Shown in pieces: positions 1 through 64,000 of a stretch of DNA of 64,000 bases (position 1 is the first letter of the stretch; every line of letters starts with the position of its first letter). The DNA is taken from positions 980,001 to 1,044,000 of the forward strand of contig NZ_OW150024.1 in the NCBI RefSeq assembly GCF_933509905.1, written 5' to 3'. This DNA comes from Trichlorobacter ammonificans. Lineage in GTDB: Bacteria > Desulfobacterota > Desulfuromonadia > Geobacterales > Pseudopelobacteraceae. Under the pieces are notes generated by a model. The model made no database searches, was not told where the DNA came from, and worked only from the letters and a program-made list of their open reading frames with translations. The position numbers and the translations under genes are program-made.

Positions 1-227
1 CCTTCCTTGACGTGCAGGGTCTTGAGCACGCCGCCGTCCACGGCCTGGATTACCTGAATCCGGCTGTTGGCGATGACGGTGCCGGTGCCGCGGGTGGTCT
101 GGTCCACGTGGTAGACCGAGGCCCAGATGATCAGCAGGACCACGGTTGCCACCAGGGTCCAGAGCAGCAGCGAACGACGCATGCCGTGGGAGGATGTCGG
201 TTCGGTATGATCGTGCATGATGGTCAT
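1..227 (-). CDS. HlyD/LapC-family type I secretion adaptor, N-terminal part only
   Basis: Only the first 75 or so codons lie in the window; the gene continues beyond the left edge. Reading leftward from the ATG at 227, the protein has a short polar N-terminus, one hydrophobic membrane segment (about residues 18-38, rich in L, V and I) and then a stretch ending GTGTVIANSRIQVIQ, the usual start of the beta-barrel/lipoyl region of membrane fusion proteins. In this family the protein bridges the inner-membrane ABC exporter and the outer-membrane TolC pore. Its ATG overlaps the stop of the ABC gene by 4 bp (ATGA), so the two are almost certainly translated together. The family call rests on the TM-then-GTG motif and the operon context; the diagnostic C-terminus is not visible. 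Confidence 0.85.
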   Translation of the reverse strand, partial: MTIMHDHTEPTSSHGMRRSLLLWTLVATVVLLIIWASVYHVDQTTRGTGTVIANSRIQVIQAVDGGVLKTLHVKE

Positions 228-2392
228 GGTGTGCTCCCGGAAGCGTTCTGGGCGGCCTGGGCGGCTTGCATGGCCTGGATCACCTCCGCCGGTGGGCCGT
301 CGGCGATCACCTGGCCCCGCCGCATGATCAGCAGCCGGTTGGCCAGGGAGAGCAGGCGGGGACGGTGGGTGGCGATCAGCACGATGTCCGTGGGCCGGGT
401 GTGGCTTTGCAGCGCTTTCAATACCCGTTCCTCCGATTCCGTGTCAAGGGAGGCCGACGGCTCATCCAGCAGCCAGACCCGCGGACGTGCCAGGAAGATG
501 CGGGAGATGGCGGTCAACTGGCGCTGGCCGCCGGAGAGCCCCTGGCCCCCTTCGCTGATTTCCGTGTCCATGCTGCGGGGACTGTCCGCCGCTACCCGGT
601 CGAGTCCCAGCAGTTCCGCAACCTCCAGGAAGCGGGCATCGTTGATGCCGCCGGCCAGCATGATGTTGTTTTTGAGGGTCCCCTTAAAGAGATGGACGTC
701 CTGGGGAAGGTAGCCGATCCGTTCGCCGAGCACCTGCGGGTCCAGTTCCCAGATGTCGGCCCCCCCCAGCTTTACCTGTCCTTCCGCCGGTTTGTACAGC
801 CCCGCCGCCAGCTTGAGCAGGGTGGACTTGCCGCAACCGTTGGGTCCCATCACCACCACCCGGTCGCCCGGTCCGAAGGCGAGGGTCTCCACCTGCAAGC
901 GTATCACCGGCGTACCGGGGTAGGCGAAGCGGACCCCTTCAAGCTCCAGCCGGTCCGGCAGGGTTTCGGGGACCAGCAGCACTTTCCCCTCGGGGCGGTT
1001 CCCCTCCAGGGCCAGCAGGCGGTTGACCATTTCCAGGGCTTCGCGCACATGCTGCCATTGCACCAGGATGCCCACGCTCTGGGCGATGGGGCCGATCACC
1101 TTGCCGCCCAGGATGGTGCAGGCGATCAGGCCGCCGGTGGTGAGCTGGCCGGCTTCGATCAGCAGGACCCCCACCACCACGGCGGCAACGTAGCCCACCG
1201 TGCTCAGGGTGGCGGTCGTGGTGGTGGTGAGGCTGCTGATCAGCTTGCTCTTCAGGGAGTAAGCGGCCATGCTCGCGGTGATACTGCGCCACAGGTCGGC
1301 GAAGAACCAGCCGCTGCCGCTGGACTGGATGGTTTCCGCCCCCTGGATCGTGTCCACCAGCAGGCCGTGGCGCTCGTGACCCCGCTGGATTTCCAGGCGG
1401 GCAAGGGTACGCAGCTGGCGCTGGGCCAGCCAGCCCAACAGCAGGGATACCGGCAGCAGCGCCAGGTAGACCGTGCTGATCATCCCGCCGATGGCGGCGA
1501 TGAACACGATGAACATCAGGCCGAAGGGGAGGTCGGTCATGGCGAAGACGATGGTGGAGGAGAAGAAGGTGCGCACCGTTTCCAGGCCGTTCATCTGGGC
1601 GGCCAGGGAGCCCAGGCTGCGGGGGCGCTTGTCCAGGCGCAGATCCAGCAGGTGTTCGTAGAGTTGCTGGGACAGGGCGATATCCACCCGCTTGGCAACC
1701 TCGTCCAGGATGCGGGAGCGGATAAACTTCAGCACCCAGTCCAGCAGCACCATGATCACCATGCCGGCCACCATGGCCCAGAGGGTGGCGTAGGCAAAGG
1801 TGGGCACCACCCGGTCGTAGACCTGCATGGAGAAAAGGGAGGTGGCCACCGCCAGCAGGTTGACCACCACGGTGGCCACGCCGACCTCCAGCAACCAGCG
1901 CTTGTCCCGCAGCAGTTCCCTGAGCAACATCTGCGAGGCGCTGCTTTTCAGCAGTTCACCGGCAGGGGTTTCCGGCCGCTCCACCCGTAGCCAGAGCACC
2001 ACCGCATCGACCAGTTCGCCGTTGGCGACCCGGCTGACGGTGCCGTCGGCAGCGGTGAGGAGCAGGACACCCGCGTCGCCGTGCTCCGCCAGTTGCCAGC
2101 AGCCGTTATGCAGCAGCAGCGCCGGCAGGTGGCGATGATCGAAACGTTCCCAGCGCAGTTGCGCCACCTTGATGTTCTTGAGGCCGGCAGCCAGCAGAAT
2201 GCGGGAGACCCGTTCCGCCGGCTTCTGTTCCACGCCTTCCTGCTGGGTGGCAGCGCAGGCCTGTTCAAGTTCGCCGGGGGGCACGGCAAGGCCGCGCTTG
2301 AGCAGCAGCCTGCCCAGGACCGCCGCCGTGATGGGGGTTGCCATACCGCTTTCGCCGAATATGACGGTTTCTTCCTGTCCGTCCGTTTTCAT
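224..2392 (-). CDS. Type I secretion ABC transporter, LapB-like (degenerate C39 domain)
   Basis: 722-aa inner-membrane exporter that energises secretion of the giant adhesin encoded upstream. Residues 1 to about 140 look like the C39-peptidase-like domain of RTX exporters. I see no catalytic Cys-containing Q-x-D/E-C motif, so it is probably a substrate-docking domain rather than a protease. Residues about 155-430 form the six-helix ABC membrane domain. The nucleotide-binding domain carries Walker A GPNGCGKST (about 512), signature LSGGQRQ (about 617), Walker B VWLLDEP (about 637) and the H-loop ATHR (about 672). The start at 2392 is chosen because its ATG overlaps the stop of the TolC-family gene by 4 bp; an upstream extension would run deep into that gene. 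Length and domain order fit the LapB/RTX-B family. Confidence 0.93.
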   Translation of the reverse strand: MKTDGQEETVIFGESGMATPITAAVLGRLLLKRGLAVPPGELEQACAATQQEGVEQKPAERVSRILLAAGLKNIKVAQLRWERFDHRHLPALLLHNGCWQLAEHGDAGVLLLTAADGTVSRVANGELVDAVVLWLRVERPETPAGELLKSSASQMLLRELLRDKRWLLEVGVATVVVNLLAVATSLFSMQVYDRVVPTFAYATLWAMVAGMVIMVLLDWVLKFIRSRILDEVAKRVDIALSQQLYEHLLDLRLDKRPRSLGSLAAQMNGLETVRTFFSSTIVFAMTDLPFGLMFIVFIAAIGGMISTVYLALLPVSLLLGWLAQRQLRTLARLEIQRGHERHGLLVDTIQGAETIQSSGSGWFFADLWRSITASMAAYSLKSKLISSLTTTTTATLSTVGYVAAVVVGVLLIEAGQLTTGGLIACTILGGKVIGPIAQSVGILVQWQHVREALEMVNRLLALEGNRPEGKVLLVPETLPDRLELEGVRFAYPGTPVIRLQVETLAFGPGDRVVVMGPNGCGKSTLLKLAAGLYKPAEGQVKLGGADIWELDPQVLGERIGYLPQDVHLFKGTLKNNIMLAGGINDARFLEVAELLGLDRVAADSPRSMDTEISEGGQGLSGGQRQLTAISRIFLARPRVWLLDEPSASLDTESEERVLKALQSHTRPTDIVLIATHRPRLLSLANRLLIMRRGQVIADGPPAEVIQAMQAAQAAQNASGSTP

Positions 2393-3699
2393 TGGATCAC
2401 TCCTGCCGGGGAATCGAGCTGTCCCAACTGGGCCGCCAGACGGAGGGACCCCTCCTGGTGGGAACTGCGCGCCTGTTCCAGCGCGAGGCGGGCATCGGAC
2501 AGTTCCCGCTGCGCGTTCAGTACATCCACCCAACTCTTGCGCCCTGCATCGTACTGACGCATGAAGGAGGCGAGGGTCTCTTCGTTGAACGTCACCAGCG
2601 CCTCGTTGTTGCGGATGATGGTGTCCAGGCTCTTCAGATCGATCAGCAGCGACTCCGCCTGCCGCCGGACCTCGGTGCGGGCGGCCTCCACATCCCGCTT
2701 GGCCGATTCCACCCGGCTGTCCGCCGATTTGACCCGTTTCCAGCCGGAAAAGCCGAGGCCCTCCACGGTTCCCTCCAGCACAACGCCGAGCCGGGTTCCC
2801 TGGGGCAGGTTGCGGCTGCCGGCCTGGGTAAAGAGGTCCTGTTCCATCCGGGCGTAGAGGCTGGGCAGCATGTTGGCCTTTGCCAGGTCGGCGGTGGTGC
2901 GGGCCAGCTCAACATCCTGAAGACGCTGTTCCACGACGGCGGAGACCTTTTCCACGTCGTCGACGATTCGGGCGTGGGGCGGCAGCAGCAGCAGTTCGGC
3001 CGGTACCGGCAGGGCGGCGGGAAGCGGCTGCCGGGTGAGGGCCCGCAACTCGTTGTGGGCGCGCTGCAGCGCCGCCTCCAGTTGCAACAGTTGGATTGCT
3101 GCCTGATGCAGACGGGAACTGGCCAGGTTGACGTCGGCGCGGGAGGCGATGCCGCCCTGCTCCCGGGTGGCGATGAGGGTTTTCAGGCGCACATGCTCTT
3201 GGACATTGCGTTCAGCCGCCTTGATCCGCTGGCGTATCCCCTGGATCGTGGCATAGGTGGCTGCCGTGCTTTCCAGGAGTTGCCGCTGCACCGCCAGCAG
3301 GGAGAGCTTGCCGGCCCGTTGCCGGACCGTGGCCTGGTCGATGCTGCCGTCGATCCGTCCCCCCACCCAGAGCGGCTGGCGCAGCACGGCAACCATGGCG
3401 TGGTACTGGTCGCCGGTGGTGCTCGCCGCGGTGGAACCGGCAACCGTGCCGGTGGTGCTGGCCTGCACCGACAGGGTGGGGTAGCGCAGCGACTCGGCCG
3501 ACTCCAGTTCAAAACCCAGGGCGCGCAGTTCGTCCAGCTTGCCGAGTACCGCGGGATGCCGGCTGATGGCGAGGCGCAGCGCCGTAACGGTTCCGTCGTC
3601 CGCTGCCGCCGCCTCCCGGGCCGGGGCGGCGGGACAGAGCAGCAGGCAGAAAAACAGTGCCGGCAACAATCGTCTCCAATGGTGCATGATCGGTTTCAT
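2389..3699 (-). CDS. TolC-family outer-membrane secretion channel (LapE/AggA-like)
   Basis: 436-aa outer-membrane efflux protein expected to form the trimeric exit duct for the adhesin. It has a signal peptide (basic start, then LLPALFFCLLLCPAAPA, cleavage probably near residue 27-32). The rest is long alpha-helical segments with the internal duplication typical of TolC proteins, including LRYPTLSVQAS near the N-terminus and YDAGRKSWVDVLNAQRELSD near the C-terminus, the latter matching the conserved end of TolC-type proteins. It sits 119 bp downstream of the adhesin and overlaps the ABC gene by 4 bp. A second in-frame Met four residues in is an alternative start. Confidence 0.9.
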   Translation of the reverse strand: MKPIMHHWRRLLPALFFCLLLCPAAPAREAAAADDGTVTALRLAISRHPAVLGKLDELRALGFELESAESLRYPTLSVQASTTGTVAGSTAASTTGDQYHAMVAVLRQPLWVGGRIDGSIDQATVRQRAGKLSLLAVQRQLLESTAATYATIQGIRQRIKAAERNVQEHVRLKTLIATREQGGIASRADVNLASSRLHQAAIQLLQLEAALQRAHNELRALTRQPLPAALPVPAELLLLPPHARIVDDVEKVSAVVEQRLQDVELARTTADLAKANMLPSLYARMEQDLFTQAGSRNLPQGTRLGVVLEGTVEGLGFSGWKRVKSADSRVESAKRDVEAARTEVRRQAESLLIDLKSLDTIIRNNEALVTFNEETLASFMRQYDAGRKSWVDVLNAQRELSDARLALEQARSSHQEGSLRLAAQLGQLDSPAGVIQ

Positions 3700-3752
3700 C
3701 GAGGTTCCGTCCAGTTCCGGCAGCGGTTCCGCCGGTTACGATTCCACAACAA

Positions 3753-3784
3753 ACGACAGGACACCCATGGGGGCATCCTGTCGT
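3753..3784 (-). terminator. Hairpin between adhesin and TolC gene, possible attenuating terminator
   Basis: A perfect 9-bp inverted repeat (ACGACAGGA / TCCTGTCGT) encloses a GC-rich core around CCATGG. On the transcribed minus strand it is followed by a short T/G run. It lies in the 119-bp gap between the adhesin stop and the channel start. It could partly terminate transcription so that adhesin and exporter are made in different amounts, or stabilise a processed mRNA end. The inverted repeat is seen directly; the role is inferred. Confidence 0.5.
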
Positions 3785-3818
3785 CCAACGCCGTTGCGGT
3801 CAGCCGGTGGGGCCGCCG

Positions 3819-6800
3819 CTACCCGTGCACATTACTGCTGCTGATAGCCTGGTTTATCAGAAGTTGTACCTGCATGTCACTCTGTGTGTACACATCGTAG
3901 GTGACGGCACCGATGACATGGGTATCGGCGGGGGTGTGCTGCCAGTCGCCGATGTTGCCGATGATGACCGTATCGTCGGCGTCGCCGTCCACCAGCAGTT
4001 GATGCAGGCCGCTGCCGCCGGTGGCAAAGACATCCACCTCCTGATGCAGCAGTTCCGCGGCGGTCAGGCTGAGCTGGTTGGCGCCGCTGCCGGAAAGGTC
4101 GATCTTCTCGATACCGGTGATCTGCGACGAGGTCAGCACGCTCAGGTCCAGATGGATACCGCTGCCGGACAGCTTCAGGGTGTCGATTCCCGCGCCACCG
4201 TCCACGGAGAGGTGGGGGAGGCTGCCGGTCAGGCGGGCGATGTTGTCGGCGTTGACCACGATCAGGTCGTTGCCGCCTCCGGCGCTGATGGTGTCGCCGC
4301 CGCCCAGACCGCTCAGGATGTCATTGCCGTTGCCGCCCATGATGGCGTCGTCACCGGGGCCGGCCGCATCGTCGTTGCGGAGGTAGCTGGTCACCGGCGT
4401 GCTGTCGATATTGACCCCGGAACCGGAAAGGCTGACCTGGAACTGCTCGTCCGGCTCCACCGTGGCGTCGCCCCGTGCCGTCAGGGTCAGCAGGTGGCTG
4501 TTCTGGCCGGCGGCCATCTGGAAGGTGCCGGTCAGGGGGGAGACGAAGTCGTCGGCGTCCACGTCGCCGCTGATGGTGTAGGTGATGGTGACGGCGTCGG
4601 AAATATTGCCGGAGCGGAGCACTTGGTAGGTATAGGCGTTGGTGGTGCCCGCCGCACCTTCCGAACGGTCGGTGTCCAAGGCGATCAGGACGACTCCTTC
4701 GTCGTCGCTGACGATGGTGGCCGCGGCCGAACCGGCATTGGGAGCGATGCTGACGCCGTCGCCGGGGTTTGACAGCAGCAGGGAGAACTGCTCGTCCACT
4801 TCGGTCAGGGTATCCCCTGCCACGGCGACGGTGACGATCTTCGAGGTTTCGCCGGGGGCAAAAGTCAGGGAGCCGCTGGGCAGCTGGTTGCCCACAAAGT
4901 CGGCGGCAGTGGCCCGGTAGCCGCCGCTGCCGGCCACCTGCCAGTCGATGGTGGCGGTGGTATCAACGGCGCCGAGCCGGGTGACTTCGAACGAGTAGAG
5001 CAGTGAGCCGCTGTTCCCCTCCACCTGGCTGGGGTTGAGGGCAGTGACGGAGATCTGGCTGTCGTCGTTGCGGATGGTGCCGGTGGCCGCGGCCTGGATC
5101 AGGTTGGCGCCGCTGGGATTCGTGAGCTGTACCTGGAAGGTCTGGTCCTGGCCGTAGGTATGGTCCCCCGCCACCTGGATCGTGATGATACGTTCGCTCT
5201 CGCCGTCGGCAAAGTGTACCGTGCCGGAGGGAGCGATGCCGCCCACGAAGTCGTCGGTACCGGCCGGATAGCTGCCGGTGCCGTGGACGGCCCAGTTCAC
5301 CGAGGCCTCGCCGGCGGCGAGGCCGACCCGTTCGATCTTGAAGGTGAAATTGGTGACGCCGCTGTTCCCCTCGGCCTTGTCGGCGTCAAGGGCGATGACG
5401 GAGATGCCGGTGTCGTCGTTGGCAATGGTGGTTTCGGCGGTCTGTTCCAGAATGGTGGCTCCGTCGGCATCGAACAGCCTGATGGAGAAGGTTTCGTCAT
5501 ATTCGCCCACGGCGTCGCCCAGCACCGAGACGCTGATCTGCTGGGTGCTCTCGCCGGGCTGGAAGGCCACGGCGCCGGTGGGGAAGACGCCGCCGAAGTC
5601 CCCTGCGTTGGCCGGACGGCTGCCGCTGGCAATCACCTCCCAGAGCGCGCTCACCGCACCGGTAAGGTCGCCGCTGCGGGTCACCGTGAAGGTGAAGACG
5701 GTTTCAACGCCGTCCGCCCCTTCGGCCACGGAAACAGCGTCGGCGGTTATGACCAGCGCCGCGTCGTCGTTGCGGATGGTGCCGGTCACCGCCGGGCCGG
5801 TGACGGTGGAGCCGTCGGCCGGATTGACCAGGGTGACGTCGAAGGTTTCATCGTATTCACCGATGCCGTCGCCCACCACTTCGACGGTGAAGGTTCTGCT
5901 GGTTTCGCCGTCGGCGAACTGCACCGTGCCGCCCACGGCGGCGAAGTCGTCCGCCGAGGCGGGGCGGCTGCCGCTACCGCTGATCGCCCACTCGACGCTG
6001 GTGGCGCCGGTTGCCGTGCCGGCCCGGTCGATACGGAAGGTGTAGAGGGTGCTGCCGCCGGTTCCTTCGGCATGGTCCACGGCCACCGCCGAGAGGGTCA
6101 GGGTGTCGTCGTCGTCGATGATCTGACCGGCCACGTTGTTGACGGTGATGTCGGCATGGGCGCTGGCGTTCGACAGCTGGACGGTGAAGGTTTCGTTGCC
6201 CTCCCAGGCGCCGTCGCCGGCAAGGTTCACGGTGATGGTCTTTTCGGTTTCACCGGCGGCAAAGGTCAGCGTACCGCCCGGCAGCAGGCCGCCGGCAAAG
6301 TCGGCGGCAGTGGCCGTACCGGCCACCACGTTCCAGGATACCGTGGTTTCCCCCGACAGATCGCCGCTGCGGGTGACGGTGAAGGTGGCCTGGCCCGCCG
6401 TGCCGCCGTCTCCTTCCACAACGCTGCCGTTTGCCGTCGCCAGTGCCAGGTCGACGTCGTCGTCGCGGATGAGGCCGGCGGCGGTGGCGGCGGAGCCGTC
6501 AATGGTGCTGCCGGCGCCGGGGTTGCAGAGTTCGACGGTAAAGGCCTCGGCCCCTTCCAGGTCACGGTCGCCGGCCACCAGCACGCTGAGGATGGCGGTA
6601 TCCTGGCCGTCGGCAAAGGTCACGGTGCCGCTGGTGGCGGCAAAGTCGTCGGCGCCGGTGTCGGTGTGCAGGATGCGCCAGCCCACGGTGGAGCTGCCGC
6701 TCAGGCTGCCGCTGCGGGTCACGGTGAAGGTGAAGGCGGTGGTGCCGCCGGTTCCCTCGGCCCTGTCGGCCGCCAGCGCCGTAATGGCGAGCACGTCGTC

Positions 6801-9800
6801 GTCGTTGACGATGACCGCGTCCGCCGTCCGGGCGCCATAGCTGTGGGTCAGGCTGTCCACCGGCGCGGTCAGGGTCACCCGGAATCCTTCGTCGGCTTCA
6901 CGCAGGCTGTCGCCGGCCACTGAAACGGTGAAGTCCTGGCTGGCCTGGCCCTGGGCAAACACCAGGGTGCCGGAGGGGAAGAAACCGCCGGTGAAGTCGG
7001 CGGCCGCTGCCGCATGGTCGCCGCTGCCGGCAACGCTCCAGTCCAGCGTGGTGGCGGAAAGGCTGCCGGTGCGGGTCACCCGGAACACATAGGCGGTGGG
7101 ACCGTCCCCTTCGCCGTCAGGAAGAGAGACGGCGGCAATGGTCCACTCCACGTCGTCGCTGATAATGGTACCGGTGGCGCTGCCCACCACCACGGCGGCG
7201 CCGGTGGAGGGATTGCCGAGATTGACGGTAAAGGTCTCATCCCCCTCCACCACGGTGTCCCCCGCCACCTGCACGGTGATGGTCTGGCTGTTCACGCCGC
7301 TGGCAAAGGTCAAGGTGCCGGAGGGAAGCAGGCCCCCCGCCAGATCGTCGGCATCGGCGCTGCCGGCCGCCACGGCCCAGTCCACGGTGGCCTCAAGGGC
7401 CGTGTTGCCGGTGCGGGTGACGGTAAAGGTGTAGTTGACCATGCCGTCGGCCCCTTCCGACTTGACGGCGTCGGTGGCGCTGATGCGCAGGGATGCCTCG
7501 TCGTCGGTGATGACGGCGTCGGCGGTGGTGTGCAGGAAGATCACGCCGTCCGGTCCCGCCAGGGTCAGGCGGAAGCTCTCGTCGGACTCGCCCAGGTAGT
7601 CCCCTTTCACCGGCACCCTGATGGTCTTGCTGGTGTCGTTGGCATCAAAGGTGATGGTGCCGCCGGTGCTGTCGAAGTCGCCGGCCGACGTGGGGTCGGC
7701 GCCGATGCCGGCCACGCTCCAGGTCAGGGTCTGGGAACCGGTGAGGTTGCCGCTGCGGGTCACCACGAAATCGAAATAGGTGGTGTCCCCCGGATTTCCC
7801 TCCACCTGCGTGGCCGGGGCCGTGACGTCGAAAACGATGTCGTCGGCCTGGATGGTGCCGGTGGCGGTGGCCTGGGTAATGGTCATGCCGCTGCTGGGGT
7901 TGGACAGGGTAACCGTGAACCCTTCGTCCGGCTCGCCCGCCAGGTCGCCAGCCACGTCGATGGTGAGGGTGGTGCTGGCCTGGCCGGCGGCAAGGGTCAC
8001 CGTGCCGGTGATGCCGGCAAAGTCGTCGTCATCCGCGGCGTGGGCCCCGGAGCCGGTGATGCTGTAGGTCACGGTTTCCGCCTCGCCCAGGTAGCCGGTG
8101 CGGGTGATGGTGAAGGTGAAGGGGGTGGTGCCGCTGTTCCCTTCGTTCTTCACCGCATCGACGGCTGCGATGGCGATGGTGGAGTCGTCGTTGAGTATGG
8201 TGGCGGCGGCGGTTGCGGTCAGGATCGAACCGCCGCTGGCGTTGGCAAGGGTGATGGTGACCGCCTCGTCCCCTTCCACCACTTCATCGCCCACCACCTG
8301 GATGGTGATGGTCTTTTCGTACTCGCCGTCGGCAAAGGTCACCGTTCCCGAGGGGAGACCGCCGTTGCTGCCCAGGGCGTCGGCGGTGGCGAAGTCGGCG
8401 GCCACGGCGCCGGCCGAGGAGAGCTTCCAGTCCACCGAAGCGGTGCCGTCGGCGTTGCCGGTGCGGGTCACCGTGAAGGTGAGGGCGGTGGTGCCGCTGT
8501 GCCCTTCCTGGATGGTGGCGTGGTCGGCGGCGATATGCAGCGCGGCGTCATCGTTTTCGATGGTGCCGCTGGCCGTTGCCTGGCTGATGGTGTCGCCGGC
8601 GGTGCCGGCCCCCAGGGCGATGGTGACGGTGTAGGTCTCGTCGGTTTCCGGCGTGGCGTCGTTGGTGGGGGTGATGGTGATGGTCTTGCTCATCTCGCCC
8701 GGCGCAAAGGTGACGGAACCGGAGGGGAGCGAACCGCCGAAGTCGGCGGCAGTGGCCGATCCGCCCCCTACGGACCAGGTGATGGTCTGGTTCTGGACCG
8801 TGTCGTGGGTACGGGTGATGGTGAAGGTCTGGCTGCCGCTTTCCGGGCTGCTGCCCACCAGCGGGGCGATGGAGAAGCTGCTGTCGTCGTTGCGGATGGT
8901 TCCGGTGGCGCTGATGTCGATGGCCTCATCGACCCCCACCAGGTTGGAGAGCTGGATGGTGAAGGTTTCATCGGCTTCCGGCGTGGTATCGCCCACCACC
9001 GTCACCGAGATGGTCTTGCTGGTCTCGCCGGCGCTGAAACTGACCGTACCGGAGGTGGCGCCGCTGACGTCGCCTGCGGCGGTGGTGCCGTGGTAGAGGG
9101 TCCAGGTCATCGACGAGGTGCCGGTGGTGTCCCCCGAACGGGTGATGGTGAAGGTCATGGTCTGGTTGGCATCGCTTTCCGCCAGGGTACTGTCGGCGAT
9201 GCTGATGCCGGTATCGTCGGTGACGATGGTCAGGGTGGCGCTGGCCACATTCTGGGTATTGGTAATCGTCGGCGACGAGCTGGTCAGCACGTCCTCGTAG
9301 AGCACCACCCGGAAGGTTTCGCTGTTCTCGGCGATCAGGTCGCCCTTGACCAGCACGCTGAAGGTCTTGGTGAGCTCGCCGCTGGCAAAGCTGACTGTGC
9401 CGCTGGGCAGGCCGTTGTTGGTGCCCTGCGTGTCGGTACTGGTGAAATCGCTGGTACTGGCCGGATTCCCCCCCACCGCTTCCACCCGCCACTTGAGGGT
9501 GGCCGCGCCGGTATAGCCGGTGCCGCCGCGGGTAACGTCGAAGGAGAAGGTCTGGTTGGCCCCCTGGTCGGTCTCCACCAGGCTGGTGCTGGCCGGGGTC
9601 AGGGTGTAGGTGGTGTCGTCGTCGTAGATGGTGCCGCGTACATCCAGCGTGGTGCTCGGGCTGGTGTAGCTGCCGCTATAGTCGGCGTAGTAGCTCTGGA
9701 AACGGACGCTGGAGCCGGCGCTGTCGCCGGGGGCGGAAAGACGCAGGGTAAAGGTTTCGTTTGCTTCCACCGTGGTGTCGTCGGCGAGCAGATCGGCCAG

Positions 9801-12800
9801 GGAGATGCTGTAAGTGTACTCGCCGTAGGTACCGGCCTGCCCGGCCAGAGTGAAGCTGCCGCTCATGGTGGTGAAATCGCCGTTTGTCGTGGTGCCGTTA
9901 ACCAGGGTGTAGTTGACGACGATGTCGTTGTCCAGCCGTCCGTAGCGATTGACCATGAAGGTCAGCGGATTCCCCTCGTAGGCGCTGGTCTGCACATTGG
10001 TATAGTAGCCGTTGGTGTCGCCGCTGTAGGTGTCCCAGCCACCGACCCAGAGGCGGATGTCGTCGTTCTTCAGGGTGGTGGTGACGCTGGCCAGGGCGTT
10101 GTTGATGTCCGCCGGGCCGTAGGCGTCGGTATAGAGCGGCCCGTGTTCGGCGTCGTCCGGGTCCAGCACGGTGAAGGTCAGGGTCTTGTCGTTCTCCACG
10201 TAGCGGTCGCCGGTGAAGGTGACCACCACGTTTTTGGTGGTTTCGCCGGCAGCAAAGGTGACCAGGCCGTAGGTCTGGTTGGAGTAGGGTTCCTGCACGC
10301 TGCTGGCGTCACCGCCAAAGGTCAGGATTTCCGCCGAGCCATTGGCACTGGCCCAGTTGATGTACGTGCCGTCGATCCGCCAGGCCACGGTGGTGGGGTA
10401 GTTCAGGCTGCCGTCCCGGTCCCCCTGGTCGCTGCGGGTAATGGTGAAGGTGACGCTGTTGCCGGTGGCCGAATCGTTGGCGCCGGTCCCCTCCCAGGTG
10501 GTGGCGCTGCTGACCGAAACGCTGATCAGCGGGTCGGATTCGTTGTCGTAGATCCGGGCGGTGTCGGTGTAGCCGGTGGAGGGGGTCTCCAGGTCGTGGT
10601 TGGGTTCGCCGGCATTGACGTTGACGGGGTTGGAAAGGACGATGGGCAGTTCCTCCCGCCAAGTTTCGGTCCAGGCGTCGTCGATGGTGACCACGGTGAT
10701 GGTTTTGGTGGTCTCGCCGTCCGCGAAGGTCAGGGTACCGGACCAGGTGCGGGTTCCCGCGTTGTAGCTGGCGGTGCCGCTTGAGGGGGTGACACTGTCG
10801 ATGTCCGACGGGTCCAGCTTGTACCAGGTGCCGGTGGCGTTGTTGCTCTCATTGGTGGCTTCGGAACCGGGCAGGGCCAGGGACCAGTCCACGGTGTCGG
10901 TACCCCGGCTGTCGCCGCTGCGGGTGACGGTATAGGTGAGGGTTCCGCCCTCGACCACATCGTTGACGGAGGCGTCGAAGCGGGTGTCGTCGTTGGCGAT
11001 GATGCCGATATTGTATTGCGGATAACTCGCGGTATCGTAGATGTTGATCGAAGAACCTGCGCTGGGGTTCTCGAGATAGATGCTGAAGTACTCGTCGTAT
11101 TCTCCGATATCATCCACCTTGGTGTAGAACTTGATGTAGGCCCATTGCTGGCCGTCTTCAAAGGTAACGGTACCGGAGGGGAGGGCAGCCGCGGTGGTTA
11201 TGGACGTGATGTCGCCATTACCGTCGCGGGTGATAGTGAGGAAGTCATCGGCGCTGACTGCCGGAGAGTTGTAGGTGCCGATGCGCCAGCCCACGCTGGC
11301 CGTGCCCGCCGTGGCAACCTGGCGCTGCACGGCGAAGATATGCTCCACGTAGCCGTACTCCACACCGCCGATGGTGACGATGGTGGCGCCGGCGCCGCCA
11401 TCCGCCGGGGTATCGCCTTCGGCCCGGCTCTGCAGGCCGTTTCCGGGAGACAGGCTCTGTACGCTGGTGCTGGCCACCTCACGGTCGCTCAGGTAGAACT
11501 CGGCCTCGTCGCGTTCGATGGAGGAGAACAGGTAGTTGGTGTTGTTGGCGACACCGTTGGTGGCGCTGCTGATGGCTTGGTTATCGTAGAAGTTGCGGCC
11601 GCCATAGTAACTACGGCCGAGCAGGGTTCCGGTGCTCTTCGAAGGATCGTCATAGATGACGTTGATCTCGTCGTAGCCGCTGGTGCCGGTGACGCTGACC
11701 GCGAACCACTCATCGTTTTCCGCCGTGTTGTCGCCGAGGGCTGTCACGGTGAACTGCTTGCTGGTCTCACCGGCGGCGAAGCTGCCGCTTCCGGAGGTGA
11801 AACCGCCCTGGAAATCGGCTGCATCGGCAACCTGGTACTCGGAGCGGCTCTGGGTGTAGTCGGTCATGTAGGCAGAGGAGCCGTTCGAGGGGTCGGTGTT
11901 GCCGGTGGACCAGTTAAATCCAGTGGTGCCGCCGGTATAGCCGCTACGGGTTACGGTATAGGTGAAAACCGTATTGCTCCCGGCGACCGATTCGGCCTTG
12001 CTGTAGTCGTCGACGGAGAGGGTGAGACGGGTATCGTCGTCGAGAATGGTGCTGTTATAACTGGTGGTGCTGCCCAGGGAACTGCCGGCGTTGGGGTTGG
12101 CAAGCTGGATGGAGAAGGTTTCATCCCCTTCCACGCTGCCCACGCCGGTGTCGCCGTAGACGTAGACCGTGATGGTCTGGGTGGCGACTCCGTTGGCGAA
12201 GGTCAGGGTACCGCCGGGGGTGAGGTTGGCGCTTACGCCGTTGGTGAAGTCACTGCTGGTGGTGGTGCCGTGCACCACGCTCCAGTCCACCGTGCTGACC
12301 TGATTCAAGTTACCGGTGCGGGTCACCGTGTAGGTCATGGCCTTGCCGGTGCCGTGGCCGCCGTCCCCTTCGAGAAGGTTGGCCGTGCCGGCGGTGATGT
12401 TGAACTGGGCATCATCGTTGCGGACAAAGCCGTCGGCAGTTGCCGTGGTGATCTGCGTGCCGGCGGAGGCGTTGGAGAGGGCCAGGCGCAGCACTTCGTC
12501 CGCTTCCAGGGCGCTGTCGCCGGCAACCCGCAGCGTGACGGTCTTGCTGGTTTCCCCCCCCGCGAAACTCACCGTGCCGTAGGGGATGCCGTTGCCGTCC
12601 TTGAACACACCGGCCGGTTGGCTTGAGAAAAAGTCGCTGCCGTTGACGGCGTTGGCGACGCCGGTGTCCACGGTCCAGGAAACGGTGCTGGTCTGCGCCG
12701 TGTTGCCGGTGCGGGTGACGGTGAAGGTGTAATCGACGTAGCTGCTGTTGCCTTCGTTCTTGTCGGCCAGCAGGGTGGCGACGGAAACGCTGGCGTCGTC

Positions 12801-15800
12801 GTTGGTCAGTACCGTGGAGGCGCTGGCCGTGCCGATGACGCTGTTGGCCGGTGCCCCGGAAAGAGTGACGGTCATGGTTTCGTCCGATTCCACGACGGAA
12901 TCGCCCTTGACGTTGACCACGATGGTGGCGCTTACCTGGCCGTCGGCGAAACTGACCGTGCCGCTGGCCGCCTGGCCGTCGGCCAGGTCGCCGGCCGTGG
13001 TGAAGCCGTTGGTACCGGTGATGGTCCAAGTGAGGTCGCGGGCCCCCACCAGGGAACCGGTGCGGGTCACCGTGTAGGTGATCGCGCTGTCGCTGTTGCC
13101 TTCGGCACGGCTGGTGGTCAGGGTGCTGATGCTGAAGCTGTCGTCGTCGGTCAGGATGGTGGTGCTCTTGTCGCCGTCCGTTCCCTCGATGGTGCCACCG
13201 TTGGGATCGGCCAGGATCACCCGCAGGGTTTCGTCGTTTTCCAGGGTCAGGTCACCGGCCACGTTGATGGTGATGGTCGTGCTGGTCTGTCCCGCCGTAA
13301 AGGTAACGGTACCGCTGGGCAGACCGCTGTTGGTGCCCAGGCTGTCCTGATTGCCGGTAAAATCAGCAGTGGTCAGGCCGCTGGCAGGGGCCACGGACCA
13401 CTTCACACTGCCGGCGCCGCTGGTGTCGCCGCTCCGGGTGACCGTAAAGGTAACCGCGGTGCTGCCGCTGGCCCCCTCATGGAAGGCGGCCGGGGCGCTG
13501 AGCACGAAGTTAGTGTCGTCGTTGGTGACGACGGTGTTGGCGGTGGCGGTGCCGATGATGCCGGCCGAGGGATCGGTCAGGGTGAGGGTGAAGGTTTCGT
13601 CTCCTTCGGCCAGAGTGTCGGCGATCAGATCGAAAGTGACGGTTTTACTTGTTTCATTGGCAGCGAAGGTCAGGGTGCCGCTGGGCAGAACACCGCCCTG
13701 GATGTCGGCCGCAGTGACGCCGGCCCCGCCGGTGACGGCGTAATTGATGGTGGCGCTGCCGCTCAGGTCGCCGCTGCGGGTGACGGTATAGGCGATCTGG
13801 GTAGTGCCGGCGGAACCTTCAGCCACGGTGGCGTTGGCGGCGCTGACACTGAAACTCTGGTCGTCGTTGCGGATGATGCCGGTGGCGTTGGCATCCTGGA
13901 TCAGTTGCGGCGTGTTGTCGGTGAGCCGGGCGTTGCTAATGGTGACGGTGAACTCTTCGTTTTGCTCCACCACGGTGTCGCCGCTGACCGTGAAGCTGAT
14001 CTCCTTGCTGGCCTCATTGGCGGCAAAGGAGAGGGTGCCGGAGGGGAGGAGGCCGCCGAAGTCGGCTGCGTCGGCCGGTGAGGCGCCGCTGCCGCCGACT
14101 GCCCAGTCAACCGTGGCGGCGTCGCTGATGTCACCGGCCCGGGTGACCCGGAAGGTGTAGGTCACGGTGCCGCCCTGCCCCTCGGCATGGTCGGCGGAGA
14201 GGGCGGTGATGGAGAAGCCGGTGTCGTCGTTGGTGATGACGGCGCCGGCACTGCTGCCGGTCAGTTCGGTGTTGTCACCGGCCCCCTGCAGCAGGATGGT
14301 GAAGGATTCGTCCTGCTCAACCTGATTGTCGGTGGCCACCAGCACGATGATCTGCGCGGTGCTTTCACCCGCGGCAAAGGTAACGGTGCCGCTGGGCAGG
14401 CCGTCGTTGCTGCCCAGTGCGTCCTGACCGCCGATAAAGTCGTTGGCTGCCGCCGAACCGGCGCCGCCGGGAAGCTGCAGCACCCACTCGACGGTGGTTG
14501 CCGCGGAGGTGTCGCCGCTGCGGGTGACGGTGAAGGTGAAGGGGGTGGAGGCACCGTCGTCGGTATTCTGCTCGGCCTGAGTGGCGGTATCCGCCGTGAT
14601 CACCAGGGCGGCATCGTCGTTGACCACCTCCGTCGCGGCGGTGGCGCTGGTGAGGTAGGTCCGGTCGTGGGCCGGATTGCCCGCCGGGTTGCTCAGGGTG
14701 ACGGTGAGGGTTTCAGTGCTCTCGTTGACGTTGTCGCCGAGCAGGGGCAGGTTGATGGTCTTGACGGTTTCATGGGCCGCGAAGCTGAGGGTGCCGGAGA
14801 AGGGGGTGGAGGCGGCGAAGTCGTCGGCGGTCATGCCGCTGGCGATCCAGTCGATGACCACCGGCGATGCCAGGTCGCCGCTGCGGGTGACGGTGAAGGT
14901 CAGCACGCGGCTCTCCCCCGCTGCTCCTTCAAGCACCGAGGCGTTGCCGGCGGTGATGGCGATGCCGATATCGTCGGCCACCACGCTGCCGGCGGCGGTG
15001 GCGGTCATGATGTCGGCGTTGCCGTCGGCGCCGGAAAGGGTGACGGTGAACCCCTCGGTGGACTCGATGGCGGTATCGCCGCTGGTCTGGATTTCAATGG
15101 TTTTGCTGGTTTCTCCCGGGCCGAAGGTGATGGTGCCGGAGGGGAGGGCGCCGCCGAAGAAGTCGGCGGCATCCACCGGGTGGTCGCCGGAACCGCTCAC
15201 CGCCCAGTTGACCGTGGTGGTGCCGGTGACCACCCCGCTGCGGGTGACGGTGAAGACGTGGGTCTGCGTGCCGCTCTCCCCTTCCGTGAGGGTCGTGGTG
15301 GTGGCACTTACGACCAGGCCGGTGTCGTCGTTGCGGATCACGCCGTCGGCACTGGCGGTGCCCAGGGTGGTGCCGGCCGAAGGATTGGTAAGCTGCACGC
15401 GGAATCCTTCGTCCGCTTCCTGGTAATAATCGCCGCTGACCGTGACCGTGATGGTCTTGCTGGTTTCATTGGCGGCAAAGGTGAGGCTGCCGGCGGGGAG
15501 CGTGCCGCCGAAGTCGGCGGCGTTGGCCGGGTGGGCCCCCTGGCCGGCGACGCTCCAGTCCACCGTGGTTTCCCGGTCCAGGAAACCGGTACGGGTAACG
15601 GTGAAGGTGAACTCCCGGCTGTCGCCGTTGGCCGCTTCGGCGAGATCGGCGCTGGTGGCGGCAATGGAGAGGATGTCGTCGTCGTTCAGGATGACCACGT
15701 CGGCAGTGCCGCTGGCAATGGTGGTGCCGGCGCCGGGGTTGACCAGGGTGATGGTGAAGGTTTCATCGCTTTCCAGGCTGTGGTCCCCTGCCACGGACAG

Positions 15801-18800
15801 GGTGACGGTTTTGCTGGTTTCCCCGGCGTTGAAGGTGATCAGGCCCCCCGGCAGCAGTCCGCCGGCAAAGTCTGCCCCGTCGGCTGCCGCGCCGCTGCCG
15901 GCGGGGCTGACAACGTACTCCACCGTGTCCGTGCCGTTGATGTCGCCGGTGCGGGTGACCGTAAAGGTGACCGTGGTGCTGCCGCTGTGCCCTTCCACCA
16001 CTGGATCGATGCTCTGCAGGGTAAAGGCGGCGTCATCGTTGCGGATTGCGCCGCTGACCTCGCCGACCAGTACCTGGGTGCCTTCGGAGGGGTTGCTCAG
16101 GCGGATGGTGAATCCCTTGTCCGGTTCGATCAGGTTGTCCACCGTGAGCGGCAGATTGACCACCAGGCTGGAAACGCCGCGGGTAAAGGTTAAAACCCCT
16201 GAGGGGATGCTGCCCGAAGCGAAGTCTGCGGCGACGACGCCGTTGCCGTCGGTGGGGACCAGCTCCCAGTGCACGGTGGAGACACCGGTGGTGTCGCCGC
16301 TGCGCTGCACGGTGAAGGTCAGTTGTGAGGTGCCGCCGGGGTTGCCTTCCGGGCGGTCCAGGTTGGTGGCGACAAGGGTGAGGCCGGAGTCGTCGTTGAG
16401 GATCATGCCCGCGGCGCGGTCCTGCTCGAGCACGACACCGGCCTGGCCGGTGGTCAGGACGATTTCGTACCCTTCGTGGGGTTCGTAGACCGTGTCGGCA
16501 CGGGGGGTGATGGTCAGCAGCTTCGTGGTTTCGCCGGCGGCGAAGGTGATGCTTCCCGAAGGAAGACTGCCGCCAAAGTCGTCGGCATTGACCTGGTTTG
16601 CGCCGGAACCCACCAGGTGCCAGTCAACGGTAACTTCGCTGTCCAGGTGGGCGGAGCGGGTCAGGGTAAAGGTATGACTGCGGGTGGTGCTGCCGGAGCC
16701 TTCCTTGACCACGGCGTCGGTGGCCGTGATGCTGACGGCGGCGTCGTCCGGCACGATGGTGACGGTGGCGGTGCCGGTATGGATAAGGGAGTTGGCGTCC
16801 TGGGCCTGCAGGGTGAAGGAGTAGCTTTCATACCCCTCCAGCAGGCTGTCGCCGGCAAGGGGCACCGAGATGATCTTCGAGGTTTCCCCTGCGGCGAAGG
16901 TGATGATGCCGGTCAGCGGGAATCCGTTTTCGAAGTCGTCATCTTCGGCGGGGTTCTCGCCGTACCCGGCGATGACGTAGCCGATGGCGCCGGCCTGTGA
17001 GACGTTGCCGGTACGGGTGACCAGAAACTGCTGCACGCCGCCGGTGCCGTTTCCTTCAAGCGTGGAGGCGGTGACCGCCGTGACGTCGTACTGGGTTTCG
17101 TCGGCGCGGATGATCCCCTGGATTTCGCCGTTGATGATGACGGTGCCGGCCGGGGCGTTGGCCAGTACGACACTGAAGGCTTCATCCTGCTCCAGGGTGG
17201 CGTCCCCTGCCACATAGATGGTGACGGTTTTCGTGGTTTCGTTGGCGCCGAAGCTGATGGAGCCGCTGGGGCGTCCGCCGTTGTCGCCGAGGGCGTCGGG
17301 GGAGGCGGTGAAGTCCAGGGAATCCGGCACGTGGTTGCCGCGGGGGATCAACCGGTAGTCGATGGTCATGGGCTGATTGAGGCTTTCGGAACGGACCACC
17401 TGGAAGGTGATCGCCGTCTGGGTGGCGGCGCCCCCCTCGACGACGTCGGTCGTACCGGCGAAGATGCTGAAGCCCAGGTCGTCGTTGACCACGGTGGTGG
17501 TGGCTGTATCGGTACCCAGGCCGAGGTTGGCGCCCGGGTTGGCCAGCCGTACCGTCAGGGCTTCGTCCGGTTCGATGGTGCGGTCGCCGGTGACGGTGAC
17601 GGTGATGGTGGTGCTGGCCTGTCCCACCGCAAAGGTGGCCGTTCCCGACGGCAGTGTGCCGCCGAAATCGGCGGCATCCACGGTGCCGCCCGCCACCTCC
17701 CACTGAACGCTGGTTGCGCTGAGGGTGTTGGTGCGGGTCAGGGTGAAGGTGACGACCCGGGTTTCACCGTTGTGCCCTTCCTGAATCGTGGGGGTCGTGG
17801 CACTGATCGAGACCAGGGCATCGTCATTGACAATGGTGACGGCTGCCGTGTTCTGGGCTCCCAGAACCAGGTCGTCGCCGGGGTTGGCGAGGGTGATCAG
17901 CAGGGTTTCATCGGCTTCGATGGTGCTGTCTCCGGCCAGTTCGACGGTGAAGGTGGCGCTGCTCTGGCCTTCGGCAAAGCTGACACTGCCGGACAGGGTT
18001 TGACTCGGGGCCAGGTCGGCGGCGTCGACGCCGCTGATGCTCCAGTCGACGCTGCTGGCATTGGCTGTTTTGGTCCGGGTGACGGTGTAGGTGAGCAGCG
18101 TCGTGGTGCCCGGCGCTCCCTCGACGACGGTTGCCTCGCCCGCGCTGACGGTGACGGCGGCGTCATCGTTCAGCACCGCCAGGGTGACGGTCTTTTCGGC
18201 GGCATTGCCGGCACCGTCGGTGGCCACCACGGTGAAGGTGTAGTTCGGCGTGGTTTCGTAATCGGGATTATCGAGCAGCGTTACCTTCCCGGTCTGGGGA
18301 TCGATGTGCAGGCCGGGGTCGCTGCCCGGCTTCAGGCTCCAGGTGATCCCGTCGCTGACGTCGCCGGAATCGTCGGCAACGGCGGTGTAGATCACCAGGC
18401 CGGCGCCGCTGTTCTCGGCCAGGGGAGCGGCCGTGTCGCCGGAGGTGACGACCGGGGTGCTTTCGTCCTGGTTGACGACGGTGATGGTAACGTCCTTGCC
18501 AGTGCTGACGCCGTCGGTGTCGGTGGCGATGACGGTGATGGCGTAGCTGTCCCGGTCCTCGTAGTCGGCGGGGGCGATCAGGCGGACTTCACCGGTGTCG
18601 GGGTCGATGGTGAACAGGGCGGCGTCGGGACCGTCCAGGCTGTAGCGGAGACGGTCGCCGGCATCTTCGTCGCTGGCGCCCACGGTGTAGACGACGGTGT
18701 TGGCGGGAGCGTTTTCGGCGATGCTGCCGCTGGCGGCCGAGTCGATGGTCGGTGCGTCGTTGACGTCGGTAACGTGGATGGTGACGGTGCTGCTGCCGCT

Positions 18801-21800
18801 GGCCCCGTCGGCGTCGGTGGCCACGACGATGATGAGGTAGGTGTCCTTGCTTTCGTAGTTGGCGGAATTTTTGAGGGTGACCGCGCCGGTGACGGCGTCG
18901 ATGTCGAACAGGTCGGCATCGGGACCGCCGAGGCTGTAGGTGACCACATCCCCTTCGTTCGGGTCGCTGGCGGTGGCGGTGTAGACGACGGTGGCGGTTG
19001 CAGCGTTTTCCGGTACTACGCTGCGGTCGGCGGAGGTGATCACCGGCGGCTCGTTGTCGCTGGTGCCCACCATGGTGATCGTCACACTGGTGCGGGTTCC
19101 GTCCACGGCGGTCACGACAAAGGTGTCAACGTAGAGCTGCCCTTCTTCGAATTCGTCGTGGGCGGAATCGGCGACGTAGGTCCAGTGTCCCTGCGCGTTG
19201 ATGCTGAAAAGGCCGTAGGCCCCCGCAACCGCGGTCTGCGACACGAATTCGGCCGGGTTGTCGAGATCGCTGATGGTCAGGGTGCCGCTGGTGGAGATGG
19301 CCTCCGGGCTGTCTTCCTCGGTGAGCTGGACGGTGGCCGTGGAAACAGTCGCGGCATCGTTGGTGCCGTGAATCGTCACGGTGACCCGGCTGACGGAGTT
19401 GTTGGCGCCGGCGACCTGGAAGGTGTCGGACACCGTGTCCCCTGCGTTCAACCGGTTGTGGGCGCCGTTGGCGACAAAGCTCCAGGAGCCGGCGGCGTTC
19501 ACCGAAAAGGTTCCCCAGGTGCCGACGGTGGCGGTCTGGGGTGTGAAGGAGCTGCCGCCGCTGAGAAGGCCCCGGGTGGTGAGCGGGGCGTCGGTTTCGG
19601 ACAGTTCGACAACGATGTTGGCCGCCCCCTGCTGGTCCGCCGTGATGATCGAGGTGGTGTAGGGCCGGGAGGCGGTGATGATGTCGCCGTTCCCGTCGAC
19701 GATCCGGACGACGAACTGCTGGGTGCCGGTCAGGTCATGGGGTACCTGGAAGTTCCAGGTGGTGCCGGTCGCGGTGGCCGTCCCCAGCAGGTCCGTGCCG
19801 TCGACACCGCCGTAGATCATGATCTGCTGACCGGCGGTCAGGCCCTGGCCGAGTGTGCCGCTCAGGTGGGGCCGCGGATCGTCGGTGCTCGTACCCGGTG
19901 CGATGGTGCCGGTGACCGGACCGACGTCGTCCGTCAGCGTGCCGATGGTGGCTGTTGGTGTAATGACCGGCTCGGTGATTGCGAGGTCGATGGTTCCCGT
20001 AAAGCTCTGGGTTTCCGTTGCGGCGGTGATCCGGAGCGTCCCCCGGATGAGGTCTCCGGCTGCCGGGCCGGGGTCGAGGGCCCTGACCGCCAGCATGCCG
20101 ATGTCGCTCAGCGCAATGGAATAGGTGCCGTCGCTGCCGGGGGTAAGCAGCGTCTGGCCGGTGGGAGTCGTTTTATACAACGACACACCGTCGGGCATCC
20201 CCGCAATGGTCACCATGCCGGTACTGTTGCCCGTGCCGAGGGCGGGCATCTGGATGTTGAGCGGTATGAAGCCGCCGAAATAGCCGTTGGCCGGGTTGGT
20301 TTCAAAGCCCCGCAGGTCGCCCAGGTCGTTGATGGCGTCGGCTACGAACTGGGTGGCGTCCCGCACCTGGTCGAACGCGGTCGCGAAGGAAATGTCGCCA
20401 CCCCGTTCCGCAGCGGCCTGGTTGCCGATCCGGTACAGGGTCGGCAACAGGGCGTCACTGGCGACCCGCATGCTTTCGGTAACGGCGTCGGACAACGGGT
20501 TGGCCAGGGTGCTGGTGGCGATGGTGCTGTTGATCGTGCCGATGGTGGCGGCCAGCGAGGCGATGTCCGCTGCACTGCTGGCACGCAGGTCGTTGGTGAC
20601 CCCATCCTGGTTCGAACCGTTCATGGCCCCCAGCAACACCACCTGCAGGTCGCCGGCGCTGCTCAGGCTGACCGTGCTGCTGCTGCGGTTGCTCTGCACG
20701 ATCAGGTTGGCCAGTGCCTCGACGGCGTAGTCGCTGCCCACGGTGGTGGGGGTGGCGGACGCACCGTTGATGAGCGAGGAAACTGCGCCGAGGATGACGT
20801 TGATTTCCCGGTTGGCGGAGAGAACGCCGCGCTCCTGCGCAGTGGCGGTTCCCGAGAGGGCGGCTGCCACCGGGTCGAAGGAGAGCAGGTTTTCCGGCGT
20901 CGTCATGCCCAGGTTGAGCACGGAGTTGACTACCGCCGAGGCGTTACGGAGCGCGGTGGCGTCCACGGCCGTGCCGGGGTTCATGCTCTCGGCCACCGAG
21001 GCGATCAGGGTGGAGAGGGGGGAGAGGACGACATCAACCCCCAGCGTCCGGGTGTCGATGAGCCCGGGGTACACCTTGTACACCACGCCGGAGTTGGTGG
21101 AGCCGGAGGTGGTGTCCACCCCGCCGAACGCCAGAATCGGAATCCCTGCTTCCGGAGTGAACGAGAACTTGAAATGTCCCTGTGCATCGCTGGTGGTGAC
21201 CGTTTCACCCTGGTCGTACACCCCGTTGCGGTTGCTGTCGATGAAGACCGTGGCGCCGGCGATGTAGTCGTCCTGCACGAGGCCGGTAAAGTAGAGGATC
21301 GGCGTGGAGGTGGCGGTGCGGTTGTTCGCGGCGTCGCTGATCGTGCTGTACACGGTGTAGTAACCCGGCCCCTCGGCGAAGACTCCGGCAGGCAGGGTCA
21401 CGCTCAACGAACCGTTGGTGATGTCGATTGACGACAGCGGCCGTGTCAGGGTGTGCTGGACGTTGCTTTGCGTCGTAACCACTACCGTGATGGTGTCGGA
21501 GGCATTGGCGTTGCCCGGCAGGGTGATCTGCAGGGTGAGGCCGTCACTGACATCGCCGTCGCTGGTTTGTATCCCGAGCTGGCCGGGAGCGATGGTATCA
21601 ACGATAAAGTTGATGGCCGGGCTGGCGTTGCTTGAGTTGCCGGCGGCATCGGTGATGCGGTAGGTGATCGAATGGCTGCCCTCGCTCAGGCGGTTTGAGG
21701 GGGTAAGGCTCCAGAAACCGTTCTGGTCGACCTTTGTTTCGCCGAGCAGCACGTCGCCGTCGTAAATACGCACGGTGGCGCCGGCTTCCGCGGTGCCGCT

Positions 21801-22331
21801 GAAAGTGGGGGCGGCGTTGTTGCTGTATCCTCCGGAGAGGCCGGACACTGATGCGGGAAAAACGGGTGACGCGGGTGGCAGCGTATCTACGGACCCGGAG
21901 GCACCACCGCCACCACCTGAGGAGGAGGACAGCCCCACGCCAAGGCCACCACCCAGGGCCAGCAGACCGACGGAGCCGACTTCCCACCACCAGCCGCCGA
22001 GCTTGTCGTCATCGCGCTCCTCTTCCTTTTTGATGTCGCCGGCCGGTTGTGCCGCCGTCGCGACGGCGGTTGCCTCCGCCATCAGCAGGGGAGCACTGTC
22101 CGCAACGGCGGCATCCCGGGAGGCGGTATCCGCGTCCGCTGCTACCGGCGGAGCCTGTGCGGGATCGTCGTCCTGTCGCTTCTTGTCGGTGCCGTCAGCT
22201 TTCTTGCGAGGAACGACGGAGGGTTCCGCCGCGGCAGCCGGCGCCGTCAGCAACGGCTCCGCCGCTGCCGCTGCAGTCGTTGAGCTCTTCCTGGTACGCG
22301 ACGTTTTCCGTGCTGTTTCTTTGGTGCCCAT
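3819..22331 (-). CDS. Giant type I-secreted Calx-beta/cadherin/VCBS repeat adhesin (6170 aa)
   Basis: Very large surface or biofilm adhesin. The start at 22331 is preferred over an upstream in-frame Met because it follows a strong GGAGG. Order of parts: residues 1-110 are basic/Ala-rich and low-complexity with no classical signal peptide. A hydrophobic segment with WWW lies at about 112-134, followed by a Ser/Gly linker. Next come a Bap-type Ig domain (about 160-240), an SdrD-B-like domain (motif FIDSNRNGVYDQGE), a helical region, two VCBS repeats (about 900-1090) and three cadherin-like repeats (about 1095-1390, PENAATATVVYTATASD and similar). I count 37 Calx-beta repeats (about 1390-5985, each ending near NDD). 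A single RTX calcium patch (GGNGNDILSGLGGGDTIS) and a T1SS-type C-terminus with GIEKIDLSGSG complete it. VEG/AEG starts and NDD ends mark Ca-binding loops. The exporter genes follow directly. No frameshift is seen across 18.5 kb. Confidence 0.93.
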   Translation of the reverse strand: MGTKETARKTSRTRKSSTTAAAAAEPLLTAPAAAAEPSVVPRKKADGTDKKRQDDDPAQAPPVAADADTASRDAAVADSAPLLMAEATAVATAAQPAGDIKKEEERDDDKLGGWWWEVGSVGLLALGGGLGVGLSSSSGGGGGASGSVDTLPPASPVFPASVSGLSGGYSNNAAPTFSGTAEAGATVRIYDGDVLLGETKVDQNGFWSLTPSNRLSEGSHSITYRITDAAGNSSNASPAINFIVDTIAPGQLGIQTSDGDVSDGLTLQITLPGNANASDTITVVVTTQSNVQHTLTRPLSSIDITNGSLSVTLPAGVFAEGPGYYTVYSTISDAANNRTATSTPILYFTGLVQDDYIAGATVFIDSNRNGVYDQGETVTTSDAQGHFKFSFTPEAGIPILAFGGVDTTSGSTNSGVVYKVYPGLIDTRTLGVDVVLSPLSTLIASVAESMNPGTAVDATALRNASAVVNSVLNLGMTTPENLLSFDPVAAALSGTATAQERGVLSANREINVILGAVSSLINGASATPTTVGSDYAVEALANLIVQSNRSSSTVSLSSAGDLQVVLLGAMNGSNQDGVTNDLRASSAADIASLAATIGTINSTIATSTLANPLSDAVTESMRVASDALLPTLYRIGNQAAAERGGDISFATAFDQVRDATQFVADAINDLGDLRGFETNPANGYFGGFIPLNIQMPALGTGNSTGMVTIAGMPDGVSLYKTTPTGQTLLTPGSDGTYSIALSDIGMLAVRALDPGPAAGDLIRGTLRITAATETQSFTGTIDLAITEPVITPTATIGTLTDDVGPVTGTIAPGTSTDDPRPHLSGTLGQGLTAGQQIMIYGGVDGTDLLGTATATGTTWNFQVPHDLTGTQQFVVRIVDGNGDIITASRPYTTSIITADQQGAANIVVELSETDAPLTTRGLLSGGSSFTPQTATVGTWGTFSVNAAGSWSFVANGAHNRLNAGDTVSDTFQVAGANNSVSRVTVTIHGTNDAATVSTATVQLTEEDSPEAISTSGTLTISDLDNPAEFVSQTAVAGAYGLFSINAQGHWTYVADSAHDEFEEGQLYVDTFVVTAVDGTRTSVTITMVGTSDNEPPVITSADRSVVPENAATATVVYTATASDPNEGDVVTYSLGGPDADLFDIDAVTGAVTLKNSANYESKDTYLIIVVATDADGASGSSTVTIHVTDVNDAPTIDSAASGSIAENAPANTVVYTVGASDEDAGDRLRYSLDGPDAALFTIDPDTGEVRLIAPADYEDRDSYAITVIATDTDGVSTGKDVTITVVNQDESTPVVTSGDTAAPLAENSGAGLVIYTAVADDSGDVSDGITWSLKPGSDPGLHIDPQTGKVTLLDNPDYETTPNYTFTVVATDGAGNAAEKTVTLAVLNDDAAVTVSAGEATVVEGAPGTTTLLTYTVTRTKTANASSVDWSISGVDAADLAPSQTLSGSVSFAEGQSSATFTVELAGDSTIEADETLLITLANPGDDLVLGAQNTAAVTIVNDDALVSISATTPTIQEGHNGETRVVTFTLTRTNTLSATSVQWEVAGGTVDAADFGGTLPSGTATFAVGQASTTITVTVTGDRTIEPDEALTVRLANPGANLGLGTDTATTTVVNDDLGFSIFAGTTDVVEGGAATQTAITFQVVRSESLNQPMTIDYRLIPRGNHVPDSLDFTASPDALGDNGGRPSGSISFGANETTKTVTIYVAGDATLEQDEAFSVVLANAPAGTVIINGEIQGIIRADETQYDVTAVTASTLEGNGTGGVQQFLVTRTGNVSQAGAIGYVIAGYGENPAEDDDFENGFPLTGIITFAAGETSKIISVPLAGDSLLEGYESYSFTLQAQDANSLIHTGTATVTIVPDDAAVSITATDAVVKEGSGSTTRSHTFTLTRSAHLDSEVTVDWHLVGSGANQVNADDFGGSLPSGSITFAAGETTKLLTITPRADTVYEPHEGYEIVLTTGQAGVVLEQDRAAGMILNDDSGLTLVATNLDRPEGNPGGTSQLTFTVQRSGDTTGVSTVHWELVPTDGNGVVAADFASGSIPSGVLTFTRGVSSLVVNLPLTVDNLIEPDKGFTIRLSNPSEGTQVLVGEVSGAIRNDDAAFTLQSIDPVVEGHSGSTTVTFTVTRTGDINGTDTVEYVVSPAGSGAAADGADFAGGLLPGGLITFNAGETSKTVTLSVAGDHSLESDETFTITLVNPGAGTTIASGTADVVILNDDDILSIAATSADLAEAANGDSREFTFTVTRTGFLDRETTVDWSVAGQGAHPANAADFGGTLPAGSLTFAANETSKTITVTVSGDYYQEADEGFRVQLTNPSAGTTLGTASADGVIRNDDTGLVVSATTTTLTEGESGTQTHVFTVTRSGVVTGTTTVNWAVSGSGDHPVDAADFFGGALPSGTITFGPGETSKTIEIQTSGDTAIESTEGFTVTLSGADGNADIMTATAAGSVVADDIGIAITAGNASVLEGAAGESRVLTFTVTRSGDLASPVVIDWIASGMTADDFAASTPFSGTLSFAAHETVKTINLPLLGDNVNESTETLTVTLSNPAGNPAHDRTYLTSATAATEVVNDDAALVITADTATQAEQNTDDGASTPFTFTVTRSGDTSAATTVEWVLQLPGGAGSAAANDFIGGQDALGSNDGLPSGTVTFAAGESTAQIIVLVATDNQVEQDESFTILLQGAGDNTELTGSSAGAVITNDDTGFSITALSADHAEGQGGTVTYTFRVTRAGDISDAATVDWAVGGSGASPADAADFGGLLPSGTLSFAANEASKEISFTVSGDTVVEQNEEFTVTISNARLTDNTPQLIQDANATGIIRNDDQSFSVSAANATVAEGSAGTTQIAYTVTRSGDLSGSATINYAVTGGAGVTAADIQGGVLPSGTLTFAANETSKTVTFDLIADTLAEGDETFTLTLTDPSAGIIGTATANTVVTNDDTNFVLSAPAAFHEGASGSTAVTFTVTRSGDTSGAGSVKWSVAPASGLTTADFTGNQDSLGTNSGLPSGTVTFTAGQTSTTITINVAGDLTLENDETLRVILADPNGGTIEGTDGDKSTTILTDDDSFSISTLTTSRAEGNSDSAITYTVTRTGSLVGARDLTWTITGTNGFTTAGDLADGQAASGTVSFADGQVSATIVVNVKGDSVVESDETMTVTLSGAPANSVIGTASASTVLTNDDASVSVATLLADKNEGNSSYVDYTFTVTRTGNTAQTSTVSWTVDTGVANAVNGSDFFSSQPAGVFKDGNGIPYGTVSFAGGETSKTVTLRVAGDSALEADEVLRLALSNASAGTQITTATADGFVRNDDAQFNITAGTANLLEGDGGHGTGKAMTYTVTRTGNLNQVSTVDWSVVHGTTTSSDFTNGVSANLTPGGTLTFANGVATQTITVYVYGDTGVGSVEGDETFSIQLANPNAGSSLGSTTSYNSTILDDDTRLTLSVDDYSKAESVAGSNTVFTYTVTRSGYTGGTTGFNWSTGNTDPSNGSSAYMTDYTQSRSEYQVADAADFQGGFTSGSGSFAAGETSKQFTVTALGDNTAENDEWFAVSVTGTSGYDEINVIYDDPSKSTGTLLGRSYYGGRNFYDNQAISSATNGVANNTNYLFSSIERDEAEFYLSDREVASTSVQSLSPGNGLQSRAEGDTPADGGAGATIVTIGGVEYGYVEHIFAVQRQVATAGTASVGWRIGTYNSPAVSADDFLTITRDGNGDITSITTAAALPSGTVTFEDGQQWAYIKFYTKVDDIGEYDEYFSIYLENPSAGSSINIYDTASYPQYNIGIIANDDTRFDASVNDVVEGGTLTYTVTRSGDSRGTDTVDWSLALPGSEATNESNNATGTWYKLDPSDIDSVTPSSGTASYNAGTRTWSGTLTFADGETTKTITVVTIDDAWTETWREELPIVLSNPVNVNAGEPNHDLETPSTGYTDTARIYDNESDPLISVSVSSATTWEGTGANDSATGNSVTFTITRSDQGDRDGSLNYPTTVAWRIDGTYINWASANGSAEILTFGGDASSVQEPYSNQTYGLVTFAAGETTKNVVVTFTGDRYVENDKTLTFTVLDPDDAEHGPLYTDAYGPADINNALASVTTTLKNDDIRLWVGGWDTYSGDTNGYYTNVQTSAYEGNPLTFMVNRYGRLDNDIVVNYTLVNGTTTNGDFTTMSGSFTLAGQAGTYGEYTYSISLADLLADDTTVEANETFTLRLSAPGDSAGSSVRFQSYYADYSGSYTSPSTTLDVRGTIYDDDTTYTLTPASTSLVETDQGANQTFSFDVTRGGTGYTGAATLKWRVEAVGGNPASTSDFTSTDTQGTNNGLPSGTVSFASGELTKTFSVLVKGDLIAENSETFRVVLYEDVLTSSSPTITNTQNVASATLTIVTDDTGISIADSTLAESDANQTMTFTITRSGDTTGTSSMTWTLYHGTTAAGDVSGATSGTVSFSAGETSKTISVTVVGDTTPEADETFTIQLSNLVGVDEAIDISATGTIRNDDSSFSIAPLVGSSPESGSQTFTITRTHDTVQNQTITWSVGGGSATAADFGGSLPSGSVTFAPGEMSKTITITPTNDATPETDETYTVTIALGAGTAGDTISQATASGTIENDDAALHIAADHATIQEGHSGTTALTFTVTRTGNADGTASVDWKLSSAGAVAADFATADALGSNGGLPSGTVTFADGEYEKTITIQVVGDEVVEGDEAVTITLANASGGSILTATAAATILNDDSTIAIAAVDAVKNEGNSGTTPFTFTITRTGYLGEAETVTYSITGSGAHAADDDDFAGITGTVTLAAGQASTTLTIDVAGDLAGEPDEGFTVTLSNPSSGMTITQATATGTIQADDIVFDVTAPATQVEGNPGDTTYFDFVVTRSGNLTGSQTLTWSVAGIGADPTSAGDFDSTGGTITFDANDTSKTIRVPVKGDYLGESDESFRLTLAGPDGVIFLHTTADAVITDDEASLRISATDAVKSEGADGMVNYTFTVTRTGNTALEATVDWAVAAGSADADDLAGGLLPSGTLTFASGVNSQTITVQVAGDTVVEGDETFTVNLGNPSTGAAVVVGSATGTIISDDVEWTIAAVSLPDGEGDGPTAYVFRVTRTGSLSATTLDWSVAGSGDHAAAAADFTGGFFPSGTLVFAQGQASQDFTVSVAGDSLREADEGFRVTLTAPVDSLTHSYGARTADAVIVNDDDVLAITALAADRAEGTGGTTAFTFTVTRSGSLSGSSTVGWRILHTDTGADDFAATSGTVTFADGQDTAILSVLVAGDRDLEGAEAFTVELCNPGAGSTIDGSAATAAGLIRDDDVDLALATANGSVVEGDGGTAGQATFTVTRSGDLSGETTVSWNVVAGTATAADFAGGLLPGGTLTFAAGETEKTITVNLAGDGAWEGNETFTVQLSNASAHADITVNNVAGQIIDDDDTLTLSAVAVDHAEGTGGSTLYTFRIDRAGTATGATSVEWAISGSGSRPASADDFAAVGGTVQFADGETSRTFTVEVVGDGIGEYDETFDVTLVNPADGSTVTGPAVTGTIRNDDAALVITADAVSVAEGADGVETVFTFTVTRSGDLTGAVSALWEVIASGSRPANAGDFGGVFPTGAVAFQPGESTQQISVSVLGDAVGEYDETFSIRLFDADGATILEQTAETTIANDDTGISVIALDADKAEGNSGVTNFTFKIERVGLAAGEASVNWAVHGTGSYPAGTDDFVGGIAPSGTVHFADGESERIITIQVAGDHTYGQDQTFQVQLTNPSGANLIQAAATGTIRNDDSQISVTALNPSQVEGNSGSLLYSFEVTRLGAVDTTATIDWQVAGSGGYRATAADFVGNQLPSGSLTFAPGETSKIVTVAVAGDTLTEVDEQFSLLLSNPGDGVSIAPNAGSAAATIVSDDEGVVLIALDTDRSEGAAGTTNAYTYQVLRSGNISDAVTITYTISGDVDADDFVSPLTGTFQMAAGQNSHLLTLTARGDATVEPDEQFQVSLSGSGVNIDSTPVTSYLRNDDAAGPGDDAIMGGNGNDILSGLGGGDTISAGGGNDLIVVNADNIARLTGSLPHLSVDGGAGIDTLKLSGSGIHLDLSVLTSSQITGIEKIDLSGSGANQLSLTAAELLHQEVDVFATGGSGLHQLLVDGDADDTVIIGNIGDWQHTPADTHVIGAVTYDVYTQSDMQVQLLINQAISSSNVHG
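4370..18160 (-). repeat. Array of 37 Calx-beta coding repeats inside the adhesin
   Basis: Tandem units of about 124 codons, counted one by one from the translation. Each begins with an alternating hydrophobic strand and an EG dipeptide, has a mid-strand TFTVTRSG-like motif, then LPSGTLTFAAGETSKTITV, a GD-x6-DE-F-x-V-L-NP stretch, and ends in NDD. Units are similar but not identical in DNA, so this is an old array diversified by point change and insertion. Units 18-22 (roughly 9600-12050) are the most divergent. Boundaries are approximate to about 30 bp. Confidence 0.85.
18160..19640 (-). repeat. Three cadherin-like and two VCBS coding repeats inside the adhesin
   Basis: Going downstream in the gene: two VCBS-type units (about 19640-19050) with the pattern GTWGTFSVNAAGSWSFVAN and DTFQVAG/DTFVVTA, then three cadherin-like units (about 19045-18165) with PENA, YSLGGPDADLFDID, TGAVTL and YTFTVVATD motifs. 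They form a stalk between the N-terminal anchor and the Calx-beta array. Boundaries are approximate. Confidence 0.8.
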
Positions 22332-22581
22332 TGATCCCTCCGTCGTAATCCGTGCGAAATGTAGAGTGTTCCTGGGGGGCGTGATCATGTGCCCCGGCAA
22401 TACGGGCAAGGGTGCGTTGCTCCGCCTTTTGTGTGTATCTGCTGGTAACTAGCTGATTTTGTTCGGTATAGTTGGTGCTGCTTCCGCCGCCCTCATTTTC
22501 GAGGGCTGTGGACTAGGGCATCGATATACGAGCAGTAATAGTCAGGAAGCAGATTTTTGCAAATTACGAATTTTTACAAAG

Positions 22582-22597
22582 TGTAACGAGATGTAAC
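22582..22597. promoter_or_regulatory. Direct repeat TGTAAC x2, possible regulator site upstream of adhesin
   Basis: Two identical TGTAAC hexamers start exactly 10 bp apart (one helical turn), about 250 bp upstream of the adhesin ATG. A third, weaker TTTACA lies just before. Helically phased direct repeats are a common layout for activator binding. The repeat is seen directly; function is a guess. Confidence 0.3.
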
Positions 22598-22651
22598 AGG
22601 GGGGCGATGGCTGGCAGGCTGGATAGAGCGGCGTGTCTTTTCTTTGAAAAG

Positions 22652-22711
22652 AAAAAGCCCTTGCTTGGTGAGGTCCCGCAAACGGACCTCACTTTCTGCA
22701 AAGGCTTTTTG
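22652..22711 (-). terminator. Long hairpin terminator downstream of tRNA-Arg
   Basis: On the minus strand this follows the tRNA by about 30 bp. An inner perfect stem GTGAGGTCC/GGACCTCAC has a 7-nt loop. An outer stem AAAAAGCCTTTGC / GCAAGGGCTTTTT has one mismatch and ends in a T-rich tract. This is a strong, probably bidirectional Rho-independent terminator that insulates the tRNA and apt side from the adhesin operon. Confidence 0.75.
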
Positions 22712-22740
22712 TGGCTAGCTAAATCAGCTAGTTATGTCTG

Positions 22741-22817
22741 TGGCGTCCCCGAGACGATTCGAACGTCCGACCCCTTCCTTAGGAGGGAAGTGCTCTATCC
22801 AGCTGAGCTACGGGGAC
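22741..22817 (-). tRNA. tRNA-Arg (anticodon CCU)
   Basis: 77 nt including an encoded CCA end. Acceptor stem GTCCCCG/CGGGGAC, anticodon stem CTTCC/GGAAG with loop CTCCTAA (anticodon CCT, reading AGG), and T arm with TTCGAAT all fold. It stands alone, read in the same direction as apt, and is followed by the long hairpin terminator. Confidence 0.95.
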
Positions 22818-22879
22818 ATAAAGCGTCATTTTTCGCGTCGTGCATGCTGTTTGGCGGTGCAGCGGAACGCAAGTGTATA

Positions 22880-23395
22880 TCAGAATTGCAGCAGGGAGTA
22901 AACCTTTCCTTCGGGCAGCTTCTTGCGGCCGTCCAGGAAGGTCAGTTCCGACATGAAGCAGCATTCGACGATGTTGCCCCCCATCTGCTCCACCATATCC
23001 ACCACCGCGGCCATGGTGCCGCCGGTGGCCAGCAGGTCGTCGGCCAGCAGGATCCGCTCGCCGGGTTTGATGGCATCCTTGTGGATCTCCAGGGTATCGG
23101 TGCCGTATTCCAGGTCGTAGGTCTTGCTGAAGGTTTCCGAAGGGAGTTTGCCCGGTTTGCGCACCAGCACCACACCGACACCCAGTTTGTAGGCCAGGGC
23201 AGAACCGATGATGAAGCCGCGCGCCTCGACCCCAACCACCTTGTCGATTTTCTGACCGATGTAGCGGTGGCCCAGCAGGTCGATCATTTTTTGAAACGAA
23301 CGGGCGTCCTGCAGCAGGGTGGTGATATCCTTAAAGATGATCCCCTTCTTGGGAAAGTCCGGTACATCCCGGATGATGTCCTTCAGGTCGTTCAT
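22880..23395 (-). CDS. apt: Adenine phosphoribosyltransferase
   Basis: 171-aa cytosolic purine-salvage enzyme that makes AMP and PPi from adenine and PRPP. Family marks are the N-terminal [35 protein letters not shown] and the PRPP-binding loop [14 protein letters not shown]. The start at 23395 gives the usual family length and has a GAAAGGGG upstream. A Met 13 codons earlier (23434) overlaps the rpoS end and would add a non-conserved tail. It lies 22 bp after rpoS, so it is likely co-transcribed with surE-pcm-rpoS at least in part. Confidence 0.96.
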
Positions 23396-23417
23396 GGATG
23401 GTGTGCCCCTTTCGGCG

Positions 23418-24392
23418 TCAATGATGGTCTGCATGTTTCCTCAGTTTGTCGAGGGCCTTGACCTCGATCTGGCGGATTCGCTCACGGGTGACCCCGAAGC
23501 TCTGGCCGATGGTGTCCAGGGTTTGGGGCTCCTGGTCGTCCAGGCCAAAGCGCAGTCCCATGATGGTCCGCTCGTTCTCATTCAGCTGGTTCAGTCGCTC
23601 CAGAATCATTTCGTAGTAGTCGAGGTTCTCCAGCAGGTCTGCCGGCGATACCGCCGAGGTGTCCTCGATGGTGTCCCCCAGAATGAAGTCGTTTCCATCG
23701 CCGATGGGGGTTTCCATGGAGCAGGTCCGCTTGATCAGCACCATCAGCCGCAGAATGTAGGTCGGCTTGACCTTGATGGCGTCGGCCACCTCCTGAACGG
23801 TCGGTTCGCGGTGCAACTCCTGGGACAGTCGTCGGGATGCCCGCAGCATTCTGCTGATGTCGTCGGAGACATGGACCGGCAGGCGGATGGTACGGGACTG
23901 GTTGACCAGGGCCCGCTCGATGGACTGGCGTATCCACCAGGTGGCGTACGTGGAAAAACGGCATTCCTTGGCCAGGGAGAAGCGGTCCACTGCCTTCATC
24001 AGTCCCAGGTTCCCCTCCTCGATCAGGTCGAGGAAGGGAAGCCCGCGGTTGTTGTAGCGCTTGGCGATCTTGACCACCAGACGCAGGTTCGATTCGATCA
24101 TCTTGTTGCGGGCCGCCCGGTCCCCCTGTTCCACCTTCAGGGCCAGCTCCCGCTCCGCTTCTGCAGTTAAAAGCGGGGTGCGCTGCACGTCGCGCAGGTA
24201 CAGCCGGATGGTGTCGTCGGCGGATACCTGCTCGCTCAGGGCCAAGTCCGCGCTTTCGAGAGGGGGTTCTTCCGCCTCCTCCTCGGCGAGTTCCAGGTCG
24301 GCTTCGAAGTCGAGGGCGGGTTCCTGCTCGTCGTCGGTACTACCCTTGGCAAGGAGCGGCTCTTCCTGCGGCATCACGTTGTTCGTGCTCAT
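23418..24392 (-). CDS. rpoS: RNA polymerase sigma factor RpoS (stationary/stress sigma)
   Basis: 324-aa sigma-70 family factor. After an acidic N-terminus come region 1.2 ([16 protein letters not shown]), region 2 ([37 protein letters not shown]), region 3 and region 4.2 with the [23 protein letters not shown]. Region 1.1 is short, which with the surE-pcm neighbours favours RpoS over RpoD. The ATG at 24392 is preferred because GAGGTGA stands 7 nt before it; an in-frame GTG four codons earlier lacks a site. In Geobacter, RpoS governs stationary-phase survival and oxygen tolerance. The start is 13 bp after the pcm stop. Confidence 0.93.
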
Positions 24393-24405
24393 GTTCGGTT
24401 TCACC

Positions 24406-25059
24406 TCATTGGGGAGCGTGCCACCCCTGCTGGCCGATCAGGGGAACAAAGCGGCAGTCAATGCCGGCTTCACGGGTCAGGCTGCCGTCGGCCTCCTTGC
24501 GGATGCGCAACAGGGTCTGGGTGCTTTCGCTGCCCACCGGAATGACCAGGCGGCCACCGGGGGCAAGCTGCCGGGCCAGAGTTTCCGGCACCGCCGGAGC
24601 GCCGGCGGTGACCAGGATGGCGTCGAAGGGAGCTTCCTCCTCCCACCCCAGGGTGCCGTCCCCCACCTTGATGTTGACGTTGAGCAGGTGCAGGGAGTCC
24701 AGTACCTTGCGGGCCTGCATGGCCAGGGGCCTGATCCGCTCGATGGTCCAGACCCGCCGCACCAGGCTGGCCAGGATGGCGGTCTGGTAGCCGGAGCCGG
24801 TGCCGATCTCCAGGACGTGGTCCCGGGGCGTCAGCTCCAGCAGGTCGGTCATCAGCGCCACCATGAACGGTTGCGAGATGGTCTGCTTCTCACCGATGGG
24901 CAGGGGACCGTCGCTGTAAGCCTGGGCAGCCATCGCTTCCTGCACGAAGAGGTGGCGGGGTATCTTCATCAGCACTTCGATCAGGCGCGGCGAGGTGATG
25001 CCTCTGGCCATGATCTGTTCCTGCACCATCCGCTTGCGGGCGATTTCGAAATTAACCAC
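24406..25059 (-). CDS. pcm: Protein-L-isoaspartate O-methyltransferase
   Basis: 217-aa SAM-dependent repair enzyme that methylates isoaspartyl residues in aged proteins. Motif I is [16 protein letters not shown]; the PCMT signature [16 protein letters not shown] and the catalytic-site stretch [16 protein letters not shown] are present. It starts with GTG, preceded by GGAGG at good spacing. It lies 42 bp after surE and just before rpoS, matching the conserved surE-pcm-(nlpD)-rpoS order, here without nlpD. Confidence 0.96.
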
Positions 25060-25101
25060 GGCGCCTCCGGAACGTGCCGCATGTTCGCATGGAGAAGCCG
25101 C

Positions 25102-25848
25102 TCATGCCAGGTTCCATCCCTGCAGCGTTTCCATGGCACGGTAGTTGGTCAGGTCCAAATGCAGCGGGGTGACGGAAATATGGCCCGCCCCCACGGCGTT
25201 GAAGTCGGTCCCCTCTTCGTCGTGAAAGCTGGGCTCCTCGCTGCCGATCCAGTAGTACTTGCGGCCCCGGGGGTCTACCTTGTCCACGATGGCCCCCACG
25301 AAGGAGCGCTTGCCCTGGCGGGTGATGCGGGGCGGCTTGATCTGGGCCAGGGGCAGATTGGGGACGTTGATGTTCAGGAAGGTGCCCTCCGGCAGCCCGT
25401 TGCGGATGAAAGCGGTAATGACCGGCAGCACTGACCGGGCGGCATCGTCGAAATGGCTGCTGGGGGCGAAGGTGGCCAGGGAGACGGCCAGGGCCGGTAT
25501 CCCCATCAGGTTGGCTTCCATGGCTGCCGCCACGGTACCGGAGTAGGTGATGTCGTCCCCCATGTTGCCGCCGTGGTTAATGCCGGAGACCACCAGGTCG
25601 GGACGGAAGGGAAGCAGGCTGTGAATACCCATGTTGACGCAGTCGGTGGGGGTGCCGTCCACGGCGAACCAGTGCTCGCGCAGCTCAAAGACCCGCAAGG
25701 GGGCGTGCAGGGTGAGGGAGTGACCGGCGGCGCTGCGCTCGCGGTCGGGGGCCACCACCGTCACCTCGCCCAAGCTGGCCAGGGCGTCGGCCAGGGCCTT
25801 GATACCGGGCGCAGCAATACCGTCGTCGTTGGTGACCATGATCCGCAT
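25102..25848 (-). CDS. surE: 5'/3'-nucleotidase SurE
   Basis: 248-aa metal-dependent survival nucleotidase that dephosphorylates nucleoside monophosphates. The signature start MRIMVTNDDGIAAPGI contains the DD metal pair; SGINHGGNMGDDITYSGTVAAAMEA is the second conserved block. The start has AAAGGAG upstream. It is first in a surE-pcm-rpoS-apt run and divergent from the quinone oxidoreductase gene. Confidence 0.97.
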   Translation of the reverse strand: MRIMVTNDDGIAAPGIKALADALASLGEVTVVAPDRERSAAGHSLTLHAPLRVFELREHWFAVDGTPTDCVNMGIHSLLPFRPDLVVSGINHGGNMGDDITYSGTVAAAMEANLMGIPALAVSLATFAPSSHFDDAARSVLPVITAFIRNGLPEGTFLNINVPNLPLAQIKPPRITRQGKRSFVGAIVDKVDPRGRKYYWIGSEEPSFHDEEGTDFNAVGAGHISVTPLHLDLTNYRAMETLQGWNLA

Positions 25849-25875
25849 GGAGGCCTGCTCCTTTCAAAATGCTGC

Positions 25876-25904
25876 TTTATCTCAGAAAACGCTCATAAAA
25901 TCAA
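25876..25904 (-). promoter_or_regulatory. Candidate sigma-70 promoter for surE
   Basis: On the minus strand, TTGATT (25904-25899), a 17-bp spacer and GATAAA (25881-25876). Each box matches consensus at 4 of 6 positions. It would start transcription about 20 nt before the surE ATG. Confidence 0.35.
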
Positions 25905-25936
25905 GAAAACAGGCGCAGGAATCCCGCAATTATCTG

Positions 25937-25965
25937 TTTACAAAAGCGGAACCAGCAGGTAGATT
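25937..25965 (+). promoter_or_regulatory. Candidate sigma-70 promoter for the quinone oxidoreductase gene
   Basis: TTTACA, 17-bp spacer, TAGATT (5/6 and 4/6 matches). It lies in the AT-rich divergent gap and would give a leader of about 40 nt before the ATG at 26012. Confidence 0.45.
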
Positions 25966-26011
25966 TGCCGGGATATTTTCAAAACAGTATTTTGTTCAGG
26001 AGGTTGAGGAT

Positions 26012-26998
26012 ATGAAAGCAGTGCTGATGGATGGGTTCGGCGGCGTCGAGGTGCTGAAGGTGGGGGAGGCCGAACGGCCGGTTCCCGGTGAGGGACAAGT
26101 GCTGGTAAAGGTGATCGCCACCACGGTGAATCGTCCCGACCTGGTACAGCGGGAGGGAAAGTATCCGCCGCCGCCGGGTGATTCGGAAATCCTGGGCTTG
26201 GAAGTGGCCGGCACCATCGAGGAGCTGGGGCCCGGGGTCACCGGCTGTCAGCCGGGCGACCGGGTGATGTCGCTGGTGGGCGGCGGCGCCTGCGCCGAGT
26301 ATGCCGTGGCCTATGCCGACCACCTGATGCCGATCCCCGCGTCGATGAGCTTTGAAGAGGCGGCCTGCGTCTGCGAGTCCTACATCACCGCCTTTCTGAA
26401 TATTTTCATGATCGGGGGATTGAAGAACAACAATACCACCATCATCCACGGCGGCGGCGGCGGGGTGAACACCGCCGGCATTCAGCTCTGCAAGGCCCTG
26501 GTGCCGGATACGAAGATCATCGTCACGGCTCACCCCTCCAAGATCGAGCGGGTGAAGGAGCTGGGAGCCGACCTGCTGATCGATTTCACCACCACCCCCG
26601 ATTTCAGCGAGGCGGTGAAGGAGTTCACCAACAAGAAGGGGGTTGACGTCATTCTGGACCATGTGGGCGCCAAGTACCTGGCACCCAACATGAACTCCCT
26701 GGGGTACGCCGGCCGGCTGGTGATCATCGGCGTGATCAGCGGTATCAAGGCAGAGCTGAACCTGGCCCTGATGATGGTCAAGCGCCAGCAGATCATCGGC
26801 TCGGTCTTGCGCTCCCGGCCGGTAAAGGACAAGGCCGCCATCGTGGCCGAGTTCACCAGGACGGCACTGCCGAAATTCGCCGACCGGACCATCGTGCCGA
26901 TCATCGAGAAGGTTTTCCCCATTGAGGAGGTGGTGGCAGCCCACCGCATGATGGAGGAGGACAAGCACTTCGGAAAGATCGTTCTCAAGATCCAGTAG
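26012..26998 (+). CDS. Zinc-free alcohol dehydrogenase-like NAD(P)H:quinone oxidoreductase (PIG3/QorA type)
   Basis: 328-aa medium-chain dehydrogenase of the quinone-oxidoreductase branch. The N-terminal GroES-like part has VNRPDLVQREGKYPPPPG and ILGLEVAGTIEELG. The Rossmann part has IIHGGGGGVNTAGIQLCKAL and ELGADLLIDF. No structural or catalytic zinc Cys sets are visible. Substrate is not predictable. The glycine-rich loop HGGGGGVNTA differs from the usual HGGxSGVGTA, which may change cofactor grip. The start has AGGAGG upstream. It lies 3 bp before the next gene, so the two are co-translated. Confidence 0.85.
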   Translation: MKAVLMDGFGGVEVLKVGEAERPVPGEGQVLVKVIATTVNRPDLVQREGKYPPPPGDSEILGLEVAGTIEELGPGVTGCQPGDRVMSLVGGGACAEYAVAYADHLMPIPASMSFEEAACVCESYITAFLNIFMIGGLKNNNTTIIHGGGGGVNTAGIQLCKALVPDTKIIVTAHPSKIERVKELGADLLIDFTTTPDFSEAVKEFTNKKGVDVILDHVGAKYLAPNMNSLGYAGRLVIIGVISGIKAELNLALMMVKRQQIIGSVLRSRPVKDKAAIVAEFTRTALPKFADRTIVPIIEKVFPIEEVVAAHRMMEEDKHFGKIVLKIQ

Positions 26999-27001
26999 GC
27001 A

Positions 27002-27520
27002 ATGGCGACACTCGAAAACTATCACCGCTTGCTGGCGCGGGTGGACGAACTTTGCCGCACCATCGAGCAGTCCCTGGGGGAAGCGATCACCTGCCATGCC
27101 GGCTGTTCCTCCTGCTGCCTGTCGATTTCGGTCTTTCCGGTGGAGATGGCGGCCATGATCGAGGCAGCCGGCCGGTTGCCGGCCGACGACCTGCGCCATT
27201 TGAAGGAACACCTGGCTGCCTGGGAGGGGGGGGAGGTCTGCCCTCTGCTGCGGCAGGAGCAGTGCCTGCTCTACGACGCCCGTCCCATCATCTGTCGCAC
27301 CCACGGCCTGCCGGTTCTGGTGACCGAGGCGGATGAGCGCCGGGTTGACGTCTGTCCGCTCAACTGCCGGGGGGTGGAGCAGCTGCCCGGCGAAGCGGTG
27401 TTGGACCTGGAGCGCTTGAATACCCTGTTGGTGTCGGTGAACGTGCTCTACCTGAAGGAGTTCGGTCTGAAGCTGCCGGATCGGCTGCCGCTGGCCGATC
27501 TGGCGGAGATGTTGCCCTGA
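27002..27520 (+). CDS. YkgJ-family Cys-cluster protein (putative metal/FeS binding)
   Basis: 172-aa soluble protein. It carries the family pattern CHAGCSSCC near residue 32, then CPLL-x4-QCLLYDARPIICRTHG near residue 80 and CPLNC near residue 118, eight or more Cys in the arrangement of the zinc/iron-chelating CxxCxxCC family (YkgJ). Function is unknown for the family; a metal cluster is likely. It is translationally coupled to the upstream oxidoreductase (3-bp gap, no separate strong ribosome site) and followed by a strong terminator. Confidence 0.75.
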   Translation: MATLENYHRLLARVDELCRTIEQSLGEAITCHAGCSSCCLSISVFPVEMAAMIEAAGRLPADDLRHLKEHLAAWEGGEVCPLLRQEQCLLYDARPIICRTHGLPVLVTEADERRVDVCPLNCRGVEQLPGEAVLDLERLNTLLVSVNVLYLKEFGLKLPDRLPLADLAEMLP

Positions 27521-27524
27521 AACG

Positions 27525-27565
27525 ACGAACGGGACGGCCACCAGTGCCGTCCCGTTCGTGTTTGT
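27525..27565. terminator. Bidirectional hairpin terminator between convergent genes
   Basis: A perfect 14-bp stem ACGAACGGGACGGC / GCCGTCCCGTTCGT with a 7-nt loop is followed by GTTTGT on the plus strand. It sits between the YkgJ-like gene (plus) and the MuiA-family gene (minus). Confidence 0.8.
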
Positions 27566-27605
27566 ACCAGGGTGCTGAAAACAGCCATTCGCGCTTCGCG
27601 AAAGC

Positions 27606-29255
27606 CTAAAGCCCAACCACCACGCGATCCTTCGGATACTCCACCACGATGCCGAAGGTGAATTCCCGCTTCTCGCCCGGCGCCAGGGTCAGTTTCCAGG
27701 CGATGGTGCCGTCATCCTTGCGCTCGTCCGGCTTCAGCCCCGTTTCTTCCAGGCTCACCTTGATCTCACTGTTCTCGGCAAGGGGGAGCTGGTCCCTGAC
27801 CGTGACGGTGCGGCGTTCCTTGCGCAGGTTTTCGACGATCACCCGGTAGCGGTAGGTCATCCGGCTGCCGCCGAACATGCCGGCCTCACGGTGCTGCTTC
27901 TGTTCTTCCCGCCGGACGATGATCTGGTCGTCGGTGCCGAAGGGGAGCACGAACTTCTCGCCCGCGGCCACCTTTTTCATGACGGCGCTGCCGGTAAACG
28001 TGGCGCCGGTGAAGATGCGGATCTCACCCGGCAGCAGCGGGTAGGGGGCCTTGTTGGTCAGTTCCGCCGTGAGCCAGGCTCCCTGGGCCAGCTTGGGAAC
28101 TGCGACATAGTCCGTCGCCACCGGCAGCCGGTCCACCGAGATGACGGTGCCGTGGCGGCTGCCGTCGGCGGTGATGCTGACCGGCTTGGGGATACGGAAG
28201 CTTACCGAGGTGGCGCCGGTATCGATGTCGGCGGTCTGGAATCCGGCTGGCGCCTCTTCGGCGGCGCTTTCGGCATGGTCCTCCGCCTCCGCCATGCGGA
28301 CCGCTTTCTGGGCCACGAACGGTGTCGGCCGTGGCGAGGAGGGCGGCGATGCCAGAGCCGGCAGGGGGCGAGGGAAGAAAAGGCGCCAGGGGGAGAGTTC
28401 CGGCGGCGCCCCGCCGGAGGCCGGCCGGGCCGTGGAGAGGGTCAGGTTCACGTTCTGCCAGTCTTCTCCGGTCTGTTGCCGTACCTGGGCCCGATAGATC
28501 AACTCGGCGCTGGTGCCGTCGGCGGCAAGACGCACGTCGTAGGCCGGCTCCCAGCCGGTCTGGCCGACAACGGCGGACAGCTCCAGCGTGAAAGGACCTT
28601 CCCGCCGGGATTCCACCACCACCTCCACCACCTTGCTCTCCTTGCGTTGCGAGCCGGTTGCTTCGTTTTTCCGGCGTTTCAGGGCATCGATCCTGTCCTT
28701 CAGCTGTTTCTTGTCCGTTTCGATGTCGCGGCCCTGTTCATCCAGCCTGGTAACGTTACTGCCCACGAAGCCCATGACCTCATTCAGTTCGGCGGTGGTG
28801 GGGCGGCGTACCGCCAACTCCTTGGAAAGCCGGTCGCTCCAGGCAGTCCGCAGCGCTTCCACGAAGTTTTTCTGGGCGGCCACCCCTGCCTTGCGGGCGT
28901 CCAATTTGCCCAGCTCCCGCTCAAGGTCGCGGATTTCGTTTTCAAGCTCCCTGACCCGTTTTTCAGCCGTCTGCTCCAGGTGGCGCCGCCGCACCTCGAT
29001 ACCGGTGATGGTGGCACCGGCAGGACCCGTACCGTCGACCCGTACCGAATCGTCCTGCAGCAGTACCGGCAGTTCCGTGATGGCGATCAGGTTGGTGCCC
29101 GGTTTGAGTCGTACCGTGGCCGTGCGCTGGGTGAGGGCGCGATCGCGGTAGGCGGTGACCGAGGTCACGGTGGCCGTGGTTTCAAGGCTGGTGAGCGCGG
29201 CAGCCGGCGCGGCGGTCACCAGCAGTGCCAGCAGCAACAAACGGGGGATGAACAT
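27606..29255 (-). CDS. MuiA-family protein (DUF4140-DUF4139)
   Basis: 549-aa exported protein of the 'mucoidy inhibitor MuiA' family. It has a signal peptide (MFIPRLLLLALLVTAAPAAA), an N-terminal DUF4140-like part (TAYRDRALTQRTATVRLKPG), a coiled coil at about residues 95-200 rich in E/K/R, and a C-terminal DUF4139 beta-rich domain (FTLELSAVVGQTGWEPAYDVRL; VENLRKERRTVTVRDQLPL). The start at 29255 has AGGAGGTG before it; an upstream Met would spoil the signal peptide. Biochemical function is not established for the family. It is last in a five-gene minus-strand run. Confidence 0.8.
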   Translation of the reverse strand: MFIPRLLLLALLVTAAPAAALTSLETTATVTSVTAYRDRALTQRTATVRLKPGTNLIAITELPVLLQDDSVRVDGTGPAGATITGIEVRRRHLEQTAEKRVRELENEIRDLERELGKLDARKAGVAAQKNFVEALRTAWSDRLSKELAVRRPTTAELNEVMGFVGSNVTRLDEQGRDIETDKKQLKDRIDALKRRKNEATGSQRKESKVVEVVVESRREGPFTLELSAVVGQTGWEPAYDVRLAADGTSAELIYRAQVRQQTGEDWQNVNLTLSTARPASGGAPPELSPWRLFFPRPLPALASPPSSPRPTPFVAQKAVRMAEAEDHAESAAEEAPAGFQTADIDTGATSVSFRIPKPVSITADGSRHGTVISVDRLPVATDYVAVPKLAQGAWLTAELTNKAPYPLLPGEIRIFTGATFTGSAVMKKVAAGEKFVLPFGTDDQIIVRREEQKQHREAGMFGGSRMTYRYRVIVENLRKERRTVTVRDQLPLAENSEIKVSLEETGLKPDERKDDGTIAWKLTLAPGEKREFTFGIVVEYPKDRVVVGL

Positions 29256-29281
29256 GTGGTAACACCTCCTGGGGTGTGAAA

Positions 29282-30523
29282 TTACGTGCGGTTGCCGCCG
29301 CACCAGGTCATGAAGCGTCGCAGAACGTCGGGAAGCCAGAACCAGGTTACAACCATGGCCAGCAGGGTGAGCAGGCCCAGCAGGCTGAACCCCTGGGCCG
29401 CGCTCAGCTTGAACGGACCGCTGAACAGATAGGTAAGCGCCGAGGCGATCAGGATGCCGATCCAGTTGATGAAGCTGGAGGCGGCGAGCACTTCGCCCCG
29501 CAGAGCGGGCTCGGCGCGGAACTGGATGAAGGTCTGCAGCGGCAGGGAGTAGAGGCCGGCGCTGACCCCGAAGAGCAGGATGACCGCCAGAACCGCCGTC
29601 AGGCTGGGGGGCACCAGGTGCAGCAGCACCGGGGCAATCACCAGTCCCAGTGCCCCCGGGGTGACAATGCCCAGCTCCACCTCATGACCGGAGAGCCGCG
29701 CCGCCAGCAGGGCGCCGCCACCGATTCCCAGGGAGGAGGCCAGGAACAGGTAGCCGCTCCGGGCCTCATCGAGTCCCAGGTGCTGGATGCCGTAGCCGAT
29801 CAGGTTAAGTTGGGCAAAGGCGCCCACCAGCCAGAACCAGGCCAGGGCAATGAGGGAAAACAGCAGCCAGCGGTCGCCGGCCGCATGGCGCAGGGTGCGG
29901 ATAATCTCCGTGGGCAGGAACTGGACCCGGCGGTGCGGTGCGGCCGGCGGCAGGTCGGGAAGCCGCAGGGAAGCCGCCAGGCCGGCAACGGAGATGGCCA
30001 GGCAGCAGCAGGCGGCCAGCCAGAAACGGCCGGCTGTCGCCTGGGTGAGCAGCGAGGCCAGGGTGGTGCCGAGGATGATGGCCAGAAAGGTGAACGATTC
30101 GATCAGGCCGTTGGCCCGGGACAGTTCGTCCCGGGGGGCCAGTTCCGGGATGATGCCGTATTTGGCCGGGGCAAAGAAGGCGCTGTGGCCGGCCATCAGG
30201 AAGAGCAGCAGGTAGAGGCCGCTTTCCATGCGCAGAGCAAAGGCACCCACCGCCAGGGCGGTGATGAGTACCTCCGCCCCTTTGACGAGCTGGCTGACCC
30301 GTGCCTTGCCGTAGCGGTCGGCCAGGCAGCCGGCAGGGGCGGAAAAGAGCAGGAACGGCAGCACGAAGGCGGCGCCGGCGGTGGCGGTGATGATGCCGGC
30401 CCGCTGGCTGCCCTGGAGCTGAATCAGGAAAAAAATGATCAGCAGCTTGAGGATGTTGTCGTTCATGGCCCCCAGGAACTGGGTCAGGTTCAGGGCGGCC
30501 ATTCCGGCGGGATAACGGGGCAT
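29282..30523 (-). CDS. MFS transporter, LplT-like lysophospholipid transporter family
   Basis: 413-aa inner-membrane protein with about 12 hydrophobic segments. The start LNLTQFLGAMNDNILKLLIIFF, the loop SAPAGCLADRYGKARV and FFAPAKYGIIPELAPRDELSRANGL match LplT and the MFS part of Aas-type proteins, which flip lysophospholipids for re-acylation. No acyltransferase domain is fused. Specificity is inferred from family motifs only. The gene lies 21 bp after cheV. Confidence 0.78.
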   Translation of the reverse strand: MPRYPAGMAALNLTQFLGAMNDNILKLLIIFFLIQLQGSQRAGIITATAGAAFVLPFLLFSAPAGCLADRYGKARVSQLVKGAEVLITALAVGAFALRMESGLYLLLFLMAGHSAFFAPAKYGIIPELAPRDELSRANGLIESFTFLAIILGTTLASLLTQATAGRFWLAACCCLAISVAGLAASLRLPDLPPAAPHRRVQFLPTEIIRTLRHAAGDRWLLFSLIALAWFWLVGAFAQLNLIGYGIQHLGLDEARSGYLFLASSLGIGGGALLAARLSGHEVELGIVTPGALGLVIAPVLLHLVPPSLTAVLAVILLFGVSAGLYSLPLQTFIQFRAEPALRGEVLAASSFINWIGILIASALTYLFSGPFKLSAAQGFSLLGLLTLLAMVVTWFWLPDVLRRFMTWCGGNRT

Positions 30524-30544
30524 GGGAGGGTGTCGGCCTTTCTG

Positions 30545-31471
30545 TCAGGAACTGGCGCCCGGCGCTCCCAGCATCCTGAAGATGTGCTCCGAGAGAGTGT
30601 TGGGATCGAACTTGGCGACGAAATCGTCGGCACCGGCTTCCTCCGCCTTGAGGCGGTTGGTGGGGTTGCTCATGGAGCTGTGCAGAATTACCTTGCAGTC
30701 CTTGTAGGCAGGAAGCTCCCTGAGGGTCCGGGTGAAGCTGAAGCCGTCCATGCCGGGCATTTCGATGTCGGAGATGATCAGATCGAAGGGGGATACTCCC
30801 TGCTGTTCGAGGCTCTGCAGCAGGGCCAGGGCTTGTACGGCCGAGGTCTGGGACTGGTAGCGAAAGCCCAGCCGCTCCAGGGTCTGTTCCATCATCAGCA
30901 GCGCGGTTTTCGAATCGTCCACCAGCAGGATGGTGCGGTTGGGCACCGCCGTCGCCGTACCGGCCAGGTCATCGCGCAACTCGACTTGGTGACCGATGAC
31001 ATCGGCGAGAATCCCCTCGATATCCAGGAGCAGGATGGTTTCGTTGTTGTCGGCGTAGGCGATGGCCACCAGGGAGCGGGCCTGCACCCCCTCCGGTTTG
31101 TGAATCTGGTCCCAGCTCCTGGTGAGCAGGCTGTCCGGCGCTTCAATAATGAAGGCGTTCAATTGCTTGCTGTATTCGCAAATGATCAGATAGGCCAGTT
31201 GACTGCTGAAGGGGACTGGCGCCATGCCCAGGGCCTGGGAAAGGTCGATGGCCACGATCGGTTTGCCCCGGAAATCCACTGCTCCCTTTACCGCCGGGTG
31301 GGCGTGGGGCATCCGGTCGAAGCGGGAAGGGCTCTCCAGTATCTCGATGATCTTGAAAACGTTGATGCCGTACAACTGGCCGTCGGTGAGGCGGAAGGTC
31401 AACATTTCCATTTGGTTGGAGCGGGAGAGGCTGGTGCGCTTCAGGGCTTCATCCAGGGTAGACGAGGACAT
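30545..31471 (-). CDS. cheV: Chemotaxis coupling protein CheV (CheW domain plus receiver)
   Basis: 308 aa. Residues about 20-160 are a CheW-like domain (MEMLTFRLTDGQLYGINVFKIIEI, VKGAVDFRGKPIVAIDL). Residues about 180-300 are a receiver with acidic pair VDDSKTA, phospho-Asp in LIISDIEMPGMDG and Lys in DFVAKF. CheV couples chemoreceptors to CheA and its phosphorylation tunes adaptation. No other che gene is close, so it probably serves clusters elsewhere. The start has AAAGGAG. It lies 12 bp after mtaB. Confidence 0.92.
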   Translation of the reverse strand: MSSSTLDEALKRTSLSRSNQMEMLTFRLTDGQLYGINVFKIIEILESPSRFDRMPHAHPAVKGAVDFRGKPIVAIDLSQALGMAPVPFSSQLAYLIICEYSKQLNAFIIEAPDSLLTRSWDQIHKPEGVQARSLVAIAYADNNETILLLDIEGILADVIGHQVELRDDLAGTATAVPNRTILLVDDSKTALLMMEQTLERLGFRYQSQTSAVQALALLQSLEQQGVSPFDLIISDIEMPGMDGFSFTRTLRELPAYKDCKVILHSSMSNPTNRLKAEEAGADDFVAKFDPNTLSEHIFRMLGAPGASS

Positions 31472-31483
31472 GACGGGCTCCTT

Positions 31484-32767
31484 TCAGGCCGGTTCACCGA
31501 CCAGGCGGTTGCGGGAAAGCGCGGTGACCCTGACCATGCGCAGTCTGTTGATATCGTCGGCCGTGCCGGGGCAGTCGATCTCCAGATAGTTGCGGGAAAG
31601 CCCGCTGATGAGACCCGTTGCCGGGTCGTGCCGCTGTCCCAGAACCTCCAGGTGGCTGCCGATGAAACGCTGGCGGAACAGCTTCAGTTTGACCGCAGCC
31701 AGACGGTTCAGGATCGTGGTCCGCTCCTTGATCACTGCCGGGGGGAGCTGGTCCGGCATGGCCGCCGCAACGGTGCCGGGACGGCGCGAATAGGGGAAGA
31801 CGTGCAGATCGGCCAGGGGCAGGGCGGCGATCAGGTCGCAGGTTTCCCGGAACTCCTGCTCGGTTTCGCCGGGGAAGCCGGCAATGACGTCCGCCGCCAG
31901 GAAGGCGTCCGGCAGCCGTTGTGCCACCTTCTCCACCACCTGGCGGTAGAGGGCGGCGTCGTACCGTCGCCGCATCCGGTGCAGCACCGTATCCGATCCG
32001 CTCTGCAGCGGCAGGTGCAGGTGGGGGCAGATGCGGGACGAGCCGGCAATCAGCTCCAGCAGCTCGTCGCTCAGTTCGTTGGGTTCCAGGGAGCCCAGCC
32101 GCAGGCGCTCCACCGCCCCGGTCGCGTCGAGACGGCGCAGCAGGCCGGTCAGGCCGGACTGGTAGGCCCCCAGGTGGATGCCGGTCAGCACCACCTCGCG
32201 GTACCCTTCCCCTGCCAGCCGTCGCACCGCCTCCTCCACGTCGGTGACGGCCACGGAGCGGTTCGGACCGCGGGCAATCGGCACGATGCAGTAGCTGCAA
32301 CCGTTTTCGCAGCCGCTCTGGATCTGCAGGAAAGCACGGGTGTGGTCGGCAAAACTGGTCAACTTCAGTGATGGGCCTTCGAGCTGTTCGGTCAGGGAAC
32401 TGACCTGGTCGGCACCCAGCGTGATGTGGCGGAGAATATCGACTTTTTCCCGGTTACCCAGCACTTGGTCCACTTCGGCAAGTGCCTGCAACGCTTCGGG
32501 GGATACCTGGGCATAGCAGCCGGTGGCCACCACGGTGGCGTCCGGGTTGGCCCGGCGGGCCCGGCGCAACAGCTTGCGGGATTCGGCGTCACTTTTGCCG
32601 GTGACGGTGCAACTGTTCACCAGGTAGAGATCAGCCGCCTCGTTGAAGCTGACCTGTTTCCAGCCGGCGTTGCGCAACTGTTCGATCATGTCGGCAGATT
32701 CAAACTGATTGACCTTGCAGCCGAGGGTGGCGATGGCAAATGTTTTAAGACGGTCTGTCTGCTGCAT
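31484..32767 (-). CDS. mtaB: tRNA (N6-threonylcarbamoyl-A37) methylthiotransferase MtaB
   Basis: 427-aa radical-SAM enzyme that adds methylthio to t6A37. The UPF0004 domain starts TLGCKVNQFES with further Cys in VNSCTVTG and VATGCYAQ (one FeS cluster). The radical-SAM motif CENGCSYC holds the second. KVNQFES and the weak C-terminal TRAM region separate it from MiaB and RimO. It sits between DUF748 (11 bp) and cheV (12 bp). Confidence 0.93.
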   Translation of the reverse strand: MQQTDRLKTFAIATLGCKVNQFESADMIEQLRNAGWKQVSFNEAADLYLVNSCTVTGKSDAESRKLLRRARRANPDATVVATGCYAQVSPEALQALAEVDQVLGNREKVDILRHITLGADQVSSLTEQLEGPSLKLTSFADHTRAFLQIQSGCENGCSYCIVPIARGPNRSVAVTDVEEAVRRLAGEGYREVVLTGIHLGAYQSGLTGLLRRLDATGAVERLRLGSLEPNELSDELLELIAGSSRICPHLHLPLQSGSDTVLHRMRRRYDAALYRQVVEKVAQRLPDAFLAADVIAGFPGETEQEFRETCDLIAALPLADLHVFPYSRRPGTVAAAMPDQLPPAVIKERTTILNRLAAVKLKLFRQRFIGSHLEVLGQRHDPATGLISGLSRNYLEIDCPGTADDINRLRMVRVTALSRNRLVGEPA

Positions 32768-32778
32768 CGTGTCGTGCG

Positions 32779-35700
32779 TTACTGGGCAAGGGGGGTGAGT
32801 TCAACCCGGCTGCCCGTTCCTTTCTCCTGTTTCGGCGCTTTGTAGATGTCGTCCCGCTTCAGGAACAGCCGCTGGGAGTCCAGGGCGCCCCTTGATACCA
32901 GGTACTGCTGTACCGTGGCGGCCCGCTGCGCGGCAAGTTGCTGCAGTTCCTGCTCGCCCACGATGGTGTTGGCGATGATCAGCTTGCGCATCTCCGCATC
33001 GGGCAGGTCCTTGAGCATGCCGATCAGGTTGCGCGGCTTGGGGAACTTTTCCTTCAGATACACCGCTTTCAACAGCCGTGAGGCATCCTCCGGCCTGATC
33101 TCGACCTGATCCGCTGTCGGTTGTCCGGCGCCGTTGCGCTGACGGCCCCGGGACAGTTCTCGATACTTCTCCTGACGCATCTTCTGCTCCAGCACTTCGG
33201 CGCGGTACCCCTCCGGGTCGGCGGCCTTGTCAATGAAGCCGCTGATCTCCACCTTGAGTCCCGGACGGTCCGTCAGGGCCTTGGCCAGCAGGGACAGCTT
33301 TTTCTCTTCCGTTTCCGAGAGTGTGCTGCTGCCCGGCTTGAAGGAAACGGCACTCAGGTCTTCACTGGACCCCATCATCGAGGCCAGCAGGGAGAAGGGA
33401 GAGGTGGCGGCCTTGATAAAGAGGTTCTGCACCACCTTCCAGACCACACCCCAGATGCTGAACTGCGGATCGTCGGTGCGGCCGCTGACCGGCAGGTCCA
33501 GATTGATCTGACCGTTCTTGTCCTTGAGCAGCGCCACCCCCAGCCGCACCGGCAGCTTGGTGGCCTTGTCGCTTTCCACACTGTCGCCGAAGGTGAACTG
33601 GTCGACGAAAATCTTGTTTTCGGCAGCCAGGTTCTTGTTCTCGATATGGTACTTGAGGTCGAGGAACAGCTTGCCGCGATCAATGGTGTACCCCAGATAG
33701 GTGCCGGAATAGGGGGTTGCCGGCGACAGTTCGATATCCTTGAAGGAGATGGTCAGGTCCACGAACAGGTCGTCGCGCAGCGGGTTGACCGTGCCGGTAA
33801 TCTGCAGTGGAGAGCGATTCTCCAGATTGCCCCGCAGGTCCACCTCGGCCCGGGTGTTCATCTCCGAGGAGAGACCGCTGACCCGTCCCCCCAGGTTGTG
33901 GAAGGTGGTTTTGAACTGCTGCGGCAGGTGGGCGTCGCTGAAGACCAGGGTGCCGTCCTGGATGGTCAGGGTATCGATCCGTATCGATCCCTTCCCGGCC
34001 TGCGTCGCCGGAGGCTGCGGTTGCCGGCTCCCGGAGGATTGCTGCTGCACGGCCTGCGGTGGCCCCGGTTGCGTCGCCGCTGCGGCCGTCTCCGGCTTGC
34101 GTACCAGATTCTGCAGGTTCAGGGTACGGTCTTTTCTGACTGCGATGCGGGAATAGACGCCGTTGAGGGCGATCTGGCGGATAGCCAGGGAGAAGGGCTC
34201 AAGGCGGCCGTTGATCTGGTCCAGCTGCAGGCTCTCCCACTTCAGCAGATCCTCCTCCATGACCGTGTCCACCACGTGGAAGCCGCGTACCCCGGCGCTG
34301 CCGCTGAAGCTGCCCGTCGGTTTCCCGCCGGGGGGCAGCGAAATATCCAGCGCCATCCTGCTGTCCAGCGTGCCGGCAACGAAGAACAGGTTGATACTGT
34401 CCGGGATATACTCTTCAAAGTCCCGTATCGGCAACCGGGAGAAGGCCACCGTCCCCTTGTAGCGCAGGGGCTGCGGCGTCAGTGAGCCGTTGATGCTGAT
34501 CGGCGTCCTGCGGCCGTACGTGGCGCTGAAACTGAGCGGCATGGCGGAAGAGTGCGGACCGGTCAGGTTGCCGGTCTTCAGCCGGATGTTGCCGAGGGAG
34601 AAGTGCGGCTGGTTGCTCGTTATCCGGTCACGGAACGAGATCGACAGTCCGTTGACCGTGATCCCGTTCACCTGGTAGTTGAGCGGCGCGGTTGCAGCCT
34701 TGGCAGGGGGGGGCGCTTGTGCCGGCGGCGCGGCGGCGGCCGGCTTTTGCAGCAGTAAAAGCGGCGACAGCGTACCGTCGGATTCGCGGGAGAGCCGGAC
34801 GGTGCCGCTGCCGACGTCAATGCTGTTCACCTCGGCGCGGTTGCCCTTTTGAGCGAACGAGATACCGTCGATGTCGATACGGGAGAGCTCCGCGCCGTCC
34901 TTGTGGCCGTAGCGCGCGGACAGCTCACGGAAATGCAGCGAGGTATCGCGCAGGGAGAGGCCGTCGGCCGTGCTGTAGGCAGCGCTACCGGCAACCGCCA
35001 CGGTCCCTTTGACCGGCTCCTGCAGCAGATGCTGCAGATAGGGCCAGCCCCGCTGAAGCGCCACGCCGGCAAGGCTGACGTCGCTGGTGATCGCCAGCGG
35101 GGAGAGGGTCGCCGTACCCTTGGCGGTAAGCGATTCTCCCCGGTCTCCCTTCAGGGACAGTGTGTAGGCAGCGGCCCGGGCTCCCGCTGCGGTGGAGAGG
35201 TCGGTGATCCGGGCGGCAATGCCGGACAGGGAGGCAGTGAATCCTCCCGTGGGCAGGGTATCCCGGAACTGTACGGCACCGTTGTCGAGCAGCAGCTCGC
35301 CCACCGTCAGGGCAAGGGGCGGTCCCGACGGGGGGACGGCCTTCGCTTTCGGTGTCGTCGCACGGGGCTGAACCGGCGACGGCGACACCAGGCGCTGCAG
35401 GTTGAGACGTCCCGCCCCATCGCGGGAGAGATGAAGAAGCGGGTCGTGCAGTGCAATCCGCTGGAATGCCGCTCTGCGGCTGAACAGTTCCAGCTCCCGT
35501 GCCTGCACTTCGAAGCGGCGGAACGCAGCCAGCGGAGCCCCGTGTTTCTCCTTCAGGTCGATGCCGTCGAGCCGCGTCAGCCCCGTGATGAGCAACTCGG
35601 GCTGCTTGGCCTTGTGGATGCGGTAGGTTACCTGCCAGTCGAGGGTGAGGAGGCCGCCATCCAGCCGTACCGGCAGGTTGGCCGGAATATACGGCTGAAA

Positions 35701-36423
35701 ATACGGCAGGCTCAGGTTGTCCAGCTTTACCTGCAATGAAGCTTCCACCGCCGCGGCCAGAGGTTTTGCCTTGCCGTTGAAACGCAGTTTTCCACCGTTC
35801 ACCACGGCGGAAAACTGCGGATCGGTATACTTTTCGGCAAGGTAAGGGATGTTGCTGATGAACGGTACGTCAAGCCGCAACTCCCGGACGGTATGCGTGA
35901 CCGGCGTCGTTGCCGCCTGATCGCTGAAGTCGATGGAGCCGCCGCTGATGCTGATGTTGTTCAGCGAGAAGCGGCTCTCGCCGCGCTGCTCCTGTTTGGG
36001 GCGCGCTGCCAGCCGCTCCAGGATGTCGGAAAAGTTGTAGCGGTTGGCTGCGGTGCGCACCAAACGTATCTTCGGGTTTTCCAGCAGCAGTTGGTCGATG
36101 ACCGCTGCACGGCGAACGATGCTCATGGAGGAAAGGGAAACCTTCAGGCGGTCGAACTCCACGAACGGGGTGGCGTTGTCCTGCTCCATGAAACGGAAGT
36201 CCTTGATCGTCAGGGTCATGCCCAGGGGGTTGAAGCTGACGCCGGCGATGGCAACGTTGCGGCCGGTCAGGGCGCGAAGCTGTGCTTCCGCTTGCTGCTT
36301 GGCAACTATCGGCAGCACCAGGGCGCTTGCTCCGAGCAGCAGCAACACCGCGGCTGCCGCCAGGAGGAGTGCTTTCTTGTGCCCGGCTGCCGTGCCGGCA
36401 ATGACCTGCAGTAGGTGTGTCAT
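32779..36423 (-). CDS. DUF748/AsmA-like large envelope protein
   Basis: 1214 aa with one N-terminal membrane anchor (about residues 18-40, KKALLLAAAAVLLLLGASALVLPIV). A very long beta-rich region carries DUF748 hallmarks: LDVPFISNIPYLAEKYTDPQ, and near the C-terminus LDLKYHIENKNLAAENKIFVDQFTFGDSV and LPVRLGVALLKDKNGQINLDLP. Proline/alanine linkers lie near 370 and 800. The last 200 residues resemble an OmpA-like tail (LKVEISGFIDKAAD). Related AsmA/TamB/YhdP proteins span the periplasm and are tied to phospholipid transport to the outer membrane; such a role is inferred. Start at 36423 with GGAG six nt upstream. It heads the minus-strand run and diverges from ferritin. Confidence 0.85.
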   Translation of the reverse strand: MTHLLQVIAGTAAGHKKALLLAAAAVLLLLGASALVLPIVAKQQAEAQLRALTGRNVAIAGVSFNPLGMTLTIKDFRFMEQDNATPFVEFDRLKVSLSSMSIVRRAAVIDQLLLENPKIRLVRTAANRYNFSDILERLAARPKQEQRGESRFSLNNISISGGSIDFSDQAATTPVTHTVRELRLDVPFISNIPYLAEKYTDPQFSAVVNGGKLRFNGKAKPLAAAVEASLQVKLDNLSLPYFQPYIPANLPVRLDGGLLTLDWQVTYRIHKAKQPELLITGLTRLDGIDLKEKHGAPLAAFRRFEVQARELELFSRRAAFQRIALHDPLLHLSRDGAGRLNLQRLVSPSPVQPRATTPKAKAVPPSGPPLALTVGELLLDNGAVQFRDTLPTGGFTASLSGIAARITDLSTAAGARAAAYTLSLKGDRGESLTAKGTATLSPLAITSDVSLAGVALQRGWPYLQHLLQEPVKGTVAVAGSAAYSTADGLSLRDTSLHFRELSARYGHKDGAELSRIDIDGISFAQKGNRAEVNSIDVGSGTVRLSRESDGTLSPLLLLQKPAAAAPPAQAPPPAKAATAPLNYQVNGITVNGLSISFRDRITSNQPHFSLGNIRLKTGNLTGPHSSAMPLSFSATYGRRTPISINGSLTPQPLRYKGTVAFSRLPIRDFEEYIPDSINLFFVAGTLDSRMALDISLPPGGKPTGSFSGSAGVRGFHVVDTVMEEDLLKWESLQLDQINGRLEPFSLAIRQIALNGVYSRIAVRKDRTLNLQNLVRKPETAAAATQPGPPQAVQQQSSGSRQPQPPATQAGKGSIRIDTLTIQDGTLVFSDAHLPQQFKTTFHNLGGRVSGLSSEMNTRAEVDLRGNLENRSPLQITGTVNPLRDDLFVDLTISFKDIELSPATPYSGTYLGYTIDRGKLFLDLKYHIENKNLAAENKIFVDQFTFGDSVESDKATKLPVRLGVALLKDKNGQINLDLPVSGRTDDPQFSIWGVVWKVVQNLFIKAATSPFSLLASMMGSSEDLSAVSFKPGSSTLSETEEKKLSLLAKALTDRPGLKVEISGFIDKAADPEGYRAEVLEQKMRQEKYRELSRGRQRNGAGQPTADQVEIRPEDASRLLKAVYLKEKFPKPRNLIGMLKDLPDAEMRKLIIANTIVGEQELQQLAAQRAATVQQYLVSRGALDSQRLFLKRDDIYKAPKQEKGTGSRVELTPLAQ

Positions 36424-36507
36424 GGGGTTCTCCAGCGGTCTGCCTTCCATACAACGAGTTCTTATACACCAGATTCCGCCATTACGCATCTTTTCGCGCT
36501 ACCCTGC

Positions 36508-36535
36508 TTGAAAAGAAAGGGATTTCGTCTATACT
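36508..36535 (+). promoter_or_regulatory. Sigma-70 promoter for ferritin
   Basis: TTGAAA (36508-36513), 16-bp spacer, TATACT (36530-36535), about 30 nt before the ferritin ATG. Both boxes match consensus well. No clear Fur box is seen. Confidence 0.6.
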
Positions 36536-36566
36536 GTCCGCAAATCATTTGAGGAGGATATCAACC

Positions 36567-37097
36567 ATGATCAGTAGCTCAATGGCTGCGGCACTGAACA
36601 AGCACATGAATTTCGAACTGCACTCCGCCAATATCTATCTTTCCATGTCATCCTGCGCCAACGAGATGGGCTTCAAGGGGGCCGCCACCTGGTTCATGGT
36701 TCAGTACCAGGAGGAGATGGTCCATTTCATGAAATTCTACAACTACCTGGTTGACCAGGGGGTCAACATCAGTATCCTGGCCAGCACGGCGGTGCCCAAT
36801 ACCTACAGCTCCCTGCTGGACATGTTTACCAAGACCCTGGCCCATGAGCAGACCATTACCGGCTGCATCAACGACCTGACCGAGCAGGCGGTGCAGGAGA
36901 GGGACCATGCCACCCAGATTTTCCTGCAATGGTTCGTCACCGAACAGATCGAGGAGGAGAATAACGATCGGGACATTCTTGCCAAGCTGAAAATCGTCGG
37001 CACGGACGGGCACGGGCTGCTGATGATCGACAGCGAGCTGGGGCAGCGGGTGTTTGTGCCCCCTGCCGGTGGTGCCGCACCGTTCCCGGTTGCCTGA
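36567..37097 (+). CDS. ftnA: Non-haem ferritin
   Basis: 176-aa iron-storage protein expected to form a 24-mer and oxidise Fe(II). The ferroxidase glutamates and His are seen in HMNFELHSANIYLSM, QEEMVHFMKF and the helix with FVTEQIEEENN. The start has GAGGAGG upstream. Length and helix order match bacterial FtnA. The C-terminal tail VPPAGGAAPFPVA is longer and hydrophobic compared with E. coli FtnA. Followed 13 bp later by a small Cys-containing gene. Confidence 0.95.
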   Translation: MISSSMAAALNKHMNFELHSANIYLSMSSCANEMGFKGAATWFMVQYQEEMVHFMKFYNYLVDQGVNISILASTAVPNTYSSLLDMFTKTLAHEQTITGCINDLTEQAVQERDHATQIFLQWFVTEQIEEENNDRDILAKLKIVGTDGHGLLMIDSELGQRVFVPPAGGAAPFPVA

Positions 37098-37110
37098 GAG
37101 GGGTGCTCCG

Positions 37111-37335
37111 GTGAAAGTCCGCCTGTGCAACAAGAGCCCCAAGGGGAAGAACCGCTTTGCCCGGGAGCTCAAGGAGAAGATTCCCGGCATCGATGTCAAG
37201 GTCAGGGGATGCCTCAAGCAGTGCGGCACCTGCCGGGAGCGCCCCTTTGCCCTGCTGGACGGGCACCGGGTCATCAGTGCAGAAACCTGGGAGGAGCTGG
37301 GTCAGCGGCTGGCGGCATACCAAGACGAAGCATGA
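37111..37335 (+). CDS. Small DUF1450-like Cys protein
   Basis: 74 aa, GTG start with GAGAGGGG upstream. It has an N-terminal strand with LCNK, then VKVRGCLKQCGTCRERPFAL and LDGHRVISAETWEELGQRL. The spacing GC-x3-CGxC followed by 'aLLdGhrV' is that of DUF1450 (YuzB-like) proteins, which resemble thioredoxin-like ferredoxins. Function is unknown. Its close link to ferritin suggests a redox or iron task, which is inference. A terminator follows. Confidence 0.6.
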   Translation: MKVRLCNKSPKGKNRFARELKEKIPGIDVKVRGCLKQCGTCRERPFALLDGHRVISAETWEELGQRLAAYQDEA

Positions 37336-37348
37336 CAGCGTAATCGAT

Positions 37349-37385
37349 AAAAAGGCGGGTGGCCGGGAACAGGCCCCCGCCTTTT
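37349..37385 (+). terminator. Hairpin terminator after ferritin operon
   Basis: Stem AAAAGGCGGG / CCCGCCTTTT with a GC-rich 17-nt interior, ending in a T tract. Confidence 0.7.
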
Positions 37386-37465
37386 CCATATCTGGGTGGC
37401 AACACAAGTTATGCCACAGTATGTGGTAGTGGTATATAAATTAGCATATAATTTTATAAAATTAC

Positions 37466-37493
37466 TTGACATTATATGCAATTGAGCTACATA
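37466..37493 (+). promoter_or_regulatory. AT-rich promoter region ahead of Xre-type regulator and pil operon
   Basis: A perfect -35 TTGACA at 37466-37471 is followed after 16 bp by TACATA (weak -10). The preceding 40 bp are very AT-rich (ATATAATTTTATAAAATTA), unlike the rest of the window, and may act as an UP element or regulator site. Confidence 0.4.
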
Positions 37494-37526
37494 GGGAGCA
37501 CTTTCAGACCATTCGAGATATCCGCC

Positions 37527-37733
37527 ATGAAAACTCGCAACAAAGTCAAAGTGCTACGGGAAAAGAAGCTGATGAGCAAGTCGGAGCTTGCCCGAAAGGC
37601 AGGGGTTTCCGTCGTGACCGTCGACCGGATCGAGCGGGGGGAAAACTGCCGGCTTGAAACGATGCGCAAGATCATTCTAGCCCTGGGCTTTTCCGTTGAG
37701 GACCGGGACGCAGTATTCCAGGATCAGGGATAA
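37527..37733 (+). CDS. Small Xre-type helix-turn-helix regulator
   Basis: 68 aa, essentially one HTH domain: MKTRNKVKVLREKKLMSKSELARKAG, the recognition helix VSVVTVDRIERGENCRLETM, then IILALGFSVED. No sensor domain is present. It lies 12 bp before pilM and is read the same way, so it may control the pil operon or itself. An ATG 17 codons earlier would put the promoter inside the gene, so the start at 37527 is preferred. Confidence 0.8.
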   Translation: MKTRNKVKVLREKKLMSKSELARKAGVSVVTVDRIERGENCRLETMRKIILALGFSVEDRDAVFQDQG

Positions 37734-37745
37734 CAGGTACGAGCC

Positions 37746-38804
37746 ATGTTTGGACTGTTCAGACGCAAGAAAGACCTGATCGGTATCGATATCGGTTCCA
37801 GTTCGGTCAAGCTGGTCCAGGTGGTGGCGGAGAAGGATGGCTACCGTCTGCTGAACCTCGGTATCGTCCCGCTTCCCCATGAGGCGATTGTCGACAACAG
37901 TCTCATGGACACCGCGGCGGTGGTTACGGCGGTCAAGGACCTCGTGGGCAGCCTGGGCATCGCCACGAAGGATGTTGCCTGTTCCATTTCCGGCAACGCG
38001 GTGATCATCCGCAAGATCGTCCTGCCGGTAATGACCACGGAGGAGCTTGAGGAACAGATCAACTGGGAGGCGGAACAGTACATCCCCTTCGACATCAAGG
38101 ACGTGCATGTCGATTTTCAGATCCTGGGTCCCGATCCGGGAGACCCGGCCAAGATGCAGGTGCTGCTGGTGGCCAGCAAGAAAGAGATCATTAACGATTA
38201 TGTCGCCATCTTCAGCGATGCCGGTTTGAATCTTGCCGTCATGGATGTGGACGCCTTCGCCGTCCAGAATGCCTTTGAACTCAATACCGCTCCCTCCGAC
38301 GAGGTGCGCGCCCTGGTCAACGTGGGTGCCGGCATCATGAACATCAACGTGGTGCGGGACGGTCTGACTCTGTTTACCCGCGACGTGCAGATGGGGGGGC
38401 AGCAGTACACCGAAGAGATTCAGAAACAGTTGGGCTACAACAGCGACGAGGCGGAAACCAGGAAGATGCTGGCAGGTGAGCTGGGCGACCGCCACCTGAC
38501 GGATGTCATCGAGCGGGTCAATGAGTCGGTTGCCCAGGAGGTACGACGCTCCATCGATTTCTACAACTCCACGGCGGTGCATGAAGACCGGATTACGGCC
38601 CTCAGCATTTCCGGCGGCTGTTCCAAAATCCACGGCCTGAAGGATGCCGTTCAGGCCCGTCTGGGCATGGAGGTGGACCTGCTGAATCCCTTTGCCCATC
38701 TCAGATATGACGAAAAAATGTTCGACCCGGAATATCTGAAGGAAATAGCCCCCTTGATGGCGGTTGGCGTGGGGCTGGCCATGCGGAGGCTCGGGGATAA
38801 ATGA
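37746..38804 (+). CDS. pilM: Type IV pilus assembly protein PilM
   Basis: 352-aa cytoplasmic actin-like protein that binds ATP and the N-terminus of PilN. The start FRRKKDLIGIDIGSSSVKLVQV is the actin-fold phosphate-1 loop. Later come ALVNVGAGIMNINVV (phosphate 2) and ISGGCSKIHGL (adenosine loop). The C-terminus has NPFAHLRYDEKMFDPEYLKEIAPLMAVGVGLAMRR, typical for PilM. First gene of pilMNOPQ; its stop overlaps the pilN ATG by 4 bp. Confidence 0.96.
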   Translation: MFGLFRRKKDLIGIDIGSSSVKLVQVVAEKDGYRLLNLGIVPLPHEAIVDNSLMDTAAVVTAVKDLVGSLGIATKDVACSISGNAVIIRKIVLPVMTTEELEEQINWEAEQYIPFDIKDVHVDFQILGPDPGDPAKMQVLLVASKKEIINDYVAIFSDAGLNLAVMDVDAFAVQNAFELNTAPSDEVRALVNVGAGIMNINVVRDGLTLFTRDVQMGGQQYTEEIQKQLGYNSDEAETRKMLAGELGDRHLTDVIERVNESVAQEVRRSIDFYNSTAVHEDRITALSISGGCSKIHGLKDAVQARLGMEVDLLNPFAHLRYDEKMFDPEYLKEIAPLMAVGVGLAMRRLGDK

Positions 38805-39382
38805 TCAGGATCAACTTACTTCCGGTTCGCGCCGCCAAGAAGAAGGAAACCGCACTCCAGCAGCTTGTCATCCTGGTGGCCGGCATCCTGCTGGTACTGG
38901 TGATCGTGCTCGGCCTGTGGCTGATGCGGCTTGGCCAGATCTCCCGTCTCAACAAGGATATTGTCGCCGCCAAGGCCAAAATCGGAGAACTGGATCAGAA
39001 GATCGGCAAGCTGAACAGCCTGAAGAAGCTGCGGGACGAAGTAAAGAAAAAGCTTGATGTCCTGAGCCAGCTTCGCAAGAACAAGACCGGCCCGGCGAGC
39101 CGGCTGGCGGCGCTCAGCGACATTACGCCGGACCGGCTCTGGCTGGAGACCTACCGCGAAAGCGGCGCAGACATTAAGATCAGTGGTCTTGCCTTCAGCG
39201 AGGAGTTGATCGCCCAGTTCATCCGGGCGCTCGAAGATTCCCCCGAATTCGAGAAGGTCGATCTGGTGGTATCGGAACAGAAGGAGGTTACCGGTACCAA
39301 GCTCAAGCGCTTTGAGCTGACCTTCCGGATAGAGATGCCCAAGCCTCCCCCGGCCCAGGATACGCAACAACCCAAGAAGTAA
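38801..39382 (+). CDS. pilN: Type IV pilus assembly protein PilN
   Basis: 193-aa bitopic inner-membrane protein. It starts MIRINLLPVRAAKKKE, the INLLP motif that docks into PilM, then one membrane helix (about residues 20-43), a coiled coil (about 45-95) and a ferredoxin-like periplasmic fold. It partners PilO. ATGA overlap with pilM. Confidence 0.95.
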   Translation: MIRINLLPVRAAKKKETALQQLVILVAGILLVLVIVLGLWLMRLGQISRLNKDIVAAKAKIGELDQKIGKLNSLKKLRDEVKKKLDVLSQLRKNKTGPASRLAALSDITPDRLWLETYRESGADIKISGLAFSEELIAQFIRALEDSPEFEKVDLVVSEQKEVTGTKLKRFELTFRIEMPKPPPAQDTQQPKK

Positions 39383-39416
39383 CCGGAATTTCCCAATTGG
39401 ATGGAAGGGATCGACC

Positions 39417-40022
39417 ATGGATCCTCGTTTGGAAAAACTGTTCAAGCTTCCCGATAAGCAGAAAATCACCCTGTTTGTCGCACTGCTGGTCATCGAGGCG
39501 GCGGCGCTGGTCTGGTTTCTGTACCTTCCCAAGCACCAGGAGCTGGGGAAGCTTACCGGGGAGCATGCCGCGCTGCAGAAGGAAATAGCCGAAAAAACTT
39601 CCATTGCCGGCAACCTGCCCAAGCTGCAGAAGGAATACGACGAGCTGAACGCATCGCTGGCCCAGGCGCTTACGGAGTTGCCCAACTCCCGGGAGATACC
39701 GTCGCTGTTGACCGGCATCACTGACGTGGGCAAGGGGGCCGGTCTTGACTTCCTGGTATTCAAGCCGAAAGCTGAAGTGAAAAAGGATTTTTACGCCGAG
39801 GTGCCGGTTGACGTCGTCGTATCGGGTACCTATCACAGTGTCGCCAGTTTTTTTGCCTCCGTGGCAAACCTGCCCAGGATTGTCAATATTACCAATGTTG
39901 ATTTCACCGAGGTCCGCGCCGCCGGCAGTCGTATGACGACCAAGGTGAGCTGCCTGGCAACCACCTTCAGGTTCCTTGGCAAGGAAGAGATCCAGAATGA
40001 CAAGACCAAGCCCAAAAAATAA
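39417..40022 (+). CDS. pilO: Type IV pilus assembly protein PilO
   Basis: 201 aa. One membrane segment (about residues 18-38), a coiled coil with EIAEKTSIAGNLPKLQKEYDEL, and a C-terminal ferredoxin-like domain (FFASVANLPRIVNITNVDF, highly typical for PilO). It forms heterodimers with PilN in the alignment complex. 34 bp after pilN; its end overlaps pilP by 26 bp. Confidence 0.95.
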   Translation: MDPRLEKLFKLPDKQKITLFVALLVIEAAALVWFLYLPKHQELGKLTGEHAALQKEIAEKTSIAGNLPKLQKEYDELNASLAQALTELPNSREIPSLLTGITDVGKGAGLDFLVFKPKAEVKKDFYAEVPVDVVVSGTYHSVASFFASVANLPRIVNITNVDFTEVRAAGSRMTTKVSCLATTFRFLGKEEIQNDKTKPKK

Positions 40023-40569
40023 GCGTCTGGTTGCTGGCGTACTGGTGCTGGCGAGTGGTCTGCTGCTGGGAGCGGGGGGCACCGGGAAGACGGTGACGGT
40101 TCAGAAGACGGCCGGTCCTGCCGCGTCGGCACCGCCGGTGGCCGCGTTACCAATGGTAACCGTGCCGATCCAGAAACAGACCAGTTCCCTGCGCTATATG
40201 CCGGCTCAGCACATGCAGTTCGATTTCAGCAAGAAGAAGGACCCGTTCAAGCCGTTCCTGGTGGTCAAGCCTGAAGCCGTTGCCGGCTCGGTCAAGCGGG
40301 TTGAAAAACCGTTGCTGCCGATCCACAGCTTTACACTGGAGCAGTTTCGTCTGATCGGCGTGGTGGCCGATCCCAAGGGTAACCGGGCCATGGTGGTCGA
40401 TCCGTCCGGGAAGGGGTACGTCCTGAAGGTGGGCATGACCATCGGCAGGGATGAGGCCCGGATCACCCGTATCGACACCTCGGGTGTGGAGGCGGTACGA
40501 CAGTACCGTGACGAAAAAGGCAAGGCGCACAAAGAAACGGCCAGGATTCCTCTGCAGAGGAATCCGTAA
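39997..40569 (+). CDS. pilP: Type IV pilus assembly protein PilP
   Basis: 190 aa linking PilN/PilO to the PilQ secretin. The C-terminal domain carries KKDPFKPFL, LEQFRLIGVVADPKGNRAMVVDPSGKGYVLKVG and YRDEKGKAHKETARIPL, clear PilP marks. The start at 39997 lies within pilO and has GGAAGAGA upstream. The N-terminus has a hydrophobic stretch (VAGVLVLASGLLLGAGG) but no lipobox Cys, so it is likely not a lipoprotein, unlike many PilP proteins. Confidence 0.93.
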   Translation: MTRPSPKNKRLVAGVLVLASGLLLGAGGTGKTVTVQKTAGPAASAPPVAALPMVTVPIQKQTSSLRYMPAQHMQFDFSKKKDPFKPFLVVKPEAVAGSVKRVEKPLLPIHSFTLEQFRLIGVVADPKGNRAMVVDPSGKGYVLKVGMTIGRDEARITRIDTSGVEAVRQYRDEKGKAHKETARIPLQRNP

Positions 40570-40581
40570 GGAGTGTTCCCG

Positions 40582-43296
40582 ATGAAATCTGTTCCGATCA
40601 ACATGCGGTCCGTCATCATGATTCTTCTGCTGGCCCTGGCCGTGCCGGGCGTCACGGTGCGCGAGACCCGTGCCGCCTCAGACGAGATGAAAACTGCCGC
40701 GACATCGCCGGTTACCATCAAGGGGGCCAGGATGACGGAAGAGGGCAGCGGCCCCGAGCTGATCATCGAAGCAAGCAGTCCGGTGACCTACACCAGTTAC
40801 CGCACCGCATCTCCCAACCGGCTGGTGGTTGACTTCTCCCAGGCGGTACCGGCGGACTCGCTGGCTTCGCTCGCCTTCGAGCGGGCACCCGTCAGCAGGC
40901 TGGTCACCAGACGTTTTGAAACCGAGGCCGGCGTACTGACCAGGATGGAACTGTACCTGACCCAGGATCTGCAGCCGGTTATCACGCCGTCGGCCGAACG
41001 AACCGGGGAGCTGCGCGTGTCGTTCCCCGGTTTTGTCGCCCAGCCGCCCCTCGCTACCGTTGCCGCTTCCCCTGCTCCAGACGCTACCGCTCCTGCTGCT
41101 CCTGCTGCTCCTGCTGCGGAGCCGCCGCCCCAACCGCAGTCACCGGCTGCTCCGGTACCGGCGCCCGCTGCCGGAGCGGAGGCAAAGCCCGCAGCCATCA
41201 CCGACATCGTTTCCCGCGACGGCGGGGTTGACATTCTGATCGACGGATCATTTTCCGATTACAAGACCATGCGACTCAGCCGGCCGGAGCGGCTGGTCAT
41301 TGACCTGCATGGTGTCCAGGTCGGTTCCGTTGCCCGGCTGATTCAACTCAATGCCGCCGGTCTTTCCACTGCCCGGGTCGGCGCCTATCCCGGCAGGGTG
41401 CGGGTCGTGCTGGATGCGGTCAACGGCTCCCTGCCCGACGCCGCCTACAAGCGTACCGCAACGGGGCTGCGGGTCTCCTTTCCCGCTGCGGCCGGCGGCA
41501 CTCCGTCAAGCGCCGGCAGCGAGAAGAGTGCCGCTGTCCGGCCGCAGCCGGCAGCGCCAGTCTCCGAAGAGAAGGCGGCTGCGACACCGCCTGGGGAGAC
41601 GGCACGGCCCGGCCGGGTAGAGGCGGTGGATTTTCAGGTGGTCGACGGCATCAGCCGGATCAGCATTAAAACCAGTGGTACCGTAGCGGTGGAGGAGCCG
41701 GTCAAGTCGCCGGGCTTCCTCGCGCTGCGCATCAAGAACGCCTCGCTGCCCCGCAGTCTGCAGCGTTCGCTGGAGTCCCGCGCGTTTCCCAGCTCGGTGC
41801 TGCGGGTGACCCCCACCCAGGTGCGCACCCGGTCGGGACAGGAAGCACTGATTCGGGTTGCCCTGCGGACCGAGATGCCCTATGAGCTGCGCCGCGAGGC
41901 GGACATGCTCTATCTGGAGATCAAGAACCCCGTTGAGGAGCAAAAGGCTGCCGCCCCTGTTCCGGTCCCGCCGCCTGCCGCTGCCGGTGCCCAGAAGGCT
42001 GCCGCCCCGACGGGAGGTGCTGCAACGGTGGAGCACATTGTCCGGGAAGGCGCGCCGGAAGCCGCGGGCAGGCCCCGTTATACCGGACGTCGGGTGACCC
42101 TGGAATTTGCCGATGCCGAGGTGGGAAAAATTCTCCAACTGCTTGCCGAGGTCAGCAACCGTAACTTCATTTTCGGTGACGACGTCGGCAAGCAGCGGAT
42201 CAACATGAAGCTGGCCAATGTTCCTTGGGACCAGGCGCTGGCGATCATTCTTGAAACCAACGGCCTTGACAAGTACGACGACGGCAACGTCACCCAGATT
42301 CGCAAAAAGGGAAGCTTCAAGTCGCAGCGGGAGGAAGAGCTTGAACTGCGCAAGGCCACCTACAAGAGCGAACCGCTGGTGACGGAACTGATCGAGGTCA
42401 ACTATTCCCGCATCAGCGACATCAAGAAGCAGTTCGAGGCGATCCGGAAGGCGTACGGCGATCTGGGCAGCATCGAGGAGGATGAACGGACCGGCAAAAT
42501 CATCGTCACCGGCATTGCGCCGGCCATTGCTGAAATGAAGAAACTGCACAAGGAACTTGACGTGCCGGAGCGCCAGGTGATGATCGAGGCCCGCATCGTG
42601 GAGGCCACCAGCAGCTTCACCCGTTCACTGGGGGTCAACTGGGGCGTGCACTACCGGGATGGTTCGGCATCCGTTGCCGGCATCAACTCCTTTGACACCA
42701 GTTTCGGGGGGCTCGCCTCCAACGTGCCCCCTTCCAGCGGCGTCAGCGGGCAGCCGGGGGGCTCGGCCGGCATCTCGTTCGGCACCCTGGCCAGCAACAT
42801 CAAATTGGATCTGCGCCTGAACGCCGCCGCCAGCGCCGGGCTGGTGCGGATCGTCTCGACGCCCAAGGTTGCCACCCTGAACCGCAAGACCGCCAAGATC
42901 ACCCAGGGGCAGCAAATCCCGTACACGGCGTCCACCTCAGACAAGATTGAAACCAAGTTTGTCGAGGCAGCACTTGCCCTCGAGGTGACTCCCAGCATCA
43001 ACCCCAACGGCACCATCATCATGAAAATCGATGCCAAAAACGATGCTCCCGGCGCCACCGGCAACCCGCCGCCGATCAACAAGAAGCAGGCCACCACCGA
43101 GATGATGCTGCGTGACGGCGAGACCACGGTTATCGGCGGTATCTACGTGGAAAGCGAAAGCAGTGGCGATGAAGGGGTGCCGTTTTTGCAGGATATCCCC
43201 TGGTTCGGCAATCTGTTCAAGTCGTCGGATGTGAAGCGCAACCGCAATGAGCTGCTGATTTTCATTACACCGCGGATACTGGGCGGCAGCTCCTGA
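40582..43296 (+). CDS. pilQ: Type IV pilus secretin PilQ
   Basis: 904-aa outer-membrane gated pore for the pilus. Signal peptide up to about residue 34. Three AMIN-type domains for peptidoglycan binding follow (about 45-150, 205-305 and 345-450), separated by Ala/Pro linkers. Then come an STN/N0 domain (RRVTLEFADAEVGKILQLLAE), an N1 domain (LIEVNYSRISDIKKQFEAI) and the secretin core (VMIEARIVEATSSFTRSLGV, VSTPKVATLNRKTAKITQGQ, ITPRIL at the end). ATG at 40582 has AAGGAG 8 nt upstream. It is longer than the usual 700-800 aa because of the third AMIN and its linkers. Confidence 0.95.
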   Translation: MKSVPINMRSVIMILLLALAVPGVTVRETRAASDEMKTAATSPVTIKGARMTEEGSGPELIIEASSPVTYTSYRTASPNRLVVDFSQAVPADSLASLAFERAPVSRLVTRRFETEAGVLTRMELYLTQDLQPVITPSAERTGELRVSFPGFVAQPPLATVAASPAPDATAPAAPAAPAAEPPPQPQSPAAPVPAPAAGAEAKPAAITDIVSRDGGVDILIDGSFSDYKTMRLSRPERLVIDLHGVQVGSVARLIQLNAAGLSTARVGAYPGRVRVVLDAVNGSLPDAAYKRTATGLRVSFPAAAGGTPSSAGSEKSAAVRPQPAAPVSEEKAAATPPGETARPGRVEAVDFQVVDGISRISIKTSGTVAVEEPVKSPGFLALRIKNASLPRSLQRSLESRAFPSSVLRVTPTQVRTRSGQEALIRVALRTEMPYELRREADMLYLEIKNPVEEQKAAAPVPVPPPAAAGAQKAAAPTGGAATVEHIVREGAPEAAGRPRYTGRRVTLEFADAEVGKILQLLAEVSNRNFIFGDDVGKQRINMKLANVPWDQALAIILETNGLDKYDDGNVTQIRKKGSFKSQREEELELRKATYKSEPLVTELIEVNYSRISDIKKQFEAIRKAYGDLGSIEEDERTGKIIVTGIAPAIAEMKKLHKELDVPERQVMIEARIVEATSSFTRSLGVNWGVHYRDGSASVAGINSFDTSFGGLASNVPPSSGVSGQPGGSAGISFGTLASNIKLDLRLNAAASAGLVRIVSTPKVATLNRKTAKITQGQQIPYTASTSDKIETKFVEAALALEVTPSINPNGTIIMKIDAKNDAPGATGNPPPINKKQATTEMMLRDGETTVIGGIYVESESSGDEGVPFLQDIPWFGNLFKSSDVKRNRNELLIFITPRILGGSS

Positions 43297-43358
43297 GGGA
43301 CGGATGGCGGTCCCTGGCCCAGCAACCAGTTAATTCAAATGTGCTGAAAGGAGTTTAC

Positions 43359-44210
43359 ATGACAACAACGGGATGGCGGATACTGCTGCTCGCGCTGATG
43401 GTCGCGGCAACGGGAGTGCTGGCGGGCTGTGGCGCGGGCGGTGGCGGCGGCGGTGCATCAAGCCTTACCATTACGCTGTCGGGTCTCTCGTCGACCACCA
43501 TACAGCCTGGGCAGACGATTACCGGCAGTGTCAAACTGTCGGCAAGTGCTGCGGGGCTGAACGATGTGCAGGTTACCATCAAGACCGACGCTGCAGAGCT
43601 TACCGGTACGGCTGGCCGCACCGACGCGTTGGGAAATGCCATTTTCAACCTGTCGGCAGCGACAAATGCGTCACTGTCGAAAACCGTCAACGTCTGGGCC
43701 GAGCTTGACGGGGTGAGAAGTTCGAATACGCTGCAGGTGAGCCTCAACTCTGTTGCGGAGTCCGTCACCTTCAATCTTTCGGTGACAGATGCCATTCCGG
43801 TTGAACGTACCGTTGATGCCGGTAGTGGCGCAGCAGTGCAGGGGGTCGTTCTTACCGGTAGCAGCATTGAATTCAAGGGGCCGGGCGGCGTCATCCTGCC
43901 CAACCCGCCGCCGGTCACCATTAGCATCGACCGCATTGACAACTGGATGGCCGGCGATCTGGTGACGGTGAATGGGGTTGCGTTTGCGGCAACGTCGCCG
44001 ACCCAGTCTACAACCCTTGCCTTGAGTAACGTCACCAATAAGGCTGATATTCCTATTATTGTCGAAATCCTTTTACCGCCGGCGCCGGCGGCGGGCAGTT
44101 CGACTCCAAACACCTATGCGATCTATTGGCGAGCCACCGCCACTTACAATGGCGTGACCTATACGCGAACGGCCGTTACCTCCGTCAACGGAAAAACGAC
44201 AGGCAAGTAG
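43359..44210 (+). CDS. Ig-like lipoprotein downstream of pilQ
   Basis: 283 aa. Lipoprotein signal with lipobox GVLAGC (Cys near residue 25), a Gly-rich linker, then a bacterial Ig-like domain of Big_1 style (LSGLSSTTIQPGQTITGSVKLSASAAGLNDVQVTI, GNAIFNLSA) and a second beta-rich domain ending TYTRTAVTSVNG. AAGGAG precedes the ATG. It is co-directional with pilMNOPQ, 62 bp after pilQ, and closed by a terminator, so it is probably part of the pilus operon. It may stabilise the secretin or contact the fibre; this is inference. No name is assigned. Confidence 0.75.
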   Translation: MTTTGWRILLLALMVAATGVLAGCGAGGGGGGASSLTITLSGLSSTTIQPGQTITGSVKLSASAAGLNDVQVTIKTDAAELTGTAGRTDALGNAIFNLSAATNASLSKTVNVWAELDGVRSSNTLQVSLNSVAESVTFNLSVTDAIPVERTVDAGSGAAVQGVVLTGSSIEFKGPGGVILPNPPPVTISIDRIDNWMAGDLVTVNGVAFAATSPTQSTTLALSNVTNKADIPIIVEILLPPAPAAGSSTPNTYAIYWRATATYNGVTYTRTAVTSVNGKTTGK

Positions 44211-44221
44211 CATAATCAGGA

Positions 44222-44261
44222 CACAAAAAGGGGGCGCGGCAAGCGCCCCTTTTTTGTGTGT
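44222..44261 (+). terminator. Rho-independent terminator of the pil operon
   Basis: Strong stem ACAAAAAGGGGGCGC / GCGCCCCTTTTTTGTGT (one bulge) with loop GGCAA and an internal T run, 12 nt after the lipoprotein stop. Confidence 0.85.
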
Positions 44262-44407
44262 TCAAAACCACTACCGCTGCGAATGCCGGCCAGCCCGGAT
44301 GCCCTGAAGCCGGAGCGCGTGCCTGGCAATCGTTCAAAGCGGCACGAATGGTCTGTTGCATCCCGCTAGTAGGGTTGACTGCGGGTATGGCGCACACGGA
44401 GGGAGCC

Positions 44408-44430
44408 ATTCGCAGGTCCTGCGAATGGTG
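44408..44430. promoter_or_regulatory. Perfect inverted repeat upstream of rfbB, possible operator
   Basis: CCATTCGCAG-GTC-CTGCGAATGG, a 10-bp perfect dyad with a 3-bp centre about 75 bp upstream of the rfbB ATG. No T tract follows, so it looks like an operator rather than a terminator. The symmetry is seen; the binding protein is unknown. Confidence 0.4.
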
Positions 44431-44501
44431 TCGACTCGTTGCGGGGAGACTGATTGTATGCTACAGTTCATCCCTCGATCTGCTCCCAGGAGAATGCAAC
44501 C

Positions 44502-45581
44502 ATGCCCGCCACAACCTTCACCCCCGCCGCCCTGCTGGTAACCGGCGGTGCCGGCTTCATCGGCTCCAACTTCATCAACCGTTTTCTGGTGCGTAACCCC
44601 GGCTGCCGGGTGGTGAACCTGGACTGCCTGACCTATGCCGGTAACCTGAAGAACCTGACTGCCGTGGAAAACAATCCCGCCTATCGCTTCGTCCGGGGGG
44701 ATATCGGCGATGCCGCCTGCGTGGCCGCGCTCCTTCGGGAGGAGAGGATCGACGCGGTGGTGAACTTTGCCGCCGAGTCCCACGTGGACCGCTCCATTAC
44801 CGGGCCGGAGATTTTCGTGCGGACCAACGTGCTGGGTACCCAGGTGCTGCTGGAGGAGAGCCGCAAACACTGGCAGTCCGGCGCTGTGGCCGATTTCCGC
44901 TTCTACCAGATTTCCACCGACGAGGTGTACGGCTCCCTGGGGGAAACCGGTTTCTTCACCGAGGAGACCCCCCTGGCCGCCAACTCTCCCTATTCGGCCA
45001 GCAAGGCCGGCGCCGACCTGCTGGTGCGGGCTTACCACGAGACCTTCGGCCTGCCGACCCTGATCAGCCGTTGTTCCAACAACTACGGCCCCTATCATTT
45101 TCCGGAGAAACTGATTCCGCTTCTGATCGCCAACATCATCGCCCAAAAGCCGCTACCGGTCTACGGTGACGGCAGCAATGTCCGCGACTGGCTGCATGTG
45201 CGGGATCACGGCGCGGCCATCGAGTGCGTCCTGAAGCAGGCGGTTCCCGGCTCGGTCTACAACATCGGCGGTAATAACGAGTGGAAGAATATCGATATCG
45301 TCAACCTGGTCTGCGACCTGCTGGACGGCAGGCTGGGACGGCAGCCGGGCGAGAATCGGGGCCTGATTACGTTTGTCAAGGACCGCCCCGGCCACGACAA
45401 GCGCTACGCCATTGATGCGTCAAAATTGAAGCGCGAACTGGGCTGGTCCCCTTCCTATACCTTCGAGCAGGGGATTGCCGAGACCATCGACTGGTACCTG
45501 GCCAACCAGGAGTGGGTGGCGGAGGTGACCAGCGGCGCTTACCGCGACTACTACTGCCGGCAGTACGGGGAGGCGGCATGA
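44502..45581 (+). CDS. rfbB: dTDP-glucose 4,6-dehydratase
   Basis: 359-aa SDR enzyme converting dTDP-glucose to dTDP-4-keto-6-deoxyglucose. NAD loop TGGAGFIGSNF, conserved FAAESHVDRSI, catalytic STDEVYGSL and YSASK, then SNNYGPYHFPEKLIPL and NVRDWLHVRDH. The start at 44502 has CAGGAG upstream. It overlaps rfbD by 4 bp. The partner genes rfbA and rfbC are not in this cluster. Confidence 0.96.
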   Translation: MPATTFTPAALLVTGGAGFIGSNFINRFLVRNPGCRVVNLDCLTYAGNLKNLTAVENNPAYRFVRGDIGDAACVAALLREERIDAVVNFAAESHVDRSITGPEIFVRTNVLGTQVLLEESRKHWQSGAVADFRFYQISTDEVYGSLGETGFFTEETPLAANSPYSASKAGADLLVRAYHETFGLPTLISRCSNNYGPYHFPEKLIPLLIANIIAQKPLPVYGDGSNVRDWLHVRDHGAAIECVLKQAVPGSVYNIGGNNEWKNIDIVNLVCDLLDGRLGRQPGENRGLITFVKDRPGHDKRYAIDASKLKRELGWSPSYTFEQGIAETIDWYLANQEWVAEVTSGAYRDYYCRQYGEAA

Positions 45582-46414
45582 TCCTCGTTGTCGGTGGAGG
45601 CGGCATGCTGGGGCGGGACCTGCTCGAACTGCTGGGGGAGCGGGGGCGAGGGGTGGACCTGCCGGAGATCGACATCACCGATCTGCTTTCGGTGCAGCGG
45701 GTGCTGACCACCCTGAAACCGAAGGTTGTGGTGAACTGTGCCGCCTATACCAACGTGGACGGTTGCGAGAGTAACGCCGAAACCGCCATGCAGGTCAATG
45801 GCGAAGGAGTGGCCTTCCTGGCCATGATCAGCCGCGAGATCGGAGCCAAGCTGGTGCAGGTGAGCACCGACTATGTGTTCGATGGCGGCAAGGGAGCTCC
45901 CTGTCTGGAGGATGACCTGCCGCGGCCGCTCAGCGTCTACGGCGAATCGAAACTGGCCGGCGAGTTGAACGCTGATGTCAATCCGGACAACCTGGTGGTG
46001 CGTACCCAGTGGCTCTACGGCCGGCACGGCACCAACTTCGTGGAGACCATGCTGCGTCTGGGGCGGGAAAAGCAGGAGTTGACCGTGGTGGACGACCAGA
46101 TCGGCTCCCCCACCTGGACCGTCGATCTTGCCGCCGGAATCGTCAGCCTGATCGACCGCGACTGCCGCGGGGTCTACCACTGCGTGAACAGCGGCAGCAC
46201 CTCCTGGAACGGTTTTGCCAAGGCGATTTTCGAGGAGGCCGGCATGGCGGTGAAGGTCGCGCCGATGAGTACCGAGCAGTTGAACCGACCGGCACGGCGA
46301 CCGCTCTACTCGGTGCTGGACTGCGGCAAGCTGGCTGCGGATACCGGCTTCACGCCGCGTCCCTGGCGGGAGGCACTGCGACAGTACCTGCTGGTACGGG
46401 AAAAGGAGCGTTAA
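45578..46414 (+). CDS. rfbD: dTDP-4-dehydrorhamnose reductase
   Basis: 278-aa SDR enzyme for the last step to dTDP-L-rhamnose. GGGGMLGRDL nucleotide loop, NCAAYTNVDGCE, STDYVFDG, YGESKLAGE (YxxxK) and RTQWLYG are diagnostic. ATGA overlap with rfbB. Confidence 0.96.
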   Translation: MILVVGGGGMLGRDLLELLGERGRGVDLPEIDITDLLSVQRVLTTLKPKVVVNCAAYTNVDGCESNAETAMQVNGEGVAFLAMISREIGAKLVQVSTDYVFDGGKGAPCLEDDLPRPLSVYGESKLAGELNADVNPDNLVVRTQWLYGRHGTNFVETMLRLGREKQELTVVDDQIGSPTWTVDLAAGIVSLIDRDCRGVYHCVNSGSTSWNGFAKAIFEEAGMAVKVAPMSTEQLNRPARRPLYSVLDCGKLAADTGFTPRPWREALRQYLLVREKER

Positions 46415-46418
46415 GGTC

Positions 46419-46790
46419 ATGAGTTTTGAATTCGGTGAGCGCCCCTGGGGCACCTATACCGTGCTGGACCAGGGGAGTCACTACAAGATCAAGCGGATTG
46501 AAGTGCTGCCGGGGCAGCGCCTTTCCTTGCAGAAACATCATCACCGCAGCGAACACTGGATCGTGGTCTCCGGTACGGCGCTGGTGACCCGTGGCGAGGA
46601 GCAGGCCGTCGTCAACGTCAATGAATCCACCTTCATTCCGATCGGCGAGACCCATCGACTGGAAAACCCCGGCAAGATACCGCTGGTGATCATTGAAGTG
46701 CAGAGCGGCGAGTACCTCGGCGAGGATGATATCGTCCGCTTTCAGGACGACTACCGGCGCAGTGGCGAGGAGGCGGCATGTATGTTGTAA
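46419..46790 (+). CDS. Stand-alone mannose-6-phosphate isomerase type II cupin
   Basis: 123 aa matching the C-terminal isomerase half of bifunctional ManC/AlgA proteins: ERPWGTYTVLDQG, KIKRIEVLPGQRLSLQKHHHRSEHW (cupin metal His), VVSGTALVTRG, FIPIGETHRLENPG, IIEVQSGEYLGEDDIVRFQDDY. It would interconvert fructose-6-P and mannose-6-P. It overlaps manC by 13 bp. Confidence 0.88.
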   Translation: MSFEFGERPWGTYTVLDQGSHYKIKRIEVLPGQRLSLQKHHHRSEHWIVVSGTALVTRGEEQAVVNVNESTFIPIGETHRLENPGKIPLVIIEVQSGEYLGEDDIVRFQDDYRRSGEEAACML

Positions 46791-47857
46791 TCCTGGCCGG
46801 CGGCTCCGGCACCCGCTTCTGGCCGCTTTCACGCAAAACCCGGCCCAAACAGCTCATTTCGGTGCTGGACGGCCCCACCATGTTGCAGCGTACGGTGGAG
46901 CGAATACTGCCGCTGCAGCCGAAACGGGTCCTGGTGGTGACCAATCGCCTCCAGGCCGCGGAAACGGAACAGCAGCTCGCCCGCTACCGTTCGCTGGTGC
47001 CGGTGGACGTGATCGCCGAGCCGGTGGGGCGCAATACCGCGCCGGCGGTGGGGCTGGCGGCGGCCATCATCGCCGCCCACGACCCGGAAGGGATCATGGC
47101 AGTGCTGCCCGCCGACCACTACATCCGTGACGACCAGGGGCTGTGCCGGGTGCTGGCCAACGCCGCCCAGACGGCGAGGAACGGCTGGCTGGTAACCCTG
47201 GGGATCGTTCCCACGGCTCCGGAGACCGGCTACGGCTACCTGGAGGCCGATACCTCCCTGCGGGGGGACGGTCCGTTTCCGGTCAGCCGTTTCGTGGAGA
47301 AGCCGGACCATGCCACGGCGCTCTCCTACCTGGAGTCCGGTCGCTTTTTCTGGAACAGCGGCATGTTCGTCTGGCGGGCCGATACCATTCTTGCCGAGAT
47401 CGGCCGGCACATGCCGGAGCTGGCGGAACGGCTCGATACCCTGGATTTTTCCGGTGATGTCTGGGAGTTGTCCGACCTGGACGGCCAGATTGCCGGAATC
47501 TACGGGGCGATCGGCGGGCAGTCCATCGATTACGGCGTGATGGAGCGGTCCGATCGGGTACAGATGTGGCCCGCCGATATCGGCTGGAGCGACCTGGGCA
47601 GTTGGTCGGCTCTGCCGGAAGTCCTGGAGATGGATGACAACGGAGCCGTTGCGGTGAACAGTCTCGCCCACCTGGCCATTGACAGCAGCGGCTGCATTGT
47701 GTCCGGCAACGGCGGGGTGGTGGCCACCATCGGCGTTGACAACCTGGTTGTGGTTTCCACCGGCGATGCGGTCCTGGTCTGTCCCCGGGAGCGGGCGCAG
47801 GAGGTGCGGCAGGTAGTTGAGGAGCTTGAGCGCAGGAAGATGACGCAGTATCTCTGA
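46778..47857 (+). CDS. manC: Mannose-1-phosphate guanylyltransferase
   Basis: 359-aa GDP-mannose pyrophosphorylase. Start MYVVILAGGSGTRFWPLSR with the signature loop, EPVGRNTAPAVGLAA, LPADHYI, FVEKPDHATA, FWNSGMFVWRA, DIGWSDLGSW. It ends soon after the left-handed beta-helix region, lacking the isomerase cupin that the overlapping upstream gene supplies separately. Makes GDP-mannose for surface polysaccharide. Confidence 0.94.
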   Translation: MYVVILAGGSGTRFWPLSRKTRPKQLISVLDGPTMLQRTVERILPLQPKRVLVVTNRLQAAETEQQLARYRSLVPVDVIAEPVGRNTAPAVGLAAAIIAAHDPEGIMAVLPADHYIRDDQGLCRVLANAAQTARNGWLVTLGIVPTAPETGYGYLEADTSLRGDGPFPVSRFVEKPDHATALSYLESGRFFWNSGMFVWRADTILAEIGRHMPELAERLDTLDFSGDVWELSDLDGQIAGIYGAIGGQSIDYGVMERSDRVQMWPADIGWSDLGSWSALPEVLEMDDNGAVAVNSLAHLAIDSSGCIVSGNGGVVATIGVDNLVVVSTGDAVLVCPRERAQEVRQVVEELERRKMTQYL

Positions 47858-47882
47858 TGCTGCTGTTCCGCAGGTGATGGTT

Positions 47883-49019
47883 ATGGAAAACGAGAATACC
47901 TATTTCGCTCCGGCCGGCAGGGCCTCCGACGATACGCTGGATGCGGAGCGCCGTGCCATTGCCCAGGCGGCGTTCATTGAGGCACTGATGCAGGCCATGC
48001 CTGATTTCGTGATGGTGCTGAACGAGCAGCGTCAGATTATTGCCGCGAACCAGCGGATCATGGCCGCATTCGGCGTCGACGATCCGGCCGGCCTGATCGG
48101 CAAGCGGCCCGGCGAGGCGCTGGACTGCATCCATGCCGGCGAGGGGCCGGACGGCTGCGGCACCGGGGCCAACTGCGCGGTCTGCGGCGCGGTGCTGGCG
48201 ATTCTGGAAAGCCAGGAAAGCGGTGTCCAGGCATGCGGCGAATGCCGGGTAGTCCTCTGCAAGAATGGCGGTACCGCCCTTGATCTGGAAGCGGTGGCTA
48301 CACCGCTTGAAGTGGCCGACATGCCGCTGACGGTCTTCGCCCTGCGGGACATCAGCTCCGACAAGCGCCGTCAGGTGCTGGAGCGGGTCTTTTTTCACGA
48401 TATCATCAACACCGCCGGCGGAATCCGGGGCGTGGCATCAATACTTCACGAAGATCCGTACCTGCCGCCCCAGAAACAGGATACCTATAAAGAATGGCTG
48501 GTGAACCTGTCGGACAACCTGGTTGAGGAGATCACCCACCAGCGACGGCTGCTGGCGGCAGAGCGGGGGGAGTACCTGGTGCAGCGCCAGACCACCGACC
48601 TGGCCGGACTGCTGACGGATGTCTTTCAGGTGTATGAGCATCATGCCCGGACGCCGGGCCGCCGTCTGGTGCTGGAACCGGTTCCCCCCTGCACCTTGCA
48701 GACGGACCAGCCGATCCTGCGGCGGATCGTGGGCAACATGGTGCTGAACGCCCTGGAGGCCACCCCCCCGGGCGGCACGGTGCTGATGCGTGCCCTGGCG
48801 GAGGAACAGCAGGTTCGGGTTGAGGTGGAAAACAGCGGTGAAATCCCTCCTGATATCCAGCGATCCCTGTTCAAGCGTTCCTTCAGTACCAAGGCCGATA
48901 GCGGCCGGGGAATCGGGACCTACAGCATGAAACTGTTCGGTGAGCGCTACCTGGGCGGTACGGTAGGGTTTGACAGTCGGGACGGCCGCACAATCTTTTA
49001 TATCGAACTGGCTCGTTGA
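47883..49019 (+). CDS. PAS-domain histidine kinase with Cys-rich motif
   Basis: 378-aa soluble sensor kinase; no membrane segment seen. Residues about 30-165 are a PAS domain ([20 protein letters not shown]) with a Cys-rich insert: [23 protein letters not shown] and [10 protein letters not shown], seven Cys in about 50 residues. The dimerisation helix has [19 protein letters not shown] (phospho-His in HDIIN). The ATPase domain has an N box in [17 protein letters not shown] and [10 protein letters not shown]. The Cys set could bind a metal, FeS cluster or haem, or sense redox; this is inference. No receiver is fused and no response regulator is adjacent. Start could be 47877 or 47883. Confidence 0.82.
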
Positions 49020-49052
49020 CACCCCTTCCCTTCCAGGGGGAAGGGGTGTTTG
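49019..49052 (+). terminator. Hairpin between kinase and bioF
   Basis: Perfect 12-bp stem ACACCCCTTCCC / GGGAAGGGGTGT starting at the kinase stop codon, followed by only a short T run. Probable terminator separating the kinase from the bio operon. Confidence 0.6.
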
Positions 49053-49101
49053 CGGCACGCATTGTCAACCTGGTCAGTCTGATGGGTTGACGGGAGACGG
49101 C

Positions 49102-50280
49102 ATGACTCCGGAAGCAATCATTCGACAACGGACCGAAGACCTGGTTGAACGGGGGCTGTTCCGCTCCATCAGGAGCATCGCCGGCACCGGCCCCCTGGTC
49201 GAGCTGGACGGGCGACAGGTGCTGTTGCTCTGCTCCAATAATTACCTGGGCCTGGCGGAGCATTCCGCCCTGAAACGGGCCGCAGCCACCGCCGCCGAGC
49301 AGGCAGGCGCCTCAAGCGGAGCCTCCCGGCTGGTTTCCGGCAGTACCTCCCTTCATGACCGCCTTGAGGCGGCAGTGGCCGATTGGAAGGGAACCGAGGC
49401 GGCTCTTCTGTTCAACAGCGGCTACGCCGCCAATACCGGCATCATTGCGGCCCTGGCCGGGCGGGGGGACACGGTCTTCTCCGATCGCCTGAACCATGCC
49501 AGTATCATCGACGGCGTGCTGCTCTCCGGTGCCCGGCTGGTCCGCTATCCCCACAACGATGTGGACGCGCTGGAACGGCTCCTGACACGTCAGACAGGCA
49601 GCGGGCTGCGCCTGATCGTCACCGACGGCGTTTTCAGCATGGACGGCGATCTGGCGCCGTTGCGGCAGCTGGCGGAATGCGCCCGGCGTCATAACGCGCT
49701 GCTGATGGTGGACGATGCCCACGGCGGCGGTGTCCTGGGACAGGAGGGGCGGGGGAGTTGCAACCTGCTGGGGGTGGCGGAGGAGGTCCAGCTGCTGATG
49801 GGGACCTTCGGCAAGGCGCTGGGCAGCTTCGGCGCCTATGTGGCCACCAGCCGGCTGCTGCGGGACTACCTGGTCAACCGCGCCCGCTCCCTGGTGTTCT
49901 CCACCTCGCTCCCGCCGGCGGTGCCGGCGGCGTCGCTGGCGGCGGTACACCTGGTCAGGAGTGCGGAGGGAGCGAACCTGCGCCAGCGGCTTGCCGACAA
50001 TACCGCCCTGTTCCGCGCTCTGCTGCGGGACGAGGGGTTCACGGTTCCGGACGATCCCACGCCGATCGTCCCGCTGGTCGTGGGCGATCCGCTGACCACC
50101 ATGACCTTCTCGGCCCGCCTACTTGAGCGGAACATCCTGGTGCAGGGAATTCGTCCCCCCACGGTGCCCCAGGGAACCAGCCGGCTGCGCTGTACGGTGA
50201 TGGCGACCCACGAGCAGGAGGACCTGCGCCGGGCCGCTGCCGAGATCGGCCAGGTCGGCCGCGGACTGGGGGTGCTCTGA
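49102..50280 (+). CDS. bioF: 8-amino-7-oxononanoate synthase
   Basis: 392-aa PLP enzyme condensing pimeloyl-ACP (or -CoA) with alanine in biotin synthesis. [45 protein letters not shown] and the PLP-Lys motif [13 protein letters not shown] are present. Starts 82 bp after the kinase; its stop shares one base with the bioH start (TGATG). Confidence 0.94.
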
Positions 50281-51095
50281 TGCCGCTGGCCCCACAGGGA
50301 ATCAACTACCGGGACGAGGGGGCAGGGGCGCCCGTGCTGCTGGTGCACGGCTGGTGCATGTCGTCGGCAGTCTGGGAGCTGCAGCGCTCCGCTCTTTGTC
50401 GTGCCCACCGGATGATCGCTCCCGATCTGCGGGGACACGGCGCCTCCGTCATGCCGCCGACGGGGATCGGCGGATTTGCCGGCTATGCCGACGATATCGC
50501 GTGCCTGGTTGAACATCTGGACCTGCGGGACATGACCCTGGTGGGCTGGTCCCTGGGCGCGCAGGTGCTGCTCAGGGCGTATCCCCGCCTGCGGGAACGG
50601 ACTGCCGGGCTGGTACTGGTGGGAGCAACGCCCCGTTTTACCGCTGCAGCGCACTTTCCCTGGGGACTGCATCCCGACGAGGCGCGGGGGATGGCGCTGA
50701 AGGTGCGCCGCAGTCTCAACCGGGCGCTGGAGGGATTCCGGGGGCGCATGTTCACCGACGATGAGCTGAACGCCCCGGAGGCGGCGGACCGGGTGGCGGC
50801 GGTTCTGGCATCGGTGCTGCCCCCGTCCACGGCGGCGGCACTGGATGGCCTGGAGGCGTTAATGGAGGAAGAACTGTTGGCAGAGGCGCGCCGGGTCGAC
50901 TGTCCGACCCTGATCATGCACGGCGACCGGGACCGGATCTGTCGGCCGGAGGCGGGACGCTGGCTGGCCGATGCGATTCCCGGCAGTGAACTGGTGTGGT
51001 ACGAAGGTTGCGGCCATGCACCGTTTTTGTCCCGGCCAGAGCGCTTCAACGCCGACCTGCTGCGTTTTATGGAGAGCCTCCATGCCGGCCATTGA
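50280..51095 (+). CDS. bioH: Pimeloyl-ACP methyl ester carboxylesterase
   Basis: 271-aa alpha/beta hydrolase. Oxyanion region LLVHGWCMSSAVW, nucleophile elbow GWSLGAQ, acid in MHGDRDRIC, and catalytic His in GCGHAPFLSRPE. Its position between bioF and bioC makes it the esterase that removes the methyl group from pimeloyl-ACP methyl ester. Overlaps bioC by 14 bp. Confidence 0.92.
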   Translation: MPLAPQGINYRDEGAGAPVLLVHGWCMSSAVWELQRSALCRAHRMIAPDLRGHGASVMPPTGIGGFAGYADDIACLVEHLDLRDMTLVGWSLGAQVLLRAYPRLRERTAGLVLVGATPRFTAAAHFPWGLHPDEARGMALKVRRSLNRALEGFRGRMFTDDELNAPEAADRVAAVLASVLPPSTAAALDGLEALMEEELLAEARRVDCPTLIMHGDRDRICRPEAGRWLADAIPGSELVWYEGCGHAPFLSRPERFNADLLRFMESLHAGH

Positions 51096-51891
51096 TCGCA
51101 GCCGGGTGCGTCATTCCTTTCAGCGGGGAGCGAGCCTGTACGATCACCTGACACCGTTGCAGCAGCGGGTGGTGGAGCAGGTGCTGCACCGGTTGCCCGA
51201 TGCACCGCTCGCTGCGCCGGTGCTGGACATCGGGTGCGGTACCGGCCGGCTGCTTGCCGGTCTGGTGCAGCGCTATCCGTCGGCCCCGGTGGTGGGACTG
51301 GATTTGGCCTTTGCCATGCTCCGGCAGGCCCGCCCGCGTGTCGGTGGCCGGGCGTTGCTGCTGCAGGGCGATGCCGAACGGCTTCCGTTTCGCGGCGGTT
51401 CCTTTGCCCTGATTGTGTCCAGTTCCACCTTTCAGTGGTGTGACGATCTCGACGCCTGTTTCCGCGAGGTGTATCGCTGTTTGCGGCCGGGAGGCCGCTT
51501 CAGTTTTGCCCTGTTCGGCGCGGGAACGTTTCAGGAGTTGCGTGAGTGCTGGCGTGATGCCCGCTCAGCGTACGGGATTGCGGACAGGGTTGGTGCCGAC
51601 GGCACCCACCGCTTTCATACGGAAGCGCAGGTTCGTGCCGCGCTGGAACGCCAGCAGTTCGGACACGTGGTGGTGGAGAGCCTGCTGGAACGGGAGTGGT
51701 ACCCCGATGTGGCCCACTTGCTGCAATCGGTCAAGCGTATCGGTGCGGGAAGCTCTCGTCCTCCGGCCGGCGGCGGCCTGGGCTGGCGACGGGTACTGCA
51801 CCGTATGGCGACGTACTACACGGAACGCTATGGCACTACCGGCGGGGTGCCGGCGTCCTACGAGGTCATCCATGGAGAGGGGAGGCGCTGA
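51082..51891 (+). CDS. bioC: Malonyl-ACP O-methyltransferase
   Basis: 269-aa SAM methyltransferase that starts pimelate synthesis by methylating malonyl-ACP. N-terminal VRHSFQRGASLYDHLTPLQQRV (BioC-type), SAM motif VLDIGCGTGRLLA, DAERLPF, and the BioC mark SSSTFQWCDDL. The end lies 1 bp from the convergent ArsR-type gene. bioA, bioD and bioB are not nearby. Confidence 0.93.
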   Translation: MPAIDRSRVRHSFQRGASLYDHLTPLQQRVVEQVLHRLPDAPLAAPVLDIGCGTGRLLAGLVQRYPSAPVVGLDLAFAMLRQARPRVGGRALLLQGDAERLPFRGGSFALIVSSSTFQWCDDLDACFREVYRCLRPGGRFSFALFGAGTFQELRECWRDARSAYGIADRVGADGTHRFHTEAQVRAALERQQFGHVVVESLLEREWYPDVAHLLQSVKRIGAGSSRPPAGGGLGWRRVLHRMATYYTERYGTTGGVPASYEVIHGEGRR

Positions 51892-51892
51892 C

Positions 51893-52180
51893 TCATCCTT
51901 CCATCAGCGAGGCGATCAGTTTGCGTGCCAGTGGGTGAATCACGCTGTAGTGAACCTCCACGCCGTCACGCTTGCCTTCGATGATGCCCTTGTTCTTCAG
52001 CAGGGCCAGGTGCTGTGATACCGTGGCTTGGGGCAGTTGCAGGCATTCCCAGATATGTTTGACATTGCATTCGTTGGTGCAGAGACCGGCGACGATCTTC
52101 AGCCGTATCGGATGTCCCAGAACCTTCAGGATCTCCGCCTCTGTGGAAAAATTTCTTGTTTTGTCAAATTTATCAAGCAT
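51893..52180 (-). CDS. ArsR-family winged-helix repressor
   Basis: 95 aa: wing-helix protein with LKVLGHPIRLKIVAGLCTNECNVKHIWECLQLPQATVSQHLALLKNKGII, then the wing GKRDGVEVHYSV. ArsR/SmtB proteins are dimeric repressors released by metals or redox change. Cys residues in GLCTNECNVKHIWEC, around the usual alpha-3 metal site, suggest a thiol or metal sensor. The ATG at 52180 with GGAG upstream is preferred over a TTG eight codons earlier. No obvious target gene is adjacent besides itself; bioC is convergent. Confidence 0.88.
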   Translation of the reverse strand: MLDKFDKTRNFSTEAEILKVLGHPIRLKIVAGLCTNECNVKHIWECLQLPQATVSQHLALLKNKGIIEGKRDGVEVHYSVIHPLARKLIASLMEG

Positions 52181-52205
52181 TTGTTCGCTCCGGACGATTT
52201 TCAAA

Positions 52206-52235
52206 AACTATATATATAAATAGTTATCGTGTCAA
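52206..52235 (-). promoter_or_regulatory. ArsR promoter with overlapping operator dyad
   Basis: On the minus strand, TTGACA (52235-52230), 17-bp spacer, TATAGT (52212-52207): near-perfect sigma-70 boxes. The dyad AACTAT-N8-ATAGTT (52206-52225) covers the -10 and spacer, the usual place and base composition of ArsR operators. This implies autorepression. Confidence 0.7.
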
Positions 52236-52331
52236 TACGCTTGCTCAAACCGTGTTTCATCGTTCCGGCCATGGCATCAGTTCTTGCCGGAGCGGCGTGT
52301 TTGGTGTATTTTTCAGGCCGCTTCCATTCCG

Positions 52332-52418
52332 GCGGGCATGGTGGAATTGGTAGACACAAGGGACTTAAAATCCCTCGGCCGCAAGGCTGTGCCGGTTCGA
52401 CCCCGGCTGCCCGCACCA
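52332..52418 (+). tRNA. tRNA-Leu (anticodon UAA)
   Basis: 87 nt with encoded CCA and a long variable arm. Acceptor GCGGGCA/TGCCCGC, D-arm TGGTAGACAC, anticodon stem AGGGA/TCCCT with loop CTTAAAA (anticodon TAA), T loop TTCGACC. Class II structure confirms Leu. Confidence 0.96.
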
Positions 52419-52428
52419 CGCACCCCCT

Positions 52429-52463
52429 GAGAATCGGCCCCCTGGGCCGGTTCTCTTTTTTTT
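52429..52463 (+). terminator. Rho-independent terminator of tRNA-Leu
   Basis: 12-bp stem GAGAATCGGCCC / GGGCCGGTTCTC (one G-T), 3-nt loop, eight Ts. Ten nt after the tRNA. Confidence 0.9.
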
Positions 52464-52575
52464 GCGCCGGGAAGCCGGGTGCCGGCAGAACGGGAACGGT
52501 CCGGTCCCGGAGAGGTCTGACCTGCATAGTTGATAAAAAAGATTGGCAAGGCGGTCTGCCGCATTACTAAGCAGT

Positions 52576-52604
52576 TTGATCAATGGCAGGTTCTGCGATA
52601 TAGT
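52576..52604 (+). promoter_or_regulatory. Candidate promoter for the DHp-only gene and NarL-type regulator
   Basis: TTGATC, 17-bp spacer, TATAGT (4/6 and 5/6 matches), about 60 nt before the ATG at 52668. A second TATAGT at 52636-52641 has no matching -35. Confidence 0.45.
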
Positions 52605-52667
52605 CCGGTTCCATAGGAAGTCGTCGGCCAGAGTCTATAGTTTCAGCAGCGGTAGTGGTACACGCAG

Positions 52668-52883
52668 ATGAACGATTTCGACACGGAAGAACTTGTCCGC
52701 AAGCTGCATGACGGTATCGGTGGAAGCCTGGCCACCATCTCCACCCTTGCCCGCTATGGTGAGACCCTGGACGATCCAGCACGCTGTCGCGACGCTTTCG
52801 CCCAGATTGCCCGGCTTTCCAACAAGGGAGTGACGGAGTTGCGGGCGTTTCTGGATATGGTGCGAGCGAAGGACGACGGGTAA
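52668..52883 (+). CDS. Stand-alone HisKA_3-type dimerisation/phosphotransfer domain
   Basis: 71 aa consisting only of a histidine-kinase dimerisation helix pair: EELVRKLHDGIGGSLATIST (phospho-His in LHDG) and a second helix SNKGVTELRAFLDMVRAK. This is the HisKA_3 pattern that normally precedes an ATPase domain, but the gene stops here and the next begins 13 bp later, leaving no room for remnants. It may accept a phosphate from another kinase and pass it to the adjacent NarL-type regulator, or heterodimerise with a kinase. It could also be a decayed kinase. The domain call is firm; the role is inference. Confidence 0.65.
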   Translation: MNDFDTEELVRKLHDGIGGSLATISTLARYGETLDDPARCRDAFAQIARLSNKGVTELRAFLDMVRAKDDG

Positions 52884-52896
52884 CCCCGGAGAAACG

Positions 52897-53523
52897 ATGC
52901 GCCTGGCGATCGTCGAAGATAATGCCATTACACTCGAAGCGTTACAGCAGACCCTGCTGGCGGAGCCGGATGTGGCGGCGGTGGACGGCTTTGGCAGCGC
53001 CGAGGAGGCACTACGTACGCTCGACCTGCTCCGGCCCGACATCCTGCTGGTGGATCTGGGGCTGCCCGGCATGCAGGGGGCTGAGCTGATCGAGCGGGTG
53101 AAAGAGCTCTGTCCCGCCACCGAAATCATGGTGTACACCATTTTCGACGACAGCCCCACCGTGTTTGCCGCCATCAAGGCCGGCGCCTCGGGCTTCATCC
53201 TGAAGGATGCGACGCCAAAGGAACTGATCGCCTCGCTCCGCACCCTGCTGCAGGGTGGCGCCCCCATGAGTCCGCGTATTGCCCGCAAGGTCATCCATGA
53301 GTTCCGGAACGGCTCCGCCGTTCCGGAACAGCCCCTGTTGTCCCCCCGGGAGGAAAAAGTCATCCGCTGTATCGCGGAGGGGCTCTCCTACAACGACGTT
53401 GCCGAGCGACTCGGCATCAGCTATCACACCGTGCATACCCACATCAAGAAGGCCTACGAAAAGCTGCAGGTCCGCGGTCGTCGTCAGGCGCTGCAGCGGG
53501 CTTACGAGCTGGGAATACTCTGA
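52897..53523 (+). CDS. NarL/FixJ-family response regulator
   Basis: 208 aa. Receiver domain with acidic pocket VEDN, phospho-Asp in ILLVDLGLPGMQG (about residue 53), Thr in MVYTIF and Lys in FILKDAT. C-terminal LuxR-type HTH: LSPREEKVIRCIAEGLSYNDVAERLGISYHTVHTHIKKAYEKL. Such pairs with HisKA_3 kinases are standard, and the upstream gene supplies just that domain without ATPase. DNA targets are unknown. Confidence 0.93.
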   Translation: MRLAIVEDNAITLEALQQTLLAEPDVAAVDGFGSAEEALRTLDLLRPDILLVDLGLPGMQGAELIERVKELCPATEIMVYTIFDDSPTVFAAIKAGASGFILKDATPKELIASLRTLLQGGAPMSPRIARKVIHEFRNGSAVPEQPLLSPREEKVIRCIAEGLSYNDVAERLGISYHTVHTHIKKAYEKLQVRGRRQALQRAYELGIL

Positions 53524-53744
53524 CGGAGCCCCAAAGGACGACGCCACCGCGACCAGTGCCGGACCATCCGATTTTATTCCGAACAGCAAATAAATCCTGA
53601 AATTCGGGTATGTGCTCCTCCCCGGTTTTTCTGATACTTCTTACGGGCGTCAAGACCTAGGCGCAGAGCAACACCCTCCCCGGCAGTTCTGAATGATACG
53701 GGAGTGCGTGCGTCCGTCGTCACCCTCCTGTATCGGAGCCCCCC

Positions 53745-56602
<2,858 letters not shown>

Positions 56603-56612
<10 letters not shown>

Positions 56613-59314
56613 AGCGCCGGAGCATTATCATTGGCGTCTGTCTGGTGGCACTGATCGGCGTATGGGGGATGTTGGCCCTGCATCTCTTCCATGACTGCCG
56701 CCAGGCCATCGCCGCTGTGGAGTCCACTGCCGCCATCCCGGCCCGTGCCGTTGACGGGCATGGTGTCAACAGCGGGCACACCATCGGCAACCTGCTGGTG
56801 GCGCTGCTGTTCTCCTGCCTGATCGTCGTAGCCACCCGCCTGCTGCTGCGCAGCGAGTGGCGAAGCAGCGCGACCCGGGCGGAACTGAGCGAGCTGAGTC
56901 GCAGTTTTGTTACCCTGCTGGAGCATACGACGGACTTCATCTGTTTCAAGGACCGGGAAGGACGATTTATCTACTGCAGCCAGCCCATGGCCCGGATAAC
57001 CGGCCACCGTCACTGGCGGGAGATGATCGGCAAGCACGCCAGGGAGGTGTTTCCGGAGGAGATGGCGCGCATCTATGAAGAGGAAGAAGCCGCTGTGTTC
57101 GCGAACGGCCTGCCGCTGCTTAACAGGGTTGATCCCTACTTCGATGAGCAGGGGCGCAGGGGGTGGGTCAATACCAATAAATGGCCGCTTTTCGACGAGC
57201 AGGGGCAGGTGAACGGCATTTTCGGCATCAGCCGGACCGTGACCGAACAGCACCGTCGTGAGCTGATCATGCAGGCACGGCTGCGGCTGCTGGAGTACTC
57301 GTTCAGCCATACGCTGGACGACCTGTTGCGCAAAGTGCTGGACGAGGCGGAACTTCTGACCGACAGCCGCATCGGTTTTTTTCACTTTTTCGACGAGGAC
57401 GGCAACAACCTGCACCTGCAGGCATGGAGCACCGCCACTGTTACACCGTTCTGTAGCGCCGAAGCCAAGGGACAGCACTATCCCTTGGAAAAGGCCGGGG
57501 TCTGGGCCGATTGCGCCCGGGAACGCCGGCCGGTTATCCATAACGACTATCCCGCCCTGCCCAACGGCCACGGGCTGCCCGACGGACATGTGCCGGTACG
57601 GCGAGAGCTGACCGTACCGCTTGTGCGCGACGACCGCGTGGTGGCGGTCATTGGCGTCGGTAACAAACCCGATAACTACACCGATGATGATGTGGCGGCC
57701 GTGACCCAGCTGGCGGATGTGACCTGGGAGATTGTCCTGGCCCGGCGGGCTCAGGATGCGTTGCAGGAGGCAAAACAGGCGGCCGAGGATGCCAACGTGG
57801 CCAAGAGCCGCTTCCTTGCCACCATGAGCCATGAACTGCGCACACCGCTCAACGGCATTATCGGCATGGCGGCAGTGATGCTGGAGACCGAACCGCAGGG
57901 CGAGCGGCGCACCCGGCTTGAAATCATCCGCTCCTGCGCCCTGAGCCTACTGGAGATCATCAGCGATGTGCTGGAGTTCGCCCGGTTGGAGGCCCACAAG
58001 GTCGAGCTGGAGATCAGCCCGTTCAACCTCGCCACCGAACTGCACGAAAGCGTGGAGATGCTGCGCTACCAGGCGGAGCAGCGGGGGCTCACGTTGCAGT
58101 ATTATCAGCATGCCGGCCTGCCCGCCATGCTGCTGGGAGACGCCGGCCGACTGCGCCAAGTGATCGTCAACCTGGTGGGCAATGCCATCAAGTTCACCAC
58201 AACCGGGAAGATTGACCTGACGGTGCAGCCCGGCGAGGTGCGGGACGGCCGGGTGCGGGTCGACGTTGCCGTCGCCGACAGCGGCATCGGCATGTCGCCG
58301 GAACAGTGCGCAACCATCTTTGAGCCCTTTGTCCAGGCCGGCGACAACACCGGCCGCACGCACGGCGGAGCCGGCCTGGGGCTTTCCATCTGCCGTGACC
58401 TGGTCCGGATGATGGGGGGGGAAATCAGTGTCGAGAGTGTTCCGGGAAAAGGCTCCACCTTCCGGTTTTCGGCCAGCTTCGCCCTCCCGGAACCGGGGGC
58501 GGGGCAGGCGGCCGCCGCCGCTGCGACCGCGCCGGATGACCCAATTCCGCATGTGTCGAGACGCTGCCGGATCCTGGTGGTTGAAGACGACGGAACCAAT
58601 CGTATCTACATCCAGACGCTCCTGAACCGGTTAGGGCATCACGCCGACCTGGCCGGTAACGGGCGTGAGGCCCTCGACGCACTTGCGCGCGAGGACTACG
58701 ACCTGGTGTTGCTGGACTGCCGGATGCCGGTGATGGACGGGTTCGAGGCCATCGCCCTCATTCGCGATCCGGCGTCGGCGGTCCGGAATCATCGGGTTCC
58801 GGTACTGGCCATTACCGCCAATGCCATGAAAGGCGACCGGGAACAGTGCCTGGCTGCCGGGATGGACGCCTATCTCTCCAAGCCGTTCGAGTTCTCGGAC
58901 TTCGCACGGATCGTGAACGGCATGCTGGCAGTGGCGGGCTGCGACGGGCATGCGGTACGGCAGGAGGAGGCGTGCATGCGCACCGTCGCCTTTGACCGGG
59001 ACGCCCTGGAGCGCCGTATGCTGCACAACCCGGAGCTGATACGGACCATCACCGGCATGTTTCTGGACGACGTGCCCAACAGGCTTGCCGGGATCGCCGC
59101 GAGTCTTGCCGCGGGAGACATGTCAGGGCTGGCGTTGCATGCCCATACCATCAAGGGGCTTGCCGCCACCTGCGGCGCCGGGTGTCTGCAGGAAAGTGCC
59201 GTTGCTGTGGAACGGGCTGCGACGGCGGGGAACCTGGAAGAGGTGCAGCGGCTGGTGGTGGAGTTGGAACGGCGCTATCGGCTGGTGGGAGAGGCGATGA
59301 AAACGATGGCGTGA
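56603..59314 (+). CDS. Hybrid histidine kinase with PAS, GAF, receiver and HPt
   Basis: 903 aa. Two membrane helices (about residues 8-28 and 60-80), a PAS domain ([21 protein letters not shown], about 108-225), a GAF-2-like domain ([24 protein letters not shown], about 232-385), HisKA with [15 protein letters not shown] (His near 409), ATPase ([23 protein letters not shown]), receiver (VEDDGTNR, phospho-Asp in [11 protein letters not shown] near 705, LSKPFE) and a C-terminal HPt domain with [10 protein letters not shown] (His near 848). A full phosphorelay chain in one protein except the output regulator. It could also take phosphate from the upstream receiver. Confidence 0.92.
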
Positions 59315-59322
59315 GGTTGCCG

Positions 59323-60450
59323 CTAGCAGGAGGAGAGCATCGGGGCGAGCTCGCCTGCCCGCCAGGCGGCGACGAGGGCGTCCACTGATTCCGGATCGAA
59401 CTGGGCTCCCTTGCAGCGTTCAAGTTCGGCGATGGCGGTCTCGACGGGAAGTGCCGACCGGTAGGGACGATCCGAGGTCATGGCGTCAAAGGCGTCCGCC
59501 ACGCCGATGATCCGGGCGAGTAACGGAATTTCCTCGCCTCGCAGCCGTGCGGGATAGCCGTTGCCGTCGTACTGTTCGTGATGGTGGAGAACGCCCGGCA
59601 CAACCCCGTCAAGGCGGGGCAGGTGCTTGAGTATTTCGCTGCCGGCGGCGGGGTGGCAGCACATCTCCTCGAATTCGAGGGGATCCAGGCGTCCCGGCTT
59701 GCGCAGCACCTGGTCGGAAACCCCGATCTTGCCGATATCGTGCAGGATGGCCGCCAGGCGCAGGTTGTCCAGCTCCGCTTCGGCCAGGTCCAGGCGGCGG
59801 GCGATCAGCAGGGAGTAATCGTGCACCCGCCGGGTATGGCCGGCGGTGTAGGCGTCCCGTTTTTCCAGCGCTTCCGCCAGGGCGGTGGTGACTCCCAGAA
59901 AGGTGTTCCGCAGTTCCTGGTAGATGGAGGCGTTCTCGATGGCGATGGCCACCTGGTTGGCCAGGGTCCGCACCAGGTCGAGATCGTCCTCCGTGAACCT
60001 CCCCTCAAGCTTGTTGATGACCTGCAGCACCCCCCACAGCTTCTCGCCGGTTGCCACCGGCGCGACAATCATGTTCCGGGTTTCGTAGCCGGTCCTGTTA
60101 TCCACCGACGACGTGAAGCGGCGGTCGTTACGGACATCGTCGACGATGATCGCGCCACCACGTCGTGCCACCCATCCGGCGATCCCCTCGCCCGGCCGCA
60201 GCCGGATGCTCTTCAGGGTTTCGCCGCTTGCGCCGCTTGCCACTTCAAAGTACAACTCACCGGTCACCTCGTCGATCAACAACAGGCTGGCCACATCGGC
60301 GTTGACGCAGCGGGGCACCGCTTCTACCGCCATCCGGCGTACTTCCGCCGGATCAAGGGATGAGTTGATCAGTGCCGTGAGCTGCATCAGCGACTGGAGC
60401 CGGGAGTAGGACTCAGCGGCCGTGTCCTGCTGCTGGTGGCGATGTTTCAT
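59323..60450 (-). CDS. GAF-HD-GYP domain protein, putative c-di-GMP phosphodiesterase
   Basis: 375 aa, soluble. GAF domain about residues 18-165 (SLLLIDEVTGELYFEVASG, APVATGEKLWGVLQVIN). HD-GYP domain about 180-360 with GHTRRVHDYS, the HD pair in AAILHDIGKIG, and HHHEQYDGNGYP, followed by IIGVADAFDAMTSDRPYR. All catalytic motifs are intact, so c-di-GMP hydrolysis is likely. Start at 60450 with GGAGG upstream. It converges on the hybrid-kinase operon with a gap of 8 bp. Confidence 0.92.
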   Translation of the reverse strand: MKHRHQQQDTAAESYSRLQSLMQLTALINSSLDPAEVRRMAVEAVPRCVNADVASLLLIDEVTGELYFEVASGASGETLKSIRLRPGEGIAGWVARRGGAIIVDDVRNDRRFTSSVDNRTGYETRNMIVAPVATGEKLWGVLQVINKLEGRFTEDDLDLVRTLANQVAIAIENASIYQELRNTFLGVTTALAEALEKRDAYTAGHTRRVHDYSLLIARRLDLAEAELDNLRLAAILHDIGKIGVSDQVLRKPGRLDPLEFEEMCCHPAAGSEILKHLPRLDGVVPGVLHHHEQYDGNGYPARLRGEEIPLLARIIGVADAFDAMTSDRPYRSALPVETAIAELERCKGAQFDPESVDALVAAWRAGELAPMLSSC

Positions 60451-60535
60451 GGTGTGTACCTGCCTCCGTGACGAGCTGGCTGGGGAACAATCTATCACCG
60501 GCACCGGCAACAGACAAGAGCGCAGCAGAATTGTT

Positions 60536-60564
60536 TTGCGCGGGCCGATCGTACGGGCTATGGT
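60536..60564 (+). promoter_or_regulatory. Weak candidate promoter for mazG
   Basis: TTGCGC, 17-bp spacer, TATGGT, about 36 nt before the mazG ATG in the divergent gap with the HD-GYP gene. Modest matches only. Confidence 0.3.
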
Positions 60565-60599
60565 TTGGAGACTTCGAACAGATGTGAGGAGACCAGTGC

Positions 60600-61415
60600 A
60601 TGCAGAACGAAGAACGTGGATTTGATACCCTGCTGGCCATCATGCGTCGCTTGCGCGGCCCCGGCGGCTGTCCCTGGGATGCGGAGCAGACCCATGACAG
60701 TCTGAAACGCTACCTGCTTGAGGAAGCGTACGAGGTGATCGAGGCCATCGATACCGGGAACGACGAACTGCTCAAGGAGGAACTGGGAGACCTGCTGCTG
60801 CAGCCGGTTTTTCATACCGTCATTGCCGAGGAAGAGGGGCGCTTCACCATGGCCGAAGTTGTCGCCGCGCTTTGCGACAAGCTGGTGCGTCGTCATCCCC
60901 ATGTCTTCGGCGACCTGGAGATTGCCGATAGCGAGGCCCAGGTGGCCAACTGGGAAAAGATCAAAAAGGAGGAGAAAGGGGAGGAACGGCGCTCGGCCAT
61001 TGCCGGGGTGCCCGCCCATCTGCCGGCCCTGCTCAAGGCCCAGAAGATCACCGAGAAGGCTGCCCGTGTCGGTTTCGACTGGGAGCATGTGGATCAGGTC
61101 AAGGCCAAGGTTATGGAAGAACTGCACGAGTTCGAGGAAGCCCTGGCCGAAAGAAACCAGCAACGGATGACCGATGAACTGGGAGACCTCTTGTTCGCCA
61201 TTGTCAATCTGGGCCGTTTTCTGGCCGTTGATACGGAGGAGGCACTGCGCAGGACCATTGCCCGGTTTCAGGGGAGGTTCGAGTATGTCGAGGATTGTTT
61301 GCATGGGCAGGGACGCCATATGCAGGATGCCACCCTGGCGCAAATGGACCTGCTTTGGAATGAGGCAAAAGAGCGGGAGCGGCAGGGCGATCGGGGTAAA
61401 TCTGACGAATTGTAA
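60600..61415 (+). CDS. mazG: Nucleoside triphosphate pyrophosphohydrolase MazG
   Basis: 271-aa all-alpha NTP pyrophosphatase with two MazG repeats. First: LRGPGGCPWDAEQTHDSL, EEAYEVIEAID and EELGDLL. Second: EELHEFEEALAERN and DELGDLLFA with metal-binding Glu/Asp. It hydrolyses NTPs or dNTPs to monophosphates and clears damaged nucleotides. The start has TGAGGAG upstream. Confidence 0.95.
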   Translation: MQNEERGFDTLLAIMRRLRGPGGCPWDAEQTHDSLKRYLLEEAYEVIEAIDTGNDELLKEELGDLLLQPVFHTVIAEEEGRFTMAEVVAALCDKLVRRHPHVFGDLEIADSEAQVANWEKIKKEEKGEERRSAIAGVPAHLPALLKAQKITEKAARVGFDWEHVDQVKAKVMEELHEFEEALAERNQQRMTDELGDLLFAIVNLGRFLAVDTEEALRRTIARFQGRFEYVEDCLHGQGRHMQDATLAQMDLLWNEAKERERQGDRGKSDEL

Positions 61416-61653
61416 CAAAGGATTTCAGCCAGTTGAATCCTTATCCACACTTTTTGTGGATAACCTGTGGATAATAGTGTGAATGAATACGGGAAGTCGT
61501 ATGTAGACAAGCACTTTCTTCTAATTGCCTAAAAAACAGGCACTGCTTTTGTTAGTTATATCAGTATGTTATGCAAAATGGCGGTTTTTTGCGGTGTCGC
61601 GGGCGGCAAGACTGTCAAGTAAAAAAAGTAGCAAAATGAAAATATTTTTGCTG
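61416..61653. other. AT-rich convergent intergenic region between mazG and ogt
   Basis: 238 bp, far richer in A and T than the genes around it. Besides the DnaA boxes it has a small dyad GCCT-N7-AGGC near 61529-61541 and runs such as AAAAAAAGTAG and AAAATATTTTT. The TTATCCACA/TGTGGATAA pair can also form a hairpin, but no T tract follows. I see no credible gene in it; the 63-codon open frame starting near 61525 lacks a ribosome site and runs into ogt. Confidence 0.65.
61441..61486. promoter_or_regulatory. Cluster of DnaA boxes (three perfect, one near-perfect)
   Basis: Perfect TTATCCACA at 61441-61449 (plus), and its complement TGTGGATAA at 61455-61463 and 61466-61474 (both minus-oriented). 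A one-mismatch copy TGTGAATGA lies at 61478-61486. Boxes 2-4 share orientation and start 11 and 12 bp apart, close to helical phasing. An AT-rich tract follows to about 61690, with TTATGCAAA (one mismatch) near 61570. This is a DnaA-binding region: oriC, or a DnaA-titration or DARS-like site. The boxes are seen; the role is open. Confidence 0.6.
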
Positions 61654-62175
61654 TTAATAACTGTCAAAAATCCGGCAGTTTTTCTCCCCCCTGAATTCAA
61701 CCCCTTCCATGGTTAATAGGAGTTTTTTGCAAGAAATCCCCCCGGCGCCGCTGTAGCCGGTGAGAGCCCCCGTAGACGAGACCACCCGATGGCAGGGGAT
61801 GATCACCGGCAGCCGGTTGGCCGCCATGACACCGCCCGCCGCCCGTGCCGCCTTGGGGTGGCCGGCCAGTTCCGCCAGCCGGCGGTAGCTGATCACCGTG
61901 CCGTAGGGGATACGGCAGGCCACGGCCAGTACCCGTTCCTGAAACGGGGTGAGGCTGCCGATGTCCAGAGGCAGGTCGAACCGCCGCAGTTGGCCGGCAA
62001 AGTAACGCTGCAGCTGATCCGCCGCCTGCGCCGCGTGCGCGGGGGCGGGGCCCGATGCACGCGTTCCGCCGGGAGCTTCTTCCGTCGGCAGGAACACTCG
62101 ACAGATTCCCTTGTCGCTGACTTCCACCCAGCCCGTTCCCACGGCAGTCGTATAGGGTACGATCCATGTTTCCAT
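61654..62175 (-). CDS. ogt: Methylated-DNA-protein-cysteine methyltransferase
   Basis: 173-aa suicide repair protein that moves alkyl groups from O6-alkylguanine to its own Cys. The active site PCHRVV follows LPVII. The DNA-binding HTH is in GTVISYRRLAELAGHPKAARAAGG, after LTPFQERVLAVACRIPYG. The C-terminus extends about 15 residues past GISCKKLLLTMEG. It lies 37 bp after murJ in the same direction. Confidence 0.93.
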   Translation of the reverse strand: METWIVPYTTAVGTGWVEVSDKGICRVFLPTEEAPGGTRASGPAPAHAAQAADQLQRYFAGQLRRFDLPLDIGSLTPFQERVLAVACRIPYGTVISYRRLAELAGHPKAARAAGGVMAANRLPVIIPCHRVVSSTGALTGYSGAGGISCKKLLLTMEGVEFRGEKNCRIFDSY

Positions 62176-62212
62176 AGGGTCTTCCTCCTTGGCGGTTGTT
62201 ACGGTGCTACGG

Positions 62213-63778
62213 TCAGCGTGCCAGCTTCCGACGCACCAGGGCGATCATCTCAGTTGCCTCTTCGGAACGCAGTAGCCGGGCCGCCAACAGGTAGCAGGCT
62301 ATGGCCAGTGCAACGCCGCCGGCCAGGTGAGCGCTCTTCAGCAGCTTCATCCCCGGCTGTGACCAGTCTGCCCGTCCCATCAGCCACCAGGTGAGCGCTC
62401 CCATGGGCAGCGAAGCGCAGGCGGCCAGCAGGGCGGTGCGCAGCAACCGTTTCCCCCCCAGTGAGCCGACCCTGCGACGCAGCAGCCAGAAGAGGAGCCC
62501 CATGTTGCCCAGCGCCGACAACGACGAGGCCAGGGCCAGGCCGCCATGCTGCAACGGTCCCATCAGGGCCAGGCTGAACCCCAGGTTGAGCAGGAACGCG
62601 ACAAAGGCAGCCAGCACCGGGGTCCGGGTATCCTGCAGGGCGTAGAAAGCCGGGGCCACCACCCGCACTAACGCTACGCAGGAGAGACCGAGGGAGTAGT
62701 AGATCAGCGCCCGTGCCGCCTGTACCGCCATGTTGTGATCGAACTGCCCCCCCATGAAGAGCAGCACCATCAGCGGCTCGGCGCAAACCGTCAGCCCCAC
62801 CAGTGCGGGGATGGTGATGAACAGGGTGAGTCGCACGCCGTAGTTAAGGGTCTCCTTCATGGCGTCGAGATCTCCCTCCGCCGCCTGGCGGCTTAAGGCG
62901 GGCAACACCGCCTGGGCCACCGAGACCGTGAACACCCCCTGGGGGAATTCGAACAGCCGCTGGGCGTAGTAGAGGTAGGAGACCGACCCCTGGGGGAGCA
63001 GCGAAGCCAGGATGTTCCCCACCGTGATATTCAGGTAGTAGACCCCTACCCCCAAGGTGGCCGGGGCCAGCAACAGGGCGATCCTGCGCAGTTTCGGGTC
63101 ACGGAAGTCAAAGCGGGGCCGGACCGGATACCCCATCTTCCAGAGCACCGGCAGTTGCATGACCAGTTGGATCAGCCCCCCCAACAGCACCCCCACCGCC
63201 AGGGCGGTGATCGGGTACTGATAGAACGGCCGCAAGGCCAGGGCGCAAACGATCATGGAGAGGTTCAGGAACACCGTGGAGATGGCCGGGGTGAAAAAGT
63301 GGCGCAGGGTGTTGAGAATCCCCATGCAGAGCGCCACCAGGGAGATGAAGAACAGGTAGGGGAACATCACCCGGTTGAGCAGCACGGTCAGTTCGAACTT
63401 ACCCGGCACGGCGGTGAAACCGGGAAACATCAGGTGCACCAAAAGCGGTGAAAAGACGATTCCCAGCAGGGTGACCACGGCCACCACCAGGGTGAGCAGG
63501 GTGAAGCAGAGGTTGGCCAGCTCCCGGGCCCGTTCCTCCCCCTCCTGCACGAGGGTTTCCGAAAAAGTGGGGACAAAGGCCGAGGTGAGCGCCCCCTCGG
63601 CAAAGAAGCGACGCAGCAGGTTGGGGATCTGGAAGGCGGCGAAAAAGGCGTCCGTTGCCATGCCGGCGCCGAACAGGCGCGCCACCACCATGTCCCGCAC
63701 CATCCCCAGGATGCGTGAGAGCATGGTGGCCGAGCCCAGCACCCCGGCCGCTTTCAGGATACCGCTTTTCTCAGACAT
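62213..63778 (-). CDS. murJ: Lipid II flippase MurJ
   Basis: 521-aa polytopic MOP-family protein with about 14 membrane segments. Marks: ATMLSRILGMVRDMVVARLFGAGMATDAF, IPNLLRRFFAEGALTSAFVP, the mid-protein stretch ISTVFLNLSMI, and LFEFPQGVFTVSVAQAVLPALSRQAAEGD. It flips the peptidoglycan precursor lipid II across the inner membrane. The start overlaps the end of the upstream Bro-N/DinD-like gene by 8 bp. Confidence 0.95.
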   Translation of the reverse strand: MSEKSGILKAAGVLGSATMLSRILGMVRDMVVARLFGAGMATDAFFAAFQIPNLLRRFFAEGALTSAFVPTFSETLVQEGEERARELANLCFTLLTLVVAVVTLLGIVFSPLLVHLMFPGFTAVPGKFELTVLLNRVMFPYLFFISLVALCMGILNTLRHFFTPAISTVFLNLSMIVCALALRPFYQYPITALAVGVLLGGLIQLVMQLPVLWKMGYPVRPRFDFRDPKLRRIALLLAPATLGVGVYYLNITVGNILASLLPQGSVSYLYYAQRLFEFPQGVFTVSVAQAVLPALSRQAAEGDLDAMKETLNYGVRLTLFITIPALVGLTVCAEPLMVLLFMGGQFDHNMAVQAARALIYYSLGLSCVALVRVVAPAFYALQDTRTPVLAAFVAFLLNLGFSLALMGPLQHGGLALASSLSALGNMGLLFWLLRRRVGSLGGKRLLRTALLAACASLPMGALTWWLMGRADWSQPGMKLLKSAHLAGGVALAIACYLLAARLLRSEEATEMIALVRRKLAR

Positions 63779-64000
63779 CGGGGTCCTCGTCGGTCAGCTG
63801 TTTGTCCCGGTCGCCCAGAAAGTTGTTGTTGCTTACCACGCTGCGCCCCAACTCCTTTTCCGTCTCCCTGCGAGCCGTGCCGGCCACCCTGCCGCCACGT
63901 TTGGCAACCTTTTTGTTGGCGTCAAAGGTGTCCGGTTTCTCTGTCTGTGAAATTTCCGTGGTTACTTTTTCGCCCAGCATGGTGAAGATCAGTTCCAGAT
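63771..64000 (-). CDS. C-terminal end of a Bro-N/DinD-like protein (cut by window edge)
   Basis: About 75 codons are visible, reading in from the right edge: LELIFTMLGEKVTTEIS, then VAKRGGRVAGTARRETEKELGRSVVS and NNFLGD. I recognise this as the conserved C-terminal tail of Bro-N-containing, phage-antirepressor/'DinD-like' proteins; the N-terminal domain that would prove it lies outside. An internal Met at 63980 is not the start, as the frame continues to the edge. Its stop overlaps murJ by 8 bp, so the two share a transcript. Confidence 0.55.
   Translation of the reverse strand, partial: LELIFTMLGEKVTTEISQTEKPDTFDANKKVAKRGGRVAGTARRETEKELGRSVVSNNNFLGDRDKQLTDEDPDV

Follow-up and report, generated by a model that had tools for sequence, protein, structure and literature searches.

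The cluster of DnaA boxes between mazG and ogt in Trichlorobacter ammonificans raises the question of what a group of binding sites for the initiator of replication is doing in this short gap. A preliminary description of the window (the whole 64,000-nucleotide stretch of DNA that was analysed, positions 980001–1044000 of the contig) had reported three exact boxes and one near-match within 46 bp, three of them on one strand at 11–12 bp spacing, at a point on which the two genes converge, and had proposed either an origin of replication (oriC) or a DnaA-control site of the datA or DARS type. The arrangement is as described: the boxes occupy 61441–61486 with same-strand spacings of 11 and 12 bp, the near-match agrees at 7 of 9 positions, and the flanking genes converge. 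The features of the locus are as follows.

60600–61415, plus strand: mazG, a neighbour presumed to play no part in the mechanism
61422–61573, plus strand: the whole conserved element, about 150 bp, as matched by profile R1 (model positions 3–155, E 2.3e-23, a score obtained by construction, this sequence having itself been among the 45 rows used for training)
61441–61449, plus strand: DnaA box I, TTATCCACA, 9/9
61455–61463, minus strand: DnaA box II, 9/9, head-to-head with box I, starts 14 bp apart, 5-bp spacer
61466–61474, minus strand: DnaA box III, 9/9 (exact TTATCCACA), 11 bp after box II
61478–61486, minus strand: DnaA box IV, TGTGAATGA, 7/9, 12 bp after box III
61526–61542, no strand: TGC-n12-CA site, 17 bp, A/T-rich centre, Fis-like, at +84/+85 from box I in all 76 measurable gaps
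61559–61571, plus strand: putative IHF site, consensus TATCAGTATGTTA, 9/9 specified positions, +118 from box I, recognised from sequence only
61652–61660, minus strand: weak DnaA box V, 7/9, past the IHF site and overlapping the 3' end of ogt
61654–62175, minus strand: ogt, O6-methylguanine-DNA methyltransferase, convergent neighbour

The view that this set of boxes lies beyond chance holds for their clustering and not for their count. The window contains 10 boxes with at most one mismatch against 5.45 expected, and 10 were reached in 3 of 100 shuffles (shuffle controls keep base composition only, not dinucleotides); it is thus the clustering that is unusual, not the count. In the genome as a whole (3,058,983 bp, one contig), TTATCCACA occurs exactly at eight sites, three of which lie at 61441–61474, and a genome-wide search identified 61441–61486 as the sole cluster of exact boxes. 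The exact head-to-head pair at 14 bp, with its 5-bp spacer, likewise occurs once in the genome, at the element. No second trio of boxes matching at 8/9 or better within 200 bp was found in the 862,983 bp scanned (28% of the genome, window included).

Clustered DnaA boxes adjoining AT-rich DNA with an IHF-like site are features that the element has in common with a bacterial oriC, and the locus might on these grounds be oriC or a second replication origin. In addition, the same three-box string lies about 0.2 kb from a dnaA-like frame (identified by eye) in a genome of another phylum (L223), where it is likely to belong to oriC. The GC skew of the T. ammonificans genome, sampled in 43 stretches, does not bear out an origin at the element. 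Skew is positive in 18 of the 19 stretches starting between 60 kb and 1.60 Mb, negative in 20 of the 21 starting between 1.62 and 3.04 Mb, and mixed in the three sampled stretches nearest dnaA, which places the minimum within some tens of kb of dnaA (557–1894 of the contig) and the maximum near 1.62 Mb. Skew is positive to either side of the element (1.041 Mb), with no turn among the sampled stretches, and the element lies ~1.04 Mb from dnaA, proximity to which is common to origins though not universal. In two relatives with complete genomes (G069 and G089, 20 stretches each), skew changes from negative to positive at dnaA; the element lies near a positive-to-negative, terminus-like change in G069 (in which two of the 20 stretches are 80% N) and in flat skew in G089, where the overall pattern is weak. 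The dnaA loci of relatives bear boxes of their own, with head-to-head pairs matching at 16 or more of 18 positions at spacing 11 in 4 of 13 loci and at spacing 14 in 0 of 13, and the genes flanking the element converge. Unlike a bacterial oriC, the element is also a small, isolated cluster, further boxes at −150 to +250 averaging 0.38 per gap in 74 gaps of the order. Identity of the element with oriC is rejected on the sampled skew, and an origin of either kind at this position appears very unlikely.

Two other observations concern the base composition and boxes of this genome. The first 3 kb of the contig (L018 1–3000), comprising dnaA and its upstream region, contain no DnaA box at 8/9 or better, which leaves oriC either to rely on less well matched boxes or to be located elsewhere close to the minimum of skew. 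Positions 1–20000 of the window have a strong GC skew (+0.11) and carry their long frames (at least 200 aa) on the minus strand, unlike the remaining window.

The box geometry is conserved across the order Geobacterales. Of the 97 genomes of the order (this one included), 93 yielded a mazG gene, and downstream DNA was obtained for all 93. In 79 of these 93 mazG-downstream gaps, boxes I and II are head-to-head and 14 bp apart, matching at 15–18 of 18 positions, against a best score of 14 of 18 in 465 mononucleotide shuffles. When spacings of 9–24 bp were tested, pairs matching at 16 or more of 18 positions were found at spacing 14 in 74 of the 93 gaps and at no other spacing. Box III (at least 6/9) is present at +25 in all 79 gaps having the pair, and box IV (at least 6/9) at +37 in 66 of them. 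Among the 14 gaps lacking the pair, five have a strong match to profile R1 slightly further off (G041, G049, G051, G077, G083) and one genome has a strong match on another contig (G072); the remaining eight have weaker matches, of which that in G086 (E 1.4e-13) is far from mazG. The matches in family f2 (four genomes, genus g10) are weak and among the weakest, with a best E of 8.6e-8. Profile R1 was trained on Geobacterales only (45 rows), and its matches in 94 of the 97 genomes at E ≤ 0.01 and in 87 at E ≤ 1e-12 (hand count) are not an independent test, as 45 of these genomes supplied the training rows. T. ammonificans has one R1 match. Several genomes have two or more, and many of the second matches read share the layout; the number of matches in a genome does not equal its copy number, since some matches read a single inverted repeat from its other strand (e.g., in G069). 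The distance between element and dnaA ranges from 0.17 to 0.49 of the genome in the nine genomes measured and is 0.34 in T. ammonificans, where the element is intergenic and lies between the predicted oriC and terminus regions, with box V overlapping the end of ogt.

Two further sequences occupy fixed positions relative to box I. The IHF consensus is matched at 8/9 or better at +118 to +120 in 64 of 76 measurable gaps, and at 9/9 in 28, against a background mean of 0.37 of 74 gaps over all plus-strand positions, peak included. The TGC-n12-CA sequence is present at +84 or +85 in 76/76 measurable gaps, as compared with 0.5% of shuffles. In the 14-bp distance between its G and C and in its A/T-rich centre, this sequence resembles the Fis consensus given in a passage of PMC10380432. 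A covarying palindrome was also considered for it and was rejected, only the outer TG/CA being symmetric throughout and the inner pairs scoring no higher than shuffles, or lower. Beyond the IHF-like site, a sequence of the box V type (at least 7/9) is found at +195 to +224 in 65 of 74 gaps of the order, mostly at +212 to +216 (shuffles 3.9%). Box V is outside the R1 model and would have served as an independent test of other elements; in these it is not enriched (5/40, two of the five inside the order, against a shuffle rate of 4.5%).

The exact three-box string (spacings 14 and 11) gave 11 matches in genome contigs, five in Geobacterales/Desulfuromonadales and six in other phyla. Six genomes of other phyla chosen for this string were used as decoys, and all six match R1 at E ≤ 0.01 (best 3.9e-8); for this reason the 190 of 395 genomes in the phylum sample that match at the same level are not used as an element count, and the threshold outside the order was set at E ≤ 1e-9, below the six decoys. 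At this threshold, 47 of 387 genomes outside the order match (hand count; some matches are partial). The TGC-n12-CA sequence is absent from 6/6 decoys, four of which sit among 4–19 further boxes, and one decoy (L224) carries an IHF-like sequence (8/9) at +116. Of 43 fetched elements, 41 were examined, mostly better matches (28 from beyond the order, the remaining 13 being additional matches within it). TGC-n12-CA is found at +83 to +86 in 40/41, boxes I/II at 13/18 or better in 37/41 and the IHF consensus in 20/41, counts which describe the matches and provide no test, since the features are in the R1 model. Box III is better placed at 12 than at 11 bp clearly in seven of the 41 (L274, L275, L278, L283–L286) and marginally in two (L279, L289). 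Over half of the element is overlapped by an open frame of at least 100 aa in 9/41, so intergenic placement is not general to all elements.

Several individual matches are recorded here as observations in their own right. In the uncultured Eubacteriaceae genome noted above (L223 2361–2394), the exact three-box string near the dnaA-like frame (by eye) is accompanied by 19 further boxes, indicating that this geometry does not by itself single out DARS. In Persephonella (L220 4927–4960) the string lies in an array with seven further boxes, possibly oriC. Two Bacteroidales genomes (L227 and L230) have the string with zero and one further boxes nearby, and the gene just downstream in both reads like what we take to be mraZ. 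In further matches in relatives (L284, L285, L286, L297, L298), a motif near TGTCAATA-TTAT replaces the IHF site; one of these (L286, from genome G005) has an hda-like gene with a DnaA domain ~1.5 kb away.

Beside ruvB, the T. ammonificans genome encodes an Hda homologue, which scores 146.8 bits to TIGR03420, below the cut-off of 194.8, and contains the Pfam domains Bac_DnaA and Hda_lid; from its presence ADP-DnaA would be expected to form and to need recharging. IHF-family genes are present, with scores (112.9 and 99.6) that fall short of their curated cut-offs (120.25 and 119.95, respectively), and IHF binding to DNA is reported for Geobacter sulfurreducens in part of PMC7962754. No stand-alone Fis was detected in the genome, all 23 HTH_8 matches (E ≤ 0.001) lying in frames of at least 454 aa; the Fis-like TGC-n12-CA site is thus found in a genome without a stand-alone Fis among its HTH_8 matches. 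A second copy of the element beside hda was considered and rejected, the two stretches L010 and L324 giving nothing above 2.5 bits. Head-to-head pairs at 14/18 or better were absent from the 18 loci around DnaA-domain matches other than dnaA itself.

The element is probably a chromosomal DnaA-control site located away from the origin, specifically a DARS-like DnaA-reactivation site, a reading to which we assign a probability of roughly 0.6. The datA/DARS-like role proposed in the preliminary description is supported and can be sharpened, as the order-wide box geometry is common to DARS1 and DARS2. The head-to-head arrangement of boxes I and II is characteristic of DARS according to sections of PMC10380432 and PMC5742627 and functionally essential according to the former, and portions of PMC10380432, PMC5742627 and PMC4245941 describe box III as stimulatory and IHF and Fis as activators of DARS2, with the IHF and Fis sites of DARS2 being described in PMC4245941. 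The DARS-type geometry is absent from the E. coli datA gap and, at 16/18 or better, from the 13 relatives' dnaA loci. In the proposed mechanism, ADP-DnaA, expected after initiation given the Hda homologue, would bind boxes I and II face to face, and box III (and box IV) would add DnaA and stabilise the complex. An IHF-type protein would bend the DNA at about +119, and some further protein would occupy the TGC-n12-CA site. Head-to-head contact would expel ADP, and the apo-DnaA released would rebind ATP, yielding recharged ATP-DnaA ready for initiation at an oriC near dnaA and thereby, presumably, influencing the timing of initiation. Counting against the DARS reading are the II–III spacing, the dnaA distance, the lack of a stand-alone Fis among the HTH_8 matches, the modest R1 match to DARS1 with DARS2 ranking fourth, the occurrence of the three-box string in larger arrays of other phyla (once beside dnaA), the sub-threshold scores of the IHF-family genes, the lack of TGC-n12-CA at the element position in the E. 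coli gaps, and box V, which past the IHF site could fit datA too.

The presence of boxes on both sides of the IHF-like site within the order makes a datA-like or titration site the main rival. Such a site would bind ATP-DnaA with IHF and either stimulate ATP hydrolysis or hold DnaA from oriC. Boxes I–IV precede the IHF-like site and box V follows it, and the E. coli datA stretch likewise shows boxes on either side of an IHF site, as a portion of PMC10380432 describes; three exact boxes would titrate DnaA, and R1 run with filters off has weak partial matches in the datA stretch, the best at 6.7 bits (E 0.11). However, E. coli datA lacks a 14-bp head-to-head pair at 14/18 or better and gives no R1 match up to E = 10 with default filters, box V is unenriched in the other elements, and titration alone leaves the constant 5-bp spacer and the fixed TGC-n12-CA unexplained. 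A datA-like or titration role is regarded as possible but rather unlikely.

The location between convergent genes, and the inverted repeat formed by boxes I and II, would also suit a local control or transcript-end signal of mazG/ogt that happens to hold DnaA boxes. This explanation is highly improbable: no T run follows the I/II repeat on either strand (by eye), the element is ~1 kb downstream of mazG in G067, G070, G074 and G079, and similar elements outside the order are in other gene contexts where looked at (L237–L239). A T-tailed terminator was rejected on the same absence of a run of T, and a structured RNA was rejected because no Rfam family matches 61300–61800 at E values up to 1. A DnaA-IHF nucleoprotein site with a non-initiation role, such as chromosome organisation, is favoured by the variable dnaA distance and by the constant 17-bp site, which is otherwise unexplained; it leaves the box geometry shared with DARS unaccounted for and is considered improbable.

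DARS sites are established in E. coli. Part of PMC5742627 describes them as conserved in beta- and gamma-proteobacteria close to E. coli, and part of PMC10380432 refers to similar sequences in "many proteobacterial species". Literature on DARS in Geobacter was absent among the matches listed, most subscription journals being outside coverage, and a search for DnaA-reactivating sequences with Desulfovibrio returned, among the matches listed and judging by title, E. coli work only. A compact, conserved relative of DARS in this order, and perhaps in further classes of the phylum, in company with an Hda homologue would imply greater age and generality for the DnaA recharge cycle, and hints that DARS-like timing of chromosome replication may have an earlier origin and a wider distribution than is recognised. 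The element also offers a strict sequence definition, directly testable in a harmless and genetically tractable bacterium, with box I followed by box II at +14, box III at +25, TGC-n12-CA at +85 and IHF at +119. It is tentatively suggested that the window copy is one of a phylum-wide DnaA-reactivation family that ranges from a single copy to several in each genome, shares common ancestry with E. coli DARS and has its constant TGC-n12-CA served by a non-Fis protein; DNA-mediated recharging of DnaA would in that case be older than the divergence from Gammaproteobacteria.

The gaps of E. coli K-12 that we take to hold DARS1 (bioD-uvrB), DARS2 (rppH-mutH) and datA (glyVXY-queG) were located with the aid of the map positions and neighbours in PMC5742627. 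The DARS1 gap contains TTATCCACT-5-TGTGGATAA-3-TGTGTATTA and the DARS2 gap TTATTCACC-5-TGTGGATAG-3-TGTGAAGAA, both with I/II at 14 and II/III at 12 (III at +26); the DARS2 triple TTATTCACC/TGTGGATAG/TGTGAAGAA was taken as the core, and that gap also contains another, less well matched triple of identical spacing. R1 with filters off, applied to 20 kb containing DARS1, DARS2 and datA, ranked DARS1 first (17.2 bits) and DARS2 second (10.9 bits). With default filters, the search was extended to 420 kb of E. coli K-12, among them eight background stretches of 50 kb, one containing oriC; DARS1 again ranked first with a modest E of 0.0014 (model positions 14–155), followed by two unrelated matches (E 0.051 and 0.07) and by DARS2 in fourth place (E 0.14), the second DARS2-gap triple giving E 1.1; the oriC stretch, like that of datA, had no match up to E = 10. 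The ranking of DARS1 supports kinship and is not proof of it, since much of the score comes from the boxes and both DARS gaps are without TGC-n12-CA at the element position.

In its details the element resembles each of the E. coli sites in part. It has the three boxes, with I opposite II and III, by which a section of PMC5742627 defines DARS. With DARS1 it shares the head-to-head I/II pair at 14 bp, a box III oriented as box II, and an intergenic, mid-replichore location, but box III follows box II by 12 bp in DARS1 and by 11 bp in the element, and the DARS1 gap has neither TGC-n12-CA nor an IHF-like site at 8/9 or better. DARS2 likewise has the core geometry and, in addition, two IHF-like sequences to the same side as in the element, one at +109 and one at +93 in the opposite strand, both matching at 8/9, as compared with the candidate IHF site at +118 in the element, which is recognised by consensus at a fixed position. 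DARS2 differs in its II–III spacing of 12, in being served by a known Fis protein, and in having TGC-n12-CA only at +203, +225 and +474 rather than at +84/+85. E. coli datA resembles the element in combining DnaA boxes with an IHF site, and differs in the absence of the head-to-head pair; boxes on both sides of that site occur within the order through the weak box V, which is not enriched in the other elements. Distances from oriC are conserved in E. coli, according to part of PMC4585315, in contrast to the variable dnaA distance of the element. Given this variability, a II–III spacing of 11 rather than 12 and no stand-alone Fis among the HTH_8 matches, the element is best read as a variant of DARS rather than as a member, and in T. 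ammonificans it lies at 0.34 of the genome from dnaA, as against 0.33 and 0.21 from oriC for DARS1 and DARS2 of E. coli.
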